Assembly (NCBI RefSeq): GCF_018408855.1
Contig: NZ_AP024323.1
Coordinates: forward strand, 1-64,000
Length of the DNA: 64,000 nucleotides
From: Caballeronia sp. NK8
Lineage (GTDB): Bacteria > Pseudomonadota > Gammaproteobacteria > Burkholderiales > Burkholderiaceae
Reading direction: 5' to 3'
Below are positions 1 to 64,000 of the stretch, piece after piece. How positions within the stretch are numbered: position 1 is the first letter of the stretch; each line of letters opens with the position of its first letter. The notes beneath the pieces were generated by a model, which did no database searches, was not told the origin of the DNA, and saw only the letters and a program-made list of their open reading frames with translations. A program made the position numbers and the translations under genes.

Positions 1-1365
1 ATGGCCACCAAGCGCGCAAAGAAAACCGACGTAGTCAGCCCGAGTTCGGCGGAGTTGCGCAAGGCGGTCGAGGCCATTGCGATTCAGCCGAAGAGCGGCA
101 AGATCACGCTGCTCACGAGAAAACTGTTCAACGTGCTGCTCGCGGTTGCCCAGCAGGCTGACGATTCCGGCGACACGTACCGCGCACTGCTATCGGATAT
201 CGTTGCGAACTCCGCGTTCGATTCGAACGATACCGCGCTGGTCAAAGAGCACTTGCGTCGGATGGTGTCCGTGCAGGTCGAGTGGAGCACTGGCACGTCG
301 AGTCAGAAGCCCGGCCGCAAATGGGGCATTTCGACCCTGATCGCCGACGCCGAAATTCTCGAAGACCCGACGACACGCCGCGTATGGGTCGAATTTTCTT
401 TCGCGCCCAAAATCAAGAAGAAGCTGCTGGATCCCGTGCAGTATGCGCGCCTGAGCCTGCAGTTTCAAAGTCAATTGCGCAGCAGCGCTGGCCTCGCGCT
501 CTACGAAATCTGCGTCCGCTATCTGACCAACCCGAGCCATCTGACGATGCGGGAGACGTGGGAATGGTGGCGTCCTATCTTGTCCGGTACGCCCGACACG
601 GAAGCCGGCGACGAGGCCAAGCGCGAGTACAAGTACTTCAAGCGCGACTATCTGCGTCCGGCTATCGCCGAGGTGAACGCGGTGACGAACATTTTCGTCG
701 AACTGGTGGAGCATCGAGAGGGGCGGCGCGTCGCTGAAATCCAGTTTCGCGTGACCGAACGCAAGCAGCCGATGCTCGCGCTCGATGAACATCCGAATGT
801 GTTCGACAGCACGCTCGTCGACCGGATGGTGAAGATCGGCATTCCGCTCAAGGACGCACAGACCCTGTACGCCGATAGCGAGGAAAATCGTATTCGCGCC
901 GCTTTGCAGATGACGGAGCAGCGTATGCGCAGCACATCGTTGCCGCCGGTTCGCAGCGCAGCGGCGCTGTTCAAGGATGCGCTCAAGAAAGGCTATGCGC
1001 CGCCGGTCGAGGCGTTGCCTCCGGCCGCGAGCGGCACGGCCGTCCGCACGCCGGCGACCGTCTCGGCCGCCGCCGACGATCTCAAAGCCCGTTTGCTCAG
1101 CGAATTTTCAGCTTACCGTCGCAAGGAAGCGCGCGTGCTGTACGACGAGCAAGGTGAGGAAGAACGGGAGCTCGCGCGTCAGTCGTTCGAGGAAGATGTG
1201 TTGCCGGGACTGGGAACGCACATGCGCGATGACTGGCGCAAGCGCGGATTGGGTTCGAAGCTCGCCGAGACATCTTTTTTCGACTGGCTTGCTCGCAAGA
1301 CCTGGGGCGAGCCCACGGACGGCGACTTGCTGGCATTTACGTTGAATCAGTCGCGCGTCGGTTGA
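1..1365 (+). CDS. Replication initiator protein (Rep_3/RepB-like) of a secondary chromosome
   Basis: 454-residue protein resembling plasmid-type replication initiators that bind origin repeats through tandem winged-helix domains. The N-terminal 240 residues are the conserved part (LLTRKLFNVLLAVAQQ, then ALYEICVRYL and the YKYFKRDYLRPAIAEVNAV stretch typical of the family). The C-terminal half (about residues 245-454) is a lineage-specific extension with an Ala/Pro-rich linker near residues 335-360. The gene begins at base 1, so its promoter and probably the origin lie upstream, outside the window. It converges on parB. Family assignment is from motif pattern and from the adjacent parAB genes; the DNA target cannot be seen here. 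Confidence 0.85.
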   Translation: MATKRAKKTDVVSPSSAELRKAVEAIAIQPKSGKITLLTRKLFNVLLAVAQQADDSGDTYRALLSDIVANSAFDSNDTALVKEHLRRMVSVQVEWSTGTSSQKPGRKWGISTLIADAEILEDPTTRRVWVEFSFAPKIKKKLLDPVQYARLSLQFQSQLRSSAGLALYEICVRYLTNPSHLTMRETWEWWRPILSGTPDTEAGDEAKREYKYFKRDYLRPAIAEVNAVTNIFVELVEHREGRRVAEIQFRVTERKQPMLALDEHPNVFDSTLVDRMVKIGIPLKDAQTLYADSEENRIRAALQMTEQRMRSTSLPPVRSAAALFKDALKKGYAPPVEALPPAASGTAVRTPATVSAAADDLKARLLSEFSAYRRKEARVLYDEQGEEERELARQSFEEDVLPGLGTHMRDDWRKRGLGSKLAETSFFDWLARKTWGEPTDGDLLAFTLNQSRVG

Positions 1366-1382
1366 TGCCGCTCGCCTGGAAG

Positions 1383-1409
1383 GGCCACCGAAGGACGACT
1401 TCGGCGGCC
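1383..1409. terminator. Hairpin between convergent rep and parB
   Basis: An 11-bp stem with one mismatch (GGCCACCGAAG / CTTCGGCGGCC) and a 5-base loop lies in the 54-bp gap between the rep and parB stop codons. No clear T-run follows on either strand, so a role as a shared bidirectional terminator is inferred from position and symmetry. Confidence 0.45.
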
Positions 1410-1419
1410 ACACATCGCA

Positions 1420-2484
1420 TTACTTCTTGGTCTCGTCAGGCTTAAGCATCAGTTCGATCTGATGCAGCAGTTCATCGCGCTTTTCGCGGGACAAGCCGCG
1501 CAGACGCAACTCGAGACGATCCTCTCCGTAAGACTTCAGATCGCCTACCGCTATGCCATCGAGTTTGATCTCGAGACGCTGCGCATAGCGCTGGCGGCCA
1601 GGCGTCTTCGGCGCTTCCTGCGCGCTTGCGCGCCCCTTGACGATATCGGCGACCTGGCGCGTGCTCAGATCGTCGGACGCGATCTTGTTGATGAGCCGCA
1701 GTGTGGCATCGCTGCCGCGCGCGGTGTGATAACGGGTTATCTGATAGGCCATGTTCGAGCCGAACCGGTCCGGGCGCGCAACCATCTCGTGCATGACGTT
1801 CTCTGGCAGCTTTGCGATCGACAGCGCCACGGCGATCGTCGATTCGTCGAGGCCCAGATGATCCGCCAGTTCGCGCTGGCTCTGAAAGTGCTGCTCGTCG
1901 AGGAAGCGCCGCCAGACCACTGCATTGTCGAATACGGTCTGCGAGTCGCGCTGAACGTTCAGGTCATAGCCCAGCTTGTAGCTCTGAATGCCGATCGGCA
2001 AATCGACCACCACCGCCTTCACCGTTTCCTTGTTCGCCTCTTTCAGCGCCCGCACGCGGCGACCGCCATCGCTGACAAAAAACGTCCCCGGATTCTCGTA
2101 GTCGGGGATGACGTGGATGGCCTGCTGCTGTCCCTGCTTCGCGAGATTGACGGCCAATTCCGCGATCGATGTCTTGAGATAGAAATGGCGCGGATTGAAC
2201 GGGCTCGGCTTGATCGACTTCAATGACAGTTCGATCACTTGTCCCGCCGTGTAGCGATTCGCGCGTCGCCACGCCCGGTATTCATCGGACTCCGGCCCGG
2301 TAGCGACATCGCTGGGTTCGTCGGCGACGAACGCGCTGGACCGGCCGTTCGCCGCGGCTTGTCCCACGTGCTGGATATCGACGATGCCGTCGATCGCATT
2401 GAGCCGGTCGAGTGCCGTGCGCTTCTCGCTGCTCGTCGAGTCGGGGCGGGCCTTGAAGCCCTTTGCAAACTGGGACGGTTTCAT
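1420..2484 (-). CDS. parB: Chromosome partition protein ParB
   Basis: 354 residues. ParB binds parS centromere sites, spreads on DNA as a CTP-dependent clamp and works with ParA to segregate the replicon. Visible parts: an N-terminal domain with the arginine-rich box GGRRVRALKEA, a helix-turn-helix around SQRELADHLGLDESTIAVAL, and a C-terminal dimerisation region rich in Glu/Arg. It lies 24 bp downstream of parA and is probably co-transcribed. Its ribosome-binding site (AAAGGA on the minus strand) overlaps the end of a perfect parS-like palindrome, so ParB bound there could influence its own expression. Confidence 0.93.
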   Translation of the reverse strand: MKPSQFAKGFKARPDSTSSEKRTALDRLNAIDGIVDIQHVGQAAANGRSSAFVADEPSDVATGPESDEYRAWRRANRYTAGQVIELSLKSIKPSPFNPRHFYLKTSIAELAVNLAKQGQQQAIHVIPDYENPGTFFVSDGGRRVRALKEANKETVKAVVVDLPIGIQSYKLGYDLNVQRDSQTVFDNAVVWRRFLDEQHFQSQRELADHLGLDESTIAVALSIAKLPENVMHEMVARPDRFGSNMAYQITRYHTARGSDATLRLINKIASDDLSTRQVADIVKGRASAQEAPKTPGRQRYAQRLEIKLDGIAVGDLKSYGEDRLELRLRGLSREKRDELLHQIELMLKPDETKK

Positions 2485-2492
2485 TCAGGGTC

Positions 2493-2508
2493 CTTTATGC
2501 GCATAAAG
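2493..2508. promoter_or_regulatory. parS-like site 1 (perfect 16-bp palindrome) between parA and parB
   Basis: CTTTATGCGCATAAAG is a perfect palindrome filling most of the 24-bp gap between the parA stop and parB start. The core TTTATGCGCATAAA matches, from memory, the published Burkholderia chromosome-2 parS consensus. Two more copies follow upstream of parA. Confidence 0.85.
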
Positions 2509-3171
2509 TCAGGGGAGCATGCCGAGGATCTCGTCGGCCACGGCGCGGATCTCCGTGGCAGCGAGGCGCGATCCCCGATCGCTCATTTGAAGTACGGTCT
2601 GTCCGAGCGCCATCGCCTGCTTGTAGCACTCGCGCGTGGGGATCTGGGTCTTGAGCAGAGGAAAGCCGAGTTCCTCGAGCGCGACCTTGAGCTCGCGCGT
2701 GAGCATGCGCTTCTCTTCGGTCTTGTTGAGGAGGAAAACGGCGCGCAGATCTTCGTTCATTACCTGCGCTTGCTGTACGAGCTTGACGAGACCGACGCTC
2801 GACCAATAATCCGCCGGCGATGACGACGTCGGAATCACGGCCACGCTTGCCGCGAGCAGGACAACGCCGGAAACCTTCTCCGTGATCGACGGCGGGCAAT
2901 CGACCACGATGATGTCGTAGTCGTTGACGAACTTCTTGATCTCTCGATGGATCTGCCCTCCCGCTTCAGAGAGGTTCACAACGGGAAATGGAATCCCGCT
3001 CTCGCCATCCGATCCGGCGCTCGACCAGTGAATCAGCGTGTTCTGACCATCTGCGTCGACGACCAGCACACGCTTTTTCTTTTCGTGAAAGGCCGCACCG
3101 AGATGCATGGCAATCGTGCTTTTGCCGACGCCGCCCTTCTGCTGCGTGATCGCTATGATTTCCGCCGCCAC
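2509..3171 (-). CDS. parA: Partition ATPase ParA (short form)
   Basis: 220-residue ParA/MinD-type ATPase that moves ParB-parS complexes over the nucleoid. The deviant Walker A motif KGGVGKST is near residue 12, followed by VLVVDADGQNT and the Walker B-like IIVVDCPPS. There is no N-terminal helix-turn-helix domain, so it is the short form that usually leaves autoregulation to ParB. The start has a CGGAG ribosome-binding site about 8 bases upstream. An AT-rich stretch at roughly 3183-3250 upstream probably holds the parAB promoter, although no convincing -35/-10 pair was found. Confidence 0.93.
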   Translation of the reverse strand: MAAEIIAITQQKGGVGKSTIAMHLGAAFHEKKKRVLVVDADGQNTLIHWSSAGSDGESGIPFPVVNLSEAGGQIHREIKKFVNDYDIIVVDCPPSITEKVSGVVLLAASVAVIPTSSSPADYWSSVGLVKLVQQAQVMNEDLRAVFLLNKTEEKRMLTRELKVALEELGFPLLKTQIPTRECYKQAMALGQTVLQMSDRGSRLAATEIRAVADEILGMLP

Positions 3172-3272
3172 GTTCTGCTCCGATTTTTGAAGTCCGTTGA
3201 ATTCTACATTGGCGTAATCATTTTTCCAGTGTTAATCATCAACAAATGACAATCGTTGGCCATTCAGCCGAG

Positions 3273-3288
3273 GTTTATGCGCATAAAG
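3273..3288. promoter_or_regulatory. parS-like site 2
   Basis: GTTTATGCGCATAAAG has the same 14-bp palindromic core as site 1 and lies about 100 bp upstream of parA in the intergenic region. Clustered copies next to parAB are typical of centromere regions. Apart from sites 2 and 3, the 281-bp gap (3172-3452) holds only an AT-rich segment; no DnaA box was seen. Confidence 0.85.
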
Positions 3289-3334
3289 TCGGTGAGCGTT
3301 CAGGAGACCTCGGCGGACGACGGTGCGAGGCGAC

Positions 3335-3350
3335 CTTTATGCGCATAAAG
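3335..3350. promoter_or_regulatory. parS-like site 3
   Basis: CTTTATGCGCATAAAG is identical to site 1 and lies 62 bp (start to start) from site 2, upstream of the acetyltransferase gene. It is the third copy within 860 bp. Confidence 0.85.
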
Positions 3351-3452
3351 TCTCCCGCGCCTCACCCGATGCGAAACGTCCCACGTCATCACCGCTGGAA
3401 AAAATCGCCTATCCTAGGCGCTGTCCCAACCGTCGCCCATGCCGGAGACTTC

Positions 3453-5858
3453 ATGACCGTTCGCAATCTGGATATCCTGTTCGCGCCGAAGTCGATCGCA
3501 ATCGTGGGTGCCTCGTCGCGCGCGGGCAGCATCGGCGAGATGGTCTGGACGCATGCGTCGTGTGCAGGATTCAAAGGCCCGCTTTGGCCGGTCAACCCAA
3601 AGTACGATTCGCTGGGCGGCGAAACGGTCTTTCGCGACATCGATGCGCCGCCCGATGCGCCGAATGTCGCCGTGCTCTGCACAAAACCGCGCACATGGCC
3701 GGACCTCGTCGAGCGTCTGGGCCGGCGCGGTACGAAAGCGGTGGTGATAGTCGGCGAAGCGAAGCAGCGCGGCGAGTCATCGGGCACTGACACGGATCAA
3801 TGGACCGCTCGCGCGCTTGCGGCGGCCCGCCCTTTTCTCGTGCGCGTCGTCGGACCCGCGAGTCTGGGCGTGGTGACGCCCGCCATCGGCGCGTGTCTCG
3901 GCGCGCCCGCGTGCAGCGTGAAGTCCGGTGGCGTCGCGTGGGTCTCCGGCTCGAATGCGTTGACGAACGGCGTGCTGGGCTGGGCGCGTGCACGCGGGCT
4001 CGGCTTTTCGCGCATCGTCGCTCTCGGCGATGAAGCCGATGTCGATTCCGGCGATATCCTCGATTTCCTTGCGAGCGATGCATCCACGCGCGCGATCCTG
4101 CTTGCCATCGAAAACCTCAAATCGGCGCGCAAGTTCATGTCCGCGGCGCGCGCCGCCGCACGGAACAAGCCGGTGCTCGTGCTTCGTACCGGTCGCGATG
4201 ATCCGTTCGACCGTCTCTATGGCGCCGCCTTCCGTCGCGCCGGCCTGGTCCGCGTCGATTCGCTCGACGATCTGCTCGACGAAATCGAAACCCTTGGTAT
4301 CGGCCGCGTTGCGGCAAGCGACGTGGCGACCGTCATCACGAGCGATCGCGGCGTCGCGGCGCTCGCCCGGGACGCGTTCAGCGCCGCCGGCGATGACCTC
4401 GCGCAATGGCCTGCGGCCGCACGCGATGCCATCGCGGCAGCTCTGCCGCGCGCTCACGCGGGCAATCCGCTGCTGCTCGGCGACGACGCCACGCCGGCCG
4501 ATTTCGGCGCCGCGCTCGAAGCGCTCGCGGCGCATCGCGAGACCGGCACGGTATTTGTCGTGCATGCGCCGACTCACAGCGCGCCCGTCGCGAAAGTCGC
4601 GGAGACGCTGATCGCCGAGCGGCGCCACGCTTATCGCGGATTGCTGGCGTGCTTTTTCGGCTGCGCCGATGCGGCCACGCGCGATGAACTGCACGCGAAC
4701 GGCATACCCGTGCATACGACGCCCCATCGGCTCGCGCGTGGTTTCGCGCGTCTGGTCGACTTTCGGCAAGGCCGCGAATTGTTGATGCAAACGCCCGATG
4801 GCCTGCCCGTCGATATCCCGGAAGACATCGATGCCGCGCAGTCCGAGATCCGCGGCGCACTCGCAAACGGCATCGCCGAACTGAACGGCGAACGTGCGGC
4901 GCGCGTGCTCGCACGCTTCGGCATCACGGTGAAACCAGGACCGCCCGATTCACTGACGAGCGACGCCGTCGAGATTCAGGCGCGCCTGCTCAACCATCGC
5001 GTCTTTGGCCCGGTCTTCGAGTTCAGGGCCGAAGGCGCGCTTGGCCTCGCGGACGCGCTGCATGAATTCGCGTTGCCGCCGCTCAATCCGATTCTGGCGC
5101 GCGATCTCGTCATGCGCTCGCCGCGCTCGCGCGAATTGCCCGCCGAGGCGCTCCTCAACGCGCTGACATCGCTGTCGCAACTCGTTTGCTATATCGAAGA
5201 AATCGTCGCGCTGAAACTCACGCTGCGCGTGACGCGCGATTCGGTTGCCGTTCACGAGCCGCAACTCACGTTGGGCGCGCATCGCAAGCCGCTTGCGATC
5301 GTCCCGTATCCGCGCTGCCTCGAAGAGACGCTCGACTGGCGTGGCATGCGCGTCACCGTGCGGCCGATTCGTCCCGAGGATGAAGACGCGCACGCCGCGT
5401 TCGTCGCCGCGAATACCGCCGAAGATTTGCGCCTGCGTTTTTTCGGTGCGGTGCGCAGCTTCGATCATTCGCAGCTCGCGCGCATGACGCAGATCGATTA
5501 CGACCGCGAAATGGCGCTGATCGTGACGCGGGCCAATGGCGATGGGGTGCGCGAGACGCTCGGCGTGGCGCGCGCGATCGCCGATCCCGACAACGAGACC
5601 GCCGAATTCGCCGTGGCCGCGCGCTCGGATATGAAGGGGAGAGGGTTGGGGTCGCTGCTGCTGTCGCGCATCATCGACTACGCGAAAAATCGCGGCACGC
5701 GCTGGATGATCGGCGAAGCGTTGCGCGAGAACGCCGGCATGATCGCGCTCGCGCGCAACAGCGGCTTCGAGTTGACGAAGACCGAAGACCCGGGCGTCGT
5801 CGGCTTCAGAATGCGGCTGTGCGATACGCCGTCACAGCCGCGCGCCGATCAGGCTTAG
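3453..5858 (+). CDS. Pat/PatZ-type fusion: degenerate acyl-CoA ligase (ADP-forming) plus GNAT acetyltransferase
   Basis: 801 residues. Family members (E. coli PatZ, Salmonella Pat) acetylate lysines of acetyl-CoA synthetase and other enzymes. Residues 1-130 form a CoA-binding fold (SIAIVGASSRAGSIG). A succinyl-CoA-synthetase-like part follows, and the C-terminal 170 residues are a GNAT domain (TQIDYDREMALIV, AIADPDN, acetyl-CoA loop KGRGLG). The ATP-grasp region (about residues 475-600) is much shortened: the usual nucleotide-binding lobe seems absent, and the usual SQSGA box reads VSGSNA. I chose the start at 3453, with GGAGA five bases upstream; a longer in-frame start at 3246 would run through two parS sites. 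The last 4 bp overlap the stop of the converging gene. Confidence 0.85.
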   Translation: MTVRNLDILFAPKSIAIVGASSRAGSIGEMVWTHASCAGFKGPLWPVNPKYDSLGGETVFRDIDAPPDAPNVAVLCTKPRTWPDLVERLGRRGTKAVVIVGEAKQRGESSGTDTDQWTARALAAARPFLVRVVGPASLGVVTPAIGACLGAPACSVKSGGVAWVSGSNALTNGVLGWARARGLGFSRIVALGDEADVDSGDILDFLASDASTRAILLAIENLKSARKFMSAARAAARNKPVLVLRTGRDDPFDRLYGAAFRRAGLVRVDSLDDLLDEIETLGIGRVAASDVATVITSDRGVAALARDAFSAAGDDLAQWPAAARDAIAAALPRAHAGNPLLLGDDATPADFGAALEALAAHRETGTVFVVHAPTHSAPVAKVAETLIAERRHAYRGLLACFFGCADAATRDELHANGIPVHTTPHRLARGFARLVDFRQGRELLMQTPDGLPVDIPEDIDAAQSEIRGALANGIAELNGERAARVLARFGITVKPGPPDSLTSDAVEIQARLLNHRVFGPVFEFRAEGALGLADALHEFALPPLNPILARDLVMRSPRSRELPAEALLNALTSLSQLVCYIEEIVALKLTLRVTRDSVAVHEPQLTLGAHRKPLAIVPYPRCLEETLDWRGMRVTVRPIRPEDEDAHAAFVAANTAEDLRLRFFGAVRSFDHSQLARMTQIDYDREMALIVTRANGDGVRETLGVARAIADPDNETAEFAVAARSDMKGRGLGSLLLSRIIDYAKNRGTRWMIGEALRENAGMIALARNSGFELTKTEDPGVVGFRMRLCDTPSQPRADQA

Positions 5859-6400
5859 GCCGCAAGTTTCTCGAGCGCTTCGTCGACCTGAATGCGCGAT
5901 AGCGAAAGCTCGTCGAGCAATGCTTCGGCATACGTATTTCCCGTTTCTTTTTCGAGCCGCGCGATCGTCAACGCGCAACGCGACGTGTCCTTCAAGGTCG
6001 CGATGAATCCCTTCACCGATTGCCCCGACGTGAACGCCTCGAACAGCGGCACGCGAATTTCCTCGGGCAACGCGCGCGACGTCCACTGATACGGCTTGCC
6101 GTTATGCGTCAGTTGCGGCGGCAGCGTGCGCTCTTTCTTCGCGGCGGGAATCAGGCCGAAGGTGCGCGCCGCATCGCCGATCTGCTCGGCCGAGAAAAGC
6201 TCATCGGGCGTGATGTCGAATTGCGCGATATACGTTTCGATCGTCTGCATCGCGGCCGCGCGATCGTCGCGCTTCTTCTGCGCGCGCGCGACGATCTCGC
6301 GCAGCTCGTCGGCTTCGTCGGACGTGATCGTGAAATTGGCCTGCTTTTGCTGGAGTTCGGTGAAGCGGAGGAATTCGGAATCTGAAAGGAGTTTCGCCAT
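5855..6400 (-). CDS. Hypothetical protein, coiled-coil-prone
   Basis: 181 residues, function not recognised. The N-terminal half is charged and helical (a DELREIVARAQKKRDD-type segment); the middle contains TYIAQFDITPDELF; a C-terminal segment has GKPYQWTSRALPEEIRV and then two predicted helices. The KPYQWTSR patch faintly recalls the DNA-binding loop of H-NS-like proteins, but this is not enough to assign the family. An in-frame ATG at 6436 would add 12 residues; neither start has a clear ribosome-binding site. The stop codon overlaps the stop of the converging acetyltransferase gene by 4 bp. Confidence 0.65.
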   Translation of the reverse strand: MAKLLSDSEFLRFTELQQKQANFTITSDEADELREIVARAQKKRDDRAAAMQTIETYIAQFDITPDELFSAEQIGDAARTFGLIPAAKKERTLPPQLTHNGKPYQWTSRALPEEIRVPLFEAFTSGQSVKGFIATLKDTSRCALTIARLEKETGNTYAEALLDELSLSRIQVDEALEKLAA

Positions 6401-6493
6401 CGGGAATGCGTCGGGTTGAACAAGACGGCGCGTCATTGCGGCGCGCCGTCATTTTGAGAGGGCCGCCATTCTAACGCGCGGAGCGTGCGCCGT

Positions 6494-7291
6494 TCAGTCG
6501 TGCACCATCGAAAGCGAATCCGCCGCGTCCCGCAGAAGCGCGGTCACGTCGTCGATCGACGGCGCCACGTACTCGTCGATCCGCCGCATATACGGGCAGG
6601 TGAGGGCGGCGATCGCCTGGCCGGACGGCCCGAGCAACGGAAACGTCACGTCCGTCACGCCGAAGGTCTGCTGGCTGTCCTTCTTCGAATATCCGACCGC
6701 ACGAACCTGCTGATAGTCGGCGTCGAGCACCGCGCGATCGAGTTCGAGTTCGCCTTTGACCTTCGTATGCTCGGCGAGCATGTGCTCGCGCTGCTCGTCG
6801 GTCTGGAACGCGAGCATCACGCGGCCCGAGCCGGTATCGATCAGGCCGACGCGCGAGCCGAGCCGCACCGAAATGCCCCACGTGCCGGGGCCGTCCACTT
6901 GCGCGATGACGAGCAGATTGCCGCGATCGTAGACCGCCAGATGCACAGATTGCTCGGCCGCGTCCGCGAAACGCTGCATCACCGGCAGCGCTTCGGCGAT
7001 GAGCCGGTTCATCGGCGGATGACGATGCGCGAGCGCGTAGAGCTTTAGGCTCAGCGAATAACGATCGCCTTCGGGCGAGCGCACGACGTATTGCCGCGCG
7101 ACCAGTCGCTCCAGCATCCGATACATCTCGCTTGCGTTGCGTCCGAGCAGCTTCGTGATCTCGGCACGCGTGAGCCCCGATTTCTGCTCCGACAGCAATT
7201 CGAGGATATCGAGGCCCTTGTCGAGCGCGGGCGCGCGATAGCGGTCGGCGTCGTTGTCTTCAACGTCCATGTGCAGTCTGGGTCGGTTCAT
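6494..7291 (-). CDS. IclR-family transcriptional regulator
   Basis: 265 residues. An N-terminal winged helix-turn-helix (LDILELLSEQKSGLTRAEI, then MYRMLERLVARQYV) precedes an IclR effector domain (TWGISVRLGSRVGLIDTGSG, YSKKDSQQTFGVTDVTFPLL). IclR proteins usually control the neighbouring catabolic operon and sense a substrate or intermediate. It is divergent from the sugar ABC transporter and 6-deoxy-sugar operon across a 200-bp gap, so the inferred role is local regulator of that operon. The last residues are ordinary and no truncation is seen. Confidence 0.9.
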   Translation of the reverse strand: MNRPRLHMDVEDNDADRYRAPALDKGLDILELLSEQKSGLTRAEITKLLGRNASEMYRMLERLVARQYVVRSPEGDRYSLSLKLYALAHRHPPMNRLIAEALPVMQRFADAAEQSVHLAVYDRGNLLVIAQVDGPGTWGISVRLGSRVGLIDTGSGRVMLAFQTDEQREHMLAEHTKVKGELELDRAVLDADYQQVRAVGYSKKDSQQTFGVTDVTFPLLGPSGQAIAALTCPYMRRIDEYVAPSIDDVTALLRDAADSLSMVHD

Positions 7292-7374
7292 GAATCGCGC
7301 GAGTTTAAGCCTTTTGTCATCGAACGAAAAATCCGGCTAGGGAAACTACGTACCGGTTTCGCCATGCTTCGTCC

Positions 7375-7407
7375 TTGACTTCGAATTGTGCGTATATGAA
7401 TAATACG
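7375..7407 (+). promoter_or_regulatory. Candidate promoter and operator for the 6-deoxy-sugar operon
   Basis: A -35-like TTGACT (7375-7380) is followed 18 bp later by AATAAT (7399-7404). Across the -10 lies a 5-bp inverted repeat CGTAT-N7-ATACG (7391-7407), a plausible operator for the divergent IclR protein. The assignment is from sequence pattern only. Confidence 0.45.
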
Positions 7408-7491
7408 TTCACTGATGAATCAATGCACCGGTCGTTTTCCGCAGCCCCACGTTGCAGTCACCAAGAACAGCACACATCAGGAGACAAGCAG

Positions 7492-8499
7492 ATGAAGTTC
7501 ACCCGGAAACTCGCCGTCGTCGCCGCGCTCGCGGCGGCTGGCACCATCGGCATGGCCCATGCGGCCGAAAGCGGCAAAGTCGGCCTCGGCCTGCCGCTGC
7601 TGACCTCGCCGTTCTGGCAGTCGTACAACAACTACCTGCCGAAATACGCGAAGGAGATGGGCCTCGATATCCTCGCGCCCGTCAATTCGAACGGCGATCC
7701 CGCGCAACAGATCACCGACATGAACAACCTGCTGAATCTGGGCGCGCGCGGCATCGTCGTCGGGCCGCTCGATTCGGCGGCGATCAGCCGGGCACTCGAC
7801 GCGTCGTCGGCCAAGAGCGTGCCGGTCGTCGCGGTGGATGTCGCGCCGACGCAGGGCAAGGTCGCGATGGTCGTGCGCGCCGACAACCGCGCGTATGGCA
7901 CCAAGTCGTGCGAGTACATCGGCGAACACGTGAAGTCGGGCAAGGTCGTGCAGATCATGGGCGATCTGGCGTCGGTGAACGGCCGCGACCGCTCCGAGGC
8001 ATTTCGCGCGTGCCTGAAGAAATATCCGTCGCTGAGCCTGCTGGAGATTCCGGCCGCGTGGAAAGGCGACGCCGCCGCGACCGCGCTCGACAGCCTGCTG
8101 ACCGCGAATCCCGACGTGAAGGCGATCTACATGCAGGCGGGCGGCGTGTATCTGTCGCCGACGCTGCAGACGCTGCGCCGCAAGCAACTGCTGGTGAAGG
8201 CGGGCGATCCGAAGCACATCGTGATCGTGAGCAATGACGGCATCCCGCAGGAATACGATGCGATCCGGCGCGGCGAGATCGACGCGACCATCTCGCAGCC
8301 CGCCGATCTGTACGCGAAATACGGTCTCTTCTATATCAAGGCCGCGCTCGCCGGACAGAGCTTCAAGCCCGGTCCGACCGATCACGGCAGCACGATCGTG
8401 CAGCGCGCGCCCGGCATTCTGGAGGATCAGTTGCCCGCGCCGCTCGTGACGAAGACCAATGTCGACGACAAGTCCCTCTGGGGCAACAACATCAAATGA
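7492..8499 (+). CDS. Periplasmic sugar-binding protein of a CUT2-type ABC importer
   Basis: 335 residues. It has a signal peptide (MKFTRKLAVV start, cleavage likely after AHA near residue 23) and a type I periplasmic binding fold similar to RbsB-like proteins (LLTSPFWQSYNNYLPKYAKE, DMNNLLNLGARGIVVGPLDS, VVAVDVAPTQG). An AGGAGA ribosome-binding site precedes the start by about 7 bases. It is the first gene of an operon whose ATPase start overlaps its stop (ATGA). The sugar is inferred from the downstream enzymes as L-fucose or a related 6-deoxy sugar. Confidence 0.88.
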   Translation: MKFTRKLAVVAALAAAGTIGMAHAAESGKVGLGLPLLTSPFWQSYNNYLPKYAKEMGLDILAPVNSNGDPAQQITDMNNLLNLGARGIVVGPLDSAAISRALDASSAKSVPVVAVDVAPTQGKVAMVVRADNRAYGTKSCEYIGEHVKSGKVVQIMGDLASVNGRDRSEAFRACLKKYPSLSLLEIPAAWKGDAAATALDSLLTANPDVKAIYMQAGGVYLSPTLQTLRRKQLLVKAGDPKHIVIVSNDGIPQEYDAIRRGEIDATISQPADLYAKYGLFYIKAALAGQSFKPGPTDHGSTIVQRAPGILEDQLPAPLVTKTNVDDKSLWGNNIK

Positions 8500-10001
8500 G
8501 CGCGCCCGTCGTTGAAGCGATCGGGCTGACCAAGCGCTACGGCTCGACCGCCGCACTCGCCGACGTCACGATGCGCGTGCTGTCCGGCGAATCGCATGCG
8601 CTCGTCGGGCGCAACGGCGCGGGCAAATCGACCCTCGTGTCGATGATCACCGGCCTGCGCCGTCCCGACGCCGGCGAGATCCGCTTCGGCGGCGAGAGCG
8701 CGCCGCCGCTCGTCGATCGCGATGCCTGGCGCGAGCGCGTCGCGTGCGTCTATCAGCATTCGACGATCATCCGCGAGTTGTCGGTGGCCGAGAACCTGTT
8801 CATCAACCGGCAGCATCGGCGCGGCGGCGTGATCGACTGGCGCGCGATGCGCCGCGACGCCCGCGCCTTGCTCGGTCACTGGAAGATCGACGTGCGCGAG
8901 GATGCGCGCGCGGGCGATCTGACGGTCGAGGCGCGGCAGCTCGTGGAAATCGCGCGGGCGCTGTCGTACGGTGCGCGCTTCATCATCCTCGACGAGCCGA
9001 CAGCACAGTTGGACGGCGAGGAGATCAAGCGTCTCTTCAGGCGTATCGAAGAGTTGCAGCGCGAAGGTGTCACTTTCCTGTTCATTTCCCATCACTTGCA
9101 GGAAGTGTACGAAATCTGTCAGGCAGTGACCGTTCTGCGCGATGCCCGGCATATCGTCAGCGCGCCGGTTTCGGCGTTGCCGCGCGACAAGCTGATCGAA
9201 GCGATGACGGGCGAGCAGGGCGGTCTCGCCGTCGCGGATGCGGCCGCGCGTGCGCCTCTGTCCGCCGATGCACCGATCGCGCTGTCCGTGTCCGATCTCT
9301 GCGGCGACGACTACGGCGACGTGAGCTTCGCCGTGCGGCGCGGCGAAGTCATCGGCCTGACGGGCGCGACGACGAGCGGCCGCACGAGTGTCGCGGAAGC
9401 CATCGCCGGTTTGAAGGCGCAGCGCAGCGGCGCGATCGAGGTCGATGGCCGCGCGCTGCCTCCCGGCGACGTGCCTGCCGCGCTCGCGCGTGGCGTCGGC
9501 TGCGTGCCGAAGGACCGGCATCGCGAAGGACTGGTGCTGTCGCAATCCGTCGCGGAGAACGCGTCGATGACGATCGCGCGCACGCTCGGGCGCTTCGGCA
9601 TCGCGTCGCCGGCGCAGAAGAACGCGTTCGGACGCCGCATGATCGCGGCGCTCGGCATCAAGACGCAGGGGCCTGAGCACATCGTGTCGGGCCTGTCGGG
9701 CGGCAATCAGCAAAAAGTGGTGATGGCGCGCGCGCTCGCCACCGATCCGAACGTGCTCGTGCTCATCGATCCGACCGCCGGCGTCGACGTGAAGTCGAAA
9801 GAAGCGCTGCTCGGCGTCGTCGAGCGCGTGCGCGAGGAAGGCAAGGCGGTGCTCGTCGTCTCCGGCGAACTCGACGACCTGCGCACCTGCGATCGCGTGC
9901 TCGTGATGTTCCGGGGCGCCATCGCCGCCGAATTCCCTGCCGGTTGGCAGGACCATGAACTGATCGCATCCGTCGAAGGAGTGAGTCTCCATGAAGCATG
10001 A
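8496..10001 (+). CDS. Sugar ABC transporter ATPase (two ATP-binding domains, RbsA/XylG type)
   Basis: 501 residues with two fused ABC domains, the CUT2 arrangement. Domain 1 has Walker A GRNGAGKST (residues 38-46) and Walker B FIILDEPTAQLD. Domain 2 has the family's modified Walker A (GATTSGRTS) and a strong signature LSGGNQQKVVMARAL. The first-domain signature (DLTVEARQLVEIARAL) is weak, as usual in this family. The start overlaps the binding-protein stop by 4 bp and the end overlaps the permease by 11 bp, so the three are translationally coupled. It energises import of the operon's sugar at the inner membrane. Confidence 0.92.
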   Translation: MSAPVVEAIGLTKRYGSTAALADVTMRVLSGESHALVGRNGAGKSTLVSMITGLRRPDAGEIRFGGESAPPLVDRDAWRERVACVYQHSTIIRELSVAENLFINRQHRRGGVIDWRAMRRDARALLGHWKIDVREDARAGDLTVEARQLVEIARALSYGARFIILDEPTAQLDGEEIKRLFRRIEELQREGVTFLFISHHLQEVYEICQAVTVLRDARHIVSAPVSALPRDKLIEAMTGEQGGLAVADAAARAPLSADAPIALSVSDLCGDDYGDVSFAVRRGEVIGLTGATTSGRTSVAEAIAGLKAQRSGAIEVDGRALPPGDVPAALARGVGCVPKDRHREGLVLSQSVAENASMTIARTLGRFGIASPAQKNAFGRRMIAALGIKTQGPEHIVSGLSGGNQQKVVMARALATDPNVLVLIDPTAGVDVKSKEALLGVVERVREEGKAVLVVSGELDDLRTCDRVLVMFRGAIAAEFPAGWQDHELIASVEGVSLHEA

Positions 10002-11013
10002 TGTTTCCAGTCCCGCGATGGCCGGCGTGCCGATGCAGCGGCCGCGCCCGCGCATCGAACTCGCACGCTTTCGCGATCTTGCGCTATTGCCCGCGCTCGC
10101 GTTGCTGCTCGCGATCGGCGCGTTCGTCAGCCCGAGCTTTCTGACGCAGGCGAATCTGATCAGCATTCTCGGCGCGTCGGCGGCGCTTGCGCTCGTCGTG
10201 CTCGCCGAATCGCTGATCGTGCTGACGGGCAAGTTCGATCTGTCGCTCGAATCGACGGTCGGCATCGCGCCCGCCGTCGGCGCGATGCTCGTGATGCCCG
10301 CGGCGTCGGCGGGCTTCGGCCTCGAATGGCCGGCGGCGGCGGGGCTCGCGGCGATCGTCGTCGTGGGCGCGGCGGTCGGTTTCATCAACGGCTTTCTGGT
10401 CGTGCGGCTGCGCCTGAACGCGTTCATCGTCACGCTCGCAATGCTGATCGTGCTGCGCGGCATGCTCGTCGGCGCGACCAAGGGCGGCACGCTGTTCGAC
10501 ATGCCGCCGTCGTTCTTCACGCTTGCGACCACGCTCGTGCTCGGCCTGCCGCTCTCTGTCTGGCTCGCGGCGGCGGCCTTCGCGGTCGCGGCGTTCATGC
10601 TGCGTTACCACCGGCTCGGCCGCGCGCTCTACGCGATCGGCGGCAATCCGGAAGCGGCGCGCGCGGCGGGCATTCGCGTCGAGCGCGTCACCTGGGGCGT
10701 GTTCGTGCTGGGCAGCGTGCTCGCGTCCATCGGCGGGCTGATCGTGACGGGCTATGTCGGCGCGATCAACGCGAATCAGGGCAACGGCATGATCTTCACG
10801 GTGTTCGCCGCGGCGGTGATCGGCGGCATCTCGCTCGACGGCGGCAAGGGCACGATGCTGGGCGCGCTGTCAGGCGTTTTGCTGCTGGGCGTCGTGCAAA
10901 ACCTCCTGACACTTGCGCAGGTTCCGTCGTTCTGGATTCAGGCGATCTACGGCGCGATCATCCTCGGCTCGCTGATGGTGGCGCGGCTCGCGGGCGGCGA
11001 AGCGCAAACTTGA
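9991..11013 (+). CDS. Sugar ABC transporter permease (RbsC-like)
   Basis: 340-residue polytopic inner-membrane protein with 8-10 hydrophobic segments. Family hallmarks are SLIVLTGKFDLSLESTVG (normally GGIDLSVGS; here the glycines are changed), ALYAIGGNPEAARAAGI and ISLDGGKGTMLGALSGV. It forms the channel for the importer with the preceding ATPase. The N-terminal 35 residues are cytoplasmic and basic. It overlaps the ATPase gene by 11 bp. Confidence 0.9.
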   Translation: MKHDVSSPAMAGVPMQRPRPRIELARFRDLALLPALALLLAIGAFVSPSFLTQANLISILGASAALALVVLAESLIVLTGKFDLSLESTVGIAPAVGAMLVMPAASAGFGLEWPAAAGLAAIVVVGAAVGFINGFLVVRLRLNAFIVTLAMLIVLRGMLVGATKGGTLFDMPPSFFTLATTLVLGLPLSVWLAAAAFAVAAFMLRYHRLGRALYAIGGNPEAARAAGIRVERVTWGVFVLGSVLASIGGLIVTGYVGAINANQGNGMIFTVFAAAVIGGISLDGGKGTMLGALSGVLLLGVVQNLLTLAQVPSFWIQAIYGAIILGSLMVARLAGGEAQT

Positions 11014-11024
11014 GGTATCGAACG

Positions 11025-11342
11025 ATGCAAACCAACACCGATCCGCGTCTCATTCTGCTGAGTCCGGAAGACAACTGCCTGATCGCTGCCGCGCGCCTGC
11101 CGCAAGGCGAAACGCTGCTGATCGAAGGCGAGACCGTCACGCTCGCGACGACCATCGAACTCGCACACAAGGTCGCGCGGCGCGCGCTGTCGAAGGACGA
11201 CAAGGTGCTGCGCTACGGCGCGATCATCGGCCACGTCAGCGCCGATGTCGCGCGCGGCGCGCATCTGCATACACACAATCTCGAAAGCGACTACATCCCG
11301 ACGTACACGCACGATGCCGGACACGCGTACGTACAGCACTGA
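11025..11342 (+). CDS. UxaA-family dehydratase, small SAF-domain subunit
   Basis: 105 residues. It matches the N-terminal SAF domain of altronate/galactarate dehydratases (ALSKDDKVLRYGAIIGHVSA, then GAHLHTHNLESD), which in UxaA is fused to the large domain. Here the two parts are separate genes 9 bp apart and probably form one enzyme. In this operon it occupies the sugar-acid dehydratase step, inferred to be L-fuconate to 2-keto-3-deoxy-L-fuconate. It is too short to be catalytic alone. Confidence 0.82.
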   Translation: MQTNTDPRLILLSPEDNCLIAAARLPQGETLLIEGETVTLATTIELAHKVARRALSKDDKVLRYGAIIGHVSADVARGAHLHTHNLESDYIPTYTHDAGHAYVQH

Positions 11343-11351
11343 AGAACAGTC

Positions 11352-12620
11352 ATGAACACTCCCGCACTGCAAGGCTTTCTCCGCGCCGATGGCAAGAAGG
11401 GCATCCGCAATGTCGTCGCGGTGGCGTATCTCGTCGAATGCGCGCATCACGTCGCGCGCGAGATCGTCACGCACTTCCGTCCATCGTTCGACGCGTTCGA
11501 TGCCTTCGATCCGCAAGCCGAAGCGCCCGTGCATCTGATCGGCTTTCCCGGCTGCTATCCGAACAGCTACGCCGAAAAGATGCTGGAGCGCCTCTGCACG
11601 CATCCGAACGTCGGCGCGGTGCTGTTCGTCTCGCTCGGCTGCGAGAGCATGAACAAGCACTATCTCGCCGATGTCGTGCGCGCGAGCGGCCGTCCCGCCG
11701 CCGTGCTGACGATTCAGGAAAAAGGCGGCACGCGCAGCACGATCCAGAACGGTCTCGACTGGGTGCGCGAGGCGCGCGCGACGCTCGCCTCGCAACCGAA
11801 AGTGCCGATGGCGCTCGATGAACTGATCGTCGGCACGATCTGCGGCGGCTCGGACGGCACGAGCGGCATCACGGCGAATCCGGCTGTGGGCCGCGCGTTC
11901 GATGCGTTCATCGATGCGGGCGCGTCGTGCATCTTCGAGGAAACGGGCGAGCTCGTCGGCTGCGAATTCCATATGAAGCGGCGCGCGGCGCGGCCCGAAC
12001 TCGGTGATGCGATCGTCGATTGCGTGCAAAAGGCCGCGCGCTATTACACGACGATGGGCCACGGCTCGTTTTCCGTCGGCAACGCGGACGGCGGGCTGAC
12101 GACGCAGGAAGAGAAATCGCTCGGCGCGTATTCGAAAAGCGGCGCATCGCCGATCGTCGGCATCATCAAGCCGGGCGATGTGCCGCCGACCGGCGGCCTG
12201 TATCTGCTCGATGTCGTGCCGGACGGCGAGCCGCGCTTCGGCTTTCCCAACATCAGCGACAACGCGGAGATCGGCGAGCTGATCGCGTGCGGTTGTCACG
12301 TGATTCTCTTCACGACCGGACGCGGCTCGGTGGTCGGCTCGGCGATCTCGCCGGTCATCAAGGTCTGCGCAAATCCGTCGACGTATCGCAATCTGTCCGG
12401 CGACATGGACGTCGACGCGGGCCGCATCCTCGAAGGCCGCGCGACGCTCGACGAAGTAGGCCGCGAAATTGTCGATGTCACCGTTGCGGTGGCGGCGGGC
12501 GCGGCGTCGAAGTCGGAAGCGCTCGGGCATCAGGAATTCATCCTGACTTACAAAGCCTTCGAACCGGTCGGCCCCGCGTGTTTGCCCGCGAGCGTGGGAC
12601 GCGTTACTGTGGCGGCTTGA
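11352..12620 (+). CDS. UxaA-family dehydratase, large subunit (probable L-fuconate dehydratase)
   Basis: 422 residues corresponding to the C-terminal catalytic part of altronate/galactarate dehydratases. Motifs are GFLRADGKKGIRNVVAV at the start, IGFPGCYPNSYAEKML, VLFVSLGCES, and ICGGSDGTSGITANPAVG. Known members dehydrate hexonates in a metal-dependent manner. Together with the SAF-domain gene upstream it should make an alpha-keto-deoxy acid for the SDR and FAH enzymes downstream. Most characterised L-fuconate dehydratases (from memory) belong to the enolase superfamily, so the substrate is inferred from context only. Confidence 0.8.
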   Translation: MNTPALQGFLRADGKKGIRNVVAVAYLVECAHHVAREIVTHFRPSFDAFDAFDPQAEAPVHLIGFPGCYPNSYAEKMLERLCTHPNVGAVLFVSLGCESMNKHYLADVVRASGRPAAVLTIQEKGGTRSTIQNGLDWVREARATLASQPKVPMALDELIVGTICGGSDGTSGITANPAVGRAFDAFIDAGASCIFEETGELVGCEFHMKRRAARPELGDAIVDCVQKAARYYTTMGHGSFSVGNADGGLTTQEEKSLGAYSKSGASPIVGIIKPGDVPPTGGLYLLDVVPDGEPRFGFPNISDNAEIGELIACGCHVILFTTGRGSVVGSAISPVIKVCANPSTYRNLSGDMDVDAGRILEGRATLDEVGREIVDVTVAVAAGAASKSEALGHQEFILTYKAFEPVGPACLPASVGRVTVAA

Positions 12621-12653
12621 GTTTCGCCATCTCAAATCATTCGGAGTTTGCAG

Positions 12654-13703
12654 ATGACCGCAGAAGCGCAAGCAGCAGTTTCACGTCGACGCAAAATTGG
12701 CCGTACCGATCTGGACGTGACCGCGCTGTCGCTCGGCACCGCGCCGCTCGGCGGGCTGTATCACGAGCTCACGGAAGAGGAGGCGCGCGCGACCGTCGAT
12801 GCCGCATGGCAGGCCGGCCTCCGCTTCTTCGATACCGCGCCGCACTACGGCCACACGAAGGCGGAGCATCGTCTCGGCGATGCGCTGCGGCGTTATCCGC
12901 GCGGCGAGTATGCGTTATCGACCAAAGTCGGCCGCCGCTTCGTCCCGCGCACGACTCCCGACGACGGCAGCGAGGGCTGGGCCGCGCCGCTGCCGTTCCA
13001 GGCAATCTACGACTACACCTACGACGGCATCCTGCGCTCGTTCGAGGACAGCCAGATGCGGCTCGGCATGATCGATATCGACATCGTGCTGATTCACGAC
13101 ATCGGCCGCGTCACGCACGGCGAGCGCAACGCGCATTACTGGAAGCAACTGACCGACGAAGGTGGTTTCCGCGCGCTCGACGAACTGAAGCAATCGCGCG
13201 GCGTGAAGGCGGTCGGGCTGGGCGTGAACGAAGGCGCGGCCGTGATGGAGGCGATGGCCGAATTCGATATCGACTGCGCGTTGCTCGCGGGCCGCTACAC
13301 GCTGCTCGAACAGAACACGCTCGACGATTTATTGCCTGAATGCGAGAAGCGCGGCGTGAGCATCCTGCTCGGCGGCGCGTTCAACTCGGGCATTCTCGCG
13401 CGCGGTCTCGATGCGAACGCGCACGGCGATCTCAAGTTCAATTACGGCGATGCGCCGAAGGACATCGTCGAGCGCGTCGGCAAGCTGGAGCGCGTGTGCC
13501 GCGAACATGGCGTCGCGCTCTCGGCGGCGGCCATCCAGTTTCCTTATGCGCATAAAGTCGTCGCCACGGTGCTGATGGGCGCGCGCACGCCGGATGAAGT
13601 GCGCGAAAACGCGGCCTCGTTCGCGACGCCGGTTCCGCCCGCGCTGTGGGACGCGTTGCGCGCCGAAGGTCTGCTGCACGCGAATGCGCCGGTGCCGCGA
13701 TGA
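12654..13703 (+). CDS. Aldo/keto reductase, probable L-fucose (aldose) 1-dehydrogenase
   Basis: 349 residues with an aldo/keto reductase barrel. Catalytic tetrad elements are visible: RFFDTAPHYGHTKAE (Asp and Tyr), STKVGRR (Lys) and IVLIHDIGR (His). Similar enzymes oxidise L-fucose or D-arabinose at C1 to the lactone with NAD(P). The following gene encodes a lactonase whose ATG overlaps this stop (ATGA). I chose the start at 12654, preceded by CGGAG; a TTG codon at 12648 is also in frame. Near the C-terminus a parS-like palindrome is embedded in the coding sequence (13542-13557), giving QFPYAHKVV where relatives usually have something like QFPLAHPAV. Confidence 0.86.
   Translation: MTAEAQAAVSRRRKIGRTDLDVTALSLGTAPLGGLYHELTEEEARATVDAAWQAGLRFFDTAPHYGHTKAEHRLGDALRRYPRGEYALSTKVGRRFVPRTTPDDGSEGWAAPLPFQAIYDYTYDGILRSFEDSQMRLGMIDIDIVLIHDIGRVTHGERNAHYWKQLTDEGGFRALDELKQSRGVKAVGLGVNEGAAVMEAMAEFDIDCALLAGRYTLLEQNTLDDLLPECEKRGVSILLGGAFNSGILARGLDANAHGDLKFNYGDAPKDIVERVGKLERVCREHGVALSAAAIQFPYAHKVVATVLMGARTPDEVRENAASFATPVPPALWDALRAEGLLHANAPVPR
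13542..13557. promoter_or_regulatory. parS-like site 4, inside the aldo/keto reductase gene
   Basis: CCTTATGCGCATAAAG differs from the perfect 16-bp palindrome of site 1 at one position. It lies 10.2 kb from site 3 and within coding sequence. Isolated parS sites inside genes are known for other bacteria; function here is unproven. Confidence 0.6.
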
Positions 13704-14533
13704 ATATTGACTCACATCAGCATTACTGGGATCCGTCACGCGGCGATTATGGCTGGCTCACGCCGGACATGAAGCCGCTGTATCGCGTATTCGGCCCCGA
13801 CGATCTCGCGCCGCTTCGCAACGCAGCCGGCGTTCAGAAAACGGTCGTCGTTCAGGCCGCGCCGACAGTCGACGAAACGCGCTATCTGCTCGATCTCGCG
13901 CGCCGAGACGATTCGATCGCGGGCGTCGTCGGCTGGGTGCCGCTCGATTCGCCGGATGCAGCGAAGATCATCGACGAACTCGCGCGCGAACCGAAGTTCA
14001 AGGCCGTCCGCCCGATGCTGCAAGACCTGCCTGACGATACCTGGATCGAACACGCACCGCGCAAGGACGCGATCGAGCGCCTGATCGAACACGATCTCGC
14101 CTTTGATGCGCTGATCTTCGCGCGGCACGTGCCGTCGCTGATCCGGTTCGTCGAGCGTTATCCGGCGTTGCGCGTGGTGGTCGATCATGGCGCGAAGCCG
14201 CCGATTCGCGATGGCGTCGATGGCTGGCAACCCTGGGCCGATGGCATCGCGCAACTCGCGGCGTTACCGCAGCGACTGCTCTGCAAACTTTCCGGCCTCG
14301 CGACCGAAGCAAAAGAAAGCTGGACCGACGAAACGCTGAAACCCTACGTCGCGCATCTCATCGAACATTTCGGCGCGGCGCGTCTGATGTGGGGCAGCGA
14401 CTGGCCCGTGCTCGACCTGAACGGCAGTTACACTGGCTGGCACAGCACGGCCAAAAACCTCACGTCTCATCTCGAAAAGGCCGAACAGGACGCGATTTTC
14501 GGCGCCAACGCCCGCGCGTTCTATCGCCTCTGA
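13700..14533 (+). CDS. Amidohydrolase-superfamily sugar lactonase (COG3618, probable L-fuconolactonase)
   Basis: 277 residues. The N-terminal metal-binding HxH is in DSHQHYWDPSRGDYGWL, and the C-terminal Asp in LMWGSDWPVLDLNG, both typical of COG3618 lactonases such as L-fucono-1,5-lactonase and L-rhamnono-lactonase. It would hydrolyse the lactone made by the preceding dehydrogenase to the free acid. The ATG overlaps the upstream stop codon, so it is translationally coupled. L-fuconate versus L-rhamnonate cannot be decided by eye; the aldo/keto reductase partner favours fucose. Confidence 0.88.
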   Translation: MNIDSHQHYWDPSRGDYGWLTPDMKPLYRVFGPDDLAPLRNAAGVQKTVVVQAAPTVDETRYLLDLARRDDSIAGVVGWVPLDSPDAAKIIDELAREPKFKAVRPMLQDLPDDTWIEHAPRKDAIERLIEHDLAFDALIFARHVPSLIRFVERYPALRVVVDHGAKPPIRDGVDGWQPWADGIAQLAALPQRLLCKLSGLATEAKESWTDETLKPYVAHLIEHFGAARLMWGSDWPVLDLNGSYTGWHSTAKNLTSHLEKAEQDAIFGANARAFYRL

Positions 14534-14585
14534 AACGGCTGATATACCCGGCATGTCTCAAAAAACACTTCGACTGGAGCAGTAG

Positions 14586-15329
14586 ATGGTACAAAGACTG
14601 GCAGGCAAGACGGCGCTGATCACGGCGGCGGGACAGGGCATCGGGCTCGCGACGGCCGAGCTTTTCGCGGCGCAGGGCGCGCGCGTGATCGCGACGGACA
14701 TCCGCACCGAATCGCTCGACGGCAAGCCCTTCGAAGTGCGCAAGCTCGATGTGCGCGACACGCAGGCGATCAACGCGCTGGCCGACGAGATCGGCGCGAT
14801 CGACGTGCTGTTCAACTGCGCGGGCTTCGTGCACGCCGGCTCGATTCTGGAAGCAAGCGAAGAGGACTGGGATTTCGCCTTCGACCTGAACGCCAAGGCG
14901 ATGTATCGTACGATTCGCGCTTTCCTGCCGAAGATGCTGGAAAAAGGCGGCGGTTCGATCATCAACATGTCGTCGGCGGCGTCGAGCGTGAAGGGCGTGC
15001 CGAACCGCTTCGTGTATGGTGCGTCGAAGGCGGCCGTGATCGGTCTCACGAAGGCTGTCGCCGCCGATTTCGTCACGCGCGGCGTCCGCTGCAATGCGAT
15101 CTGCCCCGGCACCGTGGAGTCGCCGTCGCTGAAGGACCGCATCGCGGAGCAGGCGCAGGCGCAGGGCGCGAGCGTCGATCAGGTGCAGGCGGCGTTCGTC
15201 GCGCGCCAGCCGATGGGACGCGTCGGCCGCGCCGAAGAGATCGCGGCGCTCGCGCTCTATCTCGGCTCGGACGAATCGTCGTTTACGACGGGCCAGATTC
15301 ACATCATCGACGGCGGCTGGTCGAACTGA
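14586..15329 (+). CDS. SDR dehydrogenase, probable 2-keto-3-deoxy-L-fuconate dehydrogenase
   Basis: 247-residue short-chain dehydrogenase. The nucleotide-binding motif is TAAGQGIGLATAELFAAQG, then NCAGF. The active site is NMSSAASSVKG with catalytic YGASK, and the end is GQIHIIDGGWSN. The start of strand 2 is ATDIR, suggesting NAD preference. It resembles DHRS6-like enzymes, the group that includes bacterial 2-keto-3-deoxy-L-fuconate dehydrogenase (from memory of the Xanthomonas pathway). Product would be the 2,4-diketo acid cut by the next gene. Confidence 0.85.
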   Translation: MVQRLAGKTALITAAGQGIGLATAELFAAQGARVIATDIRTESLDGKPFEVRKLDVRDTQAINALADEIGAIDVLFNCAGFVHAGSILEASEEDWDFAFDLNAKAMYRTIRAFLPKMLEKGGGSIINMSSAASSVKGVPNRFVYGASKAAVIGLTKAVAADFVTRGVRCNAICPGTVESPSLKDRIAEQAQAQGASVDQVQAAFVARQPMGRVGRAEEIAALALYLGSDESSFTTGQIHIIDGGWSN

Positions 15330-15371
15330 CCACGCCCTCATTCTTTTTCGGAACCAGGAGGATCAAACCAG

Positions 15372-16220
15372 ATGAAGCTGCTTCGTTACGGCCCCAAGGG
15401 TCAGGAAAAACCGGGTCTGCTGGATGACGAGGGCCAGATTCGCGATCTGTCGAAGGTCGTCGATGACATCGCCGGCGCGACGCTGACCGATGCGGGCCTG
15501 GCCAAACTGCGCGCAACCGACATCGCGTCGCTGCCGGTGGTCGATGGCAATCCGCGCATCGGGCCGTGTGTCGGGCGTGTCGGCAAGTTCGTGTGCATCG
15601 GGCTGAACTACGCGGATCACGCCGCCGAATCGAATCTGCCGGTGCCGACCGAGCCGGTCATCTTCAACAAGTGGACGAGCGCGATCAACGGCCCGGACGA
15701 CGACGTGGAAATCCCGCGCAACTCGGTCAAGACCGACTGGGAAGTCGAACTCGGCGTGGTGATCGGCAAGGAAGCCAAGTACGTCGACGAAGCGAACGCG
15801 CTTGATTACGTCGCGGGCTACTGCGTGATCAACGACGTCTCCGAGCGCGAATGGCAGCTCGAGCACGGCACGCAATGGGACAAGGGCAAGGGCTTCGACA
15901 CGTTCGGCCCGATCGGTCCGTGGCTCGTCACGAAGGACGAAGTCGCCGATCCGCAGAAGCTCGATCTGTGGCTCGAAGTCGACGGCAAGCGCTATCAGAA
16001 CGGCAACACGAAGACGATGGTCTTCACGGTCGCGCAACTGGTCGCGTATCTGTCGAAGGTGATGAGCCTGCAGCCGGGCGATGTCATTTCGACGGGCACG
16101 CCGCCGGGCGTCGGCATGGGCGTGAAGCCGAACGCGGTGTATCTGAAGGCCGGGCAAACGATCCGCCTCGGCATTCAGGGTCTCGGCGAGCAGACGCAGA
16201 AGACCGTCGCGGCGCAGTAA
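15372..16220 (+). CDS. FAH-family hydrolase, probable 2,4-diketo-3-deoxy-L-fuconate hydrolase
   Basis: 282 residues with the fumarylacetoacetate-hydrolase fold. Metal-ligand motifs are KTDWEVELGVVIGKEA and CVINDVSEREWQ, followed by GKGFDTFGPIGPWLV and DVISTGTPPGVGMG. In L-fucose and L-rhamnose pathways such enzymes split the 2,4-diketo-3-deoxy acid to pyruvate and L-lactate. It has a strong AGGAGG ribosome-binding site 10 bases before the ATG. It is the last gene of the operon, followed by a strong terminator. Confidence 0.87.
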   Translation: MKLLRYGPKGQEKPGLLDDEGQIRDLSKVVDDIAGATLTDAGLAKLRATDIASLPVVDGNPRIGPCVGRVGKFVCIGLNYADHAAESNLPVPTEPVIFNKWTSAINGPDDDVEIPRNSVKTDWEVELGVVIGKEAKYVDEANALDYVAGYCVINDVSEREWQLEHGTQWDKGKGFDTFGPIGPWLVTKDEVADPQKLDLWLEVDGKRYQNGNTKTMVFTVAQLVAYLSKVMSLQPGDVISTGTPPGVGMGVKPNAVYLKAGQTIRLGIQGLGEQTQKTVAAQ

Positions 16221-16239
16221 CGCGCACGCGTAGCAAACA

Positions 16240-16266
16240 AAAAACCTCGCCGCGGCGAGGTTTTTT
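16240..16266 (+). terminator. Rho-independent terminator after the 6-deoxy-sugar operon
   Basis: A perfect inverted repeat (AAAACCTCGCC / GGCGAGGTTTT) with a 2-base centre is followed by further Ts, 19 bp after the FAH stop. The A-tract on the left makes it potentially bidirectional, serving the converging thioesterase gene too. Confidence 0.9.
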
Positions 16267-16291
16267 GCTTGATAGGACGGAGATTGAAGAA

Positions 16292-16732
16292 TCAGGCGTG
16301 ATATACCGGTTCGGCGGAGACGCCCTCGCCGATGCGCGTGATCGTGCCCTGCGCGACCGCGACGAGCCGCTCGGCGCCGCCGTCGGTGACGAACACGTCG
16401 CACTGGCAGGTCGCCTGCGTCATGCCCGCATGCACCACGCGCGCGCGGGCCATCAGCGTGCCGGAGACGGCCGGGCGCAGATAGTTGATCTTGTACTCCC
16501 CGGTGACGACCTTCGGCCCGAGCCGCAGCGCGCCCGCGAAGGTCAGCGCGTTGTCCACGAGATAACTGACCACCCCGCCGTGCACGAAACCGTGTTGTTG
16601 CCTCAGCTCGTCCCTGATCGTCAGACACAGCGTGAGACTCGCTGAATCGACCTGCATCAGCTTGGTTCCGAGCAAGGCGCTGAACGGTTGCGCATTCAGC
16701 GCACCGCGCGCGATATCGACGATTTCGGCCAT
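16292..16732 (-). CDS. PaaI-type hotdog-fold thioesterase
   Basis: 146 residues. The hotdog-fold active-site segment is [19 protein letters not shown], as in PaaI/YdiI-like acyl-CoA thioesterases, with [18 protein letters not shown] in the following strand. The start at 16732 has AAGGAG about 8 bases upstream; longer in-frame starts lack this. The substrate is unknown. It converges on the 6-deoxy-sugar operon and is divergent from the chemoreceptor, with no operon partner. Confidence 0.85.
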
Positions 16733-16963
16733 TCGGACACTCCTTGGGTGGGTTCGGTGCCGTCCTGCAAAGACAATAGATACCGTTCGCGCCCACTGCA
16801 AGGAAGTGACGCAAATATTGTGCAATGGAACGTTTCCGGCGGCGTCCCGCATTCGCGTAGACACGCCGCGCGGCAAACGATTCAAGCTTTCCGGCCTGGT
16901 TGCCGTAAACCCGCACTATCCCCGCGATGGGCGGGCCTATTTCGGAAAGTGTGGGTGCAAGAG

Positions 16964-18505
16964 ATGTTCGGAAAGATCAAGGTTTCATCGGGTTTGCTCG
17001 CGGTTCTGGTGGTGTTCTGTCTCTTTCAGCTGGTCACGGAAGGACTCGGTTTCTGGTCGCTCTCGCGCACGCATGACGATGTCGGCAACCTGTCCGATAT
17101 CGCCTTGAAGCAGGTCAACGCGGTCAACAAGACCACGCAGCATCTGATGGACGCGCGCATCAACCTTTCGCGCGCCGGCACGCGCATGGTGCGCGGCGGC
17201 TCCGAGCCGACGGAGATCGTCCAGCACGCGCGCGAGCAGATCGCGGCGGCGGACAAATCGTTCACAGCGTTCCTGAACGCGCCGAAGACGGGCGAGGAAA
17301 ACGCGGCGCGCACGGCCGCGCTGCAGGCGAAGTACGCCGACTATTCGAAGGCGTTGAGCGAGCTCGTGCAGTATCTCGACGCGGGCAATATTCAGGCGTT
17401 TCTCGACCAGCCGACGCAGGGCTTCCAGGATCGCTATCTCGCGGAGCAGCAGAACTTCGTCAATTTCGGCGATGAAGCGGGCCGCGCCTATCTTTCGTCG
17501 ATCGACACGCGTTACGCGTGGTTCCGCGCGGTGGGCATCGTGATTCTCGTCGCGCTGATCGCGGGCATCGCGCTGGTGCACGTCGCGCTGCGCCGTGGCG
17601 TGATCGAGCCGCTGGAAGAAGCGGGCCGGCATTTCGAGCGCATCGCGAAGGGGCGTCTCGATGAGCGCATCGAGGATCGCGGCAGCAACGAAATCGGCCG
17701 CCTGTTCGCGGGCCTCGCAACGATGCAGGCGAGCGTCGCGAGCACCGTGAAGACCGTGCGCGAGACATCCGATTCGATCAACTTCGGCGCCGACGAAATC
17801 GCGAGCGGCAACGCCGATCTCTCCGCACGCACGGAGAATCAGGCGGCTTCGCTCGAAGAAACCGCATCGAGCATGGAAGAGCTGACCGCGACCGTGCGCC
17901 AGAACGCCGAGCACGCGCGCGAGGCGAACACGCTCGCCGGCGACGCGCTCAGCGCGACCTCGCGCGGCTCCAGCGTGGTCGACGATGTCGTCGAGAAGAT
18001 GCGCGGCATCGCGTCGAGCTCGGACAAGATCGCGGAGATCATTTCGGTCATCGACGGCATCGCGTTCCAGACCAATATCCTCGCGTTGAATGCGGCCGTC
18101 GAGGCGGCGCGCGCGGGTGAGCAGGGGCGCGGCTTCGCGGTCGTGGCGGGCGAAGTGCGCGGCCTCGCGCAGCGTTCGGCGCAGTCGGCGAAGGAAATCA
18201 AGGAACTGATCGGCGAATCGGTGGCGCAGGTAAGCGACGGCTCCGTGCTGGTCGAACGCGCGGGCGCGGCGATGCGCGAAGTGTCGGCGTCGATTTCACG
18301 CGTCACGCAGATGATGGCGGAAATCAGCGCGTCGTCGCTGGAGCAGAGCGTGGGCATCGAGCAGGTCAATCAGGCCGTCACGCAAATGGACGAGATGACG
18401 CAGCAGAACGCGGCGCTCGTCGAGCAGGCCGCGGCGGCCGCGTCGTCGCTGCATGAGCAGACGCGGCAACTGAAGGCGGCGGTTTCGGTGTTCCAGCTCG
18501 CCTGA
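16964..18505 (+). CDS. Methyl-accepting chemotaxis protein (transmembrane chemoreceptor)
   Basis: 513 residues, Tar/Tsr-like. Transmembrane helix 1 is at about residues 10-30, a Tar-type four-helix periplasmic sensor follows to about 185, transmembrane helix 2 is at 186-208, then HAMP, then the cytoplasmic signalling hairpin with [17 protein letters not shown] near residue 365. Methylation-type Gln/Glu repeats flank it ([16 protein letters not shown]). There is no C-terminal CheR/CheB-docking pentapeptide; it ends VSVFQLA. The ligand is unknown. A loose match to a flagellar sigma-28 promoter (TAAA at 16906, CGATGG at 16925) is too weak to list separately. Confidence 0.93.
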
Positions 18506-18511
18506 TTCCGC

Positions 18512-19624
18512 TCAGTCCGGCAGCGCCGCGTACGACGTCGCGAGGTGGTACGGCGTCGTCGACGGCATTTCCGCGCGGGTGATGTCGCCCTTGTCGGAGC
18601 GGCATTCGACCCAGCCCGTCTCATGCAGGAAACGCGCGCCAAAACGCGCGATCTGCTGGCCGGCGTCGTCGCCGCGCGTGGCCAGCGCGCGCAGATATTC
18701 GGTCTGCGCCCAGATGCGCTGCGTGCCGTCGATCACGCGGCCGGTTTCGTCGAGCGCGGCGCACACGGCCCCCGTTTCCCGGTCGACGCCGTATTGCTGC
18801 GCGAAATCGAACGCGCGCGCGAGTCTTTCGTTGAGCCCCGCCGCTTCGAACGCGGCGTGCTTGCTCCCCAGCGCCAGAAAATACCATTCGAACTGATGGC
18901 CCGGCTCCAGCCGGTTGCCTGGCGTGCCCATCGGCAATTCGGCGATCGCGCCGCTCGGCTCGTGCACGAACGCATCCGCGACGGACTGCGCCAGCAACGC
19001 GAGGCGCTTGTCGTAGGCGGCGTCGCCGGTTGCCTCGCGCGCGGCGAGCCACGCTTCGGCGAGATGCATCAGCGGATTCTGCAAGGGCGTTTCGAGCGTC
19101 GCGCCGAAGTCCTCGGAGAGCGCCGCGTTCAGCAGATCGCCATTGCTCGAAAAACGCGCCTCGATGAGCCGCGAGGTTTCATCGAGCAGCGCAAAGGCGT
19201 CCGCCGAGCCGCTCTTTTTCGCGTAATGCGCGCACGCGAAAACGACGAACGCATGCGTGTACAGATCCTTCTGGCGCTCCAGCGGCGCGCCGCTCGCATT
19301 CACGCTGTAGAACCATCCGCCGTTTCGTCTGTCCTGAAAATAGTGCCGTAGCGATTCGAAGAGTGTCGCGGCGTGCGCGAGATCGCCGGCTTCCGAGAAT
19401 ACGAAGAGCTGGCGCGCGCAGGCCATCGCGCGATAGCGCTTTGGCGGCAGCGGCGCATGATCGTCCGGCGCGACGGCTTCATAGGCCAGCCCGAGCGCCG
19501 CATTGAAGCCCGGCCCGCGCCAGATGGGCAGCACGATGTTCGAGAAATGCGCGCGCAACTGCGCGGCGGAATCCGGGCTCGCCGATTGCATCGGCTGCGA
19601 AGCGTTTGATTGCTGATCCTGCAT
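18512..19624 (-). CDS. AGE-family epimerase/isomerase (mannose isomerase-like)
   Basis: 370 residues with the alpha-barrel pattern of N-acylglucosamine 2-epimerases and mannose/cellobiose isomerases. Conserved elements are DLYTHAFVVFACAHYAKKSG, NPLMHLAEAWLAA, LEPGHQFEWYFLALGS and RIWAQTEYLRAL, carrying the catalytic His and acidic residues. It likely interconverts aldoses and ketoses such as mannose and fructose. It ends 6 bp from the stop of the converging chemoreceptor gene. An in-frame ATG at 19675 also exists; 19624 is chosen because the conserved region starts soon after. Confidence 0.82.
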   Translation of the reverse strand: MQDQQSNASQPMQSASPDSAAQLRAHFSNIVLPIWRGPGFNAALGLAYEAVAPDDHAPLPPKRYRAMACARQLFVFSEAGDLAHAATLFESLRHYFQDRRNGGWFYSVNASGAPLERQKDLYTHAFVVFACAHYAKKSGSADAFALLDETSRLIEARFSSNGDLLNAALSEDFGATLETPLQNPLMHLAEAWLAAREATGDAAYDKRLALLAQSVADAFVHEPSGAIAELPMGTPGNRLEPGHQFEWYFLALGSKHAAFEAAGLNERLARAFDFAQQYGVDRETGAVCAALDETGRVIDGTQRIWAQTEYLRALATRGDDAGQQIARFGARFLHETGWVECRSDKGDITRAEMPSTTPYHLATSYAALPD

Positions 19625-19758
19625 ACGGAGACTCTTATGGGTCCGAGGGGCGCGTGGCCTTCGAGGCACACGCAACAGGAAAGGATAGCAAAACCGGCCC
19701 GGCGCGCGCCGCGTCTTCGCAAGGCGCGTCGTGCTTCTTACCGAGAGGAGGCTAAAAC

Positions 19759-20442
19759 ATGTTGGGAAATATCGAAATCGTGTCGCGGCTCGTGATGGCC
19801 GCCGCGCTCGGCAGCGTGATCGGCTTCGAGCGTGAGCGGCTTTCGTGGGCGGCGGGACTGCGCACGCACATGCTCGTGTGCGTCGGCTCGGCGCTCATCA
19901 TGATCGTGTCCGCGTACGGTTTTGCGGATGCGCTGAAGAACGAACACGTCGTGCTCGATCCGTCGCGGGTCGCGGCGCAGGTCGTGTCGGGCATCGGCTT
20001 TCTCGGCGCGGGCTCGATTCTGCTGCGTGGCGAAATCGTCCGCGGGCTGACCACGGCGGCGAGCCTCTGGTCGGTCGCGGCAATCGGGCTTGCGGTCGGC
20101 GGCGGGTTGTACACGGCGTCGATCGCGGCCACGGCGATCATCCTCATCATTCTGGCGGGGATCAAGCCGCTCGAACGCCGCTTCATCAGCGTGAAGCAGC
20201 GCCGCCAGCTGACGATGCTCGTGGAGCGCGGCTCGCTCAGCTTTCATGCGCTGCACGAGGCGCTCGGGCCCGGCAGCGTGCGCGTGAAGCAGTTCGTCGT
20301 GCAGCAAAGCGACGATTCGCCCGATCTGGACGAGGTGCGGGTAGAACTGTCGCGCGCATCGGCTCTGGAATATCAGGCGATCTGCGAGCGTTTGCGACAA
20401 CTCGACGTCGTGCGCGAGTTTCGCGAGGACGATGCGACCTGA
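19759..20442 (+). CDS. MgtC/SapB-family inner membrane protein
   Basis: 227 residues. The N-terminal MgtC core has four hydrophobic segments with the hallmark GSVIGFERERLSWAAGLRTH and VSGIGFLGAGSIL stretches. The C-terminal ACT-like cytoplasmic tail starts near residue 150. MgtC proteins of pathogens help growth at low magnesium and modulate ATP synthase; in environmental bacteria the role is less clear. AGGAGG lies 10 bases upstream of the ATG. It is divergent from the AGE gene. Confidence 0.9.
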   Translation: MLGNIEIVSRLVMAAALGSVIGFERERLSWAAGLRTHMLVCVGSALIMIVSAYGFADALKNEHVVLDPSRVAAQVVSGIGFLGAGSILLRGEIVRGLTTAASLWSVAAIGLAVGGGLYTASIAATAIILIILAGIKPLERRFISVKQRRQLTMLVERGSLSFHALHEALGPGSVRVKQFVVQQSDDSPDLDEVRVELSRASALEYQAICERLRQLDVVREFREDDAT

Positions 20443-20565
20443 ATTCATCGTGATGATGCTGGTTTGCGCACGCGGCCATGCGACAATGCGGCCTCTCGAA
20501 AATAATCGCCGACGCGCCGGTGTGCCTTGCATGCCGGGCCATAGAGGCCGCCGTCTTTCGAACCT

Positions 20566-21567
20566 ATGCCAGATTCCGCAGTAAAGAGAGATCCTGATTC
20601 CGCCGTACCCTCGCGCCGTCGACGCGCAGCGCAGGCCACGTCATCCAGCGCCGATACCGAAAAGAAGCTCGCCCGCGCCGCACGCTCGGCGCAGCGTCTC
20701 GCTCAACTGAGCGACGGCGCGCGCGGCGGCGAAACGCTCGACCTGTTCGCCGACGACGCCGAACGCGCACATTTGCAGGCGCTCAACACCGATATCCGTC
20801 AGGGTACGTTCGAAGGCTTCGAGTTGCCAGAGGTGTTTCTCGCGGCAGTGCAATCGAATTGCGGGACGGCGTCGCAGGGCGCAAGCGGCGAGACCAGACG
20901 CGCGGCGCGCGAAAGCGTGGCGCCGGTCGCACCGGTGCAGGGGCTGTTTCCGGAAGAACCGACGCCGCCAGTCAAAACGGGCGCACTTGCCGCTGTCGCG
21001 ACGCGATCCGCGAGCATCAGCACGTCCGTCGCGCCGGATAGCGCGCCGCATTCGGTTGCCGCTATCGCCTCGGCGCTGATCGCGAGCGATCGCGGCGATC
21101 GCACCGGCAGTGCGCCGCTTGCGAAGCCGCACGCACCCGAACTCGACCGCGCCCGCGCCACCGCATTCGCCGACACCATCGACGCGCTGTACGCCGTGGT
21201 CGCGGAACAGCGCACGTCCACGGCCGCCCACGCACGTCGCATGAAGACGATGCTGACGATCATCGTCTGCGTGATGCTCGTCACGGTGGCGACCGGCATC
21301 GCGCAGACGGCCGTGCTGCTGCACATGAGCCGCGACGGCAAGGTCCAGCAGGATCGCATGGAGCAACTGATGCTCAATCAGCAGGCGACGCTCGCCTCGC
21401 TCTTCGATACCGATTCCTCGACCGTCAGCTTGCGCCTCACGCACGGCATGTCCGATGTGCCGCGCGACTCCGACGGCACCGCGCCCGTTCAGCCCGTCAA
21501 CGCCAGCAAGCGCGTTTCCGCGCCGAACCAGCACGCGCACCATCGCGCCCCTTCATCGGCGCACTGA
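20566..21567 (+). CDS. Hypothetical single-pass membrane protein
   Basis: 333 residues, not recognised. Residues 1-50 are basic and Ala-rich, 55-95 are more ordered (ETLDLFADDAERAHLQAL), and 100-195 are low-complexity Ala/Pro/Ser. One clear transmembrane helix lies at about 229-252 (TMLTIIVCVMLVTVATGIAQ), and the 80-residue tail after it contains a short amphipathic helix (DRMEQLMLNQQATLASLF) and a basic His-rich end. The long cytoplasmic N-terminus with a short C-terminal tail suggests a type II-like arrangement. Neighbours give no clue to function. Confidence 0.75.
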   Translation: MPDSAVKRDPDSAVPSRRRRAAQATSSSADTEKKLARAARSAQRLAQLSDGARGGETLDLFADDAERAHLQALNTDIRQGTFEGFELPEVFLAAVQSNCGTASQGASGETRRAARESVAPVAPVQGLFPEEPTPPVKTGALAAVATRSASISTSVAPDSAPHSVAAIASALIASDRGDRTGSAPLAKPHAPELDRARATAFADTIDALYAVVAEQRTSTAAHARRMKTMLTIIVCVMLVTVATGIAQTAVLLHMSRDGKVQQDRMEQLMLNQQATLASLFDTDSSTVSLRLTHGMSDVPRDSDGTAPVQPVNASKRVSAPNQHAHHRAPSSAH

Positions 21568-21587
21568 CCCTCGTTGTCACATTCCTG

Positions 21588-21615
21588 CGACACCCCGCCC
21601 TGCGGCGGCGTGTCG
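21588..21615 (+). terminator. Hairpin after the single-pass membrane protein gene
   Basis: A 12-bp stem with one mismatch (CGACACCCCGCC / GGCGGCGTGTCG) starts 21 bp after the stop codon. Only a weak T-rich stretch follows, so it may be a terminator of modest strength. Confidence 0.5.
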
Positions 21616-21760
21616 CGCTTTCGCGCGTCTTGATAGCACGAGGCCGTCGCACGGGCGTTTCCCACCCGGCCCTCTTTTTTGAGATCGCCGGGCCGGTAAT
21701 TATGTAGAAAAACTACTGACTTCTTATCCGAAAAATGTTGCGTTGCACTAGAAATCGATC

Positions 21761-21797
21761 AGGGCAAACCCTATAATCCGCTCTAAGGGAAAACCCT
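21761..21797 (+). promoter_or_regulatory. Promoter -10 with two operator-like repeats before a small ORF
   Basis: A perfect TATAAT (21772-21777) lies 43 bp before the ATG of the 50-residue protein. Two near-identical palindromic 12-mers flank it, AGGGCAAACCCT (21761-21772) and AGGGAAAACCCT (21786-21797), spaced 25 bp start to start. No good -35 is seen at standard spacing (TTGCAC at 21743 is too far), which suggests an activated promoter or a repressor target. Confidence 0.5.
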
Positions 21798-21819
21798 CTA
21801 TCGCTAACCGGAGTCAGAC

Positions 21820-21972
21820 ATGAGCTACCTCTTCGCCCTGCTGCAAAAATTTGCTTCGCTGTTCGAATCGCCGCATCTGCCGATGGACAAAGACTACTCG
21901 TATCAAGCGCGTTTCCGTGAATCGGAGCGCAAGCGCAAGGCACGCGGCACGGCTTTCGGCATCCGCCTGTAA
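21820..21972 (+). CDS. Small basic protein (50 residues), unknown function
   Basis: The protein begins MSYLFALLQKFASLFESP and ends RKARGTAFGIRL. The first 17 residues form an amphipathic hydrophobic helix and the last 20 are strongly basic (RESERKRKARG), so membrane-surface or nucleic-acid association is possible. A GGAG ribosome-binding site is 7 bases upstream, and a promoter with TATAAT and duplicated palindromes lies in front, which supports a real gene. I do not recognise the family. Confidence 0.6.
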   Translation: MSYLFALLQKFASLFESPHLPMDKDYSYQARFRESERKRKARGTAFGIRL

Positions 21973-22045
21973 TGCGCGTCTGATGGCGGCGCGGGAAACA
22001 CAACACCAGCAATACGCGACGGCACATGCCGCACGACCCGCCCGC

Positions 22046-22336
22046 TCATTTTTCTTGTTCTTGTAGTTTTTCTAGCATTTTTCTGCCGTTCCCAGCGTCA
22101 CTTCGGACGTATCTACCTTCTGCGCTCCACGCGCGCGACGCAGTTTGCTCCCTTTCGTTCTGCTGACGCGCTGCTTCTCGCGCCGCCTGCATCGAAAAAA
22201 AGCCTTCCGACTTGTTCTGGCGCGACACGCCGAAAATCGCAAGATCGTTCTCTTCGCTGCCCGCAAACCCTTGTCCAGCAAGGCTCCGCCTCGTTCCAAA
22301 GAACGCGCTCCTTATTCCAGTGTCGTATTTCCACAT
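22046..22336 (-). CDS. Possible small hypothetical protein
   Basis: An open frame of 96 residues, starting MWKYDTGIRSAFFG and ending with a charged helical stretch (AAREAARQQNERE and MLEKLQEQEK). The amino-acid pattern looks protein-like rather than like a shadow frame, and it lies in a 458-bp space otherwise without a gene. There is no clear ribosome-binding site, and the frame stays open upstream into the antisense of choV, so the true start is unsure. Base composition is more AT-rich than the neighbours. Function unknown. Confidence 0.35.
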   Translation of the reverse strand: MWKYDTGIRSAFFGTRRSLAGQGFAGSEENDLAIFGVSRQNKSEGFFSMQAAREAARQQNEREQTASRAWSAEGRYVRSDAGNGRKMLEKLQEQEK

Positions 22337-22430
22337 GTGGTTGTCGCAAATAGTCGGCTGATGCGACTTTTTTCTGGCAACTATGTATGCAGAGCGTGGA
22401 CGCGCGTCCGCGCACGCCAGGAGATATTCG

Positions 22431-23609
22431 ATGAATTCCCCCAAGGTAGTAGTCGAGGGACTGTGCAAGGTGTTCGGCAACAGTCCCAAGCAGGCGCTCG
22501 ACATGCTGGCCGGCGGCGCGACGAAGGAAGAAGTCTTCAAGCGCACCGGACAGATCGTCGGCGTCCATAACGTCTCCTTCGACGTCAAGGAAGGCGAGAT
22601 ATTCGTGCTCATGGGCCTGTCAGGCTCGGGCAAATCCACGCTGATCCGGCTCATCAACCGGCTCGTCGAACCGACCGCGGGCAAGGTGCTGATCGACGGC
22701 CGCGACGTGGCCGCCGTGCCGCGCTCGGAACTCACGTCCCTGCGCCGCAAGGACATGAGCATGGTGTTTCAGTCCTTCGCGCTCATGCCGCAGCGCACCG
22801 TTCTTTCCAACGCCGCATTCGGCCTCGAGGTCGCGGGCGTCGGCAAGAAGGAGCGCGAAAAGCGTGCGATGACCGTGCTGGAACAGGTCGGCCTCGCGCC
22901 CTTCGCGCAGAAGCTGCCCGCGCAGCTATCGGGCGGCATGCAGCAGCGTGTGGGCCTCGCGCGCGCACTCGCGGTGAACCCTTCGCTGATGATCATGGAC
23001 GAGGCGTTCTCCGCACTCGACCCGCTCAAGCGCAAGGAAATGCAGAATGTGCTGCTCGATCTGCAACGCGAGCAGCGCCGCACGATTCTCTTCGTGTCGC
23101 ACGATCTGGAAGAAGCGATGCGGATCGGCACGCGCATCGCGATCATGGAAGGCGGCCGCGTCGTGCAGATCGGCACGCCGCAGGAAATCATCACCAATCC
23201 CGCCGACGACTACGTGGAAGCGTTCTTCGAAGGCATCGACACGAGCCGCTATCTGACCGCCGGCGATCTGATGCAGATCGACGAAGTGCCGCTCATGAAA
23301 CACTCGCCGCAGATCGACGCATCGAGCGTTGCGGCGACGCTCAACGGCAGTGCGGACTACGCCTTCGTGCTCGACGGCGAGCGCCGCATCCGCGGCTTCG
23401 TCGGGCGCGACGCCAACGGCAATGCCGCGCCGCAGATCAGGCCCATCGAATGCATCGCGCGCAGCATGGCGCTCGATGAAGTCGTGAACCGGGTGGTCGC
23501 GAGTCCGGCGCCGCTGCCCGTCGTCGAGGCGGACGGCTCGTATTGCGGTTCGATCAACAAGAGCAATGTCCTGAAGGTCCTTACGCACCATCGAGGTTCC
23601 CATGTCTGA
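22431..23609 (+). CDS. choV: Choline/glycine betaine ABC transporter ATPase
   Basis: 392 residues, ProV/OpuAA-like. Walker A is GLSGSGKST, the signature LSGGMQQRVGLARAL and Walker B SLMIMDEAFSALDP, followed by a C-terminal regulatory region with paired CBS-like segments (about 290-390). An N-terminal family segment with NSPKQALDMLAGGATKEEV is typical of quaternary-amine transporters. The start at 22431 has AGGAGA 7 bases upstream. The permease gene overlaps its end by 8 bp. In Pseudomonas a similar core (CbcWV) serves several binding proteins, and this window has three candidates. Confidence 0.9.
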   Translation: MNSPKVVVEGLCKVFGNSPKQALDMLAGGATKEEVFKRTGQIVGVHNVSFDVKEGEIFVLMGLSGSGKSTLIRLINRLVEPTAGKVLIDGRDVAAVPRSELTSLRRKDMSMVFQSFALMPQRTVLSNAAFGLEVAGVGKKEREKRAMTVLEQVGLAPFAQKLPAQLSGGMQQRVGLARALAVNPSLMIMDEAFSALDPLKRKEMQNVLLDLQREQRRTILFVSHDLEEAMRIGTRIAIMEGGRVVQIGTPQEIITNPADDYVEAFFEGIDTSRYLTAGDLMQIDEVPLMKHSPQIDASSVAATLNGSADYAFVLDGERRIRGFVGRDANGNAAPQIRPIECIARSMALDEVVNRVVASPAPLPVVEADGSYCGSINKSNVLKVLTHHRGSHV

Positions 23610-24504
23610 AATCATTCCGCTTGGCAGTTGGGTGGACCACGGCGTCCACTATCTCCTCGATCACGACGCGAAAACCTTCGACTCGATCGGCAAGGTTATC
23701 GAAACATTCGCCGCGGCGGTCGAGCACGGCCTGCAGGCCATCCCGATGTGGCTCCTGATGGCGATCTTCGTCGGCATTGGCTTGTGGCGCGTCGGCTGGC
23801 GATTCGCGGCGTTCGTGCTCGCTTCGCTACTGCTGATCTACGCGACCAACTTCTGGGATCAGATGGTCATCACGCTGGGCCTCACGCTCTCGTCGACGAT
23901 CATCAGCCTGATGCTCGGCATACCGCTTGGCATCTGGACCTCGAAGAGCCGTTACGTCGAGATGGGGGTGCGCCCGGTGCTCGATCTGATGCAGACGATG
24001 CCCGCCTTCGTCTACCTGATTCCGGCTGCGATGCTGTTCGGCCTGGGCCGCGTGCCGGGCATTCTGGCGACCGTCATCTTCGCGATGCCGCCGGCCGTCC
24101 GACTCACCGCGCTCGGCATCAAGCAGGTGAATCGCGAGATCGTGGAAGCGGGGCAGGCCTTCGGTTGCACGTCGTTCCAGCTGCTCTACAAGGTGCAGAT
24201 TCCGAACGCGTTGCCGTCGATCATGACCGGCGTGAACCAGACGATCATGATGGCGCTGTCGATGGTGATCATCGCGTCGATGGTCGGCGCGGGCGGTCTC
24301 GGTAACGACGTGCTCGCATCGATCCAGCGTCTGGATATCGGCCTCGGCTTCGAGAGCGGCTTGTCGGTGGTGTTGCTGGCGATCATTCTCGACCGCATCA
24401 CCGAGAGCTTCGGACGGATGCCCGGCATGGCGCGCGCCCCGCTGTTCGCAGGTCTCAGGAGCGTGATGAAAGTGCGCCGCACGCCTGCGACGCAACAAGG
24501 CTGA
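23602..24504 (+). CDS. choW: Choline/glycine betaine ABC transporter permease
   Basis: 300 residues, ProW-like. There are about 6-7 transmembrane segments; the binding-protein-dependent transport loop is ALGIKQVNREIVEAGQAFGC (the EAA motif), followed by QIPNALPSIMTGVNQTIMMA. It forms the membrane channel with the overlapping ATPase gene. The first 45 residues form an amphipathic N-terminal extension, usual in this group. Confidence 0.9.
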   Translation: MSEIIPLGSWVDHGVHYLLDHDAKTFDSIGKVIETFAAAVEHGLQAIPMWLLMAIFVGIGLWRVGWRFAAFVLASLLLIYATNFWDQMVITLGLTLSSTIISLMLGIPLGIWTSKSRYVEMGVRPVLDLMQTMPAFVYLIPAAMLFGLGRVPGILATVIFAMPPAVRLTALGIKQVNREIVEAGQAFGCTSFQLLYKVQIPNALPSIMTGVNQTIMMALSMVIIASMVGAGGLGNDVLASIQRLDIGLGFESGLSVVLLAIILDRITESFGRMPGMARAPLFAGLRSVMKVRRTPATQQG

Positions 24505-24516
24505 GAGGCTTGAAAC

Positions 24517-25509
24517 ATGAAGCGCGACGCGATCGTCCCAGCGGTTACGGATTCACCGTTGTCCAATCTCGCGCACTTCGGCTTTCTCACGCTGCCGAAC
24601 TTCTCGATGATCGCGTTCACGAGCGCGGTCGAGGTGCTGCGCATGGCCAATTACGTCGGCCGCGCGCAGCATTATCGATGGTCGATCATCACGCCGGACG
24701 GCGAACCGGCGCGTGCGAGCAACGGCATCACCGTGAAGCCGACCGTCACGCTCGACGAGGCGGGCATGCCGGACGTGCTGATCGTGTGCGCGGGCTGGCA
24801 CGTCGCCGATCATGTCGACGACAAGGTGATCGCGCTCTTGCAGCGCGCGCATGAGGCGGGCATTCCGCTCGGCGGCATCTGCACCGGGCCGTATGCGCTG
24901 CTCGCGGCGAAACTGCTCGATGGCTATCGCTGCACGCTGCACTGGGAAGACATGTCGCCGGTCAACAAGCGCTTTCCGCATGTGCGTTTTGCGGACGAGC
25001 TGTTCGTGATCGATCGCGACCGCATGACGTGCACGGGCGGCACCGCGCCGCTCGACCTGATGCTCAATCTCGTCGGCATGCGGCTTGGACAGGCGCATGC
25101 GGCGCAGGTGTCGGAGCAATTCATCGTCGAGCGGATTCGCGGCTCGACGGATTACCAGCACATTCCCGTGGATGCGCGCGTCGGCTTTTCGCGCGCCGAG
25201 CTGGTCGAAGTCGTGCGGCTGATGGAGGCGAACATCGAAGAGCCGCTGTCGCTCGAAGAACTCGCGCGTCTCGTGCATCTGTCGCAGCGGCATTTGCAGC
25301 GCATGTTCAAGATGTTCCTCAATGTCTCGCCGACGCATTACTACCTGACGCTGCGCCTGCGCCGCGCGCGTGAGCTGTTGCGCAACACGGATGCATCCAT
25401 TGCGCGCGTGACGAGCATCTGCGGCTTCCATTCCCCTTGTCACTTCAGCAAGGCGTATCGCGCGCAGTTCGGTCATGCGCCGAGCGTGGAGCGCCGTTTA
25501 TCGGCCTGA
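24517..25509 (+). CDS. GlxA-family AraC-type regulator in the choline transporter cluster
   Basis: 330 residues. Residues 15-200 form a DJ-1/PfpI-like domain (GICTGPYALLAAKLLDG), and residues 225-325 an AraC DNA-binding domain with two helix-turn-helix motifs (SLEELARLVHLSQRHLQRMF and IARVTSICGFHSPCHFSKAYR). It resembles GbdR and CdhR, which activate betaine and carnitine catabolism. It lies 12 bp after choW and upstream of the choX-like binding protein, so the inferred job is control of quaternary-amine uptake or catabolism. Confidence 0.88.
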   Translation: MKRDAIVPAVTDSPLSNLAHFGFLTLPNFSMIAFTSAVEVLRMANYVGRAQHYRWSIITPDGEPARASNGITVKPTVTLDEAGMPDVLIVCAGWHVADHVDDKVIALLQRAHEAGIPLGGICTGPYALLAAKLLDGYRCTLHWEDMSPVNKRFPHVRFADELFVIDRDRMTCTGGTAPLDLMLNLVGMRLGQAHAAQVSEQFIVERIRGSTDYQHIPVDARVGFSRAELVEVVRLMEANIEEPLSLEELARLVHLSQRHLQRMFKMFLNVSPTHYYLTLRLRRARELLRNTDASIARVTSICGFHSPCHFSKAYRAQFGHAPSVERRLSA

Positions 25510-25610
25510 CGTCCTGCTGGTCTGCTTTCTTCGCTCCGTGCGGACTCGGCCGAGTCGCGCGCGCGGGTCTGTTCGTGCCTTCGTGCCTTAAAAAACTGGG
25601 AGAGAGATAC

Positions 25611-26558
25611 ATGAAATGCTTGTGGATCGCGTCGCTGGCCACGGCGATGCTGTCGGGTGCGTATGCCGCGAATGCGGCCGAGCCTGCCGCGTGCAAGAAC
25701 GTGCGTTTCGCGGATGTCGGCTGGACAGATATCGCCGCGACCACCGGACTTGCATCGACCATTCTGCAGGGCCTCGGCTACAACCCGACGAAGACGATCG
25801 CCTCGGTGCCGATCACGTTCGCGGGCGTGAAGAGCAAGCAGATCGACGTGTTCCTCGGCTACTGGTCGCCGACGATGGACCCGATGATCGATTCGTTCAG
25901 GAAAGCGAATCAAGTGAAGATCCTGCCGACGCCGAACCTCACGGGCGCGAAGTACACGCTCGCGGTGCCCGACTATGCGTATCAGGCGGGCATCAGGAAC
26001 TTCAGCGACATCGCGAAGAACTACGACAAGCTCGACGGCAAGATCTACGGCATCGAGCCGGGCAACGACGGCAACGCGCTCATCAAGAAGATGATCGACA
26101 GCAACATGTACGGGCTCGGCAAGTTCAAACTCGTGGAGTCGAGCGAGGCGGGCATGCTCGTCGAGGTGAATCGCGCCTTTCGCGAGAAGAAGCCGATCGT
26201 GTTCCTCGGCTGGGAACCGCATCCGATGAACGTGCAGATGAAGATCGACTATCTGGCGGGCGGCGATGACGTGTTCGGGCCGAACTATGGCGAGGCGAAG
26301 GTGCTGACGGTCACGCCGACCGACTACGACACGCGCTGCCCGAATGTGGCGAAGCTCGTGTCGAATTTGCAGTTCACGACGGATATCGAGAACCACGTGA
26401 TGCTGCCGATCATGAACAAGACGGATGCGAACAAGGCGGCGCGTGAATGGCTGAAGGCGAATCCGGGCGTGCTCGACAAGTGGCTCGCGGGGGTGAAGAC
26501 GTTTGATGGGAAGGAAGGGTTGCCGGCGGTGAAGGCGTATGTGGCGGCGGGGAACTGA
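25611..26558 (+). CDS. choX: Choline-type ABC substrate-binding protein
   Basis: 315 residues, OpuAC fold. It has a signal peptide with cleavage likely after ANA near residue 22. The aromatic choline pocket motifs are FADVGWTDIAATTG, VFLGYWSPTMDP, YTLAVPDYAYQAG and VFLGWEPHPMN, as in Sinorhizobium ChoX. A paralogue with the same motifs is at 62800. A GGGAGAG ribosome-binding site precedes the start. It probably feeds choline to the ChoVW core encoded just upstream. Confidence 0.9.
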   Translation: MKCLWIASLATAMLSGAYAANAAEPAACKNVRFADVGWTDIAATTGLASTILQGLGYNPTKTIASVPITFAGVKSKQIDVFLGYWSPTMDPMIDSFRKANQVKILPTPNLTGAKYTLAVPDYAYQAGIRNFSDIAKNYDKLDGKIYGIEPGNDGNALIKKMIDSNMYGLGKFKLVESSEAGMLVEVNRAFREKKPIVFLGWEPHPMNVQMKIDYLAGGDDVFGPNYGEAKVLTVTPTDYDTRCPNVAKLVSNLQFTTDIENHVMLPIMNKTDANKAAREWLKANPGVLDKWLAGVKTFDGKEGLPAVKAYVAAGN

Positions 26559-26573
26559 GGGCGGTGACGCGTC

Positions 26574-26599
26574 GCGCATGCCGCGGTTGAGGCATGCGC
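26574..26599. terminator. Hairpin between convergent choX and hcp
   Basis: A perfect 9-bp stem (GCGCATGCC / GGCATGCGC) with an 8-base loop lies 15 bp after the choX stop and just outside the hcp stop. A T-rich stretch follows 40 bases later. It probably terminates one or both converging transcripts. Confidence 0.55.
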
Positions 26600-26607
26600 G
26601 CCTCGCG

Positions 26608-27084
26608 CTACGCGGCGCGGTTTTGTTTTACATCGATCTCCACGGTCACTGCGCCCGCGTTTCCTCCTTGCGCGTTTTGCACGAAGTATTCCTCTTTCAT
26701 GCTCGCGAAGGAAAGACCGACGGTTTCAATGGCGTGGGCACCGTCGACGGAAGGCCAAACCTTGGTGATGATCACATCCTTCATTGTGATTCGGAAATAC
26801 ACGAATGGCGTGCCGCCCGCCTTGCGCATGGTTAGCGTCGCTTCGGGAATGTGCTTTCCGGTCTGGCAATACTTTGCGAGATTAGGGGACGCGCGGTCGA
26901 GGTCGTGCCGGAACAACAGATCGGAAACGGAAGCCTTTCCCGCGCCGCCTCCCGATCCTGAATGAATGTTCGACGTTTGCTCGATCACATGTTCCCAGTG
27001 GAATGCCTGGATTGCCTTTGGAAACTGGGCGTCCTGGGATTCACCGTCGATTCCCTGGATATGAACGAAAATATCGGAGGTCAT
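26608..27084 (-). CDS. hcp: Hcp-family type VI secretion tube protein
   Basis: 158 residues. The Hcp signature is at the N-terminus (IFVHIQGIDGESQDAQFPKA, AFHWEH), and the beta-barrel part carries VSDLLFRHDLDRASPNLAKY and the C-terminal VQNAQGGNAGAVTVEIDVK. Hcp forms the hexameric tube of the type VI machine and carries effectors in its lumen. No other structural type VI genes lie in the window. It is the third gene of a minus-strand cassette with a toxin-like gene and a membrane gene, 15 bp after the latter. GC content is visibly lower than in the flanking genes. Confidence 0.88.
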   Translation of the reverse strand: MTSDIFVHIQGIDGESQDAQFPKAIQAFHWEHVIEQTSNIHSGSGGGAGKASVSDLLFRHDLDRASPNLAKYCQTGKHIPEATLTMRKAGGTPFVYFRITMKDVIITKVWPSVDGAHAIETVGLSFASMKEEYFVQNAQGGNAGAVTVEIDVKQNRAA

Positions 27085-27099
27085 AAAAAACTTGAATTG

Positions 27100-27627
27100 T
27101 TATGAATTTTCGGAGTTCCGGCGCACGAATGCGTGGATCCGAAAGATTGCTAGCAGCAGCACCAAAGCCGCCGCGAACAGCGCGAACCAGCAAGCCAATA
27201 GCAGGCCGGACAAATAAAGGATTTCAAAATCGTCCGGCTCCAGGCTTCGTGGTGCCGGCGAGATCAGGGTGTCCTCGATCCAACTGGACATCACGTAGGC
27301 GCCGTAGAAGGAAATGACGGTGAGAGCAACATTTAGAAAAGCGCTCTGAGTGAAGCGGCGCGTGAGGCCTGAAAATGCGCGTGTGGCGAGCGCGGCAAGG
27401 ATCAATCCCGTAAGTAGAGTGCCGAGAATACTTACATCGACGATGTCTTCAGGTCCTGGATCGCTCCATCCGAAAACCGCCAGCACAGCGCGTATCGACA
27501 CCTGCATCCAGAGAGGCATCATGCCTGAATTGCTGAGGATGAAGCGGGTAATGGCGAAACCAAGAATCAATGACACGAAGGCCACCAATATGGCGCGCAT
27601 TGCTTTCAGTATCGCTATCCGGGTCAT
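27100..27627 (-). CDS. Polytopic membrane protein, probable immunity protein of the toxin upstream
   Basis: 175 residues with four hydrophobic segments at about 11-31, 64-83, 96-116 and 135-162, short loops and a basic C-terminal tail. No family is recognised. Its start codon overlaps the stop of the L,D-transpeptidase-like gene (ATGA), and Hcp follows 15 bp later. In type VI cassettes the gene coupled to the toxin is usually its immunity protein, and a membrane protein fits a toxin acting in the periplasm. The immunity role is inference from position. Confidence 0.6.
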   Translation of the reverse strand: MTRIAILKAMRAILVAFVSLILGFAITRFILSNSGMMPLWMQVSIRAVLAVFGWSDPGPEDIVDVSILGTLLTGLILAALATRAFSGLTRRFTQSAFLNVALTVISFYGAYVMSSWIEDTLISPAPRSLEPDDFEILYLSGLLLACWFALFAAALVLLLAIFRIHAFVRRNSENS

Positions 27628-28103
27628 TTCACTTCAACCGTGCCGTATGCCTTCAGCGTAGAACCCGGGACGGGCAGCACTGGTGGCGATCGCCGTATAT
27701 AGCGCTGAAGCAATTCGAACTCGGCGGGGTTGACGAGCGTAATGCATCCTTCGCTCACTGCACGGCTACCTTCCGGATGAATGCGAAAGTGGCTTCGAAT
27801 CACCCCGTTTATTTTGGTCGAATCCCCGGTTCTTGGATTCCACAGCGTGAACCACTTTGTTCTGTCTGTAGAACCCGCGATAGGGGCAAGACGGTCGCGG
27901 ATATCTCCAAGCATCCCACCCGACTGACGGTCAACGATGTAGTAGGTACCCGGTGGAATCGGCCCAATGTCTTTCGTGGCGACCTCGGCAGGGTTGTCGC
28001 GACCTCGCATCTGCCCGGAAAACGCCTCGACCGTGCCGTAGCCCGAACACGCGAGCGTCGACGTTTGTTTGTTGTTGAGTGTGAATGTGCAGCGTACCGC
28101 CAT
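27624..28103 (-). CDS. Tlde1-like (DUF2778) L,D-transpeptidase-fold effector
   Basis: 159 residues without a signal peptide. The L,D-transpeptidase-type active site is visible: His109 in RIHPEGSRA and Cys120 in SEGCITL, preceded by GPIPPGTYYIVDR and WFTLWNPRTGD. DUF2778 proteins include Salmonella Tlde1, a type VI effector that cleaves and exchanges D-amino acids in target peptidoglycan (from memory). Lack of a secretion signal together with a coupled membrane gene and hcp fits a type VI cargo toxin. Composition is less GC-rich than flanking genes, suggesting transfer. Confidence 0.78.
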   Translation of the reverse strand: MAVRCTFTLNNKQTSTLACSGYGTVEAFSGQMRGRDNPAEVATKDIGPIPPGTYYIVDRQSGGMLGDIRDRLAPIAGSTDRTKWFTLWNPRTGDSTKINGVIRSHFRIHPEGSRAVSEGCITLVNPAEFELLQRYIRRSPPVLPVPGSTLKAYGTVEVK

Positions 28104-28257
28104 GCGCCAGATCCTCGAATGCTTCAGAAATTCAAGGACTCCAATCTAACGCGTGCACGTCATGCAATGGACCAATTTTTGTAAATCAATAATGCCGCCG
28201 GTCAGCGGATTGCCAGACGACGCAACTATCTGCATCGTCCGGCAGAGAGATATCAAC

Positions 28258-29025
28258 TTAACTCCTATAATCCGTCCTCCCACTCACCTCGATCATCCTC
28301 AACGCCGCCTCCCACTGCAGCGCCATAATCCCATCCGCCTCATCCCGTCGATATTGCTCCGCCGTCAACTCACAAACCTTCTGCGACGGCAAATTCAATT
28401 CTCCATTCCCCGCCAGCGCCCGAATCTGAATCTCACAGGCGCGCTCAAGAAAATACATTTCCTGAAACGCCTCAGGAATCGACTTTCCGCAAGTCAGCAA
28501 TCCATGATTCTTCAAAATCATCGCGTTATGCGCGCCGAGATCATTCACGAGCCTATCCCGCTCCGCGAGATCCAGCGCGATCCCCTCGTAATCGTGATAC
28601 GCGAGATGCCCGTAATACTTCAGCGCATGCTGGCTGATCGGCAAAAGCCCCTGCTTCTGCGCCGACACCGCCGCGCCCGCCGCCGTGTGCGTATGCGCGA
28701 CGCACAGCACATCGGGGCGCGCCATGTGAACGGCCGAATGAATCGTGAAGCCCGCCGGATTCACGCGATACCGCTCCGGATCATCGCCCGCGCCCGCTTC
28801 TACCGGACGTCCCTCATGATCGATACGCACCAGATCCGACGCCCGCATCTCGTCGAACAGCACGCCATAGCGGTTGATCAGAAAGTGATGGTCGGAGCCC
28901 GGCACGCGCGCGCTGATATGCGTGAAGATCATGTCGGTCCAGCGAAAGTATCCGATCACGCGATAAAGCGCCGCGAGATCGCAACGCATCTTCCATTCTT
29001 CCTGCGAATATCCGTGAGTCTGCAT
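28258..29025 (-). CDS. Class II aldolase/adducin-family protein
   Basis: 255 residues. The metal-binding site of class II aldolases is present (CVAHTHTAAGAAVSAQ with paired His, and LKNHGLLTCG with the third His). The N-terminal part is FRWTDMIFTHISARVPG. Relatives are L-fuculose-phosphate or ribulose-phosphate aldolases and epimerases as well as decarboxylases, so the substrate cannot be given. A strong AGGAGG precedes the start. The GlxA-like regulator gene (29080-30168), also on the minus strand, ends 54 bp upstream of its start and may control it. Confidence 0.85.
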   Translation of the reverse strand: MQTHGYSQEEWKMRCDLAALYRVIGYFRWTDMIFTHISARVPGSDHHFLINRYGVLFDEMRASDLVRIDHEGRPVEAGAGDDPERYRVNPAGFTIHSAVHMARPDVLCVAHTHTAAGAAVSAQKQGLLPISQHALKYYGHLAYHDYEGIALDLAERDRLVNDLGAHNAMILKNHGLLTCGKSIPEAFQEMYFLERACEIQIRALAGNGELNLPSQKVCELTAEQYRRDEADGIMALQWEAALRMIEVSGRTDYRS

Positions 29026-29079
29026 GCCGTTCCTCCTGGGTTTGACGAGCCGCGCAACGCGTGACCGAAAGGAAGCCGT

Positions 29080-30168
29080 CTAGATTGCCTGCGCGCGGCC
29101 CGGAAAAACTTCGTCGTAATCCATTGCCTGATTCGCTTCCTGCGTATCCTGCGCGCCGCCCTGCTCGCGATACATCATCGGCGGCACACCGAACTGCTTG
29201 CGGAACTCGCGGCCGAGATGCGAGGCATCGGAGAAACCGCAACTCGACGCGATATCGGCGACGGTCTTGTCCGAACTCGTCAGCAGCCATGCGGCCGTGC
29301 GCAGCCGCACCTGCTTCGCGTAAGCCTGCGGCGCCTTGCCGGTCTCGGCCTTGAAGAGGCGCTCCAGTTGCCGTGTCGACAAATCGAGCTTGTGCGCGAG
29401 TTCATCGAGCGTAAGCGAACGCCCGACGTGCTGCTCCATCAGCAGGATCGCACGTTTCACTTTCGGATGCGTCGCGGGCGCGAGGCCCGGCGGATGCGGC
29501 TGCGGTGCGTTGCCTTTCTGCATGTCGTCGACGAGCAGGATGCGCAGCGCCTTTTGCACCGTCGCCGTCTCGAAGTGACGCAGAAGAATCGCGGCGGCGA
29601 CATCGATCGACGCGCGCCCGCCCGAACACGTGATCCGCCTTCTGTCGATGACGAAGAGCCGGTCCGCGACGAGCGCACGTTCATCGGCATGCGGAAAACG
29701 CTCGACGAAATCCCAGTAGTGAAACCAGCTCACGCAGATGCGATGTCCTTCGAGCACGCCCGCGCGCATCAGCGAAAACACGCCCGTGCACATGCCGACG
29801 AGCGTCGCATTCGATGCGGCAGCGCGGCGGATGAACTGCAGCGTCGCCTCGCTCGTGGCGGGACCGGAATGCAGCAGGCCGCCGACTACCACGACGTAGT
29901 CGAACGGCTCGGCCTGATCGTAGGTTTCCCACGGCGTGATCTGGATGCCGCAACTCGCGCGCACCGGCGCGAGCGTCTCGCCGATCACGCTCCACGAGCA
30001 ACGCACCGGGCGGCTGAAATCGCCTTCGTCGGCGGACAGGCGCAACAGGTCGACGAAACCGGCGAACGCAGTCAGCGTGAAGTTCGGCAACAGAATGATG
30101 CCGAAGCGGATACGTGATTTCGATTGACCGTCGATGGAAGACGGCGGAAGGGACTCGGCGGCGTTCAT
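29080..30168 (-). CDS. GlxA-family AraC-type regulator
   Basis: 362 residues. A DJ-1/PfpI-like N-terminal domain (FGIILLPNFTLTAFAGFVDL, LVGMCTGVFSLMRAGV) precedes an AraC DNA-binding domain (LTLDELAHKLDLSTRQLERLF; VADIASSCGFSDASHLGREFR). It is the second of three such regulators in the window. It is upstream of, and in line with, the class II aldolase gene. An in-frame ATG at 30210 would add 14 residues; neither start has a clear ribosome-binding site. The C-terminal tail of about 25 residues is acidic and not conserved in pattern. Confidence 0.85.
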   Translation of the reverse strand: MNAAESLPPSSIDGQSKSRIRFGIILLPNFTLTAFAGFVDLLRLSADEGDFSRPVRCSWSVIGETLAPVRASCGIQITPWETYDQAEPFDYVVVVGGLLHSGPATSEATLQFIRRAAASNATLVGMCTGVFSLMRAGVLEGHRICVSWFHYWDFVERFPHADERALVADRLFVIDRRRITCSGGRASIDVAAAILLRHFETATVQKALRILLVDDMQKGNAPQPHPPGLAPATHPKVKRAILLMEQHVGRSLTLDELAHKLDLSTRQLERLFKAETGKAPQAYAKQVRLRTAAWLLTSSDKTVADIASSCGFSDASHLGREFRKQFGVPPMMYREQGGAQDTQEANQAMDYDEVFPGRAQAI

Positions 30169-30309
30169 GCGGGCGACATGCGGCTGGATGTTATCCGTCG
30201 AGCATAACACCCGGCTGCAAGCCTCGGGCGCGCGTCAGAAAGAACGCGGCCAGCGTCGCGTGACGCCGGCCGCATGAACGAGAAAAGCGGGAAAGGGGAA
30301 AGGCGTGCT

Positions 30310-30624
30310 TCAGCCGCCGAGCACGGCGAACGCCCAGGCGAAGACGCCGCCGATCAGCGCGCCGGTCGCGCGGCCGAGCACGCTCGCGATGGTGTAATCG
30401 CCCCAGCGCTGCTCGACTTCGGCCTTCAACACGCCGAAGTAGCGCAGCACGGGATCGATCGAGCAGAGCAGCGCCAGCGCCGCCCAGACGGGCGCCTGAC
30501 GCGTGAGCACGCGATCGACGGCGAGGAGATCGATAACCTGGAGCGTGCCGACGACAGCCGCGCCGACGAGAAAAGCGAGGACCCAGGATTTGAAGAACTG
30601 GTCGGGTAAGGCGTGAGTTTCCAT
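30310..30624 (-). CDS. Small hypothetical membrane protein
   Basis: 104 residues with two to three hydrophobic segments (WVLAFLVGAAVVGTLQVIDL, PVWAALALLCSIDPVL, and ATGALIGGVFAWAFAVLGG at the C-terminus). No family recognised. The start METHALPDQFF is chosen because upstream in-frame residues look non-protein-like. Codon use is that of the neighbours. No partner gene is apparent. Confidence 0.55.
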   Translation of the reverse strand: METHALPDQFFKSWVLAFLVGAAVVGTLQVIDLLAVDRVLTRQAPVWAALALLCSIDPVLRYFGVLKAEVEQRWGDYTIASVLGRATGALIGGVFAWAFAVLGG

Positions 30625-30981
30625 CGATGCAAACTGGAGAAACGGGACAGGGTGGAAAGCGCACCGGAGCCTGCTGGCACGGCGCAACGGAGAACCTAGG
30701 GAATATACCGAGGCACGTTCTTCCAGCACCTCGGACCAGTCTCAAAAACAGGGAAAGTGCAACGAAGATGCGCAAAAACGCGCCGCGCGCGAAACGCTCT
30801 GTTAGGCCTCGATTTGCGTGGGCGCGCGGGTATTCCCGCGAAAAAACCTCGCCCTGCGCGACGCGAACGGAACACTGACGTCGCGATCCCATTTCGATGG
30901 CGGTTTTGTTCTATCGAGTCCTTGCAGGGTTTGGTGCAATGAGAGCCATACCGAAACCGCGCCAAAACCAGGGACTCGCCC
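30625..30981. other. 357-bp gap upstream of sdaA with two hairpins
   Basis: No gene is supported here. It holds an imperfect hairpin with a 6-bp stem CCGAGG/CCTCGG (30708-30734) and a second with CGCGGG-TATT-CCCGCG (30825-30840). It should also hold the promoters of the small membrane protein gene and of the sdaA-sox operon. I looked for glycine-riboswitch sequence blocks and did not find them. Confidence 0.5.
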
Positions 30982-32376
30982 ATGAATGTCAGCGTCTTCG
31001 ATCTGTTCAAGATCGGCATCGGACCCTCCAGCTCGCATACCGTCGGGCCGATGATCGCGGCGTGCCGTTTCGCGTCGCATGTCGAGGACGCCAATCTGCT
31101 CGCCTTCGTCACGCGCGTGCGCGCCGAACTGTTCGGCTCGCTCGGCGCGACCGGCAAGGGCCACGGCACCGACAAGGCCGTGCTGCTCGGCCTCGAAGGC
31201 AATCTGCCCGATCTCATCGATCCCGACATGATCGCGCCGCGCCTCGCCGAAATCCGCGCGACGAAGCGCCTCAAGCTGCTCGGCAAACACGATGTCGTGT
31301 TCGAGGAGCGCGAGCACATCGGCTTCTATCGCAAGCTGATGCCGGGCGCGCCGGGATCGAGCATCGTGCATCCGAACGGCATGCGCTTTCAGGCATTCGA
31401 CGAGAACGGCCAGTTGCTCGTCGAGAAAGAGTATTACTCGGTCGGCGGCGGCTTCGTCGTGAATCGCGAGGGCGATCGCGTGAACGGCTTGCGGGCGAGC
31501 AACCCGGTGCCGCATCCGTTTCGCACCGGCGACGATCTGATGCGCGTCTGCCAGGAGACAGGGCTGTCTATCGCCGACGTCACCATGCAGAACGAATGCG
31601 CAAATCGCACCGAAGCCGAGGTGCGCGAAGGCCTGCTCGCGGTGTGGCGCGTAATGGCCGCGTGCGTCGAGCGCGGCTGCAAGGAACGCGGCGAATTGCC
31701 TGGCCCGATGCACGTGAAGCGCCGCGCCGCCGATCTGAATGCTTCGTTGCGCTCGCGCTCCGAAGAGTCGCTGCGCGATCCCTTGTCGATGCTCGACTGG
31801 GTCAATCTCTACGCGATGGCCGTCAACGAAGAAAACGCCTCGGGCGGCCGCGTCGTCACCGCGCCGACCAACGGTGCCGCCGGCGTGATTCCCGCCGTGC
31901 TGCACTACTACGTGAAGTTCATGCATGGCTCGAACGACGAAGGCATCGTGCGCTTCCTGCTGACGGCTGCGGCCATCGGCATCATCTACAAGGAAACGGC
32001 TTCGATCTCCGGCGCGGAAGTGGGCTGCCAGGGCGAAGTGGGCGTCGCGTGCTCGATGGCTGCCGCCGCGCTCGCCGCCGTGATGGGCGGCACGCCCGCG
32101 CAAGTGGAAAACGCCGCCGAGATCGGCATGGAGCACAACCTCGGCATGACCTGCGACCCCGTCGGCGGGCTGGTGCAGATTCCGTGCATCGAGCGCAACG
32201 CGATGGGCGCGATCAAGGCGCTCAACGCCGCGCGAATGGCGATGAAGGGCGACGGCAAGCATTACGTGTCGCTCGATTCGGTCATCAAGACGATGCGCGA
32301 AACCGGCGCCGATATGAAGACGAAATACAAGGAGACGTCGCGCGGTGGTCTCGCCGTCAACGTCATCGAATGCTGA
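30982..32376 (+). CDS. sdaA: L-serine ammonia-lyase (serine deaminase)
   Basis: 464 residues, full length for the single-chain iron-sulfur type. The N-terminal beta domain begins [20 protein letters not shown]. The alpha domain has [29 protein letters not shown] and [19 protein letters not shown], which supply the cysteines for the [4Fe-4S] cluster. It converts L-serine to pyruvate and ammonia. It starts the sarcosine oxidase operon, so it would finish glycine betaine breakdown after glycine is turned into serine by a hydroxymethyltransferase not found here. Confidence 0.93.
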
Positions 32377-32416
32377 ACTGCCCAAACGCATAAACCCCGC
32401 ACCATAGGAAACACCC

Positions 32417-33661
32417 ATGAGCCGCTACTCGATATTCAGCCTGCTGCGCAACGGCATGTCGTATCACGAGAACTGGGAGCGCCAATGGCGCAGCCCCGAG
32501 CCGAAGCGCGAATACGACGTGGTGATCGTCGGCGGCGGCGGTCATGGTCTCGCGACCGCGTATTACCTCGCGAAGGAGCACGGCATCACCAATGTCGCAA
32601 TTCTGGAGAAGGGCTGGATCGGCGGCGGCAACACCGCGCGCAACACGACCATCGTGCGCTCGAACTATCTGTGGGACGAATCGGCCGCGCTGTACGAAAA
32701 GGCGATGAAGCTGTGGGAAGGTCTCTCGCAGGACCTCAACTACAACGTGATGTTCAGCCAGCGCGGCGTGATGAATCTCGCGCACACGCTGCAGGATGTG
32801 CGCGACACGGAACGCCGCGTGAACGCGAACCGCCTGAACGGCGTCGATGCCGAGTTCCTCACGCCGCAGCAGATCAAGGAAATCGAGCCGACCATCAATC
32901 TGAACAGCCGCTATCCGGTGCTGGGCGCGTCGATTCAGCGTCGCGGCGGCGTGGCGCGTCACGATGCGGTGGCGTGGGGCTTTGCGCGCGGCGCGGATCG
33001 CGCGGGCGTCGACATCATCCAGAACTGCCAGGTAGTGGGCATTCGCCGCGACGGCAATCAGGTGACGGGCGTCGATACGACCAAGGGCTTCATCAAGGCG
33101 AAGAAGGTCGCAGTCGTCGCCGCAGGCAACACGACCACGCTCGCCGACATGGCCGGCGTGCGCCTGCCGCTCGAAAGCCATCCGCTGCAGGCGCTCGTGT
33201 CCGAGCCGATCAAGCCGGTGGTGAACACGGTCGTGATGTCGAACGCGGTGCACGCGTACATCAGCCAGTCCGACAAGGGCGATCTCGTGATCGGCGCAGG
33301 CGTCGATCAGTACGCGGGCTTCGGTCAGCGCGGCAGCTTTCACATCATCGAAGGCACGCTGGAAGCGATCGTCGAAATGTTCCCGGTGTTCTCGCGCGTG
33401 CGCATGAATCGCCAGTGGGGCGGCATCGTCGATGTGTCGCCGGATGCGTGCCCGATCATCTCCAAGACCGACGTGAAGGGCCTCTACTTCAACTGCGGCT
33501 GGGGCACGGGCGGCTTCAAGGCGACGCCGGGCTCGGGCTGGGCGTATGCCCACACGATCGCGAAGGACGAGCCGCATGCATTGAACGCGCCATTCTCGCT
33601 GGATCGCTTCTATACCGGTCATCTGATCGACGAACACGGCGCGGCTGCCGTGGCTCACTAA
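32417..33661 (+). CDS. soxB: Heterotetrameric sarcosine oxidase, beta subunit
   Basis: 414 residues. The FAD-binding motif is [20 protein letters not shown], followed by IAILEKGW-type strand 2 and [18 protein letters not shown]. The beta subunit carries FAD and a covalent FMN and demethylates sarcosine. Length equals that of characterised SoxB. It lies 40 bp after sdaA and 21 bp before soxD. Confidence 0.95.
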
Positions 33662-33682
33662 CCGCATCGAGGAAAAAGAAAC

Positions 33683-33982
33683 ATGTTGCTGATCGAATGC
33701 CCCTGGTGCGGGCCGCGCGCCGAAACCGAATTCTCCTGCGGCGGCGAAGCGGATATCGCGCGCCCGCTCGACACCGAAAAACTCACCGACCGCGAATGGG
33801 GCGACTACCTCTTCATGCGCAAGAACCCGCGCGGCGTGCATCACGAGCAATGGAACCATGCGCAAGGCTGCCGCCGCTGGTTCAAGGTGCAGCGCGACAC
33901 CGTCAGTTATGAAATCCAGGGCTACGAGACGTTCGACCGTCCGTTGGCTGTCATGTCCGACAACGGAGGCACGTCGAAATGA
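33683..33982 (+). CDS. soxD: Sarcosine oxidase, delta subunit
   Basis: 99 residues. The zinc-ligand pattern is at the start (CPWCGPRAETEFSCGGEA), then NPRGVHHEQWNHAQGCRRWF, as in SoxD. It is the small structural zinc subunit. The stop overlaps the soxA start (ATGA). Confidence 0.95.
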   Translation: MLLIECPWCGPRAETEFSCGGEADIARPLDTEKLTDREWGDYLFMRKNPRGVHHEQWNHAQGCRRWFKVQRDTVSYEIQGYETFDRPLAVMSDNGGTSK

Positions 33983-36981
33983 GCCAGAAAGACCGACTCG
34001 GCATGGGCGGGCGCATCAATCGCGCGATTCCCGTCACCTTCACGTTCAACGGCAAGACGTATCAGGGCTACGAAGGCGACACGCTCGCGTCCGCGCTGCT
34101 CGCGAACGGCGAGCACTTCGTCGCGCGCAGCTGGAAGTATCACCGGCCGCGCGGCATCATCACCGCGGGTGTCGAAGAACCGAATGCAGTCGTGCAGCTC
34201 GAGACCGGCGCCTATACCGTGCCGAACGCGCGCGCGACCGAAGTGGAACTGTATCAAGGCCTCGTCGCGCAAAGCGTGAACGCGAAGCCGAACATCGAGA
34301 ACGATCGCATGGCGGTCAATCAGAAGATCGCGCGCTTCATTCCCGCCGGCTTCTACTACAAGACCTTCATGTGGCCGCGCAAGTTCTGGCCGAAGTACGA
34401 AGAAGTCATTCGCGATGCAGCCGGTCTCGGCGAAGCGCCCAAGCATCTCGATGCCGATCGCTACGACAAGTGTTTCGCTCATTGCGACGTGCTCGTGGTC
34501 GGCGGCGGTCCTTCGGGTCTCGCGGCGGCGCATGCGGCCGGTCTGTCGGGCGCGCGCGTGATTCTCGTCGACGATCAGCGCGAACTCGGCGGTTCGCTCT
34601 TGTCGTGCCGCGCGGAGATCGATGGCAAGCCCGCGCTGCAATGGGTGCAGAAGATCGAAGCCGAACTGCGCAAGATGCCCGACGTGAAAATTCTGTCGCG
34701 CAGCACGGCGTTCGGCTATCAGGATCACAACCTCGTCACGATCACGCAGCGTCTGACGGAGCACTTGCCCGTGTCGCGGCGCGAGGGCACGCGCGAACTG
34801 ATGTGGAAGGTGCGCGCCAAACGCGTGGTGCTCGCGACCGGCGCGCACGAGCGTCCGATCGTGTTCGGCAACAACGATCTGCCGGGCATCATGCTGGCGT
34901 CGGCCGTGTCGACGTATCTGCATCGCTATGCGGTGCTGCCGGGACGCAGCGCGGTCGTATTCACGAACAACGACGACGCCTATCAATGCGCGCTCGATCT
35001 GAAGACGGCAGGCGCCGACGTGACCGTGGTCGATCCGCGTCCGGCCGAATCGAAGGGTGCATTGCCGGCGGCCGCACGCCGCTATGGCGTGCGCGTGATG
35101 AACAACGCGGTGATCACGGTGGCACGCGGCAAGCTGCGCGTCGCGTCGGTGGAAGTGGCTTCGTATGCGAAAGGCCAGGTCGGGCAGAAGCAGACGGAAC
35201 TGCAATGCGATCTGATCGCGATGTCGGGCGGCTGGAGCCCGGTGCTTCACCTGTTCGCGCAATCGGGCGGCAAGGCGCACTGGCACGACGAGAAAGCCTG
35301 TTTCGTTCCCGGCAAGGCGATGCAGCCGGAGAGCAGCGTCGGCGCATGTGCAGGCGAGTTCTCGCTGGCGCGCGGCATTCGTCACGGCGTCGATGCGGGC
35401 GCGGAAGCGGCGCGCGCGGCGGGTCATATCGTCGCGAAGCCGAATCCCGTGCAGGTCGCTGAAATCGTCGAGGCGCCGATGCTGCCGCTGTGGATCGTCG
35501 GCAACAAGGACCTGTCGACGCGCGGCCCGAAGCAGTTCGTCGATTTCCAGAACGACGTGTCCGCGGCGGATATCTATCTCGCTGCGCGTGAAGGCTTCGA
35601 ATCCGTCGAGCACGTGAAGCGTTATACGGCAATGGGCTTCGGCACCGATCAGGGCAAGCTCGGCAACATCAACGGCATGGCGATTCTCGCGCAGGCGCTC
35701 GGCAAGACGATTCCCGAGACCGGCACGACGACGTTCCGCCCGAATTACACGCCTGTCACGTTCGGCACCTTCGCGGGCCGCGAGCTGGGCGAGTTCCTCG
35801 ATCCGGTGCGCAAGACCGCGATCCACGAATGGCACGTCGAGAACGGCGCGATGTTCGAGGACGTCGGCAACTGGAAGCGTCCGTGGTACTACCCGAAGGC
35901 GGGTGAGGACATGCACGCGGCCGTCGCGCGCGAATCGCTGGCGGTGCGTCAGAGCGTGGGCATTCTCGATGCATCGACGCTCGGCAAGATCGACATTCAG
36001 GGTCCGGATTCGGCGAAGCTCCTGAACTGGATGTACACGAATCCGTGGAGCAAGCTCGAAGTGGGCAAGTGCCGCTACGGTCTGATGCTCGACGAAAACG
36101 GCATGATCTTCGATGACGGCGTCACCGTGCGTCTCGGCGAACAGCACTACATGATGACGACGACCACCGGCGGCGCGGCGCGCGTGCTGACGTGGCTCGA
36201 ACGCTGGCTGCAGACCGAATGGCCCGACATGCGCGTGCGTCTGGCATCCGTGACTGACCATTGGGCGACGTTCGCGGTCGTCGGCCCGAATAGCCGCAAG
36301 GTGCTGCAGAAGGTGTGTCAGGACATCGACTTCGCGAACGCGGCGTTCCCGTTCATGAGCTATCGCGATGGCACGGTGGCGGGCGCATCGGCGCGTGTGA
36401 TGCGTATCAGTTTCTCGGGCGAGCTCGCATATGAAGTGAACGTGCCGGCCAACGTCGGACGCGCGGTGTGGGAAGCGCTCATGGTCGCGGGCGCGGAATT
36501 CGACATCACACCGTACGGCACGGAAACGATGCACGTGTTGCGTGCGGAGAAGGGCTACATCATCGTCGGCCAGGATACGGATGGTTCGATGACGCCGTAC
36601 GACCTCGGCATGGGCGGTCTCGTCGCGAAGTCGAAGGACTTCCTCGGCAAGCGTTCGCTGACGCGTTCGGATACGGCGAAGCAGGGGCGCAAGCAGTTCG
36701 TCGGCCTGCTCACCGATGATCCTTCGTATGTGCTTCCGGAAGGCGCGCAGATCGTCGCGGGTCCGTTCCAGGGCGACACCGCGCCGATGCTCGGCCACGT
36801 CACGTCGAGCTACTACAGCCCTATTCTGAAGCGCTCGATCGCGCTGGCCGTCGTGAAGGGCGGTCTCGAGAAGATCGGCGAATCGGTCATGATTCCGCTC
36901 GCGAACGGCAAGCGGGTCAACGCAAAAATCACCAGTTCGGTGTTCTACGACAGCGAAGGAGCACGTCAGCATGTTGAATGA
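33979..36981 (+). CDS. soxA: Sarcosine oxidase, alpha subunit
   Basis: 1000 residues. An N-terminal ferredoxin-like segment (FTFNGKTYQGYEGDTLASAL) precedes an NAD-binding Rossmann domain (LVVGGGPSGLAAAHAAGLSG) and a C-terminal GcvT-like tetrahydrofolate-binding half (about 590-1000). The enzyme oxidises sarcosine to glycine, passing the methyl group to folate as methylene-tetrahydrofolate, or to formaldehyde if folate is absent. It is coupled to soxD (4-bp overlap) and soxG (11-bp overlap). Confidence 0.95.
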   Translation: MSQKDRLGMGGRINRAIPVTFTFNGKTYQGYEGDTLASALLANGEHFVARSWKYHRPRGIITAGVEEPNAVVQLETGAYTVPNARATEVELYQGLVAQSVNAKPNIENDRMAVNQKIARFIPAGFYYKTFMWPRKFWPKYEEVIRDAAGLGEAPKHLDADRYDKCFAHCDVLVVGGGPSGLAAAHAAGLSGARVILVDDQRELGGSLLSCRAEIDGKPALQWVQKIEAELRKMPDVKILSRSTAFGYQDHNLVTITQRLTEHLPVSRREGTRELMWKVRAKRVVLATGAHERPIVFGNNDLPGIMLASAVSTYLHRYAVLPGRSAVVFTNNDDAYQCALDLKTAGADVTVVDPRPAESKGALPAAARRYGVRVMNNAVITVARGKLRVASVEVASYAKGQVGQKQTELQCDLIAMSGGWSPVLHLFAQSGGKAHWHDEKACFVPGKAMQPESSVGACAGEFSLARGIRHGVDAGAEAARAAGHIVAKPNPVQVAEIVEAPMLPLWIVGNKDLSTRGPKQFVDFQNDVSAADIYLAAREGFESVEHVKRYTAMGFGTDQGKLGNINGMAILAQALGKTIPETGTTTFRPNYTPVTFGTFAGRELGEFLDPVRKTAIHEWHVENGAMFEDVGNWKRPWYYPKAGEDMHAAVARESLAVRQSVGILDASTLGKIDIQGPDSAKLLNWMYTNPWSKLEVGKCRYGLMLDENGMIFDDGVTVRLGEQHYMMTTTTGGAARVLTWLERWLQTEWPDMRVRLASVTDHWATFAVVGPNSRKVLQKVCQDIDFANAAFPFMSYRDGTVAGASARVMRISFSGELAYEVNVPANVGRAVWEALMVAGAEFDITPYGTETMHVLRAEKGYIIVGQDTDGSMTPYDLGMGGLVAKSKDFLGKRSLTRSDTAKQGRKQFVGLLTDDPSYVLPEGAQIVAGPFQGDTAPMLGHVTSSYYSPILKRSIALAVVKGGLEKIGESVMIPLANGKRVNAKITSSVFYDSEGARQHVE

Positions 36982-37624
36982 GATCAAGAGTTCCTCGACG
37001 GTCGTCGATCGCGCAATCAGCGGACAGGGTGTGTGGCAGGAGTCTCCGCTCGTCGGCGCCGATGCATTGATGAAAGCGCATCAGAGCGGCTCGCCGAAGG
37101 CATTTCGTCTGACGGAGCGGCCGTTTCTCGCGCTCGTGAACGTGCGCGGCGATACGCGCGATGCGGCCTTCGTGAAATCGGTGCAGAGCGTGATCGGCTG
37201 CACGCCGCCCGAGAAGCCGAACACGATCGCGCGCGGCAACGGTTACACGATGCTGTGGCTCGGCCCCGATGAATGGCTCGTGCATTCGGATACGGCGCAC
37301 GACGCCTCGCGTCCCGCGCCGCTCGAAGCGAAGTTGCGCGATGCGTTCGTCGGGCAGTTCTCGGCGGCGGTGGATATCGGCAGCGGTTATACGGTGCTCG
37401 AAATCGATGGCCCGAAGACGCGCGAAGTGCTTTCGCGCGGCTGTCCGCTCGATCTGCATCCCAAGCTGTTTGGTGAAGGGCAGTGCGCGCAGAGCCACTT
37501 CTTCAAGGCGTCGATCACGCTGGTGCCGCTCGGCGGCGATCGCTTCGAGATCATCGTGCGCCGCAGCTTCGCCGATTACTTCGTGAAGATCATGCTCGAC
37601 GCCGCCGAGCCGCTCATCTCATGA
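36971..37624 (+). CDS. soxG: Sarcosine oxidase, gamma subunit
   Basis: 217 residues, typical length for SoxG. Family features are LWLGPDEWLVHSD, the VLEIDGPKTREVLSRGCPLD region and SHFFKASITLVPLGGDRFEI. It completes the heterotetramer. The start is inside soxA and the stop overlaps the folB-like start (ATGA). Confidence 0.93.
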   Translation: MLNEIKSSSTVVDRAISGQGVWQESPLVGADALMKAHQSGSPKAFRLTERPFLALVNVRGDTRDAAFVKSVQSVIGCTPPEKPNTIARGNGYTMLWLGPDEWLVHSDTAHDASRPAPLEAKLRDAFVGQFSAAVDIGSGYTVLEIDGPKTREVLSRGCPLDLHPKLFGEGQCAQSHFFKASITLVPLGGDRFEIIVRRSFADYFVKIMLDAAEPLIS

Positions 37625-38058
37625 AGCCTTTCGAACCGCTCGAAGCAGGTGGGCAGGGCTGGCGCGTGATCGTTGACGAGTTGATCGTGAAGACGCGCGT
37701 CGGTCTGTACGAGCATGAGCATGAAGGGCCGCAACCGGTGTGCATCGATGCGAGTCTACGGTATCGCGGCATGCCGCATGAATCGGGCGATGGGTTGATC
37801 GATTATGAGGCGTGGTGCAATCGGGTGAGCGCGTTTCTCGAGACCAAGGAGCATACGCGTTTGCTCGAGACGCTTGCGGTCGAGGTCGCCGCGCTGTCGT
37901 TCGATGAGTGGCCTGCGCTCGATGCGCTTACGCTCGTGCTGCACAAGCCGAAGATTCGTGAGGGGACGAAGCGGCTTGGGCTCGAACTTGACTGGCGGCG
38001 CGCGGATTACGACGCGTGGCGATTGAACGCCGCCGCGCAACATGCGTCCGTGCGATGA
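37621..38058 (+). CDS. folB: Dihydroneopterin aldolase-like protein in the sox operon
   Basis: 145 residues. It resembles FolB (VDELIVKTRVGLYEHEHEG with the family's G-x-x-x-x-E pattern, LLETLAVEVAALSF, VLHKPKIREGTKRLGLELDW). FolB acts in folate synthesis, which makes sense next to a folate-dependent demethylase. It is translationally coupled to soxG. It may be a second copy of FolB specialised for this operon; the active-site Glu and Lys cannot be fully confirmed by eye. Confidence 0.8.
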   Translation: MKPFEPLEAGGQGWRVIVDELIVKTRVGLYEHEHEGPQPVCIDASLRYRGMPHESGDGLIDYEAWCNRVSAFLETKEHTRLLETLAVEVAALSFDEWPALDALTLVLHKPKIREGTKRLGLELDWRRADYDAWRLNAAAQHASVR

Positions 38059-38318
38059 ATGCGTCGCGCGATGCCACCGCGCAGCTTTCCGAGCGTGCCT
38101 GCAAGAAGCACGACGCGGGCGCGGCGCTCGCGTTGCTCGATCGGAGCATCGCGTTGAAGCATCGGCGTATTGCGTTGATTCGATATCTGCACGCGCAGTA
38201 TCTGGATGCGCCGTTGGAGGCGCGGCATCATGAGTATGTGAAGACGGTGGCGGCGCGGTTGAGCGTGGAGGCGGTGATGCGGATTGCGGCGGCGGCGCGG
38301 GTGCGGTTTGGCGCATGA
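38055..38318 (+). CDS. Small hypothetical protein at the end of the sox operon
   Basis: 87 residues, not recognised. It is Ala- and Arg-rich and predicted all-helical (AALALLDRSIALKHRRIALIR, then HEYVKTVAARLSVEAVMRIA). The ATG overlaps the folB-like stop (ATGA), which argues for a real, translationally coupled gene. It has no signal peptide or transmembrane helix. Confidence 0.6.
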   Translation: MNASRDATAQLSERACKKHDAGAALALLDRSIALKHRRIALIRYLHAQYLDAPLEARHHEYVKTVAARLSVEAVMRIAAAARVRFGA

Positions 38319-38449
38319 CGTGTGTGTTCCATCCCGATGACGTAAATCTTCTATGTCGCGGATTTATGTCGGCGTCTACTGAAAACGCTTTGTTCAGAGT
38401 GTTTTGATCGCCACGTCCACGCGGCGCATGCCGCATCGAGAGGGATGAC

Positions 38450-39868
38450 ATGTCTACCGCCACGCATCCACGCGCGAGCGCTGCGGCAAGGCTCGAACGC
38501 CTGCCGTTTTCCGGGTATCACCGCACGATCTTCATCATCATCGCGATTGCGTTCTTCTTCGATTCCGTCGATCTCGGCACGATGACCTTCGTGCTCGGCT
38601 CGATCAAGACCGAGTTCGGCCTCTCGACCGCGATGGCGGGGCTGGTGGCGAGCGCGAGCTTCTTCGGCATGGTGCTGGGCGCGGCTTTCGCGGGCCTGCT
38701 CGCGGACCGGTTCGGACGGCGGCCCGTGTTCCAGTGGAGCATGGTGCTGTGGGGACTGGCGTCGTACCTGTGCTCGACCGCGCAATCCGTCGATGCGCTG
38801 ATCTTCTATCGCGTGCTGCTGGGTATCGGCATGGGCATGGAATTTCCCATCGCGCAGACCTTGCTTTCCGAATTCGTGCCAGCGGCTTCGCGCGGCAGAC
38901 TGATCGCGCTGATGGACGGCTTCTGGCCGCTCGGCTTCATCGCATCGGGCGTGGTGTCGTATTTCGTGCTGCCGAAGTTCGGCTGGCGCACCGAGTTCGC
39001 GTTGCTCGCGATTCCAGCGGTGTTCGTGCTGATCGTGCGTCGCGTGGTGCCGGAGTCGCCGCGCTGGCTCGAACATCGCGGCCGATTTGCCGAAGCCGAG
39101 CGCGTGCTCGCCGACGTCGAATTGAAGGTGATGAAGGCGAAGGGTCTGAGTCGCTTGCCGGCGCCTTCGATCCTCGCCGAACCGCCTGCAAAAAAGGGCG
39201 GTGGCGCGTTTCGCGAGATCTGGAGCGCGGCTTATCGGCGGCGGACGGTGATGGTGTGGATGCTGTGGTTCTTCGCGCTGCTCGGGTTCTACGGACTGAC
39301 GTCATGGCTGGGCGCGCTGATGCAGCAGGCTGGCTTCGCCGTGACGAAGTCGGTGCTGTACACGGTGCTGATCTCGCTCGGCGGCGTGCCGGGGTTCTTG
39401 TGCGCGGCGTGGCTCGTCGAGCGATGGGGACGCAAGCCGACTTGCATCGCATCGCTCATCGGCAGCGGCGTCATGGCTTATGTGTATGGGCAGACCGCGT
39501 TGCATGCGGAGACGCCGACGCTGCTCATCTGTGCCGGCCTCGCGATGCAGTTCTTTCTCTTCGCGATGTGGGCCGTGCTTTACACGTATACGCCGGAGTT
39601 GTACGGCACTGGAGCACGCGCGACGGGGTCGGGGTTCGCATCGGCGATCGGGCGAGTGGGGTCGTTGATCGGGCCTTATGTCGTGGGTGTGGTGTTGCCT
39701 GCGTTCGGACAAGGCGGCGTGTTTTCGCTCGGGGCGCTGTGTTTCGTGATCGCGGCGCTGGCGGTCTGGGTGCTCGGGATCGAGACGAAAGGGCTTGCAC
39801 TGGAGACGCTGGTCTCAGAGGCAGAAGAGCAGGAAGGAAGTGGCGTGCTGGTTTCGGCCAGGGAGTGA
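38450..39868 (+). CDS. MFS transporter
   Basis: 472 residues with 12 predicted transmembrane segments. The MFS loop motif is LLADRFGRRPVFQW; other family features are RVLLGIGMGMEFPIAQTLLSE and VPESPRWLEHRGRF, resembling the sugar or aromatic-acid porter groups. The central cytoplasmic loop is at about 210-260. The substrate is unknown; the position between the sarcosine oxidase and betIBA genes hints at a related compound. A strong terminator follows the gene. Confidence 0.85.
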   Translation: MSTATHPRASAAARLERLPFSGYHRTIFIIIAIAFFFDSVDLGTMTFVLGSIKTEFGLSTAMAGLVASASFFGMVLGAAFAGLLADRFGRRPVFQWSMVLWGLASYLCSTAQSVDALIFYRVLLGIGMGMEFPIAQTLLSEFVPAASRGRLIALMDGFWPLGFIASGVVSYFVLPKFGWRTEFALLAIPAVFVLIVRRVVPESPRWLEHRGRFAEAERVLADVELKVMKAKGLSRLPAPSILAEPPAKKGGGAFREIWSAAYRRRTVMVWMLWFFALLGFYGLTSWLGALMQQAGFAVTKSVLYTVLISLGGVPGFLCAAWLVERWGRKPTCIASLIGSGVMAYVYGQTALHAETPTLLICAGLAMQFFLFAMWAVLYTYTPELYGTGARATGSGFASAIGRVGSLIGPYVVGVVLPAFGQGGVFSLGALCFVIAALAVWVLGIETKGLALETLVSEAEEQEGSGVLVSARE

Positions 39869-39900
39869 TTGTGCAGGTGGTATGAGGTAGGGCGATTTGA

Positions 39901-39929
39901 AGGCCGCGCTAGCGCGGCCTTTTTTTTTT
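39901..39929 (+). terminator. Rho-independent terminator after the MFS gene
   Basis: A perfect 20-bp palindrome (AGGCCGCGCTAGCGCGGCCT) is followed by nine Ts. It separates the MFS gene from the converging betA gene. Confidence 0.92.
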
Positions 39930-39941
39930 CACAGTCGGACA

Positions 39942-41660
39942 TTAATCGCGCGCTAGAGACGGCGCAGCAATCTGGGACGCAAATGAAGTTTGACGACTTC
40001 GCGCCCTTTTCCCCTCCGCCACGAAATACGGCGTAGCAACGCGCCCCAACGCCTCCCTTCCCCGAATCCGATCCACGATCTTCTCCGCCAGCATGATCGT
40101 CGGCGCATTGAGATTGCCCGTGGTGATCTGCGGCATGATCGAAGCATCGACGACGCGCAGTCCTTCCATCCCGTGCACGCGTCCTTCTCCATCCACGACA
40201 GCCATATCGTCGTACCCCATCTTGCAGGAGCACGAAGGGTGATAAGCCGTCTCCGCCTTCGCTCTCACGAAGGCATCGAGCTCCGCGTCGCTTTTCAGGT
40301 CATCGGAAGGATGCAACTCGCGCCCGCGATACCGCGCAAGCGCAGGCTGCCGCATGATCTCGCGCGTGATGCGAATCGCATCGCGGAACTCGCGCCAGTC
40401 GAGCGGATCGGCCATGTAATTGAACAGAATGCCCGGATGCACATGCGGATCGCGCGACTTGAGCTTCACGCGCCCGCGGCTCGGTGAGCGCATCGATCCA
40501 ACATGCGCCTGGAACCCATGCATCCTGATCGGGTTCGATCCGTTGTAGTTGATCGCCACCGGCAGAAAGTGGTACTGAATGTTAGGCCAAGGATCGTCAT
40601 CGCGCGTGCGGATGAACCCGCCCGCTTCGAACTGATTGCTCGCGCCGACACCCGTCCCGTTCAACAGCCATTCGGCCCCGATCGCCGGCTGATTCCACCA
40701 CTGCAACGCCGGATACAGGGACACAGGCTCCTTGCATTCGTACTGCATGTACATCTCGAGGTGATCCTGCAAGTTCTCACCGACACCCGGCAGATCGTGC
40801 ACCACGGGAATCTCCAACGCCTTCAGCCAGTCCGCCCGCCCCACGCCCGAGCGCTGCAGCAACTGCGGCGAAGCAATCGCCCCGCTGCACACCAGCACCT
40901 CGCGCCGCACATGGGCCGTGACACGCTGCCCCCCATGCAGATACGCGACACCGATCGCCCGCTTGCCCGAGAACAGCACGCGGTCGGTCGTTGCGTGCGT
41001 CACTATCGTGAGATTGCCGCGATGCTTCGCGCGATCCAGATACCCGCGCGCCGTGCTCGCACGACGTCCGTTCGCGGTCACGGTGCGATCCATCGGACCG
41101 AAACCTTCCTGCTGGTAGCCGTTCAAGTCTTCGGTGCGCGGATAACCGGCCTGCACGCCGGCCTCGACCATCGCCGCAAAGAGCGGATTGTTGCCGGGCT
41201 TGCTCGTCGTCACATGTACGGGGCCATCGCCGCCGTGATACGCATTCGGCCCGATATCGCGCGTCTCCGCCTTCCGGAAATACGGCAGACAGTCGAGATA
41301 GCTCCAGTCATCGAGACCCGGCTGCGCGGCCCAGTTATCGTAGTCGAGCGCGTTGCCGCGGATATAGCACATGCCGTTGATGAGCGACGATCCGCCCAGC
41401 CCCTTGCCGCGCCCGCATTCCATGCGGCGGTTGTTCATATGCGGCTCGGGCTCGGTTTCATACGCCCAGTTATAGCGACGCCCTTGCAGCGGATAAGCCA
41501 GCGCCGCAGGCATCTGCGTGCGAAAGTCGAAGCGATAGTCCGGCCCGCCCGCTTCGAGCAGCAGCACGGTCACGTCCTCGTCTTCGGTGAGACGCGACGC
41601 GAGCACGTTGCCCGCCGATCCCGCGCCGACGATGATGTAGTCGTATTCGTTCACGCTCAT
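39942..41660 (-). CDS. betA: Choline dehydrogenase
   Basis: 572 residues, GMC oxidoreductase family. The FAD-binding motif is [18 protein letters not shown], the GMC signature region [18 protein letters not shown], and the C-terminal [14 protein letters not shown] and [15 protein letters not shown] carry the catalytic His/Asn region. It oxidises choline to betaine aldehyde at the inner membrane. It is the last gene of betIBA, 12 bp after betB. Confidence 0.94.
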
Positions 41661-41672
41661 CGCAAATGCTCC

Positions 41673-43142
41673 TTAAAACACGGGCTGATAGGGACCGAGC
41701 TCGACCTGCACCGACTTGACGCGCGTATAGGCATTCAACGTGGCGATGCCGTTCTCGCGCCCGATGCCCGATTGCTTGTAGCCGCCCACCGGCATCTCCG
41801 CAGGCGATTCGCCCCACGTGTTGATCCAGCAGATACCCGCTTCGAGCCGATGAATCACGCGATGCGCGCGCGACAGGTTCTCCGTCACGACGCCCGCCGC
41901 GAGCCCGTAGTCCGTATCGTTGGCGCGCGCGATGACTTCGTCTTCGTCATCGAACGCGAGAATGCTCATCACCGGCCCGAAGATTTCCTCGCGCACGATG
42001 CGCATGTCGTCGCGGCAATCGGCGAACACGGTCGGCTCGACATACTGACCACGGGCGAATGCGCCATCGGTCATGCGCGCGCCGCCCGCGACGAGCCGCG
42101 CGCCTTCGCGCTTGCCGCTCTCGATGAAGCCGAGCACTTTCTCCAGTTGCGCCGCGCTCGCGAGCGGCCCGAAGTTGGTGCGGGGATCATCGGGCGCGCC
42201 GACGCGTATGCGTTTCACACGCTCCAGAATCAACGCTTCGAACTTGTCGATGACACCGCGCTTCACGAACACGCGCGTGCCGTTCGTGCACACCTGTCCG
42301 GAGCTGAAGAAGTTCGCGCTCATCGCGATATCGGCGGCGCGTTCGAGGTTGGCATCGTCGAATACGATGAGCGGCGACTTGCCGCCGAGTTCCATCGTGA
42401 CTTCCTTGAGCGTCGATCCGCCCGCGCGCGCCATCACTTTCTTGCCCGTCTCGACGCCGCCCGTGAACGATATCTTTTCGATGCCGCCGTGTTCCGCGAG
42501 CATCGCGCCGACGCGGCCATCGCCTTGCACGACGTTGAACACGCCCGCGGGCACACCGGCTTCGATATAGATCTCCGCGAGCTTCGACGCGGTCAACGGC
42601 GTGACTTCGCTCGGCTTGAAGATCATCGCGTTGCCTGCGGCGAGCGCGGGCGCGGACTTCCAGCACGCAATCTGAATCGGATAGTTCCATGCGCCGATGC
42701 CCGCGCACACGCCGAGCGGTTCGCGCCGCGTGTACACGAACGACGATTCGCGCAGCGGAATCTGTTCGCCTTCGATGGCCGTCGCGAGCCCCGCGTAGTA
42801 CTCGATGACATCCGCGCCCGTGACGATATCGACAGCGCGCGTTTCCGCGATCGGCTTGCCCGTGTCGCGCGTCTCGATGGCGGCGAGTTCGTCGTTGCGC
42901 GCGCGAAGCAGATCGACCGCGCGGCGCAGGATGCGCGAGCGCTGCATCGCGGTCATTGCGGCCCATTCGCGTTGGCCTTCGCGCGCGGAACGCACTGCGC
43001 GATCGATATCCGCCTGCGACGCCTGTTGCACGCGCGCGAGCGTTTCACCGGTGGCGGGATCGAGCGTGTCGAAGGTTTCGCCGCTCGTCGCATCGACGTA
43101 TTCGCCGCCGATATAAAGCCGTTGCTCTCCGAATGCCGACAT
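41673..43142 (-). CDS. betB: Betaine aldehyde dehydrogenase
   Basis: 489 residues, aldehyde dehydrogenase family. The catalytic Cys is in [17 protein letters not shown], the Glu in [19 protein letters not shown], and the substrate-typical [21 protein letters not shown] is present. It converts betaine aldehyde to glycine betaine with NAD(P). GAAGGAG lies about 6 bases before the start at 43142; a longer in-frame extension has no protein-like composition. Confidence 0.95.
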
Positions 43143-43168
43143 GTCGCGCTCCTTCAAAAGATGTGGGT

Positions 43169-43756
43169 TCAACCGCGCGCGTCGAGCACGAGGTCGATGT
43201 AGTCGTAGGCGAGGCGCAGCGCGCCTTTGGTATCGAACGGCTCGCCGGCGAGTGCGCCGCGCAGCCACAAACCGTCGATGAGCGCGGCGAGACCGCTCGC
43301 GGCGCGCCGCGCGGCGGGCTTCGTCAATGAGCGGGCGAAATCCGCGCACAGATTCGAATGCAGACGCCGCGTGTTCACGCGCTGCAGCCTGCGCAATTCC
43401 GGCTTGTGCATGCTCTCGGACCAGAACGCGAGCCACGTTTTCATGACCGGCCCGTTCACCTGTTCGACATCGAAATTAGCCGCGACGACCGCGCGCAGCT
43501 TCGAGCGCGGATCGGGCTTCGCGGCCTTGCGACGGCGTGACGTGCCTTGCCACAGCGAGCGCAGCACGTGACGCATGGTGGCTTCGAGCAGGCCGTCCTT
43601 GTCGCCGAAGTAATGACTGACGATTCCCGTCGACGTGCTCGCGCGCTGCGCGACGGATGCGAGCGTCGCGCCCGCGAGGCCCGACTGGTCGATGGTATGC
43701 AGCGTGGCGTCGATGAGTTGCGCGCGGCGGATCTCGCGCATTCCGAGCTTGGGCAT
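43169..43756 (-). CDS. betI: TetR-family repressor BetI
   Basis: 195 residues. The N-terminal helix-turn-helix region is [20 protein letters not shown], then [20 protein letters not shown], as in BetI. It represses choline oxidation genes and is relieved by choline. Its gene leads betIBA, 26 bp before betB. A good promoter and a candidate operator lie directly upstream. Confidence 0.93.
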
Positions 43757-43785
43757 GGTGGCGTCGATCTGAAAACTGTGCGCCG

Positions 43786-43814
43786 ATACTAGTTTTTTTA
43801 TTTTGAACGGTCAA
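43786..43814 (-). promoter_or_regulatory. betIBA promoter with overlapping candidate BetI operator
   Basis: On the minus strand, -35 TTGACC (43809-43814) and -10 TAGTAT (43786-43791) are separated by 17 bp. The near-palindrome TTGAACGGTCAA (43803-43814), with outer TTGA/TCAA arms, covers the -35, where a bound repressor would block RNA polymerase. Assignment to BetI is by position and resemblance to known BetI half-sites (from memory). Confidence 0.65.
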
Positions 43815-43851
43815 TCAATAAAAACCGGGTCGAAAGGGTTTCGGGGCGCGA

Positions 43852-43877
43852 TGTCGGATTCAGTCAAACGCGCGTCG
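43852..43877 (+). promoter_or_regulatory. Possible direct-repeat activator site upstream of fdhA
   Basis: GTCGGATTCA (43853) and GTCGCATTGA (43874) begin 21 bp apart, two helical turns, about 110-130 bp before the fdhA start. Similar GTCG pairs occur upstream of the dipeptidase-dgc-gbc operon and of the betaine-binding protein gene. It may be a GbdR-type site; evidence is weak. Confidence 0.3.
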
Positions 43878-43983
43878 CATTGAGTGACAGTCGCGGCTTC
43901 GCAGCGGCGCTACCCTCGTTGCACGGGCGCGGTCATCCCTCGGGTGTATCGCGCGTGCCGTCCACGAAACAAGGAGACGATCA

Positions 43984-45180
43984 ATGAGCAGCAATCGCGG
44001 CGTCGTTTATCTGGGGCAGGGCAAGGTCGAAGTGCAATCCATCGACTATCCGAAAATGGTCGATCCACGCGGCCGCGACATCGGCCACGGCGTCATTCTG
44101 AGAGTAGTCAGCACCAATATCTGCGGTTCGGACCAGCATATGGTGCGCGGCCGCACGACTGCGCAGGTCGGTCTCGTGCTCGGGCATGAGATCACGGGCG
44201 AGGTCATCGAAGTGGGGCGTGATGTCGAGACGCTTGCGATCGGCGATCTCGTTTCGGTGCCGTTCAACGTCGCGTGCGGACGCTGTCCGACCTGCAAGTC
44301 GCAGAACACGGGCGTATGCCTGAACGTGAATCCGTCGCGCGCGGGCGGCGCGTATGGTTATGTCGACATGGGCGGCTGGATCGGCGGCCAGGCGGAATAC
44401 GTGATGGTGCCGTACGCGGACTTCAATCTGCTGAAGTTTCCCGACAAGGCGCAGGCCATGTCGAAGATTCGCGACCTCACCTGTCTTTCCGACATTCTTC
44501 CGACGGGTTATCACGGCGCCGTGATGGCGGGCGTGGGGCCGGGCTCGACGGTGTATATCGCGGGAGCGGGGCCCGTCGGGATGGCGGCGGCGGCGTCGGC
44601 GCGCTTGCTGGGCGCGGCGTGCACGATCGTCGGCGACATGAACGAGGAGCGTCTGGCGCATGCGCGCGCGATGGGCTTCGAGACGATCAACCTGTCGAAG
44701 GATGCGACGCTCGGCGAGCAGATCGAGCAGATTCTGGGCAGGCCGGAAGTGGATTGCGCCGTTGATTGCGTGGGTTTCGAGGCGCATGGGCACGGGAGTG
44801 ACAGCGGTCACGAAGCGCCGGCGACGGTGCTCAATTCGCTGATGGAGATTACCAAGGCGGCGGGCGCGATCGGTATTCCGGGGCTTTACGTGACCGACGA
44901 TCCGGGTGCTGTCGATGCTGCTGCCAGGAAGGGCAGTCTCAGCATTCGCTTCGGTCTTGGCTGGGCGAAGTCGCATTCGTTCCATACCGGGCAGACGCCG
45001 GTCATGAAGTACAACCGCAATCTGATGCAGGCGATTTTGTGGGATCGGTTGCCGATTGCCGATATCGTCAATGTGTCGGTGGTGTCGCTTGAGGAAGCGC
45101 CGGAAGGATATCGGCAGTTTGATGGCGGAGCGCCGAGGAAGTTTGTCATCGATCCGCATGGGTTGTTGAAGGCTGCTTGA
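43984..45180 (+). CDS. fdhA: Formaldehyde dehydrogenase, glutathione-independent
   Basis: 398 residues, zinc alcohol dehydrogenase family. Catalytic zinc ligands are in NICGSDQHMV and GHEITGEVIE, and the structural zinc loop is CGRCPTCKSQNTGVC. The long insert and length match Pseudomonas putida glutathione-independent formaldehyde dehydrogenase. It would remove formaldehyde released by betaine, dimethylglycine and sarcosine demethylation. AAGGAG lies 8 bases before the ATG. It is divergent from betIBA. Confidence 0.93.
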   Translation: MSSNRGVVYLGQGKVEVQSIDYPKMVDPRGRDIGHGVILRVVSTNICGSDQHMVRGRTTAQVGLVLGHEITGEVIEVGRDVETLAIGDLVSVPFNVACGRCPTCKSQNTGVCLNVNPSRAGGAYGYVDMGGWIGGQAEYVMVPYADFNLLKFPDKAQAMSKIRDLTCLSDILPTGYHGAVMAGVGPGSTVYIAGAGPVGMAAAASARLLGAACTIVGDMNEERLAHARAMGFETINLSKDATLGEQIEQILGRPEVDCAVDCVGFEAHGHGSDSGHEAPATVLNSLMEITKAAGAIGIPGLYVTDDPGAVDAAARKGSLSIRFGLGWAKSHSFHTGQTPVMKYNRNLMQAILWDRLPIADIVNVSVVSLEEAPEGYRQFDGGAPRKFVIDPHGLLKAA

Positions 45181-45196
45181 CGGTTTTTTTGTTGGT

Positions 45197-45225
45197 GCCC
45201 CTGGCGAGATTGGTTCGCTGGGGGC
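45197..45225 (+). terminator. Hairpin terminator after fdhA
   Basis: The stem GCCCC/GGGGC with inner GCGA/TCGC and a 7-base loop starts 16 bp after the fdhA stop and is followed by a T-rich tract (CGCTTTCTTT). Confidence 0.6.
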
Positions 45226-45264
45226 GCTTTCTTTGCGCTTTCTTTGTGCTTTCTTTGCGCTTTC
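45224..45264. repeat. 11-bp tandem repeat next to repeat element A
   Basis: The unit GCGCTTTCTTT starts at 45224, 45235 and (as GTGCTTTCTTT) 45246, with a partial fourth unit at 45257. It abuts the left edge of the 612-bp element. Confidence 0.75.
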
Positions 45265-45876
45265 GCCGGATCCCGTGAGGGTGTTGGTTTATTAGCGTTG
45301 CCCCTGTGCGGGGCGGCAGTCACTTTCTTTGCTGCTGCAAAGAAAGTAACCAAAGAAAGCAGCTCGAGACGCCCGCGGTCACACGCAATTTGGGTGTTCT
45401 TCTCGTTGATCGTGGCCTCTGTAGCGAGTGCCCTCATAGGTCTAACCGGGCTTGGACCGCGCACGGTCTGACAAGCTAGTCGTTTGAGCCCGCTGGTTCA
45501 GCACGAAATAGCTTCGGCACAGCGCTACGCGCTGCCGTCGGGTATGCAAGGGAAACCAACGAGAAAAGAGAAACGCAGAAGCACACGCAGTCCCGATTGA
45601 CCCATCGGCCGCGAAGCGGGCCGGAGCCGTTTCGTGCTGAACCAGCGTGTTATGTGGTGCGATGTGACAGACCGTGCGCGGTCCAAGCCCGGTCTGGCCT
45701 ACGAGGGCACTCGCTACTGCTGTGCCAAGACCGATCGCCTGTGCCGGGGCCGGCATGAAGTACTTTGGATGGGGAAAGCTGTTTCTTTGGTTACTTTCTT
45801 TGCAGCAGCAAAGAAAGTGACTGCCGCCCCGCACAGGGGCAACGCCAACAGACCGACACGCTAACGGGATCCGGCG
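45264..45876. repeat. Dispersed 612-bp palindrome-armed repeat, copy A
   Basis: The 613-bp element is bounded by an imperfect inverted repeat, CGCCGGATCCCG at 45264 and CGGGATCCGGCG ending at 45876. Each arm carries the hairpin ACTTTCTTTGC-TGCT-GCAAAGAAAGT and the stem GCCCCTGTGCGGGGC. A central segment (about 45490-45650) is flanked by inverted CTGGTTCAGCACGAAA. Copy B at 58559 is the same element in reverse orientation. The right arm of A has an unrelated insert-like stretch near 45720-45775. Open frames inside it, which translate the hairpin as TFFAAAKKVTKES, look spurious. It fills the 717-bp gap between fdhA and the converging regulator gene. Confidence 0.88.
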
Positions 45877-45897
45877 GAACCAGACCCAACAAACCCC

Positions 45898-46896
45898 TCA
45901 AGCCACCAAAACCGAAGAAACAGCAGCCAAAGAAGGAGCCTGCTTCCGTCTCTCCCGCGTCGGCGCGGTCCCAAACGCATCGCGATAGCTCTTCGAAAAG
46001 TGACAAGCCGACTGAAACCCGCAAGCCATCGTGATATGCATGATCGACATATCGGTCTGCAGCAACAACTCCCGCGCGCGACGCAACCGCAACGTCAGGT
46101 AGTAATGCGTCGGCGTCATCCCGAGATGCTCGCGAAATAACCGCTGCAACTGCCTCTGCGACATCCCCGCGAGCCGCGCGAGCTCCTCCCGCGACAGAGG
46201 CTCCTCGATATTGTTCTCCATCAACGAGATGACCTCGAAGAGCGATTTGTTCGCCGACCCCAGCCGCGCGACGAGCGGCATGCGCTGCTGCGCATTCACA
46301 TCGCGCACATGTTCGACGATGAACTGCTCCGCGATCTGCGTAACCCGCGCCGTGCCGACGCGCGCCGCAATCAGATTGAGCATCATGTCGAGCGGCGCGA
46401 CGCCGCCCGTACACGTCACGCGATCGCGATCTATAACGAACAGCTCCTTGAGAAAGCGCGTGTCGGGAAACTCTTCCTTGAGCGCCGACATGTTCTCCCA
46501 GTGGATCGCGCACGCATAACCGGCCAGCAGACCCGCACGCGCCAACGCATAGGTGCCGGTGCAAAGCGAGCCAAGCACGCTGCCCGTACGCGCAAAACGG
46601 CGCAACGCGGAAAGATGCTCTGGCGTGGTCGAACGCTGCACGTCGATGCCGCCGACCACGAACACGATGTCGGGTTGCCCCACGCAATCCACCGGACCCG
46701 TATCGACGGAAAGGCCGTTGCTCGCCGTCACCGGTCCGCCCTCCGGACTCACGATCGACCATCGATAAAGCGGCTGCCCCGTCAGATAGTTCGCCATGCG
46801 CAGGACTTCGATCGCATTCGTGAACGCGATCATCGTGAAGTTGGGAAGCGGCATGAACGCGAAGTGGGACAGCGACGCCGTGCGATCGGAGGACAT
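45898..46896 (-). CDS. gbdR: GbdR-like AraC/GlxA-family regulator of betaine catabolism
   Basis: 332 residues. A DJ-1/PfpI-like domain (FMPLPNFTMIAFTNAIEVLR, GSLCTGTYALARAGLLAG) precedes an AraC DNA-binding domain (LSREELARLAGMSQRQLQRLF; IMHITMACGFQSACHFSKSYR). It resembles GbdR, which senses glycine betaine and dimethylglycine and activates gbc, dgc and sox genes in Pseudomonas. It is divergent from the gbc-dgc operon across a 437-bp gap, which supports the assignment over the paralogue at 24517. An in-frame ATG at 46938 is an alternative start. Confidence 0.85.
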   Translation of the reverse strand: MSSDRTASLSHFAFMPLPNFTMIAFTNAIEVLRMANYLTGQPLYRWSIVSPEGGPVTASNGLSVDTGPVDCVGQPDIVFVVGGIDVQRSTTPEHLSALRRFARTGSVLGSLCTGTYALARAGLLAGYACAIHWENMSALKEEFPDTRFLKELFVIDRDRVTCTGGVAPLDMMLNLIAARVGTARVTQIAEQFIVEHVRDVNAQQRMPLVARLGSANKSLFEVISLMENNIEEPLSREELARLAGMSQRQLQRLFREHLGMTPTHYYLTLRLRRARELLLQTDMSIMHITMACGFQSACHFSKSYRDAFGTAPTRERRKQAPSLAAVSSVLVA

Positions 46897-47333
46897 GTGA
46901 GAACTGATTCCTTGGAATCTATTGATTGGCGCCGTCATTTGCGGCGCTTTGCCACTGTCGCAATTTTGGTTTCGAGTGCAACTACCATGCCATCAGGCTA
47001 AACCCTGAGCAATGCGAGGCACCGTGCATGCTTCGCTGCGCGCGCGCACCGGGCCGGGCCATACGCCATAAGCCGCGCACTGCCATAGCGCACGATCGTT
47101 CCGATGCAGTGCAGCAGGACACACAAAAAAACGCGCTACACCGAATCGTAATTCGCCACTTGTCGAAAACAGACGCGCATGTCGGAAAAGGCAAAGAACA
47201 CGTCTAAATTCATAAATTGACCGGCAGGGCGAAAGACAAGAATAGACGCAACGGCAAAGGTATCGATCAGGCGCTGCAAAGCCCGTCAGACCTTCGTCTT
47301 TCCCCCACTTCCCGGCACGCGGAGCACACCCAG
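46897..47333 (+). promoter_or_regulatory. 437-bp regulatory gap upstream of the dipeptidase-dgc-gbc operon
   Basis: No gene is supported here. A TCAGG-N6-CCTGA hairpin lies at 46993-47008. Direct repeats TGTCGAAAAC (47161) and TGTCGGAAAA (47180), with a weaker GTCTAAATTC at 47202, lie 130-170 bp before the operon start. The 11-mer TGTCGGAAAAG recurs exactly upstream of the betaine-binding protein gene (57552). These are candidates for the GbdR-like activator. Confidence 0.45.
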
Positions 47334-48305
47334 ATGAGCACCCTCCACAACGACAGCATCATCATCGACGGACTGAATATTTCCAAGTTCGAGCGCTCCG
47401 TGTTCGAAGACATGCGAAAGGGCAATGTCACCGCCGTGAACTGCACCGTCTCGGTCTGGGAGGACTTTCAGAAGACCATCGACAACATCGCGGAAATGAA
47501 GCAGCAGATCCGCGAGTACAGCGAAATCCTCACGCTCGTGCGCACGACCGACGACATCCTGCGCGCGAAGAAGGAGAACAAGACCGGCATCATCTTCGGC
47601 TTCCAGAACTCGTATGCGTTCGAGGACAACCTCGGCTATATCGAAGTGTTCAAGGAACTCGGCGTGAACGTGGTGCAGCTTTGCTACAACACGCAGAACC
47701 TCGTCGGCACCGGTTGCTATGAGCCGGACGGCGGCCTGTCGGGTTACGGCAAGGAAGTGATTCATGAAATGAATCGCGTGGGCATCGTGGTCGATCTGTC
47801 GCACGTCGGCGCGAAGACCTCTTCCGATGCGATCGCCTGCTCGAAGAAGCCCGTCACGTACTCGCACTGCTGCCCGTCGGGGCTCAAGGATCATCCGCGC
47901 AACAAGACGGACGAGCAACTGCGCGAAATCGCCGATGCGAACGGCTTCGTCGGCGTGACGATGTTCTCGCCGTTCCTGAAGAAAGGCCCGGACGCGACGG
48001 TCGACGACTATCTCGAAGCGATCGAATACGTGATCGATGTAATCGGCGAAGACAAGGTCGGTATCGGCACCGACTTCACGCAAGGCTACAGCACCGAATT
48101 CTTCGACTGGATCACGCACGACAAGGGCCGCTATCGCCGCCTGACGAATTTCGGCAAGGTCGTGAATCCCGAAGGCATCCGCACGATCGGCGAGTTTCCG
48201 AACCTCACCGCCGCCATGGAAAAGGCCGGCTGGAGCGAATCGCGCATCAAGAAAGTGATGGGCGAGAACTGGATGCGCTACTTCGGCGAAGTCTGGAACG
48301 TCTGA
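47334..48305 (+). CDS. Membrane dipeptidase-family protein of the dgc operon (PA5396-like)
   Basis: 323 residues, renal dipeptidase family. The retained metal-site parts are VDLSHVGAKTSSDA, TYSHCCPSGLKDHPRNK and GIGTDFTQG. The usual first metal-binding motif DGHxD reads DGLNISKF, and the bridging Glu region reads FGFQNSYAF, so half of the two-zinc site appears lost. The orthologue sits in the same operon position in Pseudomonas (PA5396, from memory). Its reaction in betaine catabolism is unknown. Start at 47334 with GGAG 10 bases upstream. Confidence 0.85.
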   Translation: MSTLHNDSIIIDGLNISKFERSVFEDMRKGNVTAVNCTVSVWEDFQKTIDNIAEMKQQIREYSEILTLVRTTDDILRAKKENKTGIIFGFQNSYAFEDNLGYIEVFKELGVNVVQLCYNTQNLVGTGCYEPDGGLSGYGKEVIHEMNRVGIVVDLSHVGAKTSSDAIACSKKPVTYSHCCPSGLKDHPRNKTDEQLREIADANGFVGVTMFSPFLKKGPDATVDDYLEAIEYVIDVIGEDKVGIGTDFTQGYSTEFFDWITHDKGRYRRLTNFGKVVNPEGIRTIGEFPNLTAAMEKAGWSESRIKKVMGENWMRYFGEVWNV

Positions 48306-48336
48306 CGATCAACGACAAATACACAGGAACCCCGCG

Positions 48337-48870
48337 ATGCAACCGCAACTGCCTATCGATGTCGATCCGCAAACCGGCGTCTGGACCACCGACGCGCTGC
48401 CGATGCTCTACGTGCCGCGCCACTTCTTCACGAACAATCATGTCGCCGTCGAGGAAGCGCTCGGGCGCGACACGTATGCCGAGATTCTCTACAAGGCCGG
48501 CTACAAGTCCGCATATCACTGGTGCGACAAGGAAGCCGAGAAGCACGGCATCGCCGGCATGGCCGTGTTCGAGCATTACCTGAAGCGTCTGTCGCAACGC
48601 GGCTGGGGCCTGTTCGACATCGTCGAGGCCGATCCTTCGACTTCGCATGCGCGCATTCATCTGCGTCACTCGTCGTTCGTGCTTCAGCAGCCGGGCAAAG
48701 AGGGCAAGCTCTGCTACATGTTCGCGGGCTGGTTCGCAGGCGCGATGGACTGGGTCAACGACACCGCGTCCGACAGCGCAAGGAAAGGCCCGCGCTCGAA
48801 GTCGATCGAGACGCAGTGCGCCGCCGAAGGACACGATCACTGCGTGTTCGAAGTGTCGCCGCTTGCCTGA
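48337..48870 (+). CDS. V4R-domain (4-vinyl reductase-like) protein, PA5397-like
   Basis: 177 residues. The C-terminal half fits a V4R small-molecule-binding domain (MFAGWFAGAMDWVNDTA, ETQCAAEGHDHCVFEVSP with conserved Cys/His). The N-terminal half is DVDPQTGVWTTDALPMLYVP. A homologue lies between the dipeptidase-like gene and dgcA in Pseudomonas. Function is unknown; V4R domains bind hydrophobic ligands or metals in other proteins. It is 31 bp after the dipeptidase gene. Confidence 0.8.
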   Translation: MQPQLPIDVDPQTGVWTTDALPMLYVPRHFFTNNHVAVEEALGRDTYAEILYKAGYKSAYHWCDKEAEKHGIAGMAVFEHYLKRLSQRGWGLFDIVEADPSTSHARIHLRHSSFVLQQPGKEGKLCYMFAGWFAGAMDWVNDTASDSARKGPRSKSIETQCAAEGHDHCVFEVSPLA

Positions 48871-48935
48871 GAGAGCGCCGGAGACAGCGCTGCAGCAAAG
48901 TAGTCGCAGATAAAACCATCCCGAGGTCGATCGCA

Positions 48936-50999
48936 ATGCGTTACCCGAACCTTTTCAAGCCTCTCCAGCTGAACAAGCTCACGTTGCGCAACCGCATCGT
49001 CAGCACCGCGCACGCGGAGGTCTATGCCGAACCGGGCGGCCTGCCCGGCGACCGCTATATCCGTTACTACGAGGAGAAGGCGAAGGGCGGCGTCGGCCTC
49101 GCCGTGTGCGGCGGTTCGAGTCCCGTTTCGATCGACAGCCCGCAAGGCTGGTGGAAATCGGTGAATCTCGCGACCGACAAGGTCATCGACCCGCTGTCGC
49201 GTCTCGCCGAAGCGATGCATCGTCATGGCGCGTTCATCATGATCCAGGCGACGCACATGGGCCGCCGTTCCGCATGGCACGGCGAGCACTGGCCGCATCT
49301 GATGTCGCCTTCGGGCGTGCGCGAACCGGTGCATCGTGGCAACGCGAAGATCATCGAAGTGGAAGAGATCAAGCGCATCATCCAGGACTTCGCCGCAGCC
49401 GCGAAGCGCGTGAAGGATGCTGGCATGGACGGCATCGAGATTTCCGCCGCGCATCAACATCTGATCGATCAGTTCTGGAGCCCGCGCACCAACTTCCGCA
49501 CGGACGAATGGGGCGGCTCGCTCGAGAACCGTCTGCGCTTCGGTACGGAAGTGCTGAAGGCCGTGCGCGAAGCCGTGGGCGCGGATTTCTGCGTCGGCCT
49601 GCGCATGTGCGGCGATGAGTTCCATGAAGACGGCCTCTCTCACGAGAACCTGAAGGAGATCGCGCAGGCGATGTCCGAAAGCGGCCTCATCGATTACGTC
49701 GGCGTGATCGGTTCGGGCGCGGATACCCACAACACGCTCGCCAACTGCATGCCGCCGATGGCGCTGCCGCCCGAGCCGTTCGTGCATCTCGCGGCGGGCA
49801 TCAAGTCGGTCGTGAAGCTGCCGATCATGCATGCGCAGAGCATTCGCGACGCAGGCCAGGCCGAGCGCCTGCTCGCCAACGGCATGGTCGATCTCGTCGG
49901 CATGACGCGCGCGCAGATCGCCGATCCGCACATGGTCATCAAGATCCGCGATGGCCGCGAGGATGAAATCAAGCAGTGCGTCGGCGCGAACTATTGCATC
50001 GACCGTCAGTACAACGGCCTCGATGTGCTGTGCGTGCAGAACGCAGCGACCTCGCGTGAAGAGACGATGCCGCATGTCATCGAAAGGACGCGCGGGCCGA
50101 AGCGCAAGGTCGTGGTGGTCGGCGCGGGGCCCGCGGGTCTCGAAGCGGCGCGCGTCGCGCGGTCGCGCGGCCATGATGTCGTGCTGTTCGAGAAGAACGA
50201 GTATGTCGGCGGTCAGATCATGCTCGCCGCGAAAGCGCCGCAGCGCGAACAGATGGCCGGCATCGTGCGCTGGTTCGACATGGAAACGAAGCGCCTGGGC
50301 GTCGATCGCCGTCTCGGTGTCGCGGCCGACGACAAGATGATCATGGCGGAGAAGCCGGACATCGTCGTGCTCGCGACGGGCGGCTCGTCGTTCACGAATC
50401 AGGTGCCTGCATGGGGCGTGGAGCAAGGTCTTGCAGTGAGTTCATGGGACATTCTCTCGGGCAAGGTCGAGCCGGGCAAGAACGTGCTCGTGTATGACGG
50501 TGTGAGCACGCATGCGGGCGCGGGCGTCGCGGACTTCATCGCGTCGCGCGGCAGCAATGTCGAGATCGTCACGCCGGATGTGAAGGTCGCCGACGACACC
50601 GGCGGCACCACGTTCCCGATTTTCTATCGCCGGCTCTATGCGCAAGGCGTGATCCACACGCCGAACTACTGGCTCGACAAGGTGTACGAGGAAGACGGCA
50701 AGAAGATCGCCGTGATCCGCAACGAATACACGGAAGAGCAGGAAGAGCGCGCGGTGGATCAGGTCATCATCGAGAACGGCATCACGCCGAACGACGCGCT
50801 CTACTGGAAGCTCAAGCCCGAGTCGCTCAATCGCGGGCAGATCGACGTGCACACGCTCTTCGCGTCGCAACCGCAGCCGTCGCTTAGTGAAGAGCTCGGC
50901 AACGGACGCTTCCTGCTGTTCCGCGTCGGCGACTGTATCTCGATGCACAACATCCACAGCGCGATCTACGATTCGCTGCGCCTCTGCAAAGACTTCTGA
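48936..50999 (+). CDS. dgcA: Dimethylglycine demethylation protein DgcA
   Basis: 687 residues, NADH:flavin oxidoreductase/trimethylamine dehydrogenase-like. An N-terminal FMN-binding TIM barrel (LFKPLQLNKLTLRNRIVST, GIEISAAHQHLIDQFWSPRT) is followed by an iron-sulfur loop and a C-terminal FAD/NAD-type region (VVVVGAGPAGLEAARVARSR). The cluster loop has Cys348, Cys354 and Cys366 but an Ala where a fourth Cys is usual. With DgcB it converts dimethylglycine to sarcosine. It is 15 bp before dgcB. Confidence 0.92.
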   Translation: MRYPNLFKPLQLNKLTLRNRIVSTAHAEVYAEPGGLPGDRYIRYYEEKAKGGVGLAVCGGSSPVSIDSPQGWWKSVNLATDKVIDPLSRLAEAMHRHGAFIMIQATHMGRRSAWHGEHWPHLMSPSGVREPVHRGNAKIIEVEEIKRIIQDFAAAAKRVKDAGMDGIEISAAHQHLIDQFWSPRTNFRTDEWGGSLENRLRFGTEVLKAVREAVGADFCVGLRMCGDEFHEDGLSHENLKEIAQAMSESGLIDYVGVIGSGADTHNTLANCMPPMALPPEPFVHLAAGIKSVVKLPIMHAQSIRDAGQAERLLANGMVDLVGMTRAQIADPHMVIKIRDGREDEIKQCVGANYCIDRQYNGLDVLCVQNAATSREETMPHVIERTRGPKRKVVVVGAGPAGLEAARVARSRGHDVVLFEKNEYVGGQIMLAAKAPQREQMAGIVRWFDMETKRLGVDRRLGVAADDKMIMAEKPDIVVLATGGSSFTNQVPAWGVEQGLAVSSWDILSGKVEPGKNVLVYDGVSTHAGAGVADFIASRGSNVEIVTPDVKVADDTGGTTFPIFYRRLYAQGVIHTPNYWLDKVYEEDGKKIAVIRNEYTEEQEERAVDQVIIENGITPNDALYWKLKPESLNRGQIDVHTLFASQPQPSLSEELGNGRFLLFRVGDCISMHNIHSAIYDSLRLCKDF

Positions 51000-51014
51000 C
51001 GAGGGTATTGGACG

Positions 51015-52925
51015 ATGAACCCCGTGTTTGTCATCACCGCTTTGCTGTGGCTTTCGATGGCGGGCCTCGCGTTCGCCCTGCTCAAGCGCGCGGCTTACTG
51101 GCGCGAAGGCCGCGCGACGACAGCCGGCGCGTACGGATGGGCGAATCTGCTGACCATCCCCAAGCGCTATTTCGTCGATCTGCATCATGTCGTGGCGCGC
51201 GATCCGTATATCGCGAAGACGCACGTCGCGACCGCCGGCGGCGCGATCCTCGCGATGGCGCTCGTCTTCATCAACTACGGTCTCGCGATCTACTCGGTCT
51301 GGCTCGACCGCGCGATCTTCCTCGCGGCCATCATCATGCTGGTCGGCGCGGTGTTCGTGTACCGGCGTCGCCGTGCGAAAGATGTCCCCGCGCGTTTGTC
51401 GCGCGGACCGTGGGACAGTCTGCCGCTGTTGCTCGGATCGTTCGCCGTCGGTCTCGCGCTGTTCATGCTGTTGCCCGCTTCGTGGATGTCGGGATCGCTC
51501 GCGATCATCGTCGCGTTGCTGATCGCGGCGGGCGCCTACACCATGACCTTCGGCGCGGCGCAAGGCGGCCCGATGAAGCACGCGATGGCGGGTCTCCTGC
51601 ATCTCGCGTTCCATCCGCGCCAGGAGCGTTTCAGGGCGAAGACCGAGCACGAAGTGGTCCCGCCGACCGCGCTGAAAAAGCCCGTGCTCGATGCGAAGGA
51701 ATACGGCGTCGGCAAGCCGGTGGAGTTTCGCTGGAACCAGTTGCTGAGCTTCGATGCCTGCGTGCAATGCGGCAAGTGCGAGGCCGCGTGCCCCGCGTTC
51801 GCATCGGGTCAGCCGCTCAATCCGAAGAAGCTGATTCAGGATCTGGTCGTCGGCATGGTCGGCGGTTCCGACTCGCAATACGCGGGCAGCCCGACGCCCG
51901 GCATTCCGGTCGGCAAGCATTCGGGCGGTCCGGCGAAGCCGCTCATCTCGCAGATGATCGAAGCCGACACGATCTGGTCATGCACCACATGCCGCGCGTG
52001 CGTGCAGGAGTGCCCGATGCTGATCGAGCACGTCGATGCGATCGTCGACATGCGCCGCAATCAGACGTTGGTCGAAGGAGACGTGCCGGGCAAAGGTCCG
52101 ATCACGCTCGCGAATCTGCGCGAGACGGGCAGTCAGAACGGCTACGACATCGGCGCGCGTTACGACTGGTCGGTGGATTTGCAAGTGCAGGTCGCGCAAC
52201 CGGGCCGTCCTGTCGACGTGCTGCTGATCGCCGGCGAAGGCGCGTTCGACATGCGCTATCAGCGCACGCTGCGCGCGTTGGCGAAGGTGCTGAACAAGGC
52301 AGGCGTCGATTACGCGGTGCTCGGCGGCGTCGAAACCGATACCGGCGACACAGCCCGGCGTCTCGGCGACGAAGCCACGTTCCAGCAATGCGCGTCGAAG
52401 CTGATGAACACGCTGTCGCAGTATCAGTTCCGCCGCATCGTCACGGCCGATCCGCATGTGCTGCACAGCCTGCGCAATGAATATCGCGCGCTCGGCGGCT
52501 ATTACGAAGTGCAGCATCACACCGCGTTCATGGCCGAGCTCGTCGCCAACGGCAAGCTGACGCCGAAGGCCGCCGCCGTGCTCGCCGACAAAAAGATCAC
52601 GTATCACGATCCGTGCTATCTCGGCCGCTACAACGGCGAAACGGAAGCGCCGCGCAAGCTGCTGAAGACCATCGGCATCAAGGTCGTCGAGATGGAACGT
52701 CATGGCATGCGCGCACGCTGCTGCGGCGGCGGCGGCGGCGCGCCGCTGACCGATATCCCCGGCAAGCAGCGCATTCCCGATATCCGCATCGCCGATGCGA
52801 AGTCGGTCGGCGCGGACGTGGTCGCGGTCGGTTGCCCGCAATGCACCGCGATGCTGGAAGGCGTGGTCGGCTCGCGTCCCGAAGTGCTCGACGTGGCGGA
52901 ACTCGTCGCCGCAGCGCTGGAGTAA
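51015..52925 (+). CDS. dgcB: Dimethylglycine demethylation protein DgcB (membrane iron-sulfur protein)
   Basis: 636 residues. An N-terminal membrane part with about four to five helices (FVITALLWLSMAGLAFALL, GAILAMALVFINYGLAIYSV) precedes two [4Fe-4S] motifs (CVQCGKCEAACPAFASG; CTTCRACVQECPMLIEHVD) and a C-terminal cysteine-rich (CCG) domain (DPCYLGRYNGE, RCCGGGGGAP). It probably passes electrons from DgcA or the ETF to the quinone pool. It is 5 bp before the ETF alpha gene. Confidence 0.92.
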   Translation: MNPVFVITALLWLSMAGLAFALLKRAAYWREGRATTAGAYGWANLLTIPKRYFVDLHHVVARDPYIAKTHVATAGGAILAMALVFINYGLAIYSVWLDRAIFLAAIIMLVGAVFVYRRRRAKDVPARLSRGPWDSLPLLLGSFAVGLALFMLLPASWMSGSLAIIVALLIAAGAYTMTFGAAQGGPMKHAMAGLLHLAFHPRQERFRAKTEHEVVPPTALKKPVLDAKEYGVGKPVEFRWNQLLSFDACVQCGKCEAACPAFASGQPLNPKKLIQDLVVGMVGGSDSQYAGSPTPGIPVGKHSGGPAKPLISQMIEADTIWSCTTCRACVQECPMLIEHVDAIVDMRRNQTLVEGDVPGKGPITLANLRETGSQNGYDIGARYDWSVDLQVQVAQPGRPVDVLLIAGEGAFDMRYQRTLRALAKVLNKAGVDYAVLGGVETDTGDTARRLGDEATFQQCASKLMNTLSQYQFRRIVTADPHVLHSLRNEYRALGGYYEVQHHTAFMAELVANGKLTPKAAAVLADKKITYHDPCYLGRYNGETEAPRKLLKTIGIKVVEMERHGMRARCCGGGGGAPLTDIPGKQRIPDIRIADAKSVGADVVAVGCPQCTAMLEGVVGSRPEVLDVAELVAAALE

Positions 52926-52930
52926 AGGCA

Positions 52931-54091
52931 ATGAACGACATCAAACGAATCGATCCGCGCCGGCCTTTCATTGTCACGGCGGCGGGGCTCAAGCGCATCA
53001 CGCTCGGTGAAGTCGGCAATGGCGTCGTGCTGGACTTCGCGCATGGCGGTCACAAGGAAGCGGTGAAGCCGCATCGCACGATGAAGCCCGCCACGCGCGC
53101 GCTGCTCGTCGCGGCGCATACGGATCGCGGCGCGCTCGACGATCACGCGCGCCAGGCGCTCGCCGCCGCCGCGCTGCTCGCGGATGACGCCACCGAAGTC
53201 GTGCTGATCGCGTTCGGCGAGTTCAAGGACGATGCCGCGGCGCTGGGCGCGGATCGTTATATCGAACTGCCCGCGTTCGACCGGCGCAATTACGCGCCCG
53301 ACGAAGAAGTGCGCGCGCTGACGGCATGCGTCGCGGCATTCACGCCCTCGCACGTCTTCATGCCCGACAACGCAACGGGCGATGGCGATCTCGGCCGCCG
53401 CTACGCCGCGCGCGCGGACGCATCGATTGCGACGCAGGTCGTCGAACTCGATGCCGCGCACGTCGCATCGTATGCGCAGGCGGGCCGCGCGCTCGCGTCG
53501 CGCGCCTTGCCCGATGTGATTCTGCTCGCCGCCAACGCGGTCGATGCGAAGCTGCCGTTCGTCGGCGCGGGCGAGGCGGTGAATCCGGACGGCATCGTGC
53601 CGGCATCGAAAGCCAGTGCTTACGTTGATCTCGGCATCGAGGAAATGGACGCCGCGCAGGTCGCGCTGGAAGAGGCGGATTTCATCGTGTCGGCGGGCAA
53701 CGGCGTGTCCGATGTCGCCGCGTTCGAGGCGCTGGCGGGCACGCTGGGCGCGGCGATCGGGGCGAGCCGCGTCGCTGTCGACGATGGCAAGTTCACGCGC
53801 GACAAGCAGATCGGCGCGACCGGCAAGACGGTCGAGGCGAGCGTGTATATCGCGTTCGGCATTTCGGGCGCCGTGCAGCACTTGCAGGGCATCAAGGATT
53901 GCCGTCACGTGATCGCCGTGAATCTCGACGCCAGCGCGCCGATTGCCAAACGCGCGAATCTCACGATCGTCGCGGACACGCAGGAAACCATCAAGGCGCT
54001 GTCCGACGCCGCCGCCGCCGCGCGCGCCGCGCGGGCCAGCGGTGCTTCGATCGTGCAGACCGCGCACGTTGCCGAGGGAGTCGCAGCATGA
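52931..54091 (+). CDS. Electron transfer flavoprotein alpha-like subunit of the dgc system
   Basis: 386 residues. The C-terminal FAD-binding region is recognisable (IGASRVAVDDGKFTRDKQIG, GKTVEASVYIAFGISGAVQH, IKDCRHVIAVNLDASAPI). This matches the ETF alpha signature, in Pseudomonas PA5400. A 40-residue N-terminal extension precedes the ETF domain. It likely accepts electrons from DgcA or a related dehydrogenase and delivers them through DgcB. Its end overlaps the beta gene (ATGA). Confidence 0.87.
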   Translation: MNDIKRIDPRRPFIVTAAGLKRITLGEVGNGVVLDFAHGGHKEAVKPHRTMKPATRALLVAAHTDRGALDDHARQALAAAALLADDATEVVLIAFGEFKDDAAALGADRYIELPAFDRRNYAPDEEVRALTACVAAFTPSHVFMPDNATGDGDLGRRYAARADASIATQVVELDAAHVASYAQAGRALASRALPDVILLAANAVDAKLPFVGAGEAVNPDGIVPASKASAYVDLGIEEMDAAQVALEEADFIVSAGNGVSDVAAFEALAGTLGAAIGASRVAVDDGKFTRDKQIGATGKTVEASVYIAFGISGAVQHLQGIKDCRHVIAVNLDASAPIAKRANLTIVADTQETIKALSDAAAAARAARASGASIVQTAHVAEGVAA

Positions 54092-54846
54092 AGATCGCCG
54101 TTCTGGTTTCCACCGGCCGCCATCCCGTCAGCGGCACGGCGCGTTACAGCCGCAACGATGCGGCCGCCTTGACGATCGCCATCGGCATCGCCAGGACGCA
54201 CCACGCGCAACTCGACGTGTTGCATGCGGGCGATCCGGGAAATCCCGCACTCGCGGAATATCTCGCGCTCGGCGCGCCGAAAGTCGAAGTGCTGAACACG
54301 CAAGGCGATGCGTGCGCGGCTCTTGGCGCAAGGCTCGCGGGTTACGACCTCGTGTTCACCGGCACGCGCGCCGAAGGCGCGTTCGACAGCGGCACGCTGC
54401 CCTACAAGCTCGCCGATGCGCTGAACGTGCCGCTCGTCGGCGCGGCCGTCGATGTAAGCGTGACGAAGGACAGCGTGGAAGTGCGTCAGTTCATGCCGAA
54501 AGGCTTGCGCCGCCGCGTGCGCGCGCCGCTGCCCGCGCTCGTCGCCGTGCATCCGCTCGCCAACGCCGCGCCGCGCTACGCGTATGCGCGCATGCGTGAA
54601 GGCCACGTCACGCCGGTTGCGGCGAGCGCGCCTGTCGAGAAGGAAAACACCGCCTGGAGCATCGGCCCGGTCACGGCCAAGCCGAAGAAACTGGCCGCGC
54701 CCGAGAAGCGCTCGGGCCACGCGCGCATGCTCGGCGCGACGACGACCGAAAGCCGCGGCGGCAGCGTCGTAATTGAAGGGAGTTCCGTCGAAAAAGCACA
54801 AGTGATTCTGGCGTATTTGCGCGAGCATCAACTCGTCGATTACTAG
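54088..54846 (+). CDS. Electron transfer flavoprotein beta-like subunit of the dgc system
   Basis: 252 residues. The nucleotide-binding ETF beta fold begins MKIAVLVSTGRHPVSGTARY, with FTGTRAEGAFDSGTLPYKLA and VEVRQFMPKGLRRRVRAPLP near the subunit interface. It pairs with the overlapping alpha gene and is dedicated to the dimethylglycine pathway by context. Confidence 0.87.
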   Translation: MKIAVLVSTGRHPVSGTARYSRNDAAALTIAIGIARTHHAQLDVLHAGDPGNPALAEYLALGAPKVEVLNTQGDACAALGARLAGYDLVFTGTRAEGAFDSGTLPYKLADALNVPLVGAAVDVSVTKDSVEVRQFMPKGLRRRVRAPLPALVAVHPLANAAPRYAYARMREGHVTPVAASAPVEKENTAWSIGPVTAKPKKLAAPEKRSGHARMLGATTTESRGGSVVIEGSSVEKAQVILAYLREHQLVDY

Positions 54847-54941
54847 GTTTCGACGCAAGCCCGGTCCCACATACGAAAGCAGCAGCCCGCGTTCAAAGGT
54901 GTTTGGCGGGGCACCAGACGTGACGCAAAACGGAGCACACG

Positions 54942-56240
54942 ATGAAAGTTTCGGCAGACGTTCGCGCAATGATCGAACGCCGCAAAAAGGGCCATACGCT
55001 CGAGGCGCCGTTCTATACGAGCCCGGAGATCCACGCGCTCGACCTCGATGCCATCTTCCGCAAGACCTGGATTCAGGTCGCCATCGAACCGGACATTCCC
55101 GAACCGGGCGATTACACGACGGTCGAGATCGGCAACGATTCGATCCTGATCGTGCGCGACGACGACATGGAAATCCGCGCCTTCTACAACGTGTGCCGCC
55201 ATCGCGGCGCGCGCCTGTGCAATCAGGAGAAGGGCTCGCTCGGCAATATCGTGTGCCCGTATCACAGCTGGACGTACAACCTCTCCGGCGACCTGATGTT
55301 CGCCGAGCACATGGGCGACCAGTTCGACCGCTGCAAGCACAGCCTGAAGAAAGTGCACGTGCAGAATCTCGCGGGCCTGATTTTCATCTGCCTCGCCGAT
55401 GAACCGCCCGCCGATTTCGCCGTGATGCGCGAAGCGATGGAACCGTATCTCGCGCCGCATGGCCTGAGGGACTGCAAGATCGCGGCGAGCATCGATATCG
55501 TCGAGAAGGGCAACTGGAAGCTCACGATGGAGAACAATCGCGAGTGCTATCACTGCGTCGCGAATCATCCCGAACTGACCATTTCGCTCTATGAATACGG
55601 CTTCGGCTATCAGCGTTCGCCTGCCAACGAGGAAGGCATGGCCGCGTTCGAGCAGACCGTCGCCGAGCGCACGAAGCAATGGGAAGCGATGTCCCTGCCG
55701 TCCGCCGAAATCGAACGTCTGTCCGATCTCGTCACGGGCTTTCGCACGCAGCGCCTGCCGCTCGATCGCGACGGCGAATCGCAGACACTCGACGCCAGGG
55801 TCGCATCGAAGAAGCTGCTCGGCGGCTTCGAGCGCGCGGACCTGGGCGGCCTCTCGTTCTGGACGCAGCCGAATTCGTGGCATCACTTCATGAGCGATCA
55901 CATCGTGACGTTCTGCGTGATTCCGCTTGCGTCGGGCGAAACGCTCGTGCGCACGAAATGGCTGGTGCACAAGGATGCGCGCGAGGGTATCGATTATGAC
56001 GTCGACAACCTCACCGCCGTGTGGCGCGCGACGAACGATCAGGACCGCACGCTCGTCGAGTATTCGCAGCTCGGCGTCGCGAGCAACGCGTACGAGCCGG
56101 GTCCGTATTCGCCGTTCACGGAAGGGCTCGTCGAGAAGTTCTGCGAGTGGTACATCGGGCGTCTTGCCGATCATGCGAACGCGCCCGAGCACGGCGTGGA
56201 TGCATCGCACGGCGAGAAAGTCGTTTCCTTCATGCGCTAA
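54942..56240 (+). CDS. gbcA: Glycine betaine monooxygenase, Rieske oxygenase subunit
   Basis: 432 residues. The Rieske [2Fe-2S] ligands are Cys85-x-His87 (CRHRGARLC) and Cys105-x2-His108 (CPYHSW). The mononuclear iron site includes His204 and His209 in NRECYHCVANHPEL. It demethylates glycine betaine to dimethylglycine and formaldehyde with O2, using GbcB for electrons. It follows the ETF genes after 95 bp and precedes gbcB by 33 bp. Confidence 0.94.
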   Translation: MKVSADVRAMIERRKKGHTLEAPFYTSPEIHALDLDAIFRKTWIQVAIEPDIPEPGDYTTVEIGNDSILIVRDDDMEIRAFYNVCRHRGARLCNQEKGSLGNIVCPYHSWTYNLSGDLMFAEHMGDQFDRCKHSLKKVHVQNLAGLIFICLADEPPADFAVMREAMEPYLAPHGLRDCKIAASIDIVEKGNWKLTMENNRECYHCVANHPELTISLYEYGFGYQRSPANEEGMAAFEQTVAERTKQWEAMSLPSAEIERLSDLVTGFRTQRLPLDRDGESQTLDARVASKKLLGGFERADLGGLSFWTQPNSWHHFMSDHIVTFCVIPLASGETLVRTKWLVHKDAREGIDYDVDNLTAVWRATNDQDRTLVEYSQLGVASNAYEPGPYSPFTEGLVEKFCEWYIGRLADHANAPEHGVDASHGEKVVSFMR

Positions 56241-56273
56241 GCGCGTTCGAACAGCAGCGAGCAGGAGCAGAAC

Positions 56274-57503
56274 ATGATGCGCGATCAGGCTACGTTCGAG
56301 CCGACCCAAAGCCGTGTCACCCAGCCGAAATTCTGGGGGACGCTGCCCGTGCGCTGGGATTGCGATACGGACGAGACGCTCGTCTGCTGTCACGTCCGGC
56401 AGGAAACGCATGACGTCAAAAGCTTTTTCTTCAAGGCGCCCGGCGAACGCACGTTTGTCTTCGAGCCGGGGCAGTTCATCACGCTCGAACTCGATATCGA
56501 CGGCGAGCAGATCAATCGTTGCTACACGATCTCGTCCGCGCCGACGCGGCCGCACACGATCTCCATCACGGTGAAGCGCGTGCCGGGCGGCAAGGTGTCG
56601 AACTGGCTGCACGACAACGTCGTGGCGGGAACGACCGTGCGCGTGCTCGGGCCGTCGGGCGAATTCACGTGCGCGCGTCATCCGGCGCGCAAGTTCCTGT
56701 TTCTATCGGCGGGCTCGGGCATCACGCCGCTCATGTCGATGAGCCGCGCGCATCACGAGCTTGTCGACGATGCGGACATCATGTTCGTGCATAGCGCGCG
56801 CACGCCGGACGACATCATCTTCGCGCGCGAACTCGATCTGATCGCGTCGAACCAGAAGAACTTCCGCACTGCGTTCGTCTGCGAACGCGTGGGCGCGCGC
56901 ACGAACTGGCCGGGCGTGACGGGCTTTCTGAGCCTGCCGTTGCTGAAGCTGATCGCGCCGGACTTTCTCGAACGCGAGATCTTCACGTGCGGCCCCGCGC
57001 CGTACATGAAGGCGGTGCGCGATCTGCTCGACGAAGGGGGTTTCGATCGCAAGCATTATCACGAGGAGAGCTTTTCGTTCGGCGTCGTCGAAGAGGTCGC
57101 GGCGGTATTGACGACCGCGCATGTCGGCGATGCGCTCGCGGCGCAGACGGATTTCGTCGAAGCGCGTGAAGAAGCGGTCGGTTTCGAGCCTGCTCCCGCA
57201 GAGCCGGTCATCGAGCCGGTTGCGGAACCGTTGATCGAAACGAAGTTCAAGGTCAACTTTGCGAAGAGCCGGCGCGATATCGAATGCGGCGGCCACGAAC
57301 ACGTGCTCGATGCCGCGAAGAAAGCGGGCGTGCGTTTGCCTTCGTCGTGCACGCAGGGCATGTGCGGCACCTGCAAAGTGAAGCTCGTGTCCGGCGAAGT
57401 GAGCATGAAACATGCGGGGGGAATTCGTCAGCGCGAGATCGATCAGGGCATGGTGCTGTTGTGCTGCAGCAAGCCGTTGACGGATCTCGTCGTCGACAAG
57501 TGA
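56274..57503 (+). CDS. gbcB: Glycine betaine monooxygenase, reductase subunit
   Basis: 409 residues. A ferredoxin-NADP reductase-like FAD domain (INRCYTISSAPTRPHTISIT) precedes an NAD domain (LFLSAGSGITPLMSMSRAHH, EIFTCGPAPYMKAV) and a C-terminal plant-type [2Fe-2S] domain with CTQGMCGTCKVKLVSG and LLCCSKP. A Pro/Glu-rich linker of about 30 residues (near 300-325) separates them. It supplies electrons to GbcA. AGGAG precedes the start. Confidence 0.93.
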   Translation: MMRDQATFEPTQSRVTQPKFWGTLPVRWDCDTDETLVCCHVRQETHDVKSFFFKAPGERTFVFEPGQFITLELDIDGEQINRCYTISSAPTRPHTISITVKRVPGGKVSNWLHDNVVAGTTVRVLGPSGEFTCARHPARKFLFLSAGSGITPLMSMSRAHHELVDDADIMFVHSARTPDDIIFARELDLIASNQKNFRTAFVCERVGARTNWPGVTGFLSLPLLKLIAPDFLEREIFTCGPAPYMKAVRDLLDEGGFDRKHYHEESFSFGVVEEVAAVLTTAHVGDALAAQTDFVEAREEAVGFEPAPAEPVIEPVAEPLIETKFKVNFAKSRRDIECGGHEHVLDAAKKAGVRLPSSCTQGMCGTCKVKLVSGEVSMKHAGGIRQREIDQGMVLLCCSKPLTDLVVDK

Positions 57504-57531
57504 GGTGCCCGGGCGACCCTGATCGGGGTGC

Positions 57532-57562
57532 GTCGTTTCTTGACAACTGAGTGTCGGAAAAG
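57532..57562 (+). promoter_or_regulatory. Direct-repeat and -35-like sequence before the betaine-binding protein gene
   Basis: GTCGTTTCTT (57532) and GTCGGAAAAG (57553) start 21 bp apart, with a perfect TTGACA (57540-57545) between them. No good -10 follows, which fits an activator-dependent promoter. TGTCGGAAAAG also occurs at 47180 upstream of the dgc operon. Confidence 0.4.
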
Positions 57563-57631
57563 TGCGTTACGGGCCAATTCTGGCTAGTGATTCTGTTCGC
57601 TACACGGCGTGGGCCGCTAAGGGGAAACCAA

Positions 57632-58486
57632 ATGAAACCGATGAGAAGAATGCTCGTGCTCGGGGCGATGACCGCCGCGCTGGCTGCGAGTTTTGGGGCG
57701 AACGCCGCAGACAAGCCGACCATCAAAATCGGTTACGTCGAGGGCTGGGACGATAGCGTCGCGACGTCGAACGTGGCTGCGCGCATCATCGAGAAGAAGC
57801 TGGGGTATCCGGTGCAGCTCGTGCCGGTTGCGGCGGGCGTGATGTGGCAGGGCGTTGCGCGCGGCGATCTGGACGCGACCTTGTCCGCGTGGCTGCCGGT
57901 GACGCATGGCGCGTACTGGAACAACTTCAAGGCGAAGGTCGTGAATCTCGGCCCGAACTTTCAGGATGCGAAGATCGGTTTGATCGTGCCTGAGAATGTC
58001 GACGTCAATAGTCTTTCGGATCTCGAAGCGAAGAAGGCGGAATTCGATTCGCGCATCGTCGGGATCGATGCTGGCGCGGGTGTGATGCAGAAGACCAGCG
58101 AGGCGATCAAGGCCTACAATCTCGACTACAAGCTGCTGCCGAGCTCGGGTAGCGCGATGACGGCGGAACTGGCGCGCTCGGAAGCGGCTAAGAAGCCGAT
58201 CATCGTGACGGGCTGGAAGCCGCACTGGATGTTCGCGAAGTACAAGCTGAAATTCCTGGAAGATCCGAAGAAGGTGTTCGGTGAATCCGAGCACGTGGAT
58301 AACGTGATCAATCCGGAACTGGAGAAGAAGGCGCCGCAGGTTGTGGCGTTTCTGAAGAAGTTTCAGTGGAAACCGGGTGAGATCGATAGCGTGATGCTGG
58401 CCACGCAGAACGGAGAGAAGCCGCAGGCGGCTGCCGATGCGTGGATCGGCGCGCATGGGGATCGGGTGGATTCCTGGGTTAAGTAA
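57632..58486 (+). CDS. Quaternary-amine (glycine betaine/carnitine-type) ABC binding protein
   Basis: 284 residues, OpuAC/ProX fold, distinct from the ChoX-like proteins. It has a signal peptide with cleavage after NAA near residue 24. Pocket aromatic residues are in GYVEGWDDSVATSN, LDATLSAWLPVTHGAYW and VTGWKPHWMF. It lacks a nearby ATPase or permease, so it probably delivers to the ChoVW core at 22.4 kb, as CaiX and BetX do in Pseudomonas. AAGGGG lies 7 bases before the start. It follows gbcB. Confidence 0.87.
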   Translation: MKPMRRMLVLGAMTAALAASFGANAADKPTIKIGYVEGWDDSVATSNVAARIIEKKLGYPVQLVPVAAGVMWQGVARGDLDATLSAWLPVTHGAYWNNFKAKVVNLGPNFQDAKIGLIVPENVDVNSLSDLEAKKAEFDSRIVGIDAGAGVMQKTSEAIKAYNLDYKLLPSSGSAMTAELARSEAAKKPIIVTGWKPHWMFAKYKLKFLEDPKKVFGESEHVDNVINPELEKKAPQVVAFLKKFQWKPGEIDSVMLATQNGEKPQAAADAWIGAHGDRVDSWVK

Positions 58487-58514
58487 AGGGTTCTTTTGCG
58501 TTTGGGCAAACGCT

Positions 58515-58551
58515 AAGCGTCGTGAGGGGGCTCCTTGCGGCGCTTTTTTTT
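58515..58551 (+). terminator. Rho-independent terminator after the betaine-binding protein gene
   Basis: The stem AAGCGTCG/CGGCGCTT (one G-U pair) extends through GAGG/CCTT with a short loop and is followed by eight Ts. It lies 28 bp after the stop codon and just before repeat element B. Confidence 0.85.
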
Positions 58552-58558
58552 GGTTTGT

Positions 58559-59169
58559 CGCTGGATCCCGTTGTCGCGTCGGTTTATTAGCGTTGCCCCT
58601 GTGCGGGGCGGCAGTCACTTTCTTTGCTGCTGCAAAGAAAGTAACCAAAGAAAGCAGCTTGAGCCGCCCGCGGTCACACGCAATTTGGGCATTCTTCTCC
58701 TCGCTCGTGGCGTCTGTAGCGAGTGCCCTCGTAGGCCTAACCGGGCTTGGACCGCGCACGGTCTGTCACACCGCGCCGCTCGCGTGGCTGGTTCAGCACG
58801 AAATGGCTCCGTCCCGCTGCGCGGCCGACCGGTCCATCGGGACTGCGTGTGCTTCTGCGTTTCTCTTTTCTCGTTGGTTTCCCTCGCCTACCCGACGGCA
58901 GCGCGAAGCGCTGTGCCGAAGCTATTTCGTGCTGAACCAGTGCGCTTAAGCAACTAGCTAGTCAGACCGTGCGCGGTCCAAGCCCGAGGTGGCCTACGAG
59001 GGCACTCGCTACGGAGGCCACGAACAACGAGAAGAACACCCAAATTGCGTGTGACCGCGGGCGTCTCGAGCTGCTTTCTTTGCCTACTTTCTTTGCAGCA
59101 GCAAAGAAAGTAGGTGCCGCCCCGCACAGGGGCAACGTTAATAGACCGACACGAAACCGGGATCCGGCG
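58559..59169. repeat. Dispersed 612-bp palindrome-armed repeat, copy B (inverted)
   Basis: The 611-bp element is bounded by CGCTGGATCCCG (58559) and CGGGATCCGGCG (ending 59169). Its left arm matches the right arm of copy A (GGTCTGTCACA junction), its right arm matches the left arm of A (GTCTGACTAGCTAG versus GTCTGACAAGCTAG), and its centre is the reverse complement of A's centre. Thus B is A reversed as a whole. It fills most of the 718-bp gap between the betaine-binding protein gene and converging purU; no gene is supported inside. Confidence 0.88.
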
Positions 59170-59204
59170 ACAAACCCAAGCGAAAGCAAAAAAACCAAAA
59201 ACCC

Positions 59205-60080
59205 TCAACCCAAAACCACAGTCCGCTCACCATTAATAAAAACCCGCCGCTCGATAAAAGCCTTCACAGCCCGCGCCAGCGTAATGCATTCGACATCACG
59301 CCCGGTGGCAAGCAGCCTCTCAGGCCCATAAGAATGGTCGACCCGCTCGACCTCCTGCTCGATGATTGGCCCTTCATCGAGATCATCGGTAACGAAATGC
59401 GCCGTCGCGCCAATGAGCTTGACGCCCCGCGTATGCGCCTGATGATAAGGCTTCGCCCCCTTGAACCCCGGCAGGAACGAATGATGAATATTGATTGCCC
59501 GCCCGGCGAGCGCGCGGCTCGTCTCTCCCGAAAGAATCTGCATATAACGCGCAAGCACCATCAATTCAGCGCCTGAAGTCTCGAACAGATCGAGCAAACG
59601 CGCCTCCTGCTGAGGCTTGGTATCCGCGGTAATCGGAAGATGATGAAACGGCAGGCCATGCTGCGCAGCCAGGTGCGCCAGGTCCGTATGATTCGACCCG
59701 ATCCCGACGATATCCATCTTCAACTCGCCCATGCGCCAGCGGAACAACAGATCGGCGAGACAATGCTCCAGCTTCGATACCATGATGAGCACTTTCGGCC
59801 GCACGGCGAGATCGTGCATCGCCCATGACATCGAGAAGCGCCCGGCGATCGGCTCGAATTCGCGCTTCAGCATCGCGAGATCGAGCGCCTCTTCAGGCCG
59901 CGCGCCATGAAAGACGCAGCGCACGAAGAAGCGTTCGCTCAAATCGTCGTCGAACACGGTGAGTTCGTCGATATAGCCGTGATGCCGCTCCAGAAAGCCG
60001 ACGATGGCGGCGACCTGCCCCGCCGCGCTCGGGCACGAGACGGTAAGCACCAGTTGATCAAAGCGGGATTCGGCTGCCAT
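59205..60080 (-). CDS. purU: Formyltetrahydrofolate deformylase
   Basis: 291 residues. An N-terminal ACT domain (LVLTVSCPSAAGQVAAIVGF) precedes a formyltransferase-like catalytic domain with INIHHSFLPGFKGAKPYHQA and THGHFV-like ATAHFVTDDLDEGPII. It hydrolyses 10-formyl-tetrahydrofolate to formate and tetrahydrofolate, recycling folate loaded with methyl carbon from sarcosine oxidation. Such copies often lie beside betaine catabolism genes. Start is MAAESRFDQL. Confidence 0.93.
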   Translation of the reverse strand: MAAESRFDQLVLTVSCPSAAGQVAAIVGFLERHHGYIDELTVFDDDLSERFFVRCVFHGARPEEALDLAMLKREFEPIAGRFSMSWAMHDLAVRPKVLIMVSKLEHCLADLLFRWRMGELKMDIVGIGSNHTDLAHLAAQHGLPFHHLPITADTKPQQEARLLDLFETSGAELMVLARYMQILSGETSRALAGRAINIHHSFLPGFKGAKPYHQAHTRGVKLIGATAHFVTDDLDEGPIIEQEVERVDHSYGPERLLATGRDVECITLARAVKAFIERRVFINGERTVVLG

Positions 60081-60199
60081 GCGTGCTCCACATTCGTATG
60101 GTCGCAGCGCCGCGGTATGCGGCGAGCGTGCACGCTAGTAGAGCAAACGCAAGCACACTCCGGATAGAAGCGAACCGCCGCGCAGATAGTACGAAAGCG

Positions 60200-61111
60200 T
60201 CAGCCGGTGACGTCGCATTCGTCGAGCAGCCACTCGCTGAACGCCCGCACGGCGGCGGTCGGCTCGCGCGCCGTGACCAGCACGTAGCCGCGATCGGTGA
60301 CGAGCGGCGCGTCGCAGAGCGCGACGAGCTGGCCTGTCGCGATCAGTTCGTCGATGAGCGGCGCCCAGCCGAGCGCGACGCCCTGGCCCATCACCGCCGC
60401 GTGGGCGACCAGCGCGTAGCTGTTGAAGGTGAAGCCGCCCTGTGTCGGCGGCGCGGCAAGGCCGTGCGCCTCGAACCATGCGCTCCACGAAAGCCAGCGT
60501 TCGGGAAGTGTCGGTTCCAGGTGCAGCAGCGGCAGCCCGGCCAGATCGGCGGGAGAGACGGGCGCGCTTCTGCCCGCGATCAGCGCGGGGCTGCATACCG
60601 GCATCACGCGCTCGGGAAAGAGCTTCACGGCGCTCCTGTTGCCCCATTCGGTCTGTGTATCGCCGAACACGATGACGACGTCCGCATGATCGCCCGATGC
60701 GCTCGGCAGGCTCTGCGACGTGATGATCTTCACGTCGACATCGGGCATCAGCGCCTTGAATTGCGGCAGGCGCGGCATCAGCCAGTAGGTGGCGAAGCCG
60801 AAGTCCGTCGAGAGCGTGAGCGTGCGCTGCGCATGACGCGAGCGGATGTCGGACGTAGCCGCGCGTATGACGTCGAGGCCGCGCCGCACGGCATCGAAGA
60901 GACGCGCGCCGTCTTCGGTGAGCGTGACGCCGCGATGCCCGCGCTCGAACAGCGCCGCGCCGAGCGATTCCTCCAGTTGCACGACGCGCTGGCTCACGGC
61001 GGGCTGCGTCGAGCCGAGTTCGCGCGCCGCGGCCGTGAAGCTCGCGAGACGCGCGGCGGATTCGAACATCAGTAGCGCCTGCATCGGTGGCAGGCGATCC
61101 GGCCGCGGCAT
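60200..61111 (-). CDS. LysR-type regulator divergent from choline sulfatase
   Basis: 303 residues. The helix-turn-helix is ARLASFTAAARELGSTQPAV, then SQRVVQLEESLGAALFERG, and the effector domain follows. It is divergent from betC across 108 bp. In related genomes a LysR protein at this position is annotated as a choline-sulfate utilisation regulator. Full length, no oddities. Confidence 0.9.
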   Translation of the reverse strand: MPRPDRLPPMQALLMFESAARLASFTAAARELGSTQPAVSQRVVQLEESLGAALFERGHRGVTLTEDGARLFDAVRRGLDVIRAATSDIRSRHAQRTLTLSTDFGFATYWLMPRLPQFKALMPDVDVKIITSQSLPSASGDHADVVIVFGDTQTEWGNRSAVKLFPERVMPVCSPALIAGRSAPVSPADLAGLPLLHLEPTLPERWLSWSAWFEAHGLAAPPTQGGFTFNSYALVAHAAVMGQGVALGWAPLIDELIATGQLVALCDAPLVTDRGYVLVTAREPTAAVRAFSEWLLDECDVTG

Positions 61112-61120
61112 AAGTGCTCC

Positions 61121-61169
61121 TTATATGCACATAACGAATTGCCATCTTCACAGCCGTTATCTGAACGGC
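61121..61169. promoter_or_regulatory. Operator-like palindromes between lysR and betC
   Basis: TTATATGCACATAA (61121-61134) is a near-palindrome 10 bp upstream of the LysR start, and GCCGTT-N5-AACGGC (61153-61169) is a perfect 6-bp inverted repeat in the middle of the gap. Either could be the LysR binding site controlling both genes. Confidence 0.45.
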
Positions 61170-61219
61170 AATAGTGAGACTGAACGCTCAAACAAAGATT
61201 CTATTCGAGGCACGCATTC

Positions 61220-62755
61220 ATGCTTGAGACGAAACCAAATATCCTTGTGCTGATGGCCGATCAGCTCACGCCCTTCGCGCTGTCCGCATACGGCAACCGC
61301 GTGACGAAGACGCCGCGCATCGATGCGCTCGCACGAGAAGGCGTCGTGTTCGAATCCGCGTATTGCGCAAGCCCGCTATGCGCGCCGTCGCGCTTTTCGC
61401 TTCTCGTAGGCAAGCTGCCTTCGAATATCGGCGCATACGACAACGCCGCCGAGTTTCCGTCCGAGACGCTCACGTTCGCGCACTATCTGCGCGCCGAAGG
61501 CTATCGCACGATTCTTTCGGGCAAGATGCATTTCTGCGGCGCGGATCAGTTGCACGGCTTCGAGGAGCGTCTCACGACCGATATCTATCCCGCCGATTTC
61601 GGCTGGACGCCCGACTGGCAGAATCCCGATGCGCGCCCGACGTGGTATCACAACATGAGCTCCGTGATCGACGCTGGCCCGTGCGTGCGAACCAATCAAC
61701 TCGACTTCGATGACGAAGTGACCTTCACGGCGCGTCAGAAGCTCTTCGATATCGCGCGCGAGCGCAACGCGGGCAGAGACGCGCGGCGGTTCATGATGGT
61801 CGCGTCCCTCACGCATCCGCACGATCCGTACGCGATTCCGCGCAAGTACTGGGACATGTATCGCGATGAGGATATCGACATGCCTTCGTATCGCGATTCG
61901 CTCGATGCATGCGATCCCCATTCCAAGCGTCTGCGTCACGTGTACGAAGCGGACCGCACGCCGCCGACCGAGCGGCAGATCCGCAACGCGCGGCGCGCCT
62001 ATTACGGCGCGGTGTCCTATGTCGACGATCAGTTCGCCGCGATCCTCGAAGCGCTCGAACAGGCGGGCCTCGCCGACGATACGATCATCGTCGTCACGTC
62101 CGATCATGGCGAGATGCTCGGCGAGCGCGGCCTCTGGTACAAGATGACGTTTTTCGAAGGCGGCTGCCGCGTGCCGCTGATCGTGCATGCGCCGAAGCAG
62201 TTTCGCGCGCATCGCGTGGCGGACTCGGTCTCGCATCTCGACGTGCTGCCGACGCTCGTCGAATTCGCGCGCGGAGAAGCGCCGCAATCATGGCCCGATA
62301 GCATCGACGGTCGAAGCCTCGTGCCGCATCTACGCGAGACCGGCGGCCATGACGAAGCGATCGGCGAATATCTCGCGGAAGGCGCGATCGCGCCCATCGT
62401 GATGATCCGGCGTGGACGTTTCAAGTTCATTCACACGCGCGTCGATCCCGATCAGCTCTATGACGTCGAGGCCGATCCTTTTGAGCGCGTGAATCTCGCG
62501 AGTGACCAGCGTCATGCATCGCGCGTGGCCGAATTCCGCGCCGAAGTCGCGCGCCGCTGGAATCTCGACGCGCTGCATCAGGAGGTGCTGAAGAGCCAGC
62601 AGCGCCGTCATTTCCACTTCGCGGCGACGACGCGCGGCACGATTCAATCATGGGACTGGCAGCCGCATGTCGATGCGAGCCAGCGCTACATGCGCAATCA
62701 CATCGATCTGGACGATCTCGAAGCGATGGCGCGTTTTCCCGCCGTCGAGCACTGA
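61220..62755 (+). CDS. betC: Choline sulfatase
   Basis: 511 residues, alkaline phosphatase-superfamily sulfatase. The formylglycine motif CAPSR is at Cys54-Arg58 (SPLCAPSRFSLLVGKLP). Metal ligands are in LMADQLTPFALSAYGN and VVTSDHGEMLGERGLWYKM. It hydrolyses choline-O-sulfate to choline and sulfate in the cytoplasm, the first step of the route through betIBA. No signal peptide. It is followed by a choline-binding protein gene 44 bp downstream. Confidence 0.94.
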   Translation: MLETKPNILVLMADQLTPFALSAYGNRVTKTPRIDALAREGVVFESAYCASPLCAPSRFSLLVGKLPSNIGAYDNAAEFPSETLTFAHYLRAEGYRTILSGKMHFCGADQLHGFEERLTTDIYPADFGWTPDWQNPDARPTWYHNMSSVIDAGPCVRTNQLDFDDEVTFTARQKLFDIARERNAGRDARRFMMVASLTHPHDPYAIPRKYWDMYRDEDIDMPSYRDSLDACDPHSKRLRHVYEADRTPPTERQIRNARRAYYGAVSYVDDQFAAILEALEQAGLADDTIIVVTSDHGEMLGERGLWYKMTFFEGGCRVPLIVHAPKQFRAHRVADSVSHLDVLPTLVEFARGEAPQSWPDSIDGRSLVPHLRETGGHDEAIGEYLAEGAIAPIVMIRRGRFKFIHTRVDPDQLYDVEADPFERVNLASDQRHASRVAEFRAEVARRWNLDALHQEVLKSQQRRHFHFAATTRGTIQSWDWQPHVDASQRYMRNHIDLDDLEAMARFPAVEH

Positions 62756-62799
62756 GGACGCGATCCGCACCATCACCCCACATTCGACAGGAACGCACC

Positions 62800-63747
62800 A
62801 TGAAAAAGGGCTTCATCCATGCGCTCGTCGCCGCCGCGCTCGGCATCGTGACGTCTCACGCGTCGTCCGCGGAGCCGCAGTCCTGCACTCAGGTGCACAT
62901 GGCCGGGCCCGGCTGGACCGATATCGACGCGACCAATGCAATGAGCGGCATCGTGCTCAAGGCGCTCGGCTACCGGCAGAACGTCGCGAACCTGTCGGTG
63001 CCGATCACGTATCAGGGCATGAAGAAAGGGCAGATCGACGTCTTTCTCGGCAACTGGATGCCTGCGCAGGCGCCGCTCGTGAAGCCGTTCTTCGAGGAGA
63101 AATCGATCGACGTGGTGCGCCCGAATCTATCCAACGCGAAGTTCACGCTTGCCGTGCCGGACTATGTGGCGGCCGCCGGCGTGCATTCGTTCGCAGACCT
63201 CGCGAAGAACGCCGACAAGTTCGATCACCGCATCTATGGCATCGAGCCGGGCGCGCCCGCGAATCAGAACATCAAGCGCATGGTCGACGACAAGTCATTC
63301 GGCCTGGGCGACTGGAAAGTGGTCGAATCGAGCGAGACCGCGATGCTTACGCAAGTGGATCGCGCGGTGCGCGAGAAGAAGTGGATCGTGTTTCTCGGCT
63401 GGGAGCCGCATGTGATGAACACGAAGTTCAAGCTCGCCTATCTCGATGGCGGCGACCGGTACTTCGGCGCGAATATTGGCGGCGCGACGGTCAACACGGT
63501 GGCGCGCAGCGGCTACGAGCAGCAATGCCCGAATGTCGCGCGCCTGTTCAGGCAGATGGCGTTCAACGTCGATCTGGAAAACGGCGTGATCACCGAGGTG
63601 CTGGAAAAGAAGGCCCACGTCGACGCAGCCGCGACGGATGCGCTCAAGCGCCATCCGGAACTGCTGAAATCCTGGCTCGACGGCGTGAGCACGGCGAGCG
63701 GCGGCAACGGCCTGGAAGCCGTTCAGACCGCGCTCGGCGTGAAGTGA
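62800..63747 (+). CDS. choX: Choline-type ABC substrate-binding protein, second copy
   Basis: 315 residues, same length as the paralogue at 25611. A signal peptide ends near ASSAEP (about residue 24). Pocket motifs are AGPGWTDIDATNAM, VFLGNWMPAQAP, FTLAVPDYVAAAG and VFLGWEPHVMN. The Asn in place of Tyr in the second motif (GNW versus GYW) may alter specificity, for example to choline-O-sulfate given its place next to betC; this is inference. No ATPase or permease is adjacent. Confidence 0.88.
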   Translation: MKKGFIHALVAAALGIVTSHASSAEPQSCTQVHMAGPGWTDIDATNAMSGIVLKALGYRQNVANLSVPITYQGMKKGQIDVFLGNWMPAQAPLVKPFFEEKSIDVVRPNLSNAKFTLAVPDYVAAAGVHSFADLAKNADKFDHRIYGIEPGAPANQNIKRMVDDKSFGLGDWKVVESSETAMLTQVDRAVREKKWIVFLGWEPHVMNTKFKLAYLDGGDRYFGANIGGATVNTVARSGYEQQCPNVARLFRQMAFNVDLENGVITEVLEKKAHVDAAATDALKRHPELLKSWLDGVSTASGGNGLEAVQTALGVK

Positions 63748-63751
63748 AGGG

Positions 63752-64000
63752 TTAGAGGCCGAGGCGGTCGATGACCGCGCGGGTGGCCGGAGAAACGAAG
63801 TGGCGGATGGCCTCGACGTGAGACTTGTTGAGGAGTGCGTGATCGCGATAGACGCCTACCGCTTTGGCCAGGCGTTCGAGCACGATGTTATGCACGATGG
63901 ATACGTCCTGGCCGAAATCCCGCGCCTGAGTGGAGACGAGCCTGTCGATCGCGCGAATCATGTCGAGCAGGCCTTCGGTATGAGGTGCATAGATGTGCAG
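63752..64000 (-). CDS. C-terminal part of an unrecognised protein (cut by window end)
   Basis: The reading frame runs to the window edge without a stop, giving 82 visible C-terminal residues that begin LHIYAPHTEGLLDMIRAIDR and end RAVIDRLGL. It is predicted all-helical and contains QDVSIVHNIVLERLAKAVGV. An internal Met at 63961 is probably not the start. The stop is 4 bp from the converging choX-like stop. No family is recognised. Confidence 0.6.
   Translation of the reverse strand: MHIYAPHTEGLLDMIRAIDRLVSTQARDFGQDVSIVHNIVLERLAKAVGVYRDHALLNKSHVEAIRHFVSPATRAVIDRLGL

Follow-up and report, generated by a model that had tools for sequence, protein, structure and literature searches.

The window analysed here, by which we mean the whole stretch of 64,000 nucleotides, contains two copies, A and B, of a family of long palindromic repeats. 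We consider it probable, at roughly 0.7, that these are two of about 60 non-coding foldback repeats of about 610 bp lying 3' of genes, many of whose sites were inherited vertically, and that their interiors are replaced through short-tract gene conversion among dispersed copies. The common expectation is that long palindromes disappear from bacterial chromosomes; dozens of them persist here, many at inherited sites.

Structure and surroundings of copies A and B

Both copies lie where an earlier note on this DNA had placed them, and the matching ends, the long arms and the hairpin ACTTTCTTTGC-TGCT-GCAAAGAAAGT that it described are all found in the copies (Table 1). BLAST aligns B with A at 85% over all 613 positions in inverted orientation, against 74% in direct orientation, so that the description of B as A reversed is correct. 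The outer arms of copy A measure 98 bp (93%) and enclose inner ones of 53 and 28 bp; those of copy B measure 217 bp (88%). For copy A, the one copy folded, the predicted RNA structure reaches -419.5 kcal/mol, far from chance when set against a mean of -236.5 in 20 shuffles (z = -21).

Gene calls around both copies agree with the note in placing them between convergent genes. The two copies do bracket the gbc-dgc region; this arrangement is not special, because copies on contig C2 are often similarly spaced (25 fetched copies, with 9 of 24 neighbour gaps of 13.3 kb or less, where 4.8 would be expected if uniform).

Table 1. Coordinates of the repeat copies, their parts and the neighbouring features in the window
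Feature	Position	Strand	Remarks
Formaldehyde dehydrogenase, glutathione-independent, flanks A	43984..45180	+	TIGR02819
Terminator-like hairpin of upstream gene, before A, outside element	45194..45228	+	3 in region, shuffle mean 1.4
Copy A of foldback element	45264..45876	+	BLAST, arms, tree; A-type clade among own genome's copies
A left outer arm	45261..45358		pairs with 45782-45879
Arm core GCCCCTGTGCGGGGCGGCA, A left arm	45300..45318	+	mirrored at 45822-45840
Arm hairpin CTTTCTTTGC-TGCT-GCAAAGAAAG, A left arm	45319..45350
A right outer arm	45782..45879
Arm hairpin, A right arm	45790..45821
Arm core, A right arm	45822..45840	-
GbdR-like regulator, flanks A	45898..46896	-	model score below curated cut-off
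Choline-type substrate-binding protein, flanks B	57650..58486	+	model score below curated cut-off
Terminator-like hairpin with T tract, upstream gene, directly before B, outside element	58515..58545	+	2 found, shuffle mean 1.6
B left arm	58549..58765		pairs with 58963-59179
Copy B, inverted	58559..59169	-	85% over 613 positions on minus strand, arms, tree; B-type clade
Arm core, B left arm	58595..58613	+	mirrored at 59115-59133
Arm hairpin, B left arm	58614..58645
B right arm	58963..59179
Arm hairpin, B right arm	59083..59114
Arm core, B right arm	59115..59133	-
PurU, formyltetrahydrofolate deformylase, flanks B	59205..60080	-

Family size and genomic localization

The repeat proved to be multi-copy, A and B being two of about 60 copies in a Caballeronia genome of 9.2 Mb. 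Arm cores number 112 in this genome (54 + 58, allowing at most 2 mismatches), against none for the reversed pattern. The 60 places fetched correspond to 59 distinct copies, L092 and L093 being one copy split by an island; among these places, 9 hold interrupted copies and 2 hold remnants. Some older copies carry another copy nested within their apex or hairpin. Where plasmid records carried no gene annotation, gene context was taken from our own gene finder. The arm core is present in 87 of 398 genomes, with a patchy distribution and relatives of the family in two genera, and many congeners lack it. No match was found in the phage records searched with copy B.

Location between convergent gene ends, a feature of both copies in the window, does not hold as a strict rule genome-wide: 28 of the 60 places are convergent, 30 codirectional, 1 divergent and 1 unclassified. 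Convergent spacers are nevertheless enriched, accounting for 28 of 59 copies against 5 of 109 background spacers longer than 40 bp (p = 5e-22) and 8 of 52 spacers in the window (p = 7e-9), with a single divergent spacer among the 59. A facing stop codon lies within 100 bp at 58 of the 60 places, the distance between element and gene has a median of 27 nt on the stop side and 128 nt on the start side, and the flanks are T-rich on both sides. "Directly past a stop codon" is thus a better siting rule than "between convergent ends".

Coding potential and the question of function at gene ends

Open frames within the copies, the longest reaching 199 aa, together with the strong fold, could suggest a family of protein-coding or structured-RNA genes, a reading that we regard as highly implausible. 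The frames are incidental, as the earlier note had supposed: indel lengths and stop positions vary among the copies of this genome, the gaps relative to copy A (48 own copies of 540-700 bp) being of length 1 in 66 cases, 2 in 4 and 3 in 39, and hence not confined to multiples of three. In the same 48 copies the longest stop-free stretch ranges from 82 to 199 aa, with a mean of 131 against 111 in shuffled sequences. No Rfam family matches the window at gathering threshold.

Folded RNA, one of the note's proposals, is not borne out in the form of a structure maintained by compensating changes, the arms pairing no better within a copy (0.770) than between copies (0.781), with little linkage between mirror positions (r2 0.042 versus 0.023). 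On the same two pairing values, arm-to-arm correction inside individual copies is rejected as an explanation for homogenisation. The lack of per-copy compensation also bears on the possibility that the element is a functional 3'-end element, such as a bidirectional terminator, an insulator or a foldback RNA that protects transcripts, in which case selection would retain it and gene conversion would be a by-product. Its siting past stop codons, the near absence of copies from divergent spacers and the strong fold would fit such a role, as would the five-contig genome G244, where 6 of 7 fetched copies stand at sites of the present genome, with flank identities of 77-93%. However, A and B are each preceded by a terminator-like hairpin that belongs to the upstream gene; in C. 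fortuita and C. turbans, site B has a similar hairpin together with the element, and in C. hypogeia it has such a hairpin with no element at all. Considering in addition the many congeners devoid of the arm core, we deem selection for such a function unlikely.

Inherited sites and exchange between copies

In five sampled relatives, 22 of the 60 own places carry an element at the same site. Counting sites matched by both flanks, and besides the G244 copies, this is true for 13 of 16 fetched copies in G322, the closest relative, 6 of 12 in G221, 5 of 18 in G287 and 4 of 8 in G124, these four genomes being drafts split into 50-170 contigs, where repeats of 600 bp may have been assembled wrongly. 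Orientation is preserved in 28 of 33 ortholog-site pairs, which are not independent of one another and derive, on the relatives' side, from top BLAST hits rather than from a random sample.

Copies at shared sites do not resemble each other accordingly. Between the present genome and G322, same-site copies have a mean identity of 0.81, about the same as random cross-species copies (0.81), while best paralogs inside one genome reach 0.85-0.97. Mean identities are 0.854-0.899 within genomes and 0.729-0.829 between them (copies of 540-700 bp); G244 copies are 0.874 identical to each other and 0.813 to 12 own copies. The 33 ortholog-site pairs range from 0.735 to 0.936, and a tree of 69 copies groups them mainly by genome rather than by site. 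Copies within a genome are therefore more alike than same-site copies in two genomes, with exceptions: a weak ortholog signal remains in 9 of the 33 pairs, which are best cross-genome matches in at least one direction, and in two, L054/L192 (0.936) and L206/L243, in both. A small ortholog excess also extends into the interior, where it amounts to +0.05 to +0.06 at a distance of 60-110 bp from the core, with one bin at 0.976 versus 0.871.

Site identity is clearly retained, relative to G322, only in the outer 18 bp or so, where the ortholog excess is +0.21 over the outermost 6 bp, followed by +0.09 and +0.10 over the adjoining 12 bp. Taking all species together, 53 of 61 end pairs agree in end type, against a mean of 41.6 and a maximum of 51 in 2000 random draws; this edge signal, measured without gaps, comes mostly from the 23 end pairs with G322, is small in other species, and is clear as a recombination signature in the G322 comparison only. 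Within copies, linkage falls from an r2 of 0.60 under 5 bp to 0.03 past 60 bp (48 copies of the present genome, assembled in 7 contigs, with gapped and multi-allelic columns set aside), and part of the linkage at the shortest distances may come from clustered mutation. Similar decay, with baselines of about 0.04-0.11, is found in G287 and G322.

Judging from these alignments, the family is best read as evolving in concert, with short-tract gene conversion among its members, and copies on different contigs appear to exchange tracts of tens of bp. Such swapping of sequence between copies at fixed sites is unusual among bacterial repeats. The note's suggestion that the repeats serve as recombination substrates gains support in the sense of exchange between copies, a form that it did not name, and not as an inversion of the A-B segment, the gene order and direction of the window being found in all 39 loci readable at both sites, among them the two, L116 and L119, that carry the element at both.

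A mechanism may be proposed along these lines. The family would have spread earlier through a mobile step, and its position past stop codons would reflect a T-rich target together with removal from promoters and operons. Many insertion points would then have been inherited vertically, while the interiors of copies were replaced by short tracts from other copies, through gene conversion rather than repeated insertion, resulting in concerted evolution in each genome. The palindrome itself may stall or break the replication fork and so trigger exchange, with RecA-type repair or template switching possibly supplying it. More tentatively, and with real doubt, the palindromes might be seen as a freely recombining "population" within a clonal genome, in which folding and breaking start conversions of tens of bp and the family, with no transposition involved, repairs and maintains itself at sites that are fixed and inherited. 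If true, this would be a conversion-driven maintenance of repeats in bacteria, distinct from the transposase-driven REPIN populations.

Mobility

Within-genome likeness could also reflect recent spread of a non-autonomous element that still moves, or did so until recently, whether in the manner of a MITE or through a RAYT-like enzyme acting in trans. Copies at the same site would then stem from repeated insertion into preferred T-rich post-stop sites. The element resembles MITEs in being non-coding, intergenic and present in many copies with long terminal inverted repeats (the arms and the end consensus). The patchy distribution, the nested copies and the T-rich flanks on either side are compatible with movement, as is the occurrence of sites A and B in both filled and element-free states, the latter found in relatives as the note had proposed to check. 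At site B, C. hypogeia (L118) shows a possible excision scar; Caballeronia sp. INDeC2 (L114) has a collapsed copy that may be an assembly artefact. The nearest flanks, moreover, have diverged at some shared sites: over 40 bp they range from 0.55 to 1.0 in 11 own-G322 pairs, and 6 of 22 ends reach at least 0.9. At L054, L060 and L085 the junction is clearly identical; at L047 and L068 it cannot be judged, and re-insertion may have occurred there.

In contrast to MITEs, the 45 copies inspected show no target duplications, which the note had suggested looking for, no offset or length exceeding shuffled partners; a transposon leaving such duplications is not supported. RAYT-type movement would leave no target duplication. 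A single-copy protein matching PF01797 (Y1_Tnp) is encoded in 57 of the 58 genomes of the genus, mostly at 31-36 bits (Pfam cut-off 23) in frames of 237-326 aa; that of the present genome best matches NF047646, the REP-associated tyrosine transposase, at 61.9 bits, below its cut-off of 80. This gene, however, occurs with and without the family, and no arm core lies within about 1.1 kb of it (3.3-kb locus). A RAYT-like partner is regarded as less likely, presence of the gene being unrelated to presence of the family. End types and orientation kept by site argue further against repeated insertion, and decay of linkage inside copies is not expected from transposition alone; continuing or recent mobility is, on balance, distinctly unlikely as the main explanation.

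Palindrome tolerance

A different view is that the family simply persists where the hairpin nuclease SbcCD is lacking. SbcD scores above cut-off in 17 of the 58 genomes of the genus, and the family (at least 6 arm cores) is found in 2 of these 17 versus 20 of the 41 without it (Fisher p = 0.009, phylogeny ignored). SbcD above cut-off is absent from the present genome as well, which leaves the break-making step of the proposed mechanism without a named enzyme. As a strict requirement, absence of SbcCD is contradicted by exceptions in both genera: G256 and G332 have both SbcD and the family, G347 combines SbcD with what is probably a diverged subfamily, and in the other genus arm cores occur in 3 of the 4 SbcD genomes with counts (G225, G335 and G213, not G177). 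Tolerance would in any case account for permission, not for siting or exchange, and is very unlikely as the explanation. The family offers a natural bacterial system in which ectopic gene conversion, the stability of palindromes and the part played by SbcCD can be measured.

Comparison with known repeats

Among the matches listed for literature on Burkholderia or Caballeronia palindromic repeats, on palindromes and on bacterial intergenic repeats with concerted evolution, as far as the texts were available, no description of this element was found. A 1988 paper on REPs, cited in PMC3116915, reportedly already asked whether those repeats evolve by gene conversion. ERIC/IRU and RU repeats of enterobacteria are intergenic imperfect palindromes. 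RU-1 to RU-3 are given as 103-168 bp (PMC2759123); the Caballeronia element, compared with them by description rather than by sequence, is several times longer and found in other taxa.

Like REP/BIME and REPIN sequences, the element is a high-copy, extragenic, palindromic and non-coding repeat; the genome also holds one RAYT-like protein. REP units are described as 20-40 bp (PMC3733652), and P. fluorescens doublets as 71 and 110 bp, with compensatory arm changes called common in REPINs (PMC3116915). The Caballeronia element differs in its length of about 610 bp, beyond both the single unit and the doublet of about 100 bp, in the absence of compensatory arm changes and in a RAYT-like gene that does not track the family. 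For the exchange step, a possible model of similar size is the interrupted palindrome of 460-480 bp engineered in E. coli, in which fork hairpins lead to breaks and to repair by recombination (PMC4245961); the Caballeronia copies, in contrast, are natural, have imperfect arms and a wide centre, number in the dozens and reside in a host without SbcD above cut-off.

Insertions into the element

Arm hairpins are docking sites shared by insertion sequences and an integrase island: in other copies, IS481-type elements and the island, of 15.5 kb, have inserted into the hairpin loop. REP sequences are likewise preferred targets of insertion sequences (PMC1525189). Nine long forms of about 1.8-2.0 kb were considered as a possible autonomous version with its own gene, and each turned out to be an element interrupted by an insert of about 1.24-1.38 kb; no transposase with ends matching those of the element was found among these forms. 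Pfam identified one insert as IS481-type and another as IS30-like, and others, besides those of L056 and L089, resemble these two by alignment. In these genera, the repeats may cause errors in gene calling, in short-read assembly and in comparisons between strains.

Structure and siting of the repeats

The two opposite copies described in the earlier note, A and B, are both present, each of about 610 bp and self-complementary nearly end to end, B being A inverted with 85% identity over the whole length. Copy A is predicted to fold, as RNA, at -419.5 kcal/mol (z = -21). The consensus end of the element is TT(T/G)TCGCCGGATCCCGT...CGTGTCGGTCTATTAGCGTTGCCCCTGTGCGGGGCGGCAGTCACTTTCTTTGCTGCTGCA; a second type, GGAATCCTGA or GGATGGCCTG, accounts for a minority (31 of 196 typed ends, with 7 undecided).

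The two strands of the NK8 genome (9.2 Mb in 7 contigs) contain 54 and 58 matches to the arm core, a 19-bp motif mirrored in both arms; the reversed motif, used as a control, gave 0 matches. Sixty places were fetched with about 3 kb of flank on each side. They correspond, among the 100 arm cores listed, to 59 distinct copies, and a few more exist, for example at C4:1593485; the copy count in the same genome, proposed in the earlier note, is thus roughly 60. Most places (48 of 60) are 500-700 bp long, including L092, which forms most of a copy that an island divides and that ends in L093; nine copies are interrupted, and two (L078, L098) are remnants.

Coordinates of the features discussed
Feature	Location	Remarks
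Copy A	window, 45264-45876	
Copy B	window, 58559-59169	
Further copy	C4:1593485	known in addition to the 59
RAYT-like protein	NK8 C1, around 2659689-2659979 (L272)	235 aa, single copy; closest to the REP-associated tyrosine transposase (RAYT) model, below its cut-off
15.5-kb island	within L250 (C4:312700-329100)	in the arm hairpin of a tenth copy (C4:312820-328939), which it splits

Flanking genes were called with a home-made codon-usage gene finder. By these calls, 28 places lie in convergent spacers (a few depending on genes 300-1000 bp off on one side), 30 in codirectional ones and one in a divergent one (L072, doubtful), one being left without a type. A facing stop codon is found within 100 bp in 58 of the 60 places, and the median distance to the element is 27 nt on the stop side and 128 nt on the start side. 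Since only 5 of 109 non-element spacers longer than 40 bp at the same loci are convergent (37 are divergent), the siting bias towards 3' ends is strong. The location between convergent gene ends, proposed from A and B, therefore survives as this bias but not as exclusive convergence, and the siting rule is corrected to "after stop codons". The repeat family itself is genuine; it is of the foldback type, does not code for protein and is found widely.

Filled and element-free sites

The neighbourhood of the dgc gene was compared in 80 named loci, of which C. megalochromosomata is the best match (99% protein identity). Site B, between the choline-type binding protein gene and purU, was readable in 61 and contained element sequence in 7, one of them an 84-bp remnant; site A, between the formaldehyde dehydrogenase and GbdR-like regulator genes, was readable in 46 and filled in 4. 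The search for empty sites, also suggested earlier, succeeded at both: element-free spacers are no longer than 400 bp in 39 of 54 loci at site B and 36 of 42 at site A, the remaining ones spanning 0.5-3.9 kb. The element of site B begins at, or a few bases past, a T tract belonging to a terminator-like hairpin, in the window as well as in C. fortuita and C. turbans; a like hairpin is present in C. hypogeia, where the element is missing. Three of the four element-bearing site-A loci (L115, L116, L119) carry an extra frame in the spacer, a putative acetyltransferase as judged by eye. Site B of Caballeronia sp. INDeC2 (L114) holds a collapsed mini-element, its two ends joined at a GCCCC/GGGGC hairpin, which arose either by deletion or as an error of the assembly.

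Shared sites and probable exchange of interiors

The highest-ranking copies in BLAST and pattern lists were retrieved with their flanks from five relatives: 16 in G322, the closest, 18 in G287, 12 in G221, 8 in G124 and 7 in G244. Matches to the 60 NK8 places by both flanks numbered 13, 5, 6, 4 and 6, respectively, one-flank matches being left out of these counts. In all, 22 distinct NK8 places are common to relatives, and orientation is kept at 28 of 33 site pairs (copies of 540-700 bp).

Identity of the element across the 33 same-site pairs is 0.735-0.936, while the best paralog inside the same genome reaches 0.85-0.97. Between NK8 and G322, 11 same-site pairs average 0.81, against 0.807 for all pairs, and G244 (5 contigs) agrees, with 0.874 within the genome and 0.813 to NK8 copies. 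In a tree of 69 copies those of NK8 form two clades, and those of the relatives separate mostly by genome, not by site. Part of the ortholog signal survives: in 9 of the 33 pairs at least one of the two copies has its ortholog as top match across genomes, and in 2 this is reciprocal; the L054/L192 pair (0.936) looks unconverted.

We consider it probable (about 0.7) that these foldback repeats occupy inherited sites after genes, their interiors having been overwritten by short-tract gene conversion. That the same-site copies are instead of mobile-element origin, moved for example in trans by a RAYT-like enzyme, seems unlikely. The presence of such a protein in NK8 and diverged nearest flanks at some shared sites speak for it: between NK8 and G322, identity in the closest 40 bp ranges from 0.55 to 1.0, against 94-98% in the roughly 1.5 kb of flank. 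The 3.3-kb stretch around the RAYT-like gene contains no arm core.

Gene conversion at inherited sites was examined at the edges, with positions anchored on the arm core in NK8-G322 ortholog pairs. The ortholog excess is +0.15 to +0.38 outside the element, +0.21 in its outermost 6 bp, about +0.1 in the next 12 bp and +0.01 to +0.05 deeper; in other species it is small. Of 61 end pairs, taken over all species, 53 agree in terminal type; 2000 random draws gave a mean of 41.6 and at most 51. An earlier test on trimmed alignments gave little edge effect, probably because variant ends were cut off there, with one distinct inner bin (556-578, 0.976 vs 0.871).

Over 68 gap-free biallelic sites in 48 NK8 copies, r2 falls from 0.60 (<5 bp) to 0.03 (>60 bp), with a Spearman coefficient of -0.33 (permuted minimum -0.13); decay is similar in G287 and G322. 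A clonal tree without exchange does not produce such decay, and clustered mutation could add to linkage at the shortest range. Linkage of mirror positions in opposite arms is slight (0.042 vs 0.023), and arms pair no better within a copy (0.770) than with arms of other copies (0.781); exchange therefore takes place among different copies, whose folds are not individually maintained. Concerted evolution of the family is well supported.

The gene-conversion idea is not new: a 1988 title, cited in PMC3116915, already considers it for REP sequences. Among the papers listed by searches on bacterial and Burkholderia palindromic and intergenic repeats, none describes the present element, nor does any combine site inheritance, homogenised interiors and a measurement of linkage decay for a 610-bp palindrome family.

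Possible driver and distribution

According to PMC4245961, an interrupted 480-bp palindrome in E. coli forms a hairpin at the fork, leading to breaks repaired by recombination. A break or template-switch step would supply the exchange. SbcD, part of the palindrome nuclease SbcCD, was not found above cut-off in NK8, and the opposition between SbcD and the family has exceptions in both genera considered. SbcD passes the cut-off in 17 of 58 Caballeronia genomes and in 9 of 68 in the genus of G384; the family occurs in 2 of 17 SbcD-bearing and 20 of 41 SbcD-less Caballeronia genomes (p = 0.009, uncorrected). A single-copy Y1 transposase-domain protein, present in 57 of the 58 and represented in NK8 by the RAYT-like protein, is a candidate agent of the original spread.

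The arm core occurs in 87 of 398 family genomes and 6 of 25 genera, but is numerous in two genera only, the second probably Paraburkholderia, judging from named plasmid records with the element (8 Paraburkholderia, 3 Caballeronia). Arm cores per strand range from 0 to about 110 in Caballeronia and up to 189 in the other genus. In Paraburkholderia largidicola a copy is built alike, folding back strongly and lying between convergent genes; phage records gave no match to copy B. Two Caballeronia genomes (G347, G179) lack the arm core, yet copy A matches them 52 and 25 times, respectively (E <= 1e-20), probably a diverged subfamily.

Insertions in the arm hairpins

Among the nine inserts, five (L050, L055, L061, L066, L072) lie in the arm-hairpin loop, flanked by CTGCTG/CAGCAG. 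The L050 (= L031) insert was typed as IS481-type, and alignment to it gives 64-99.5% for the remaining four. Over 1320 bp, the L050/L066 and L061/L066 inserts agree at 99.5%, whereas those left match L050 at 64-76%. Inserts of L056 and L089 lie in or beside the hairpin, and those of L070 (typed) and L074 (by alignment), near the arm base, are IS30-like. The L061 and L070 sites are uninterrupted in G322. REPs are known targets of IS elements (PMC1525189); here the arm hairpins are insertion sites.

Copies were also seen nested: in L253 a full element sits centrally within a shorter palindrome, and in L251 one occupies the hairpin that belongs to an older end. L257 is a tandem repeat with flank. 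The island carries type I restriction and methylase genes and one for a tyrosine integrase (PF13356, PF00589), and is bounded at both ends by the 16-bp direct repeat CTTTGCAGCAGCAAAG.
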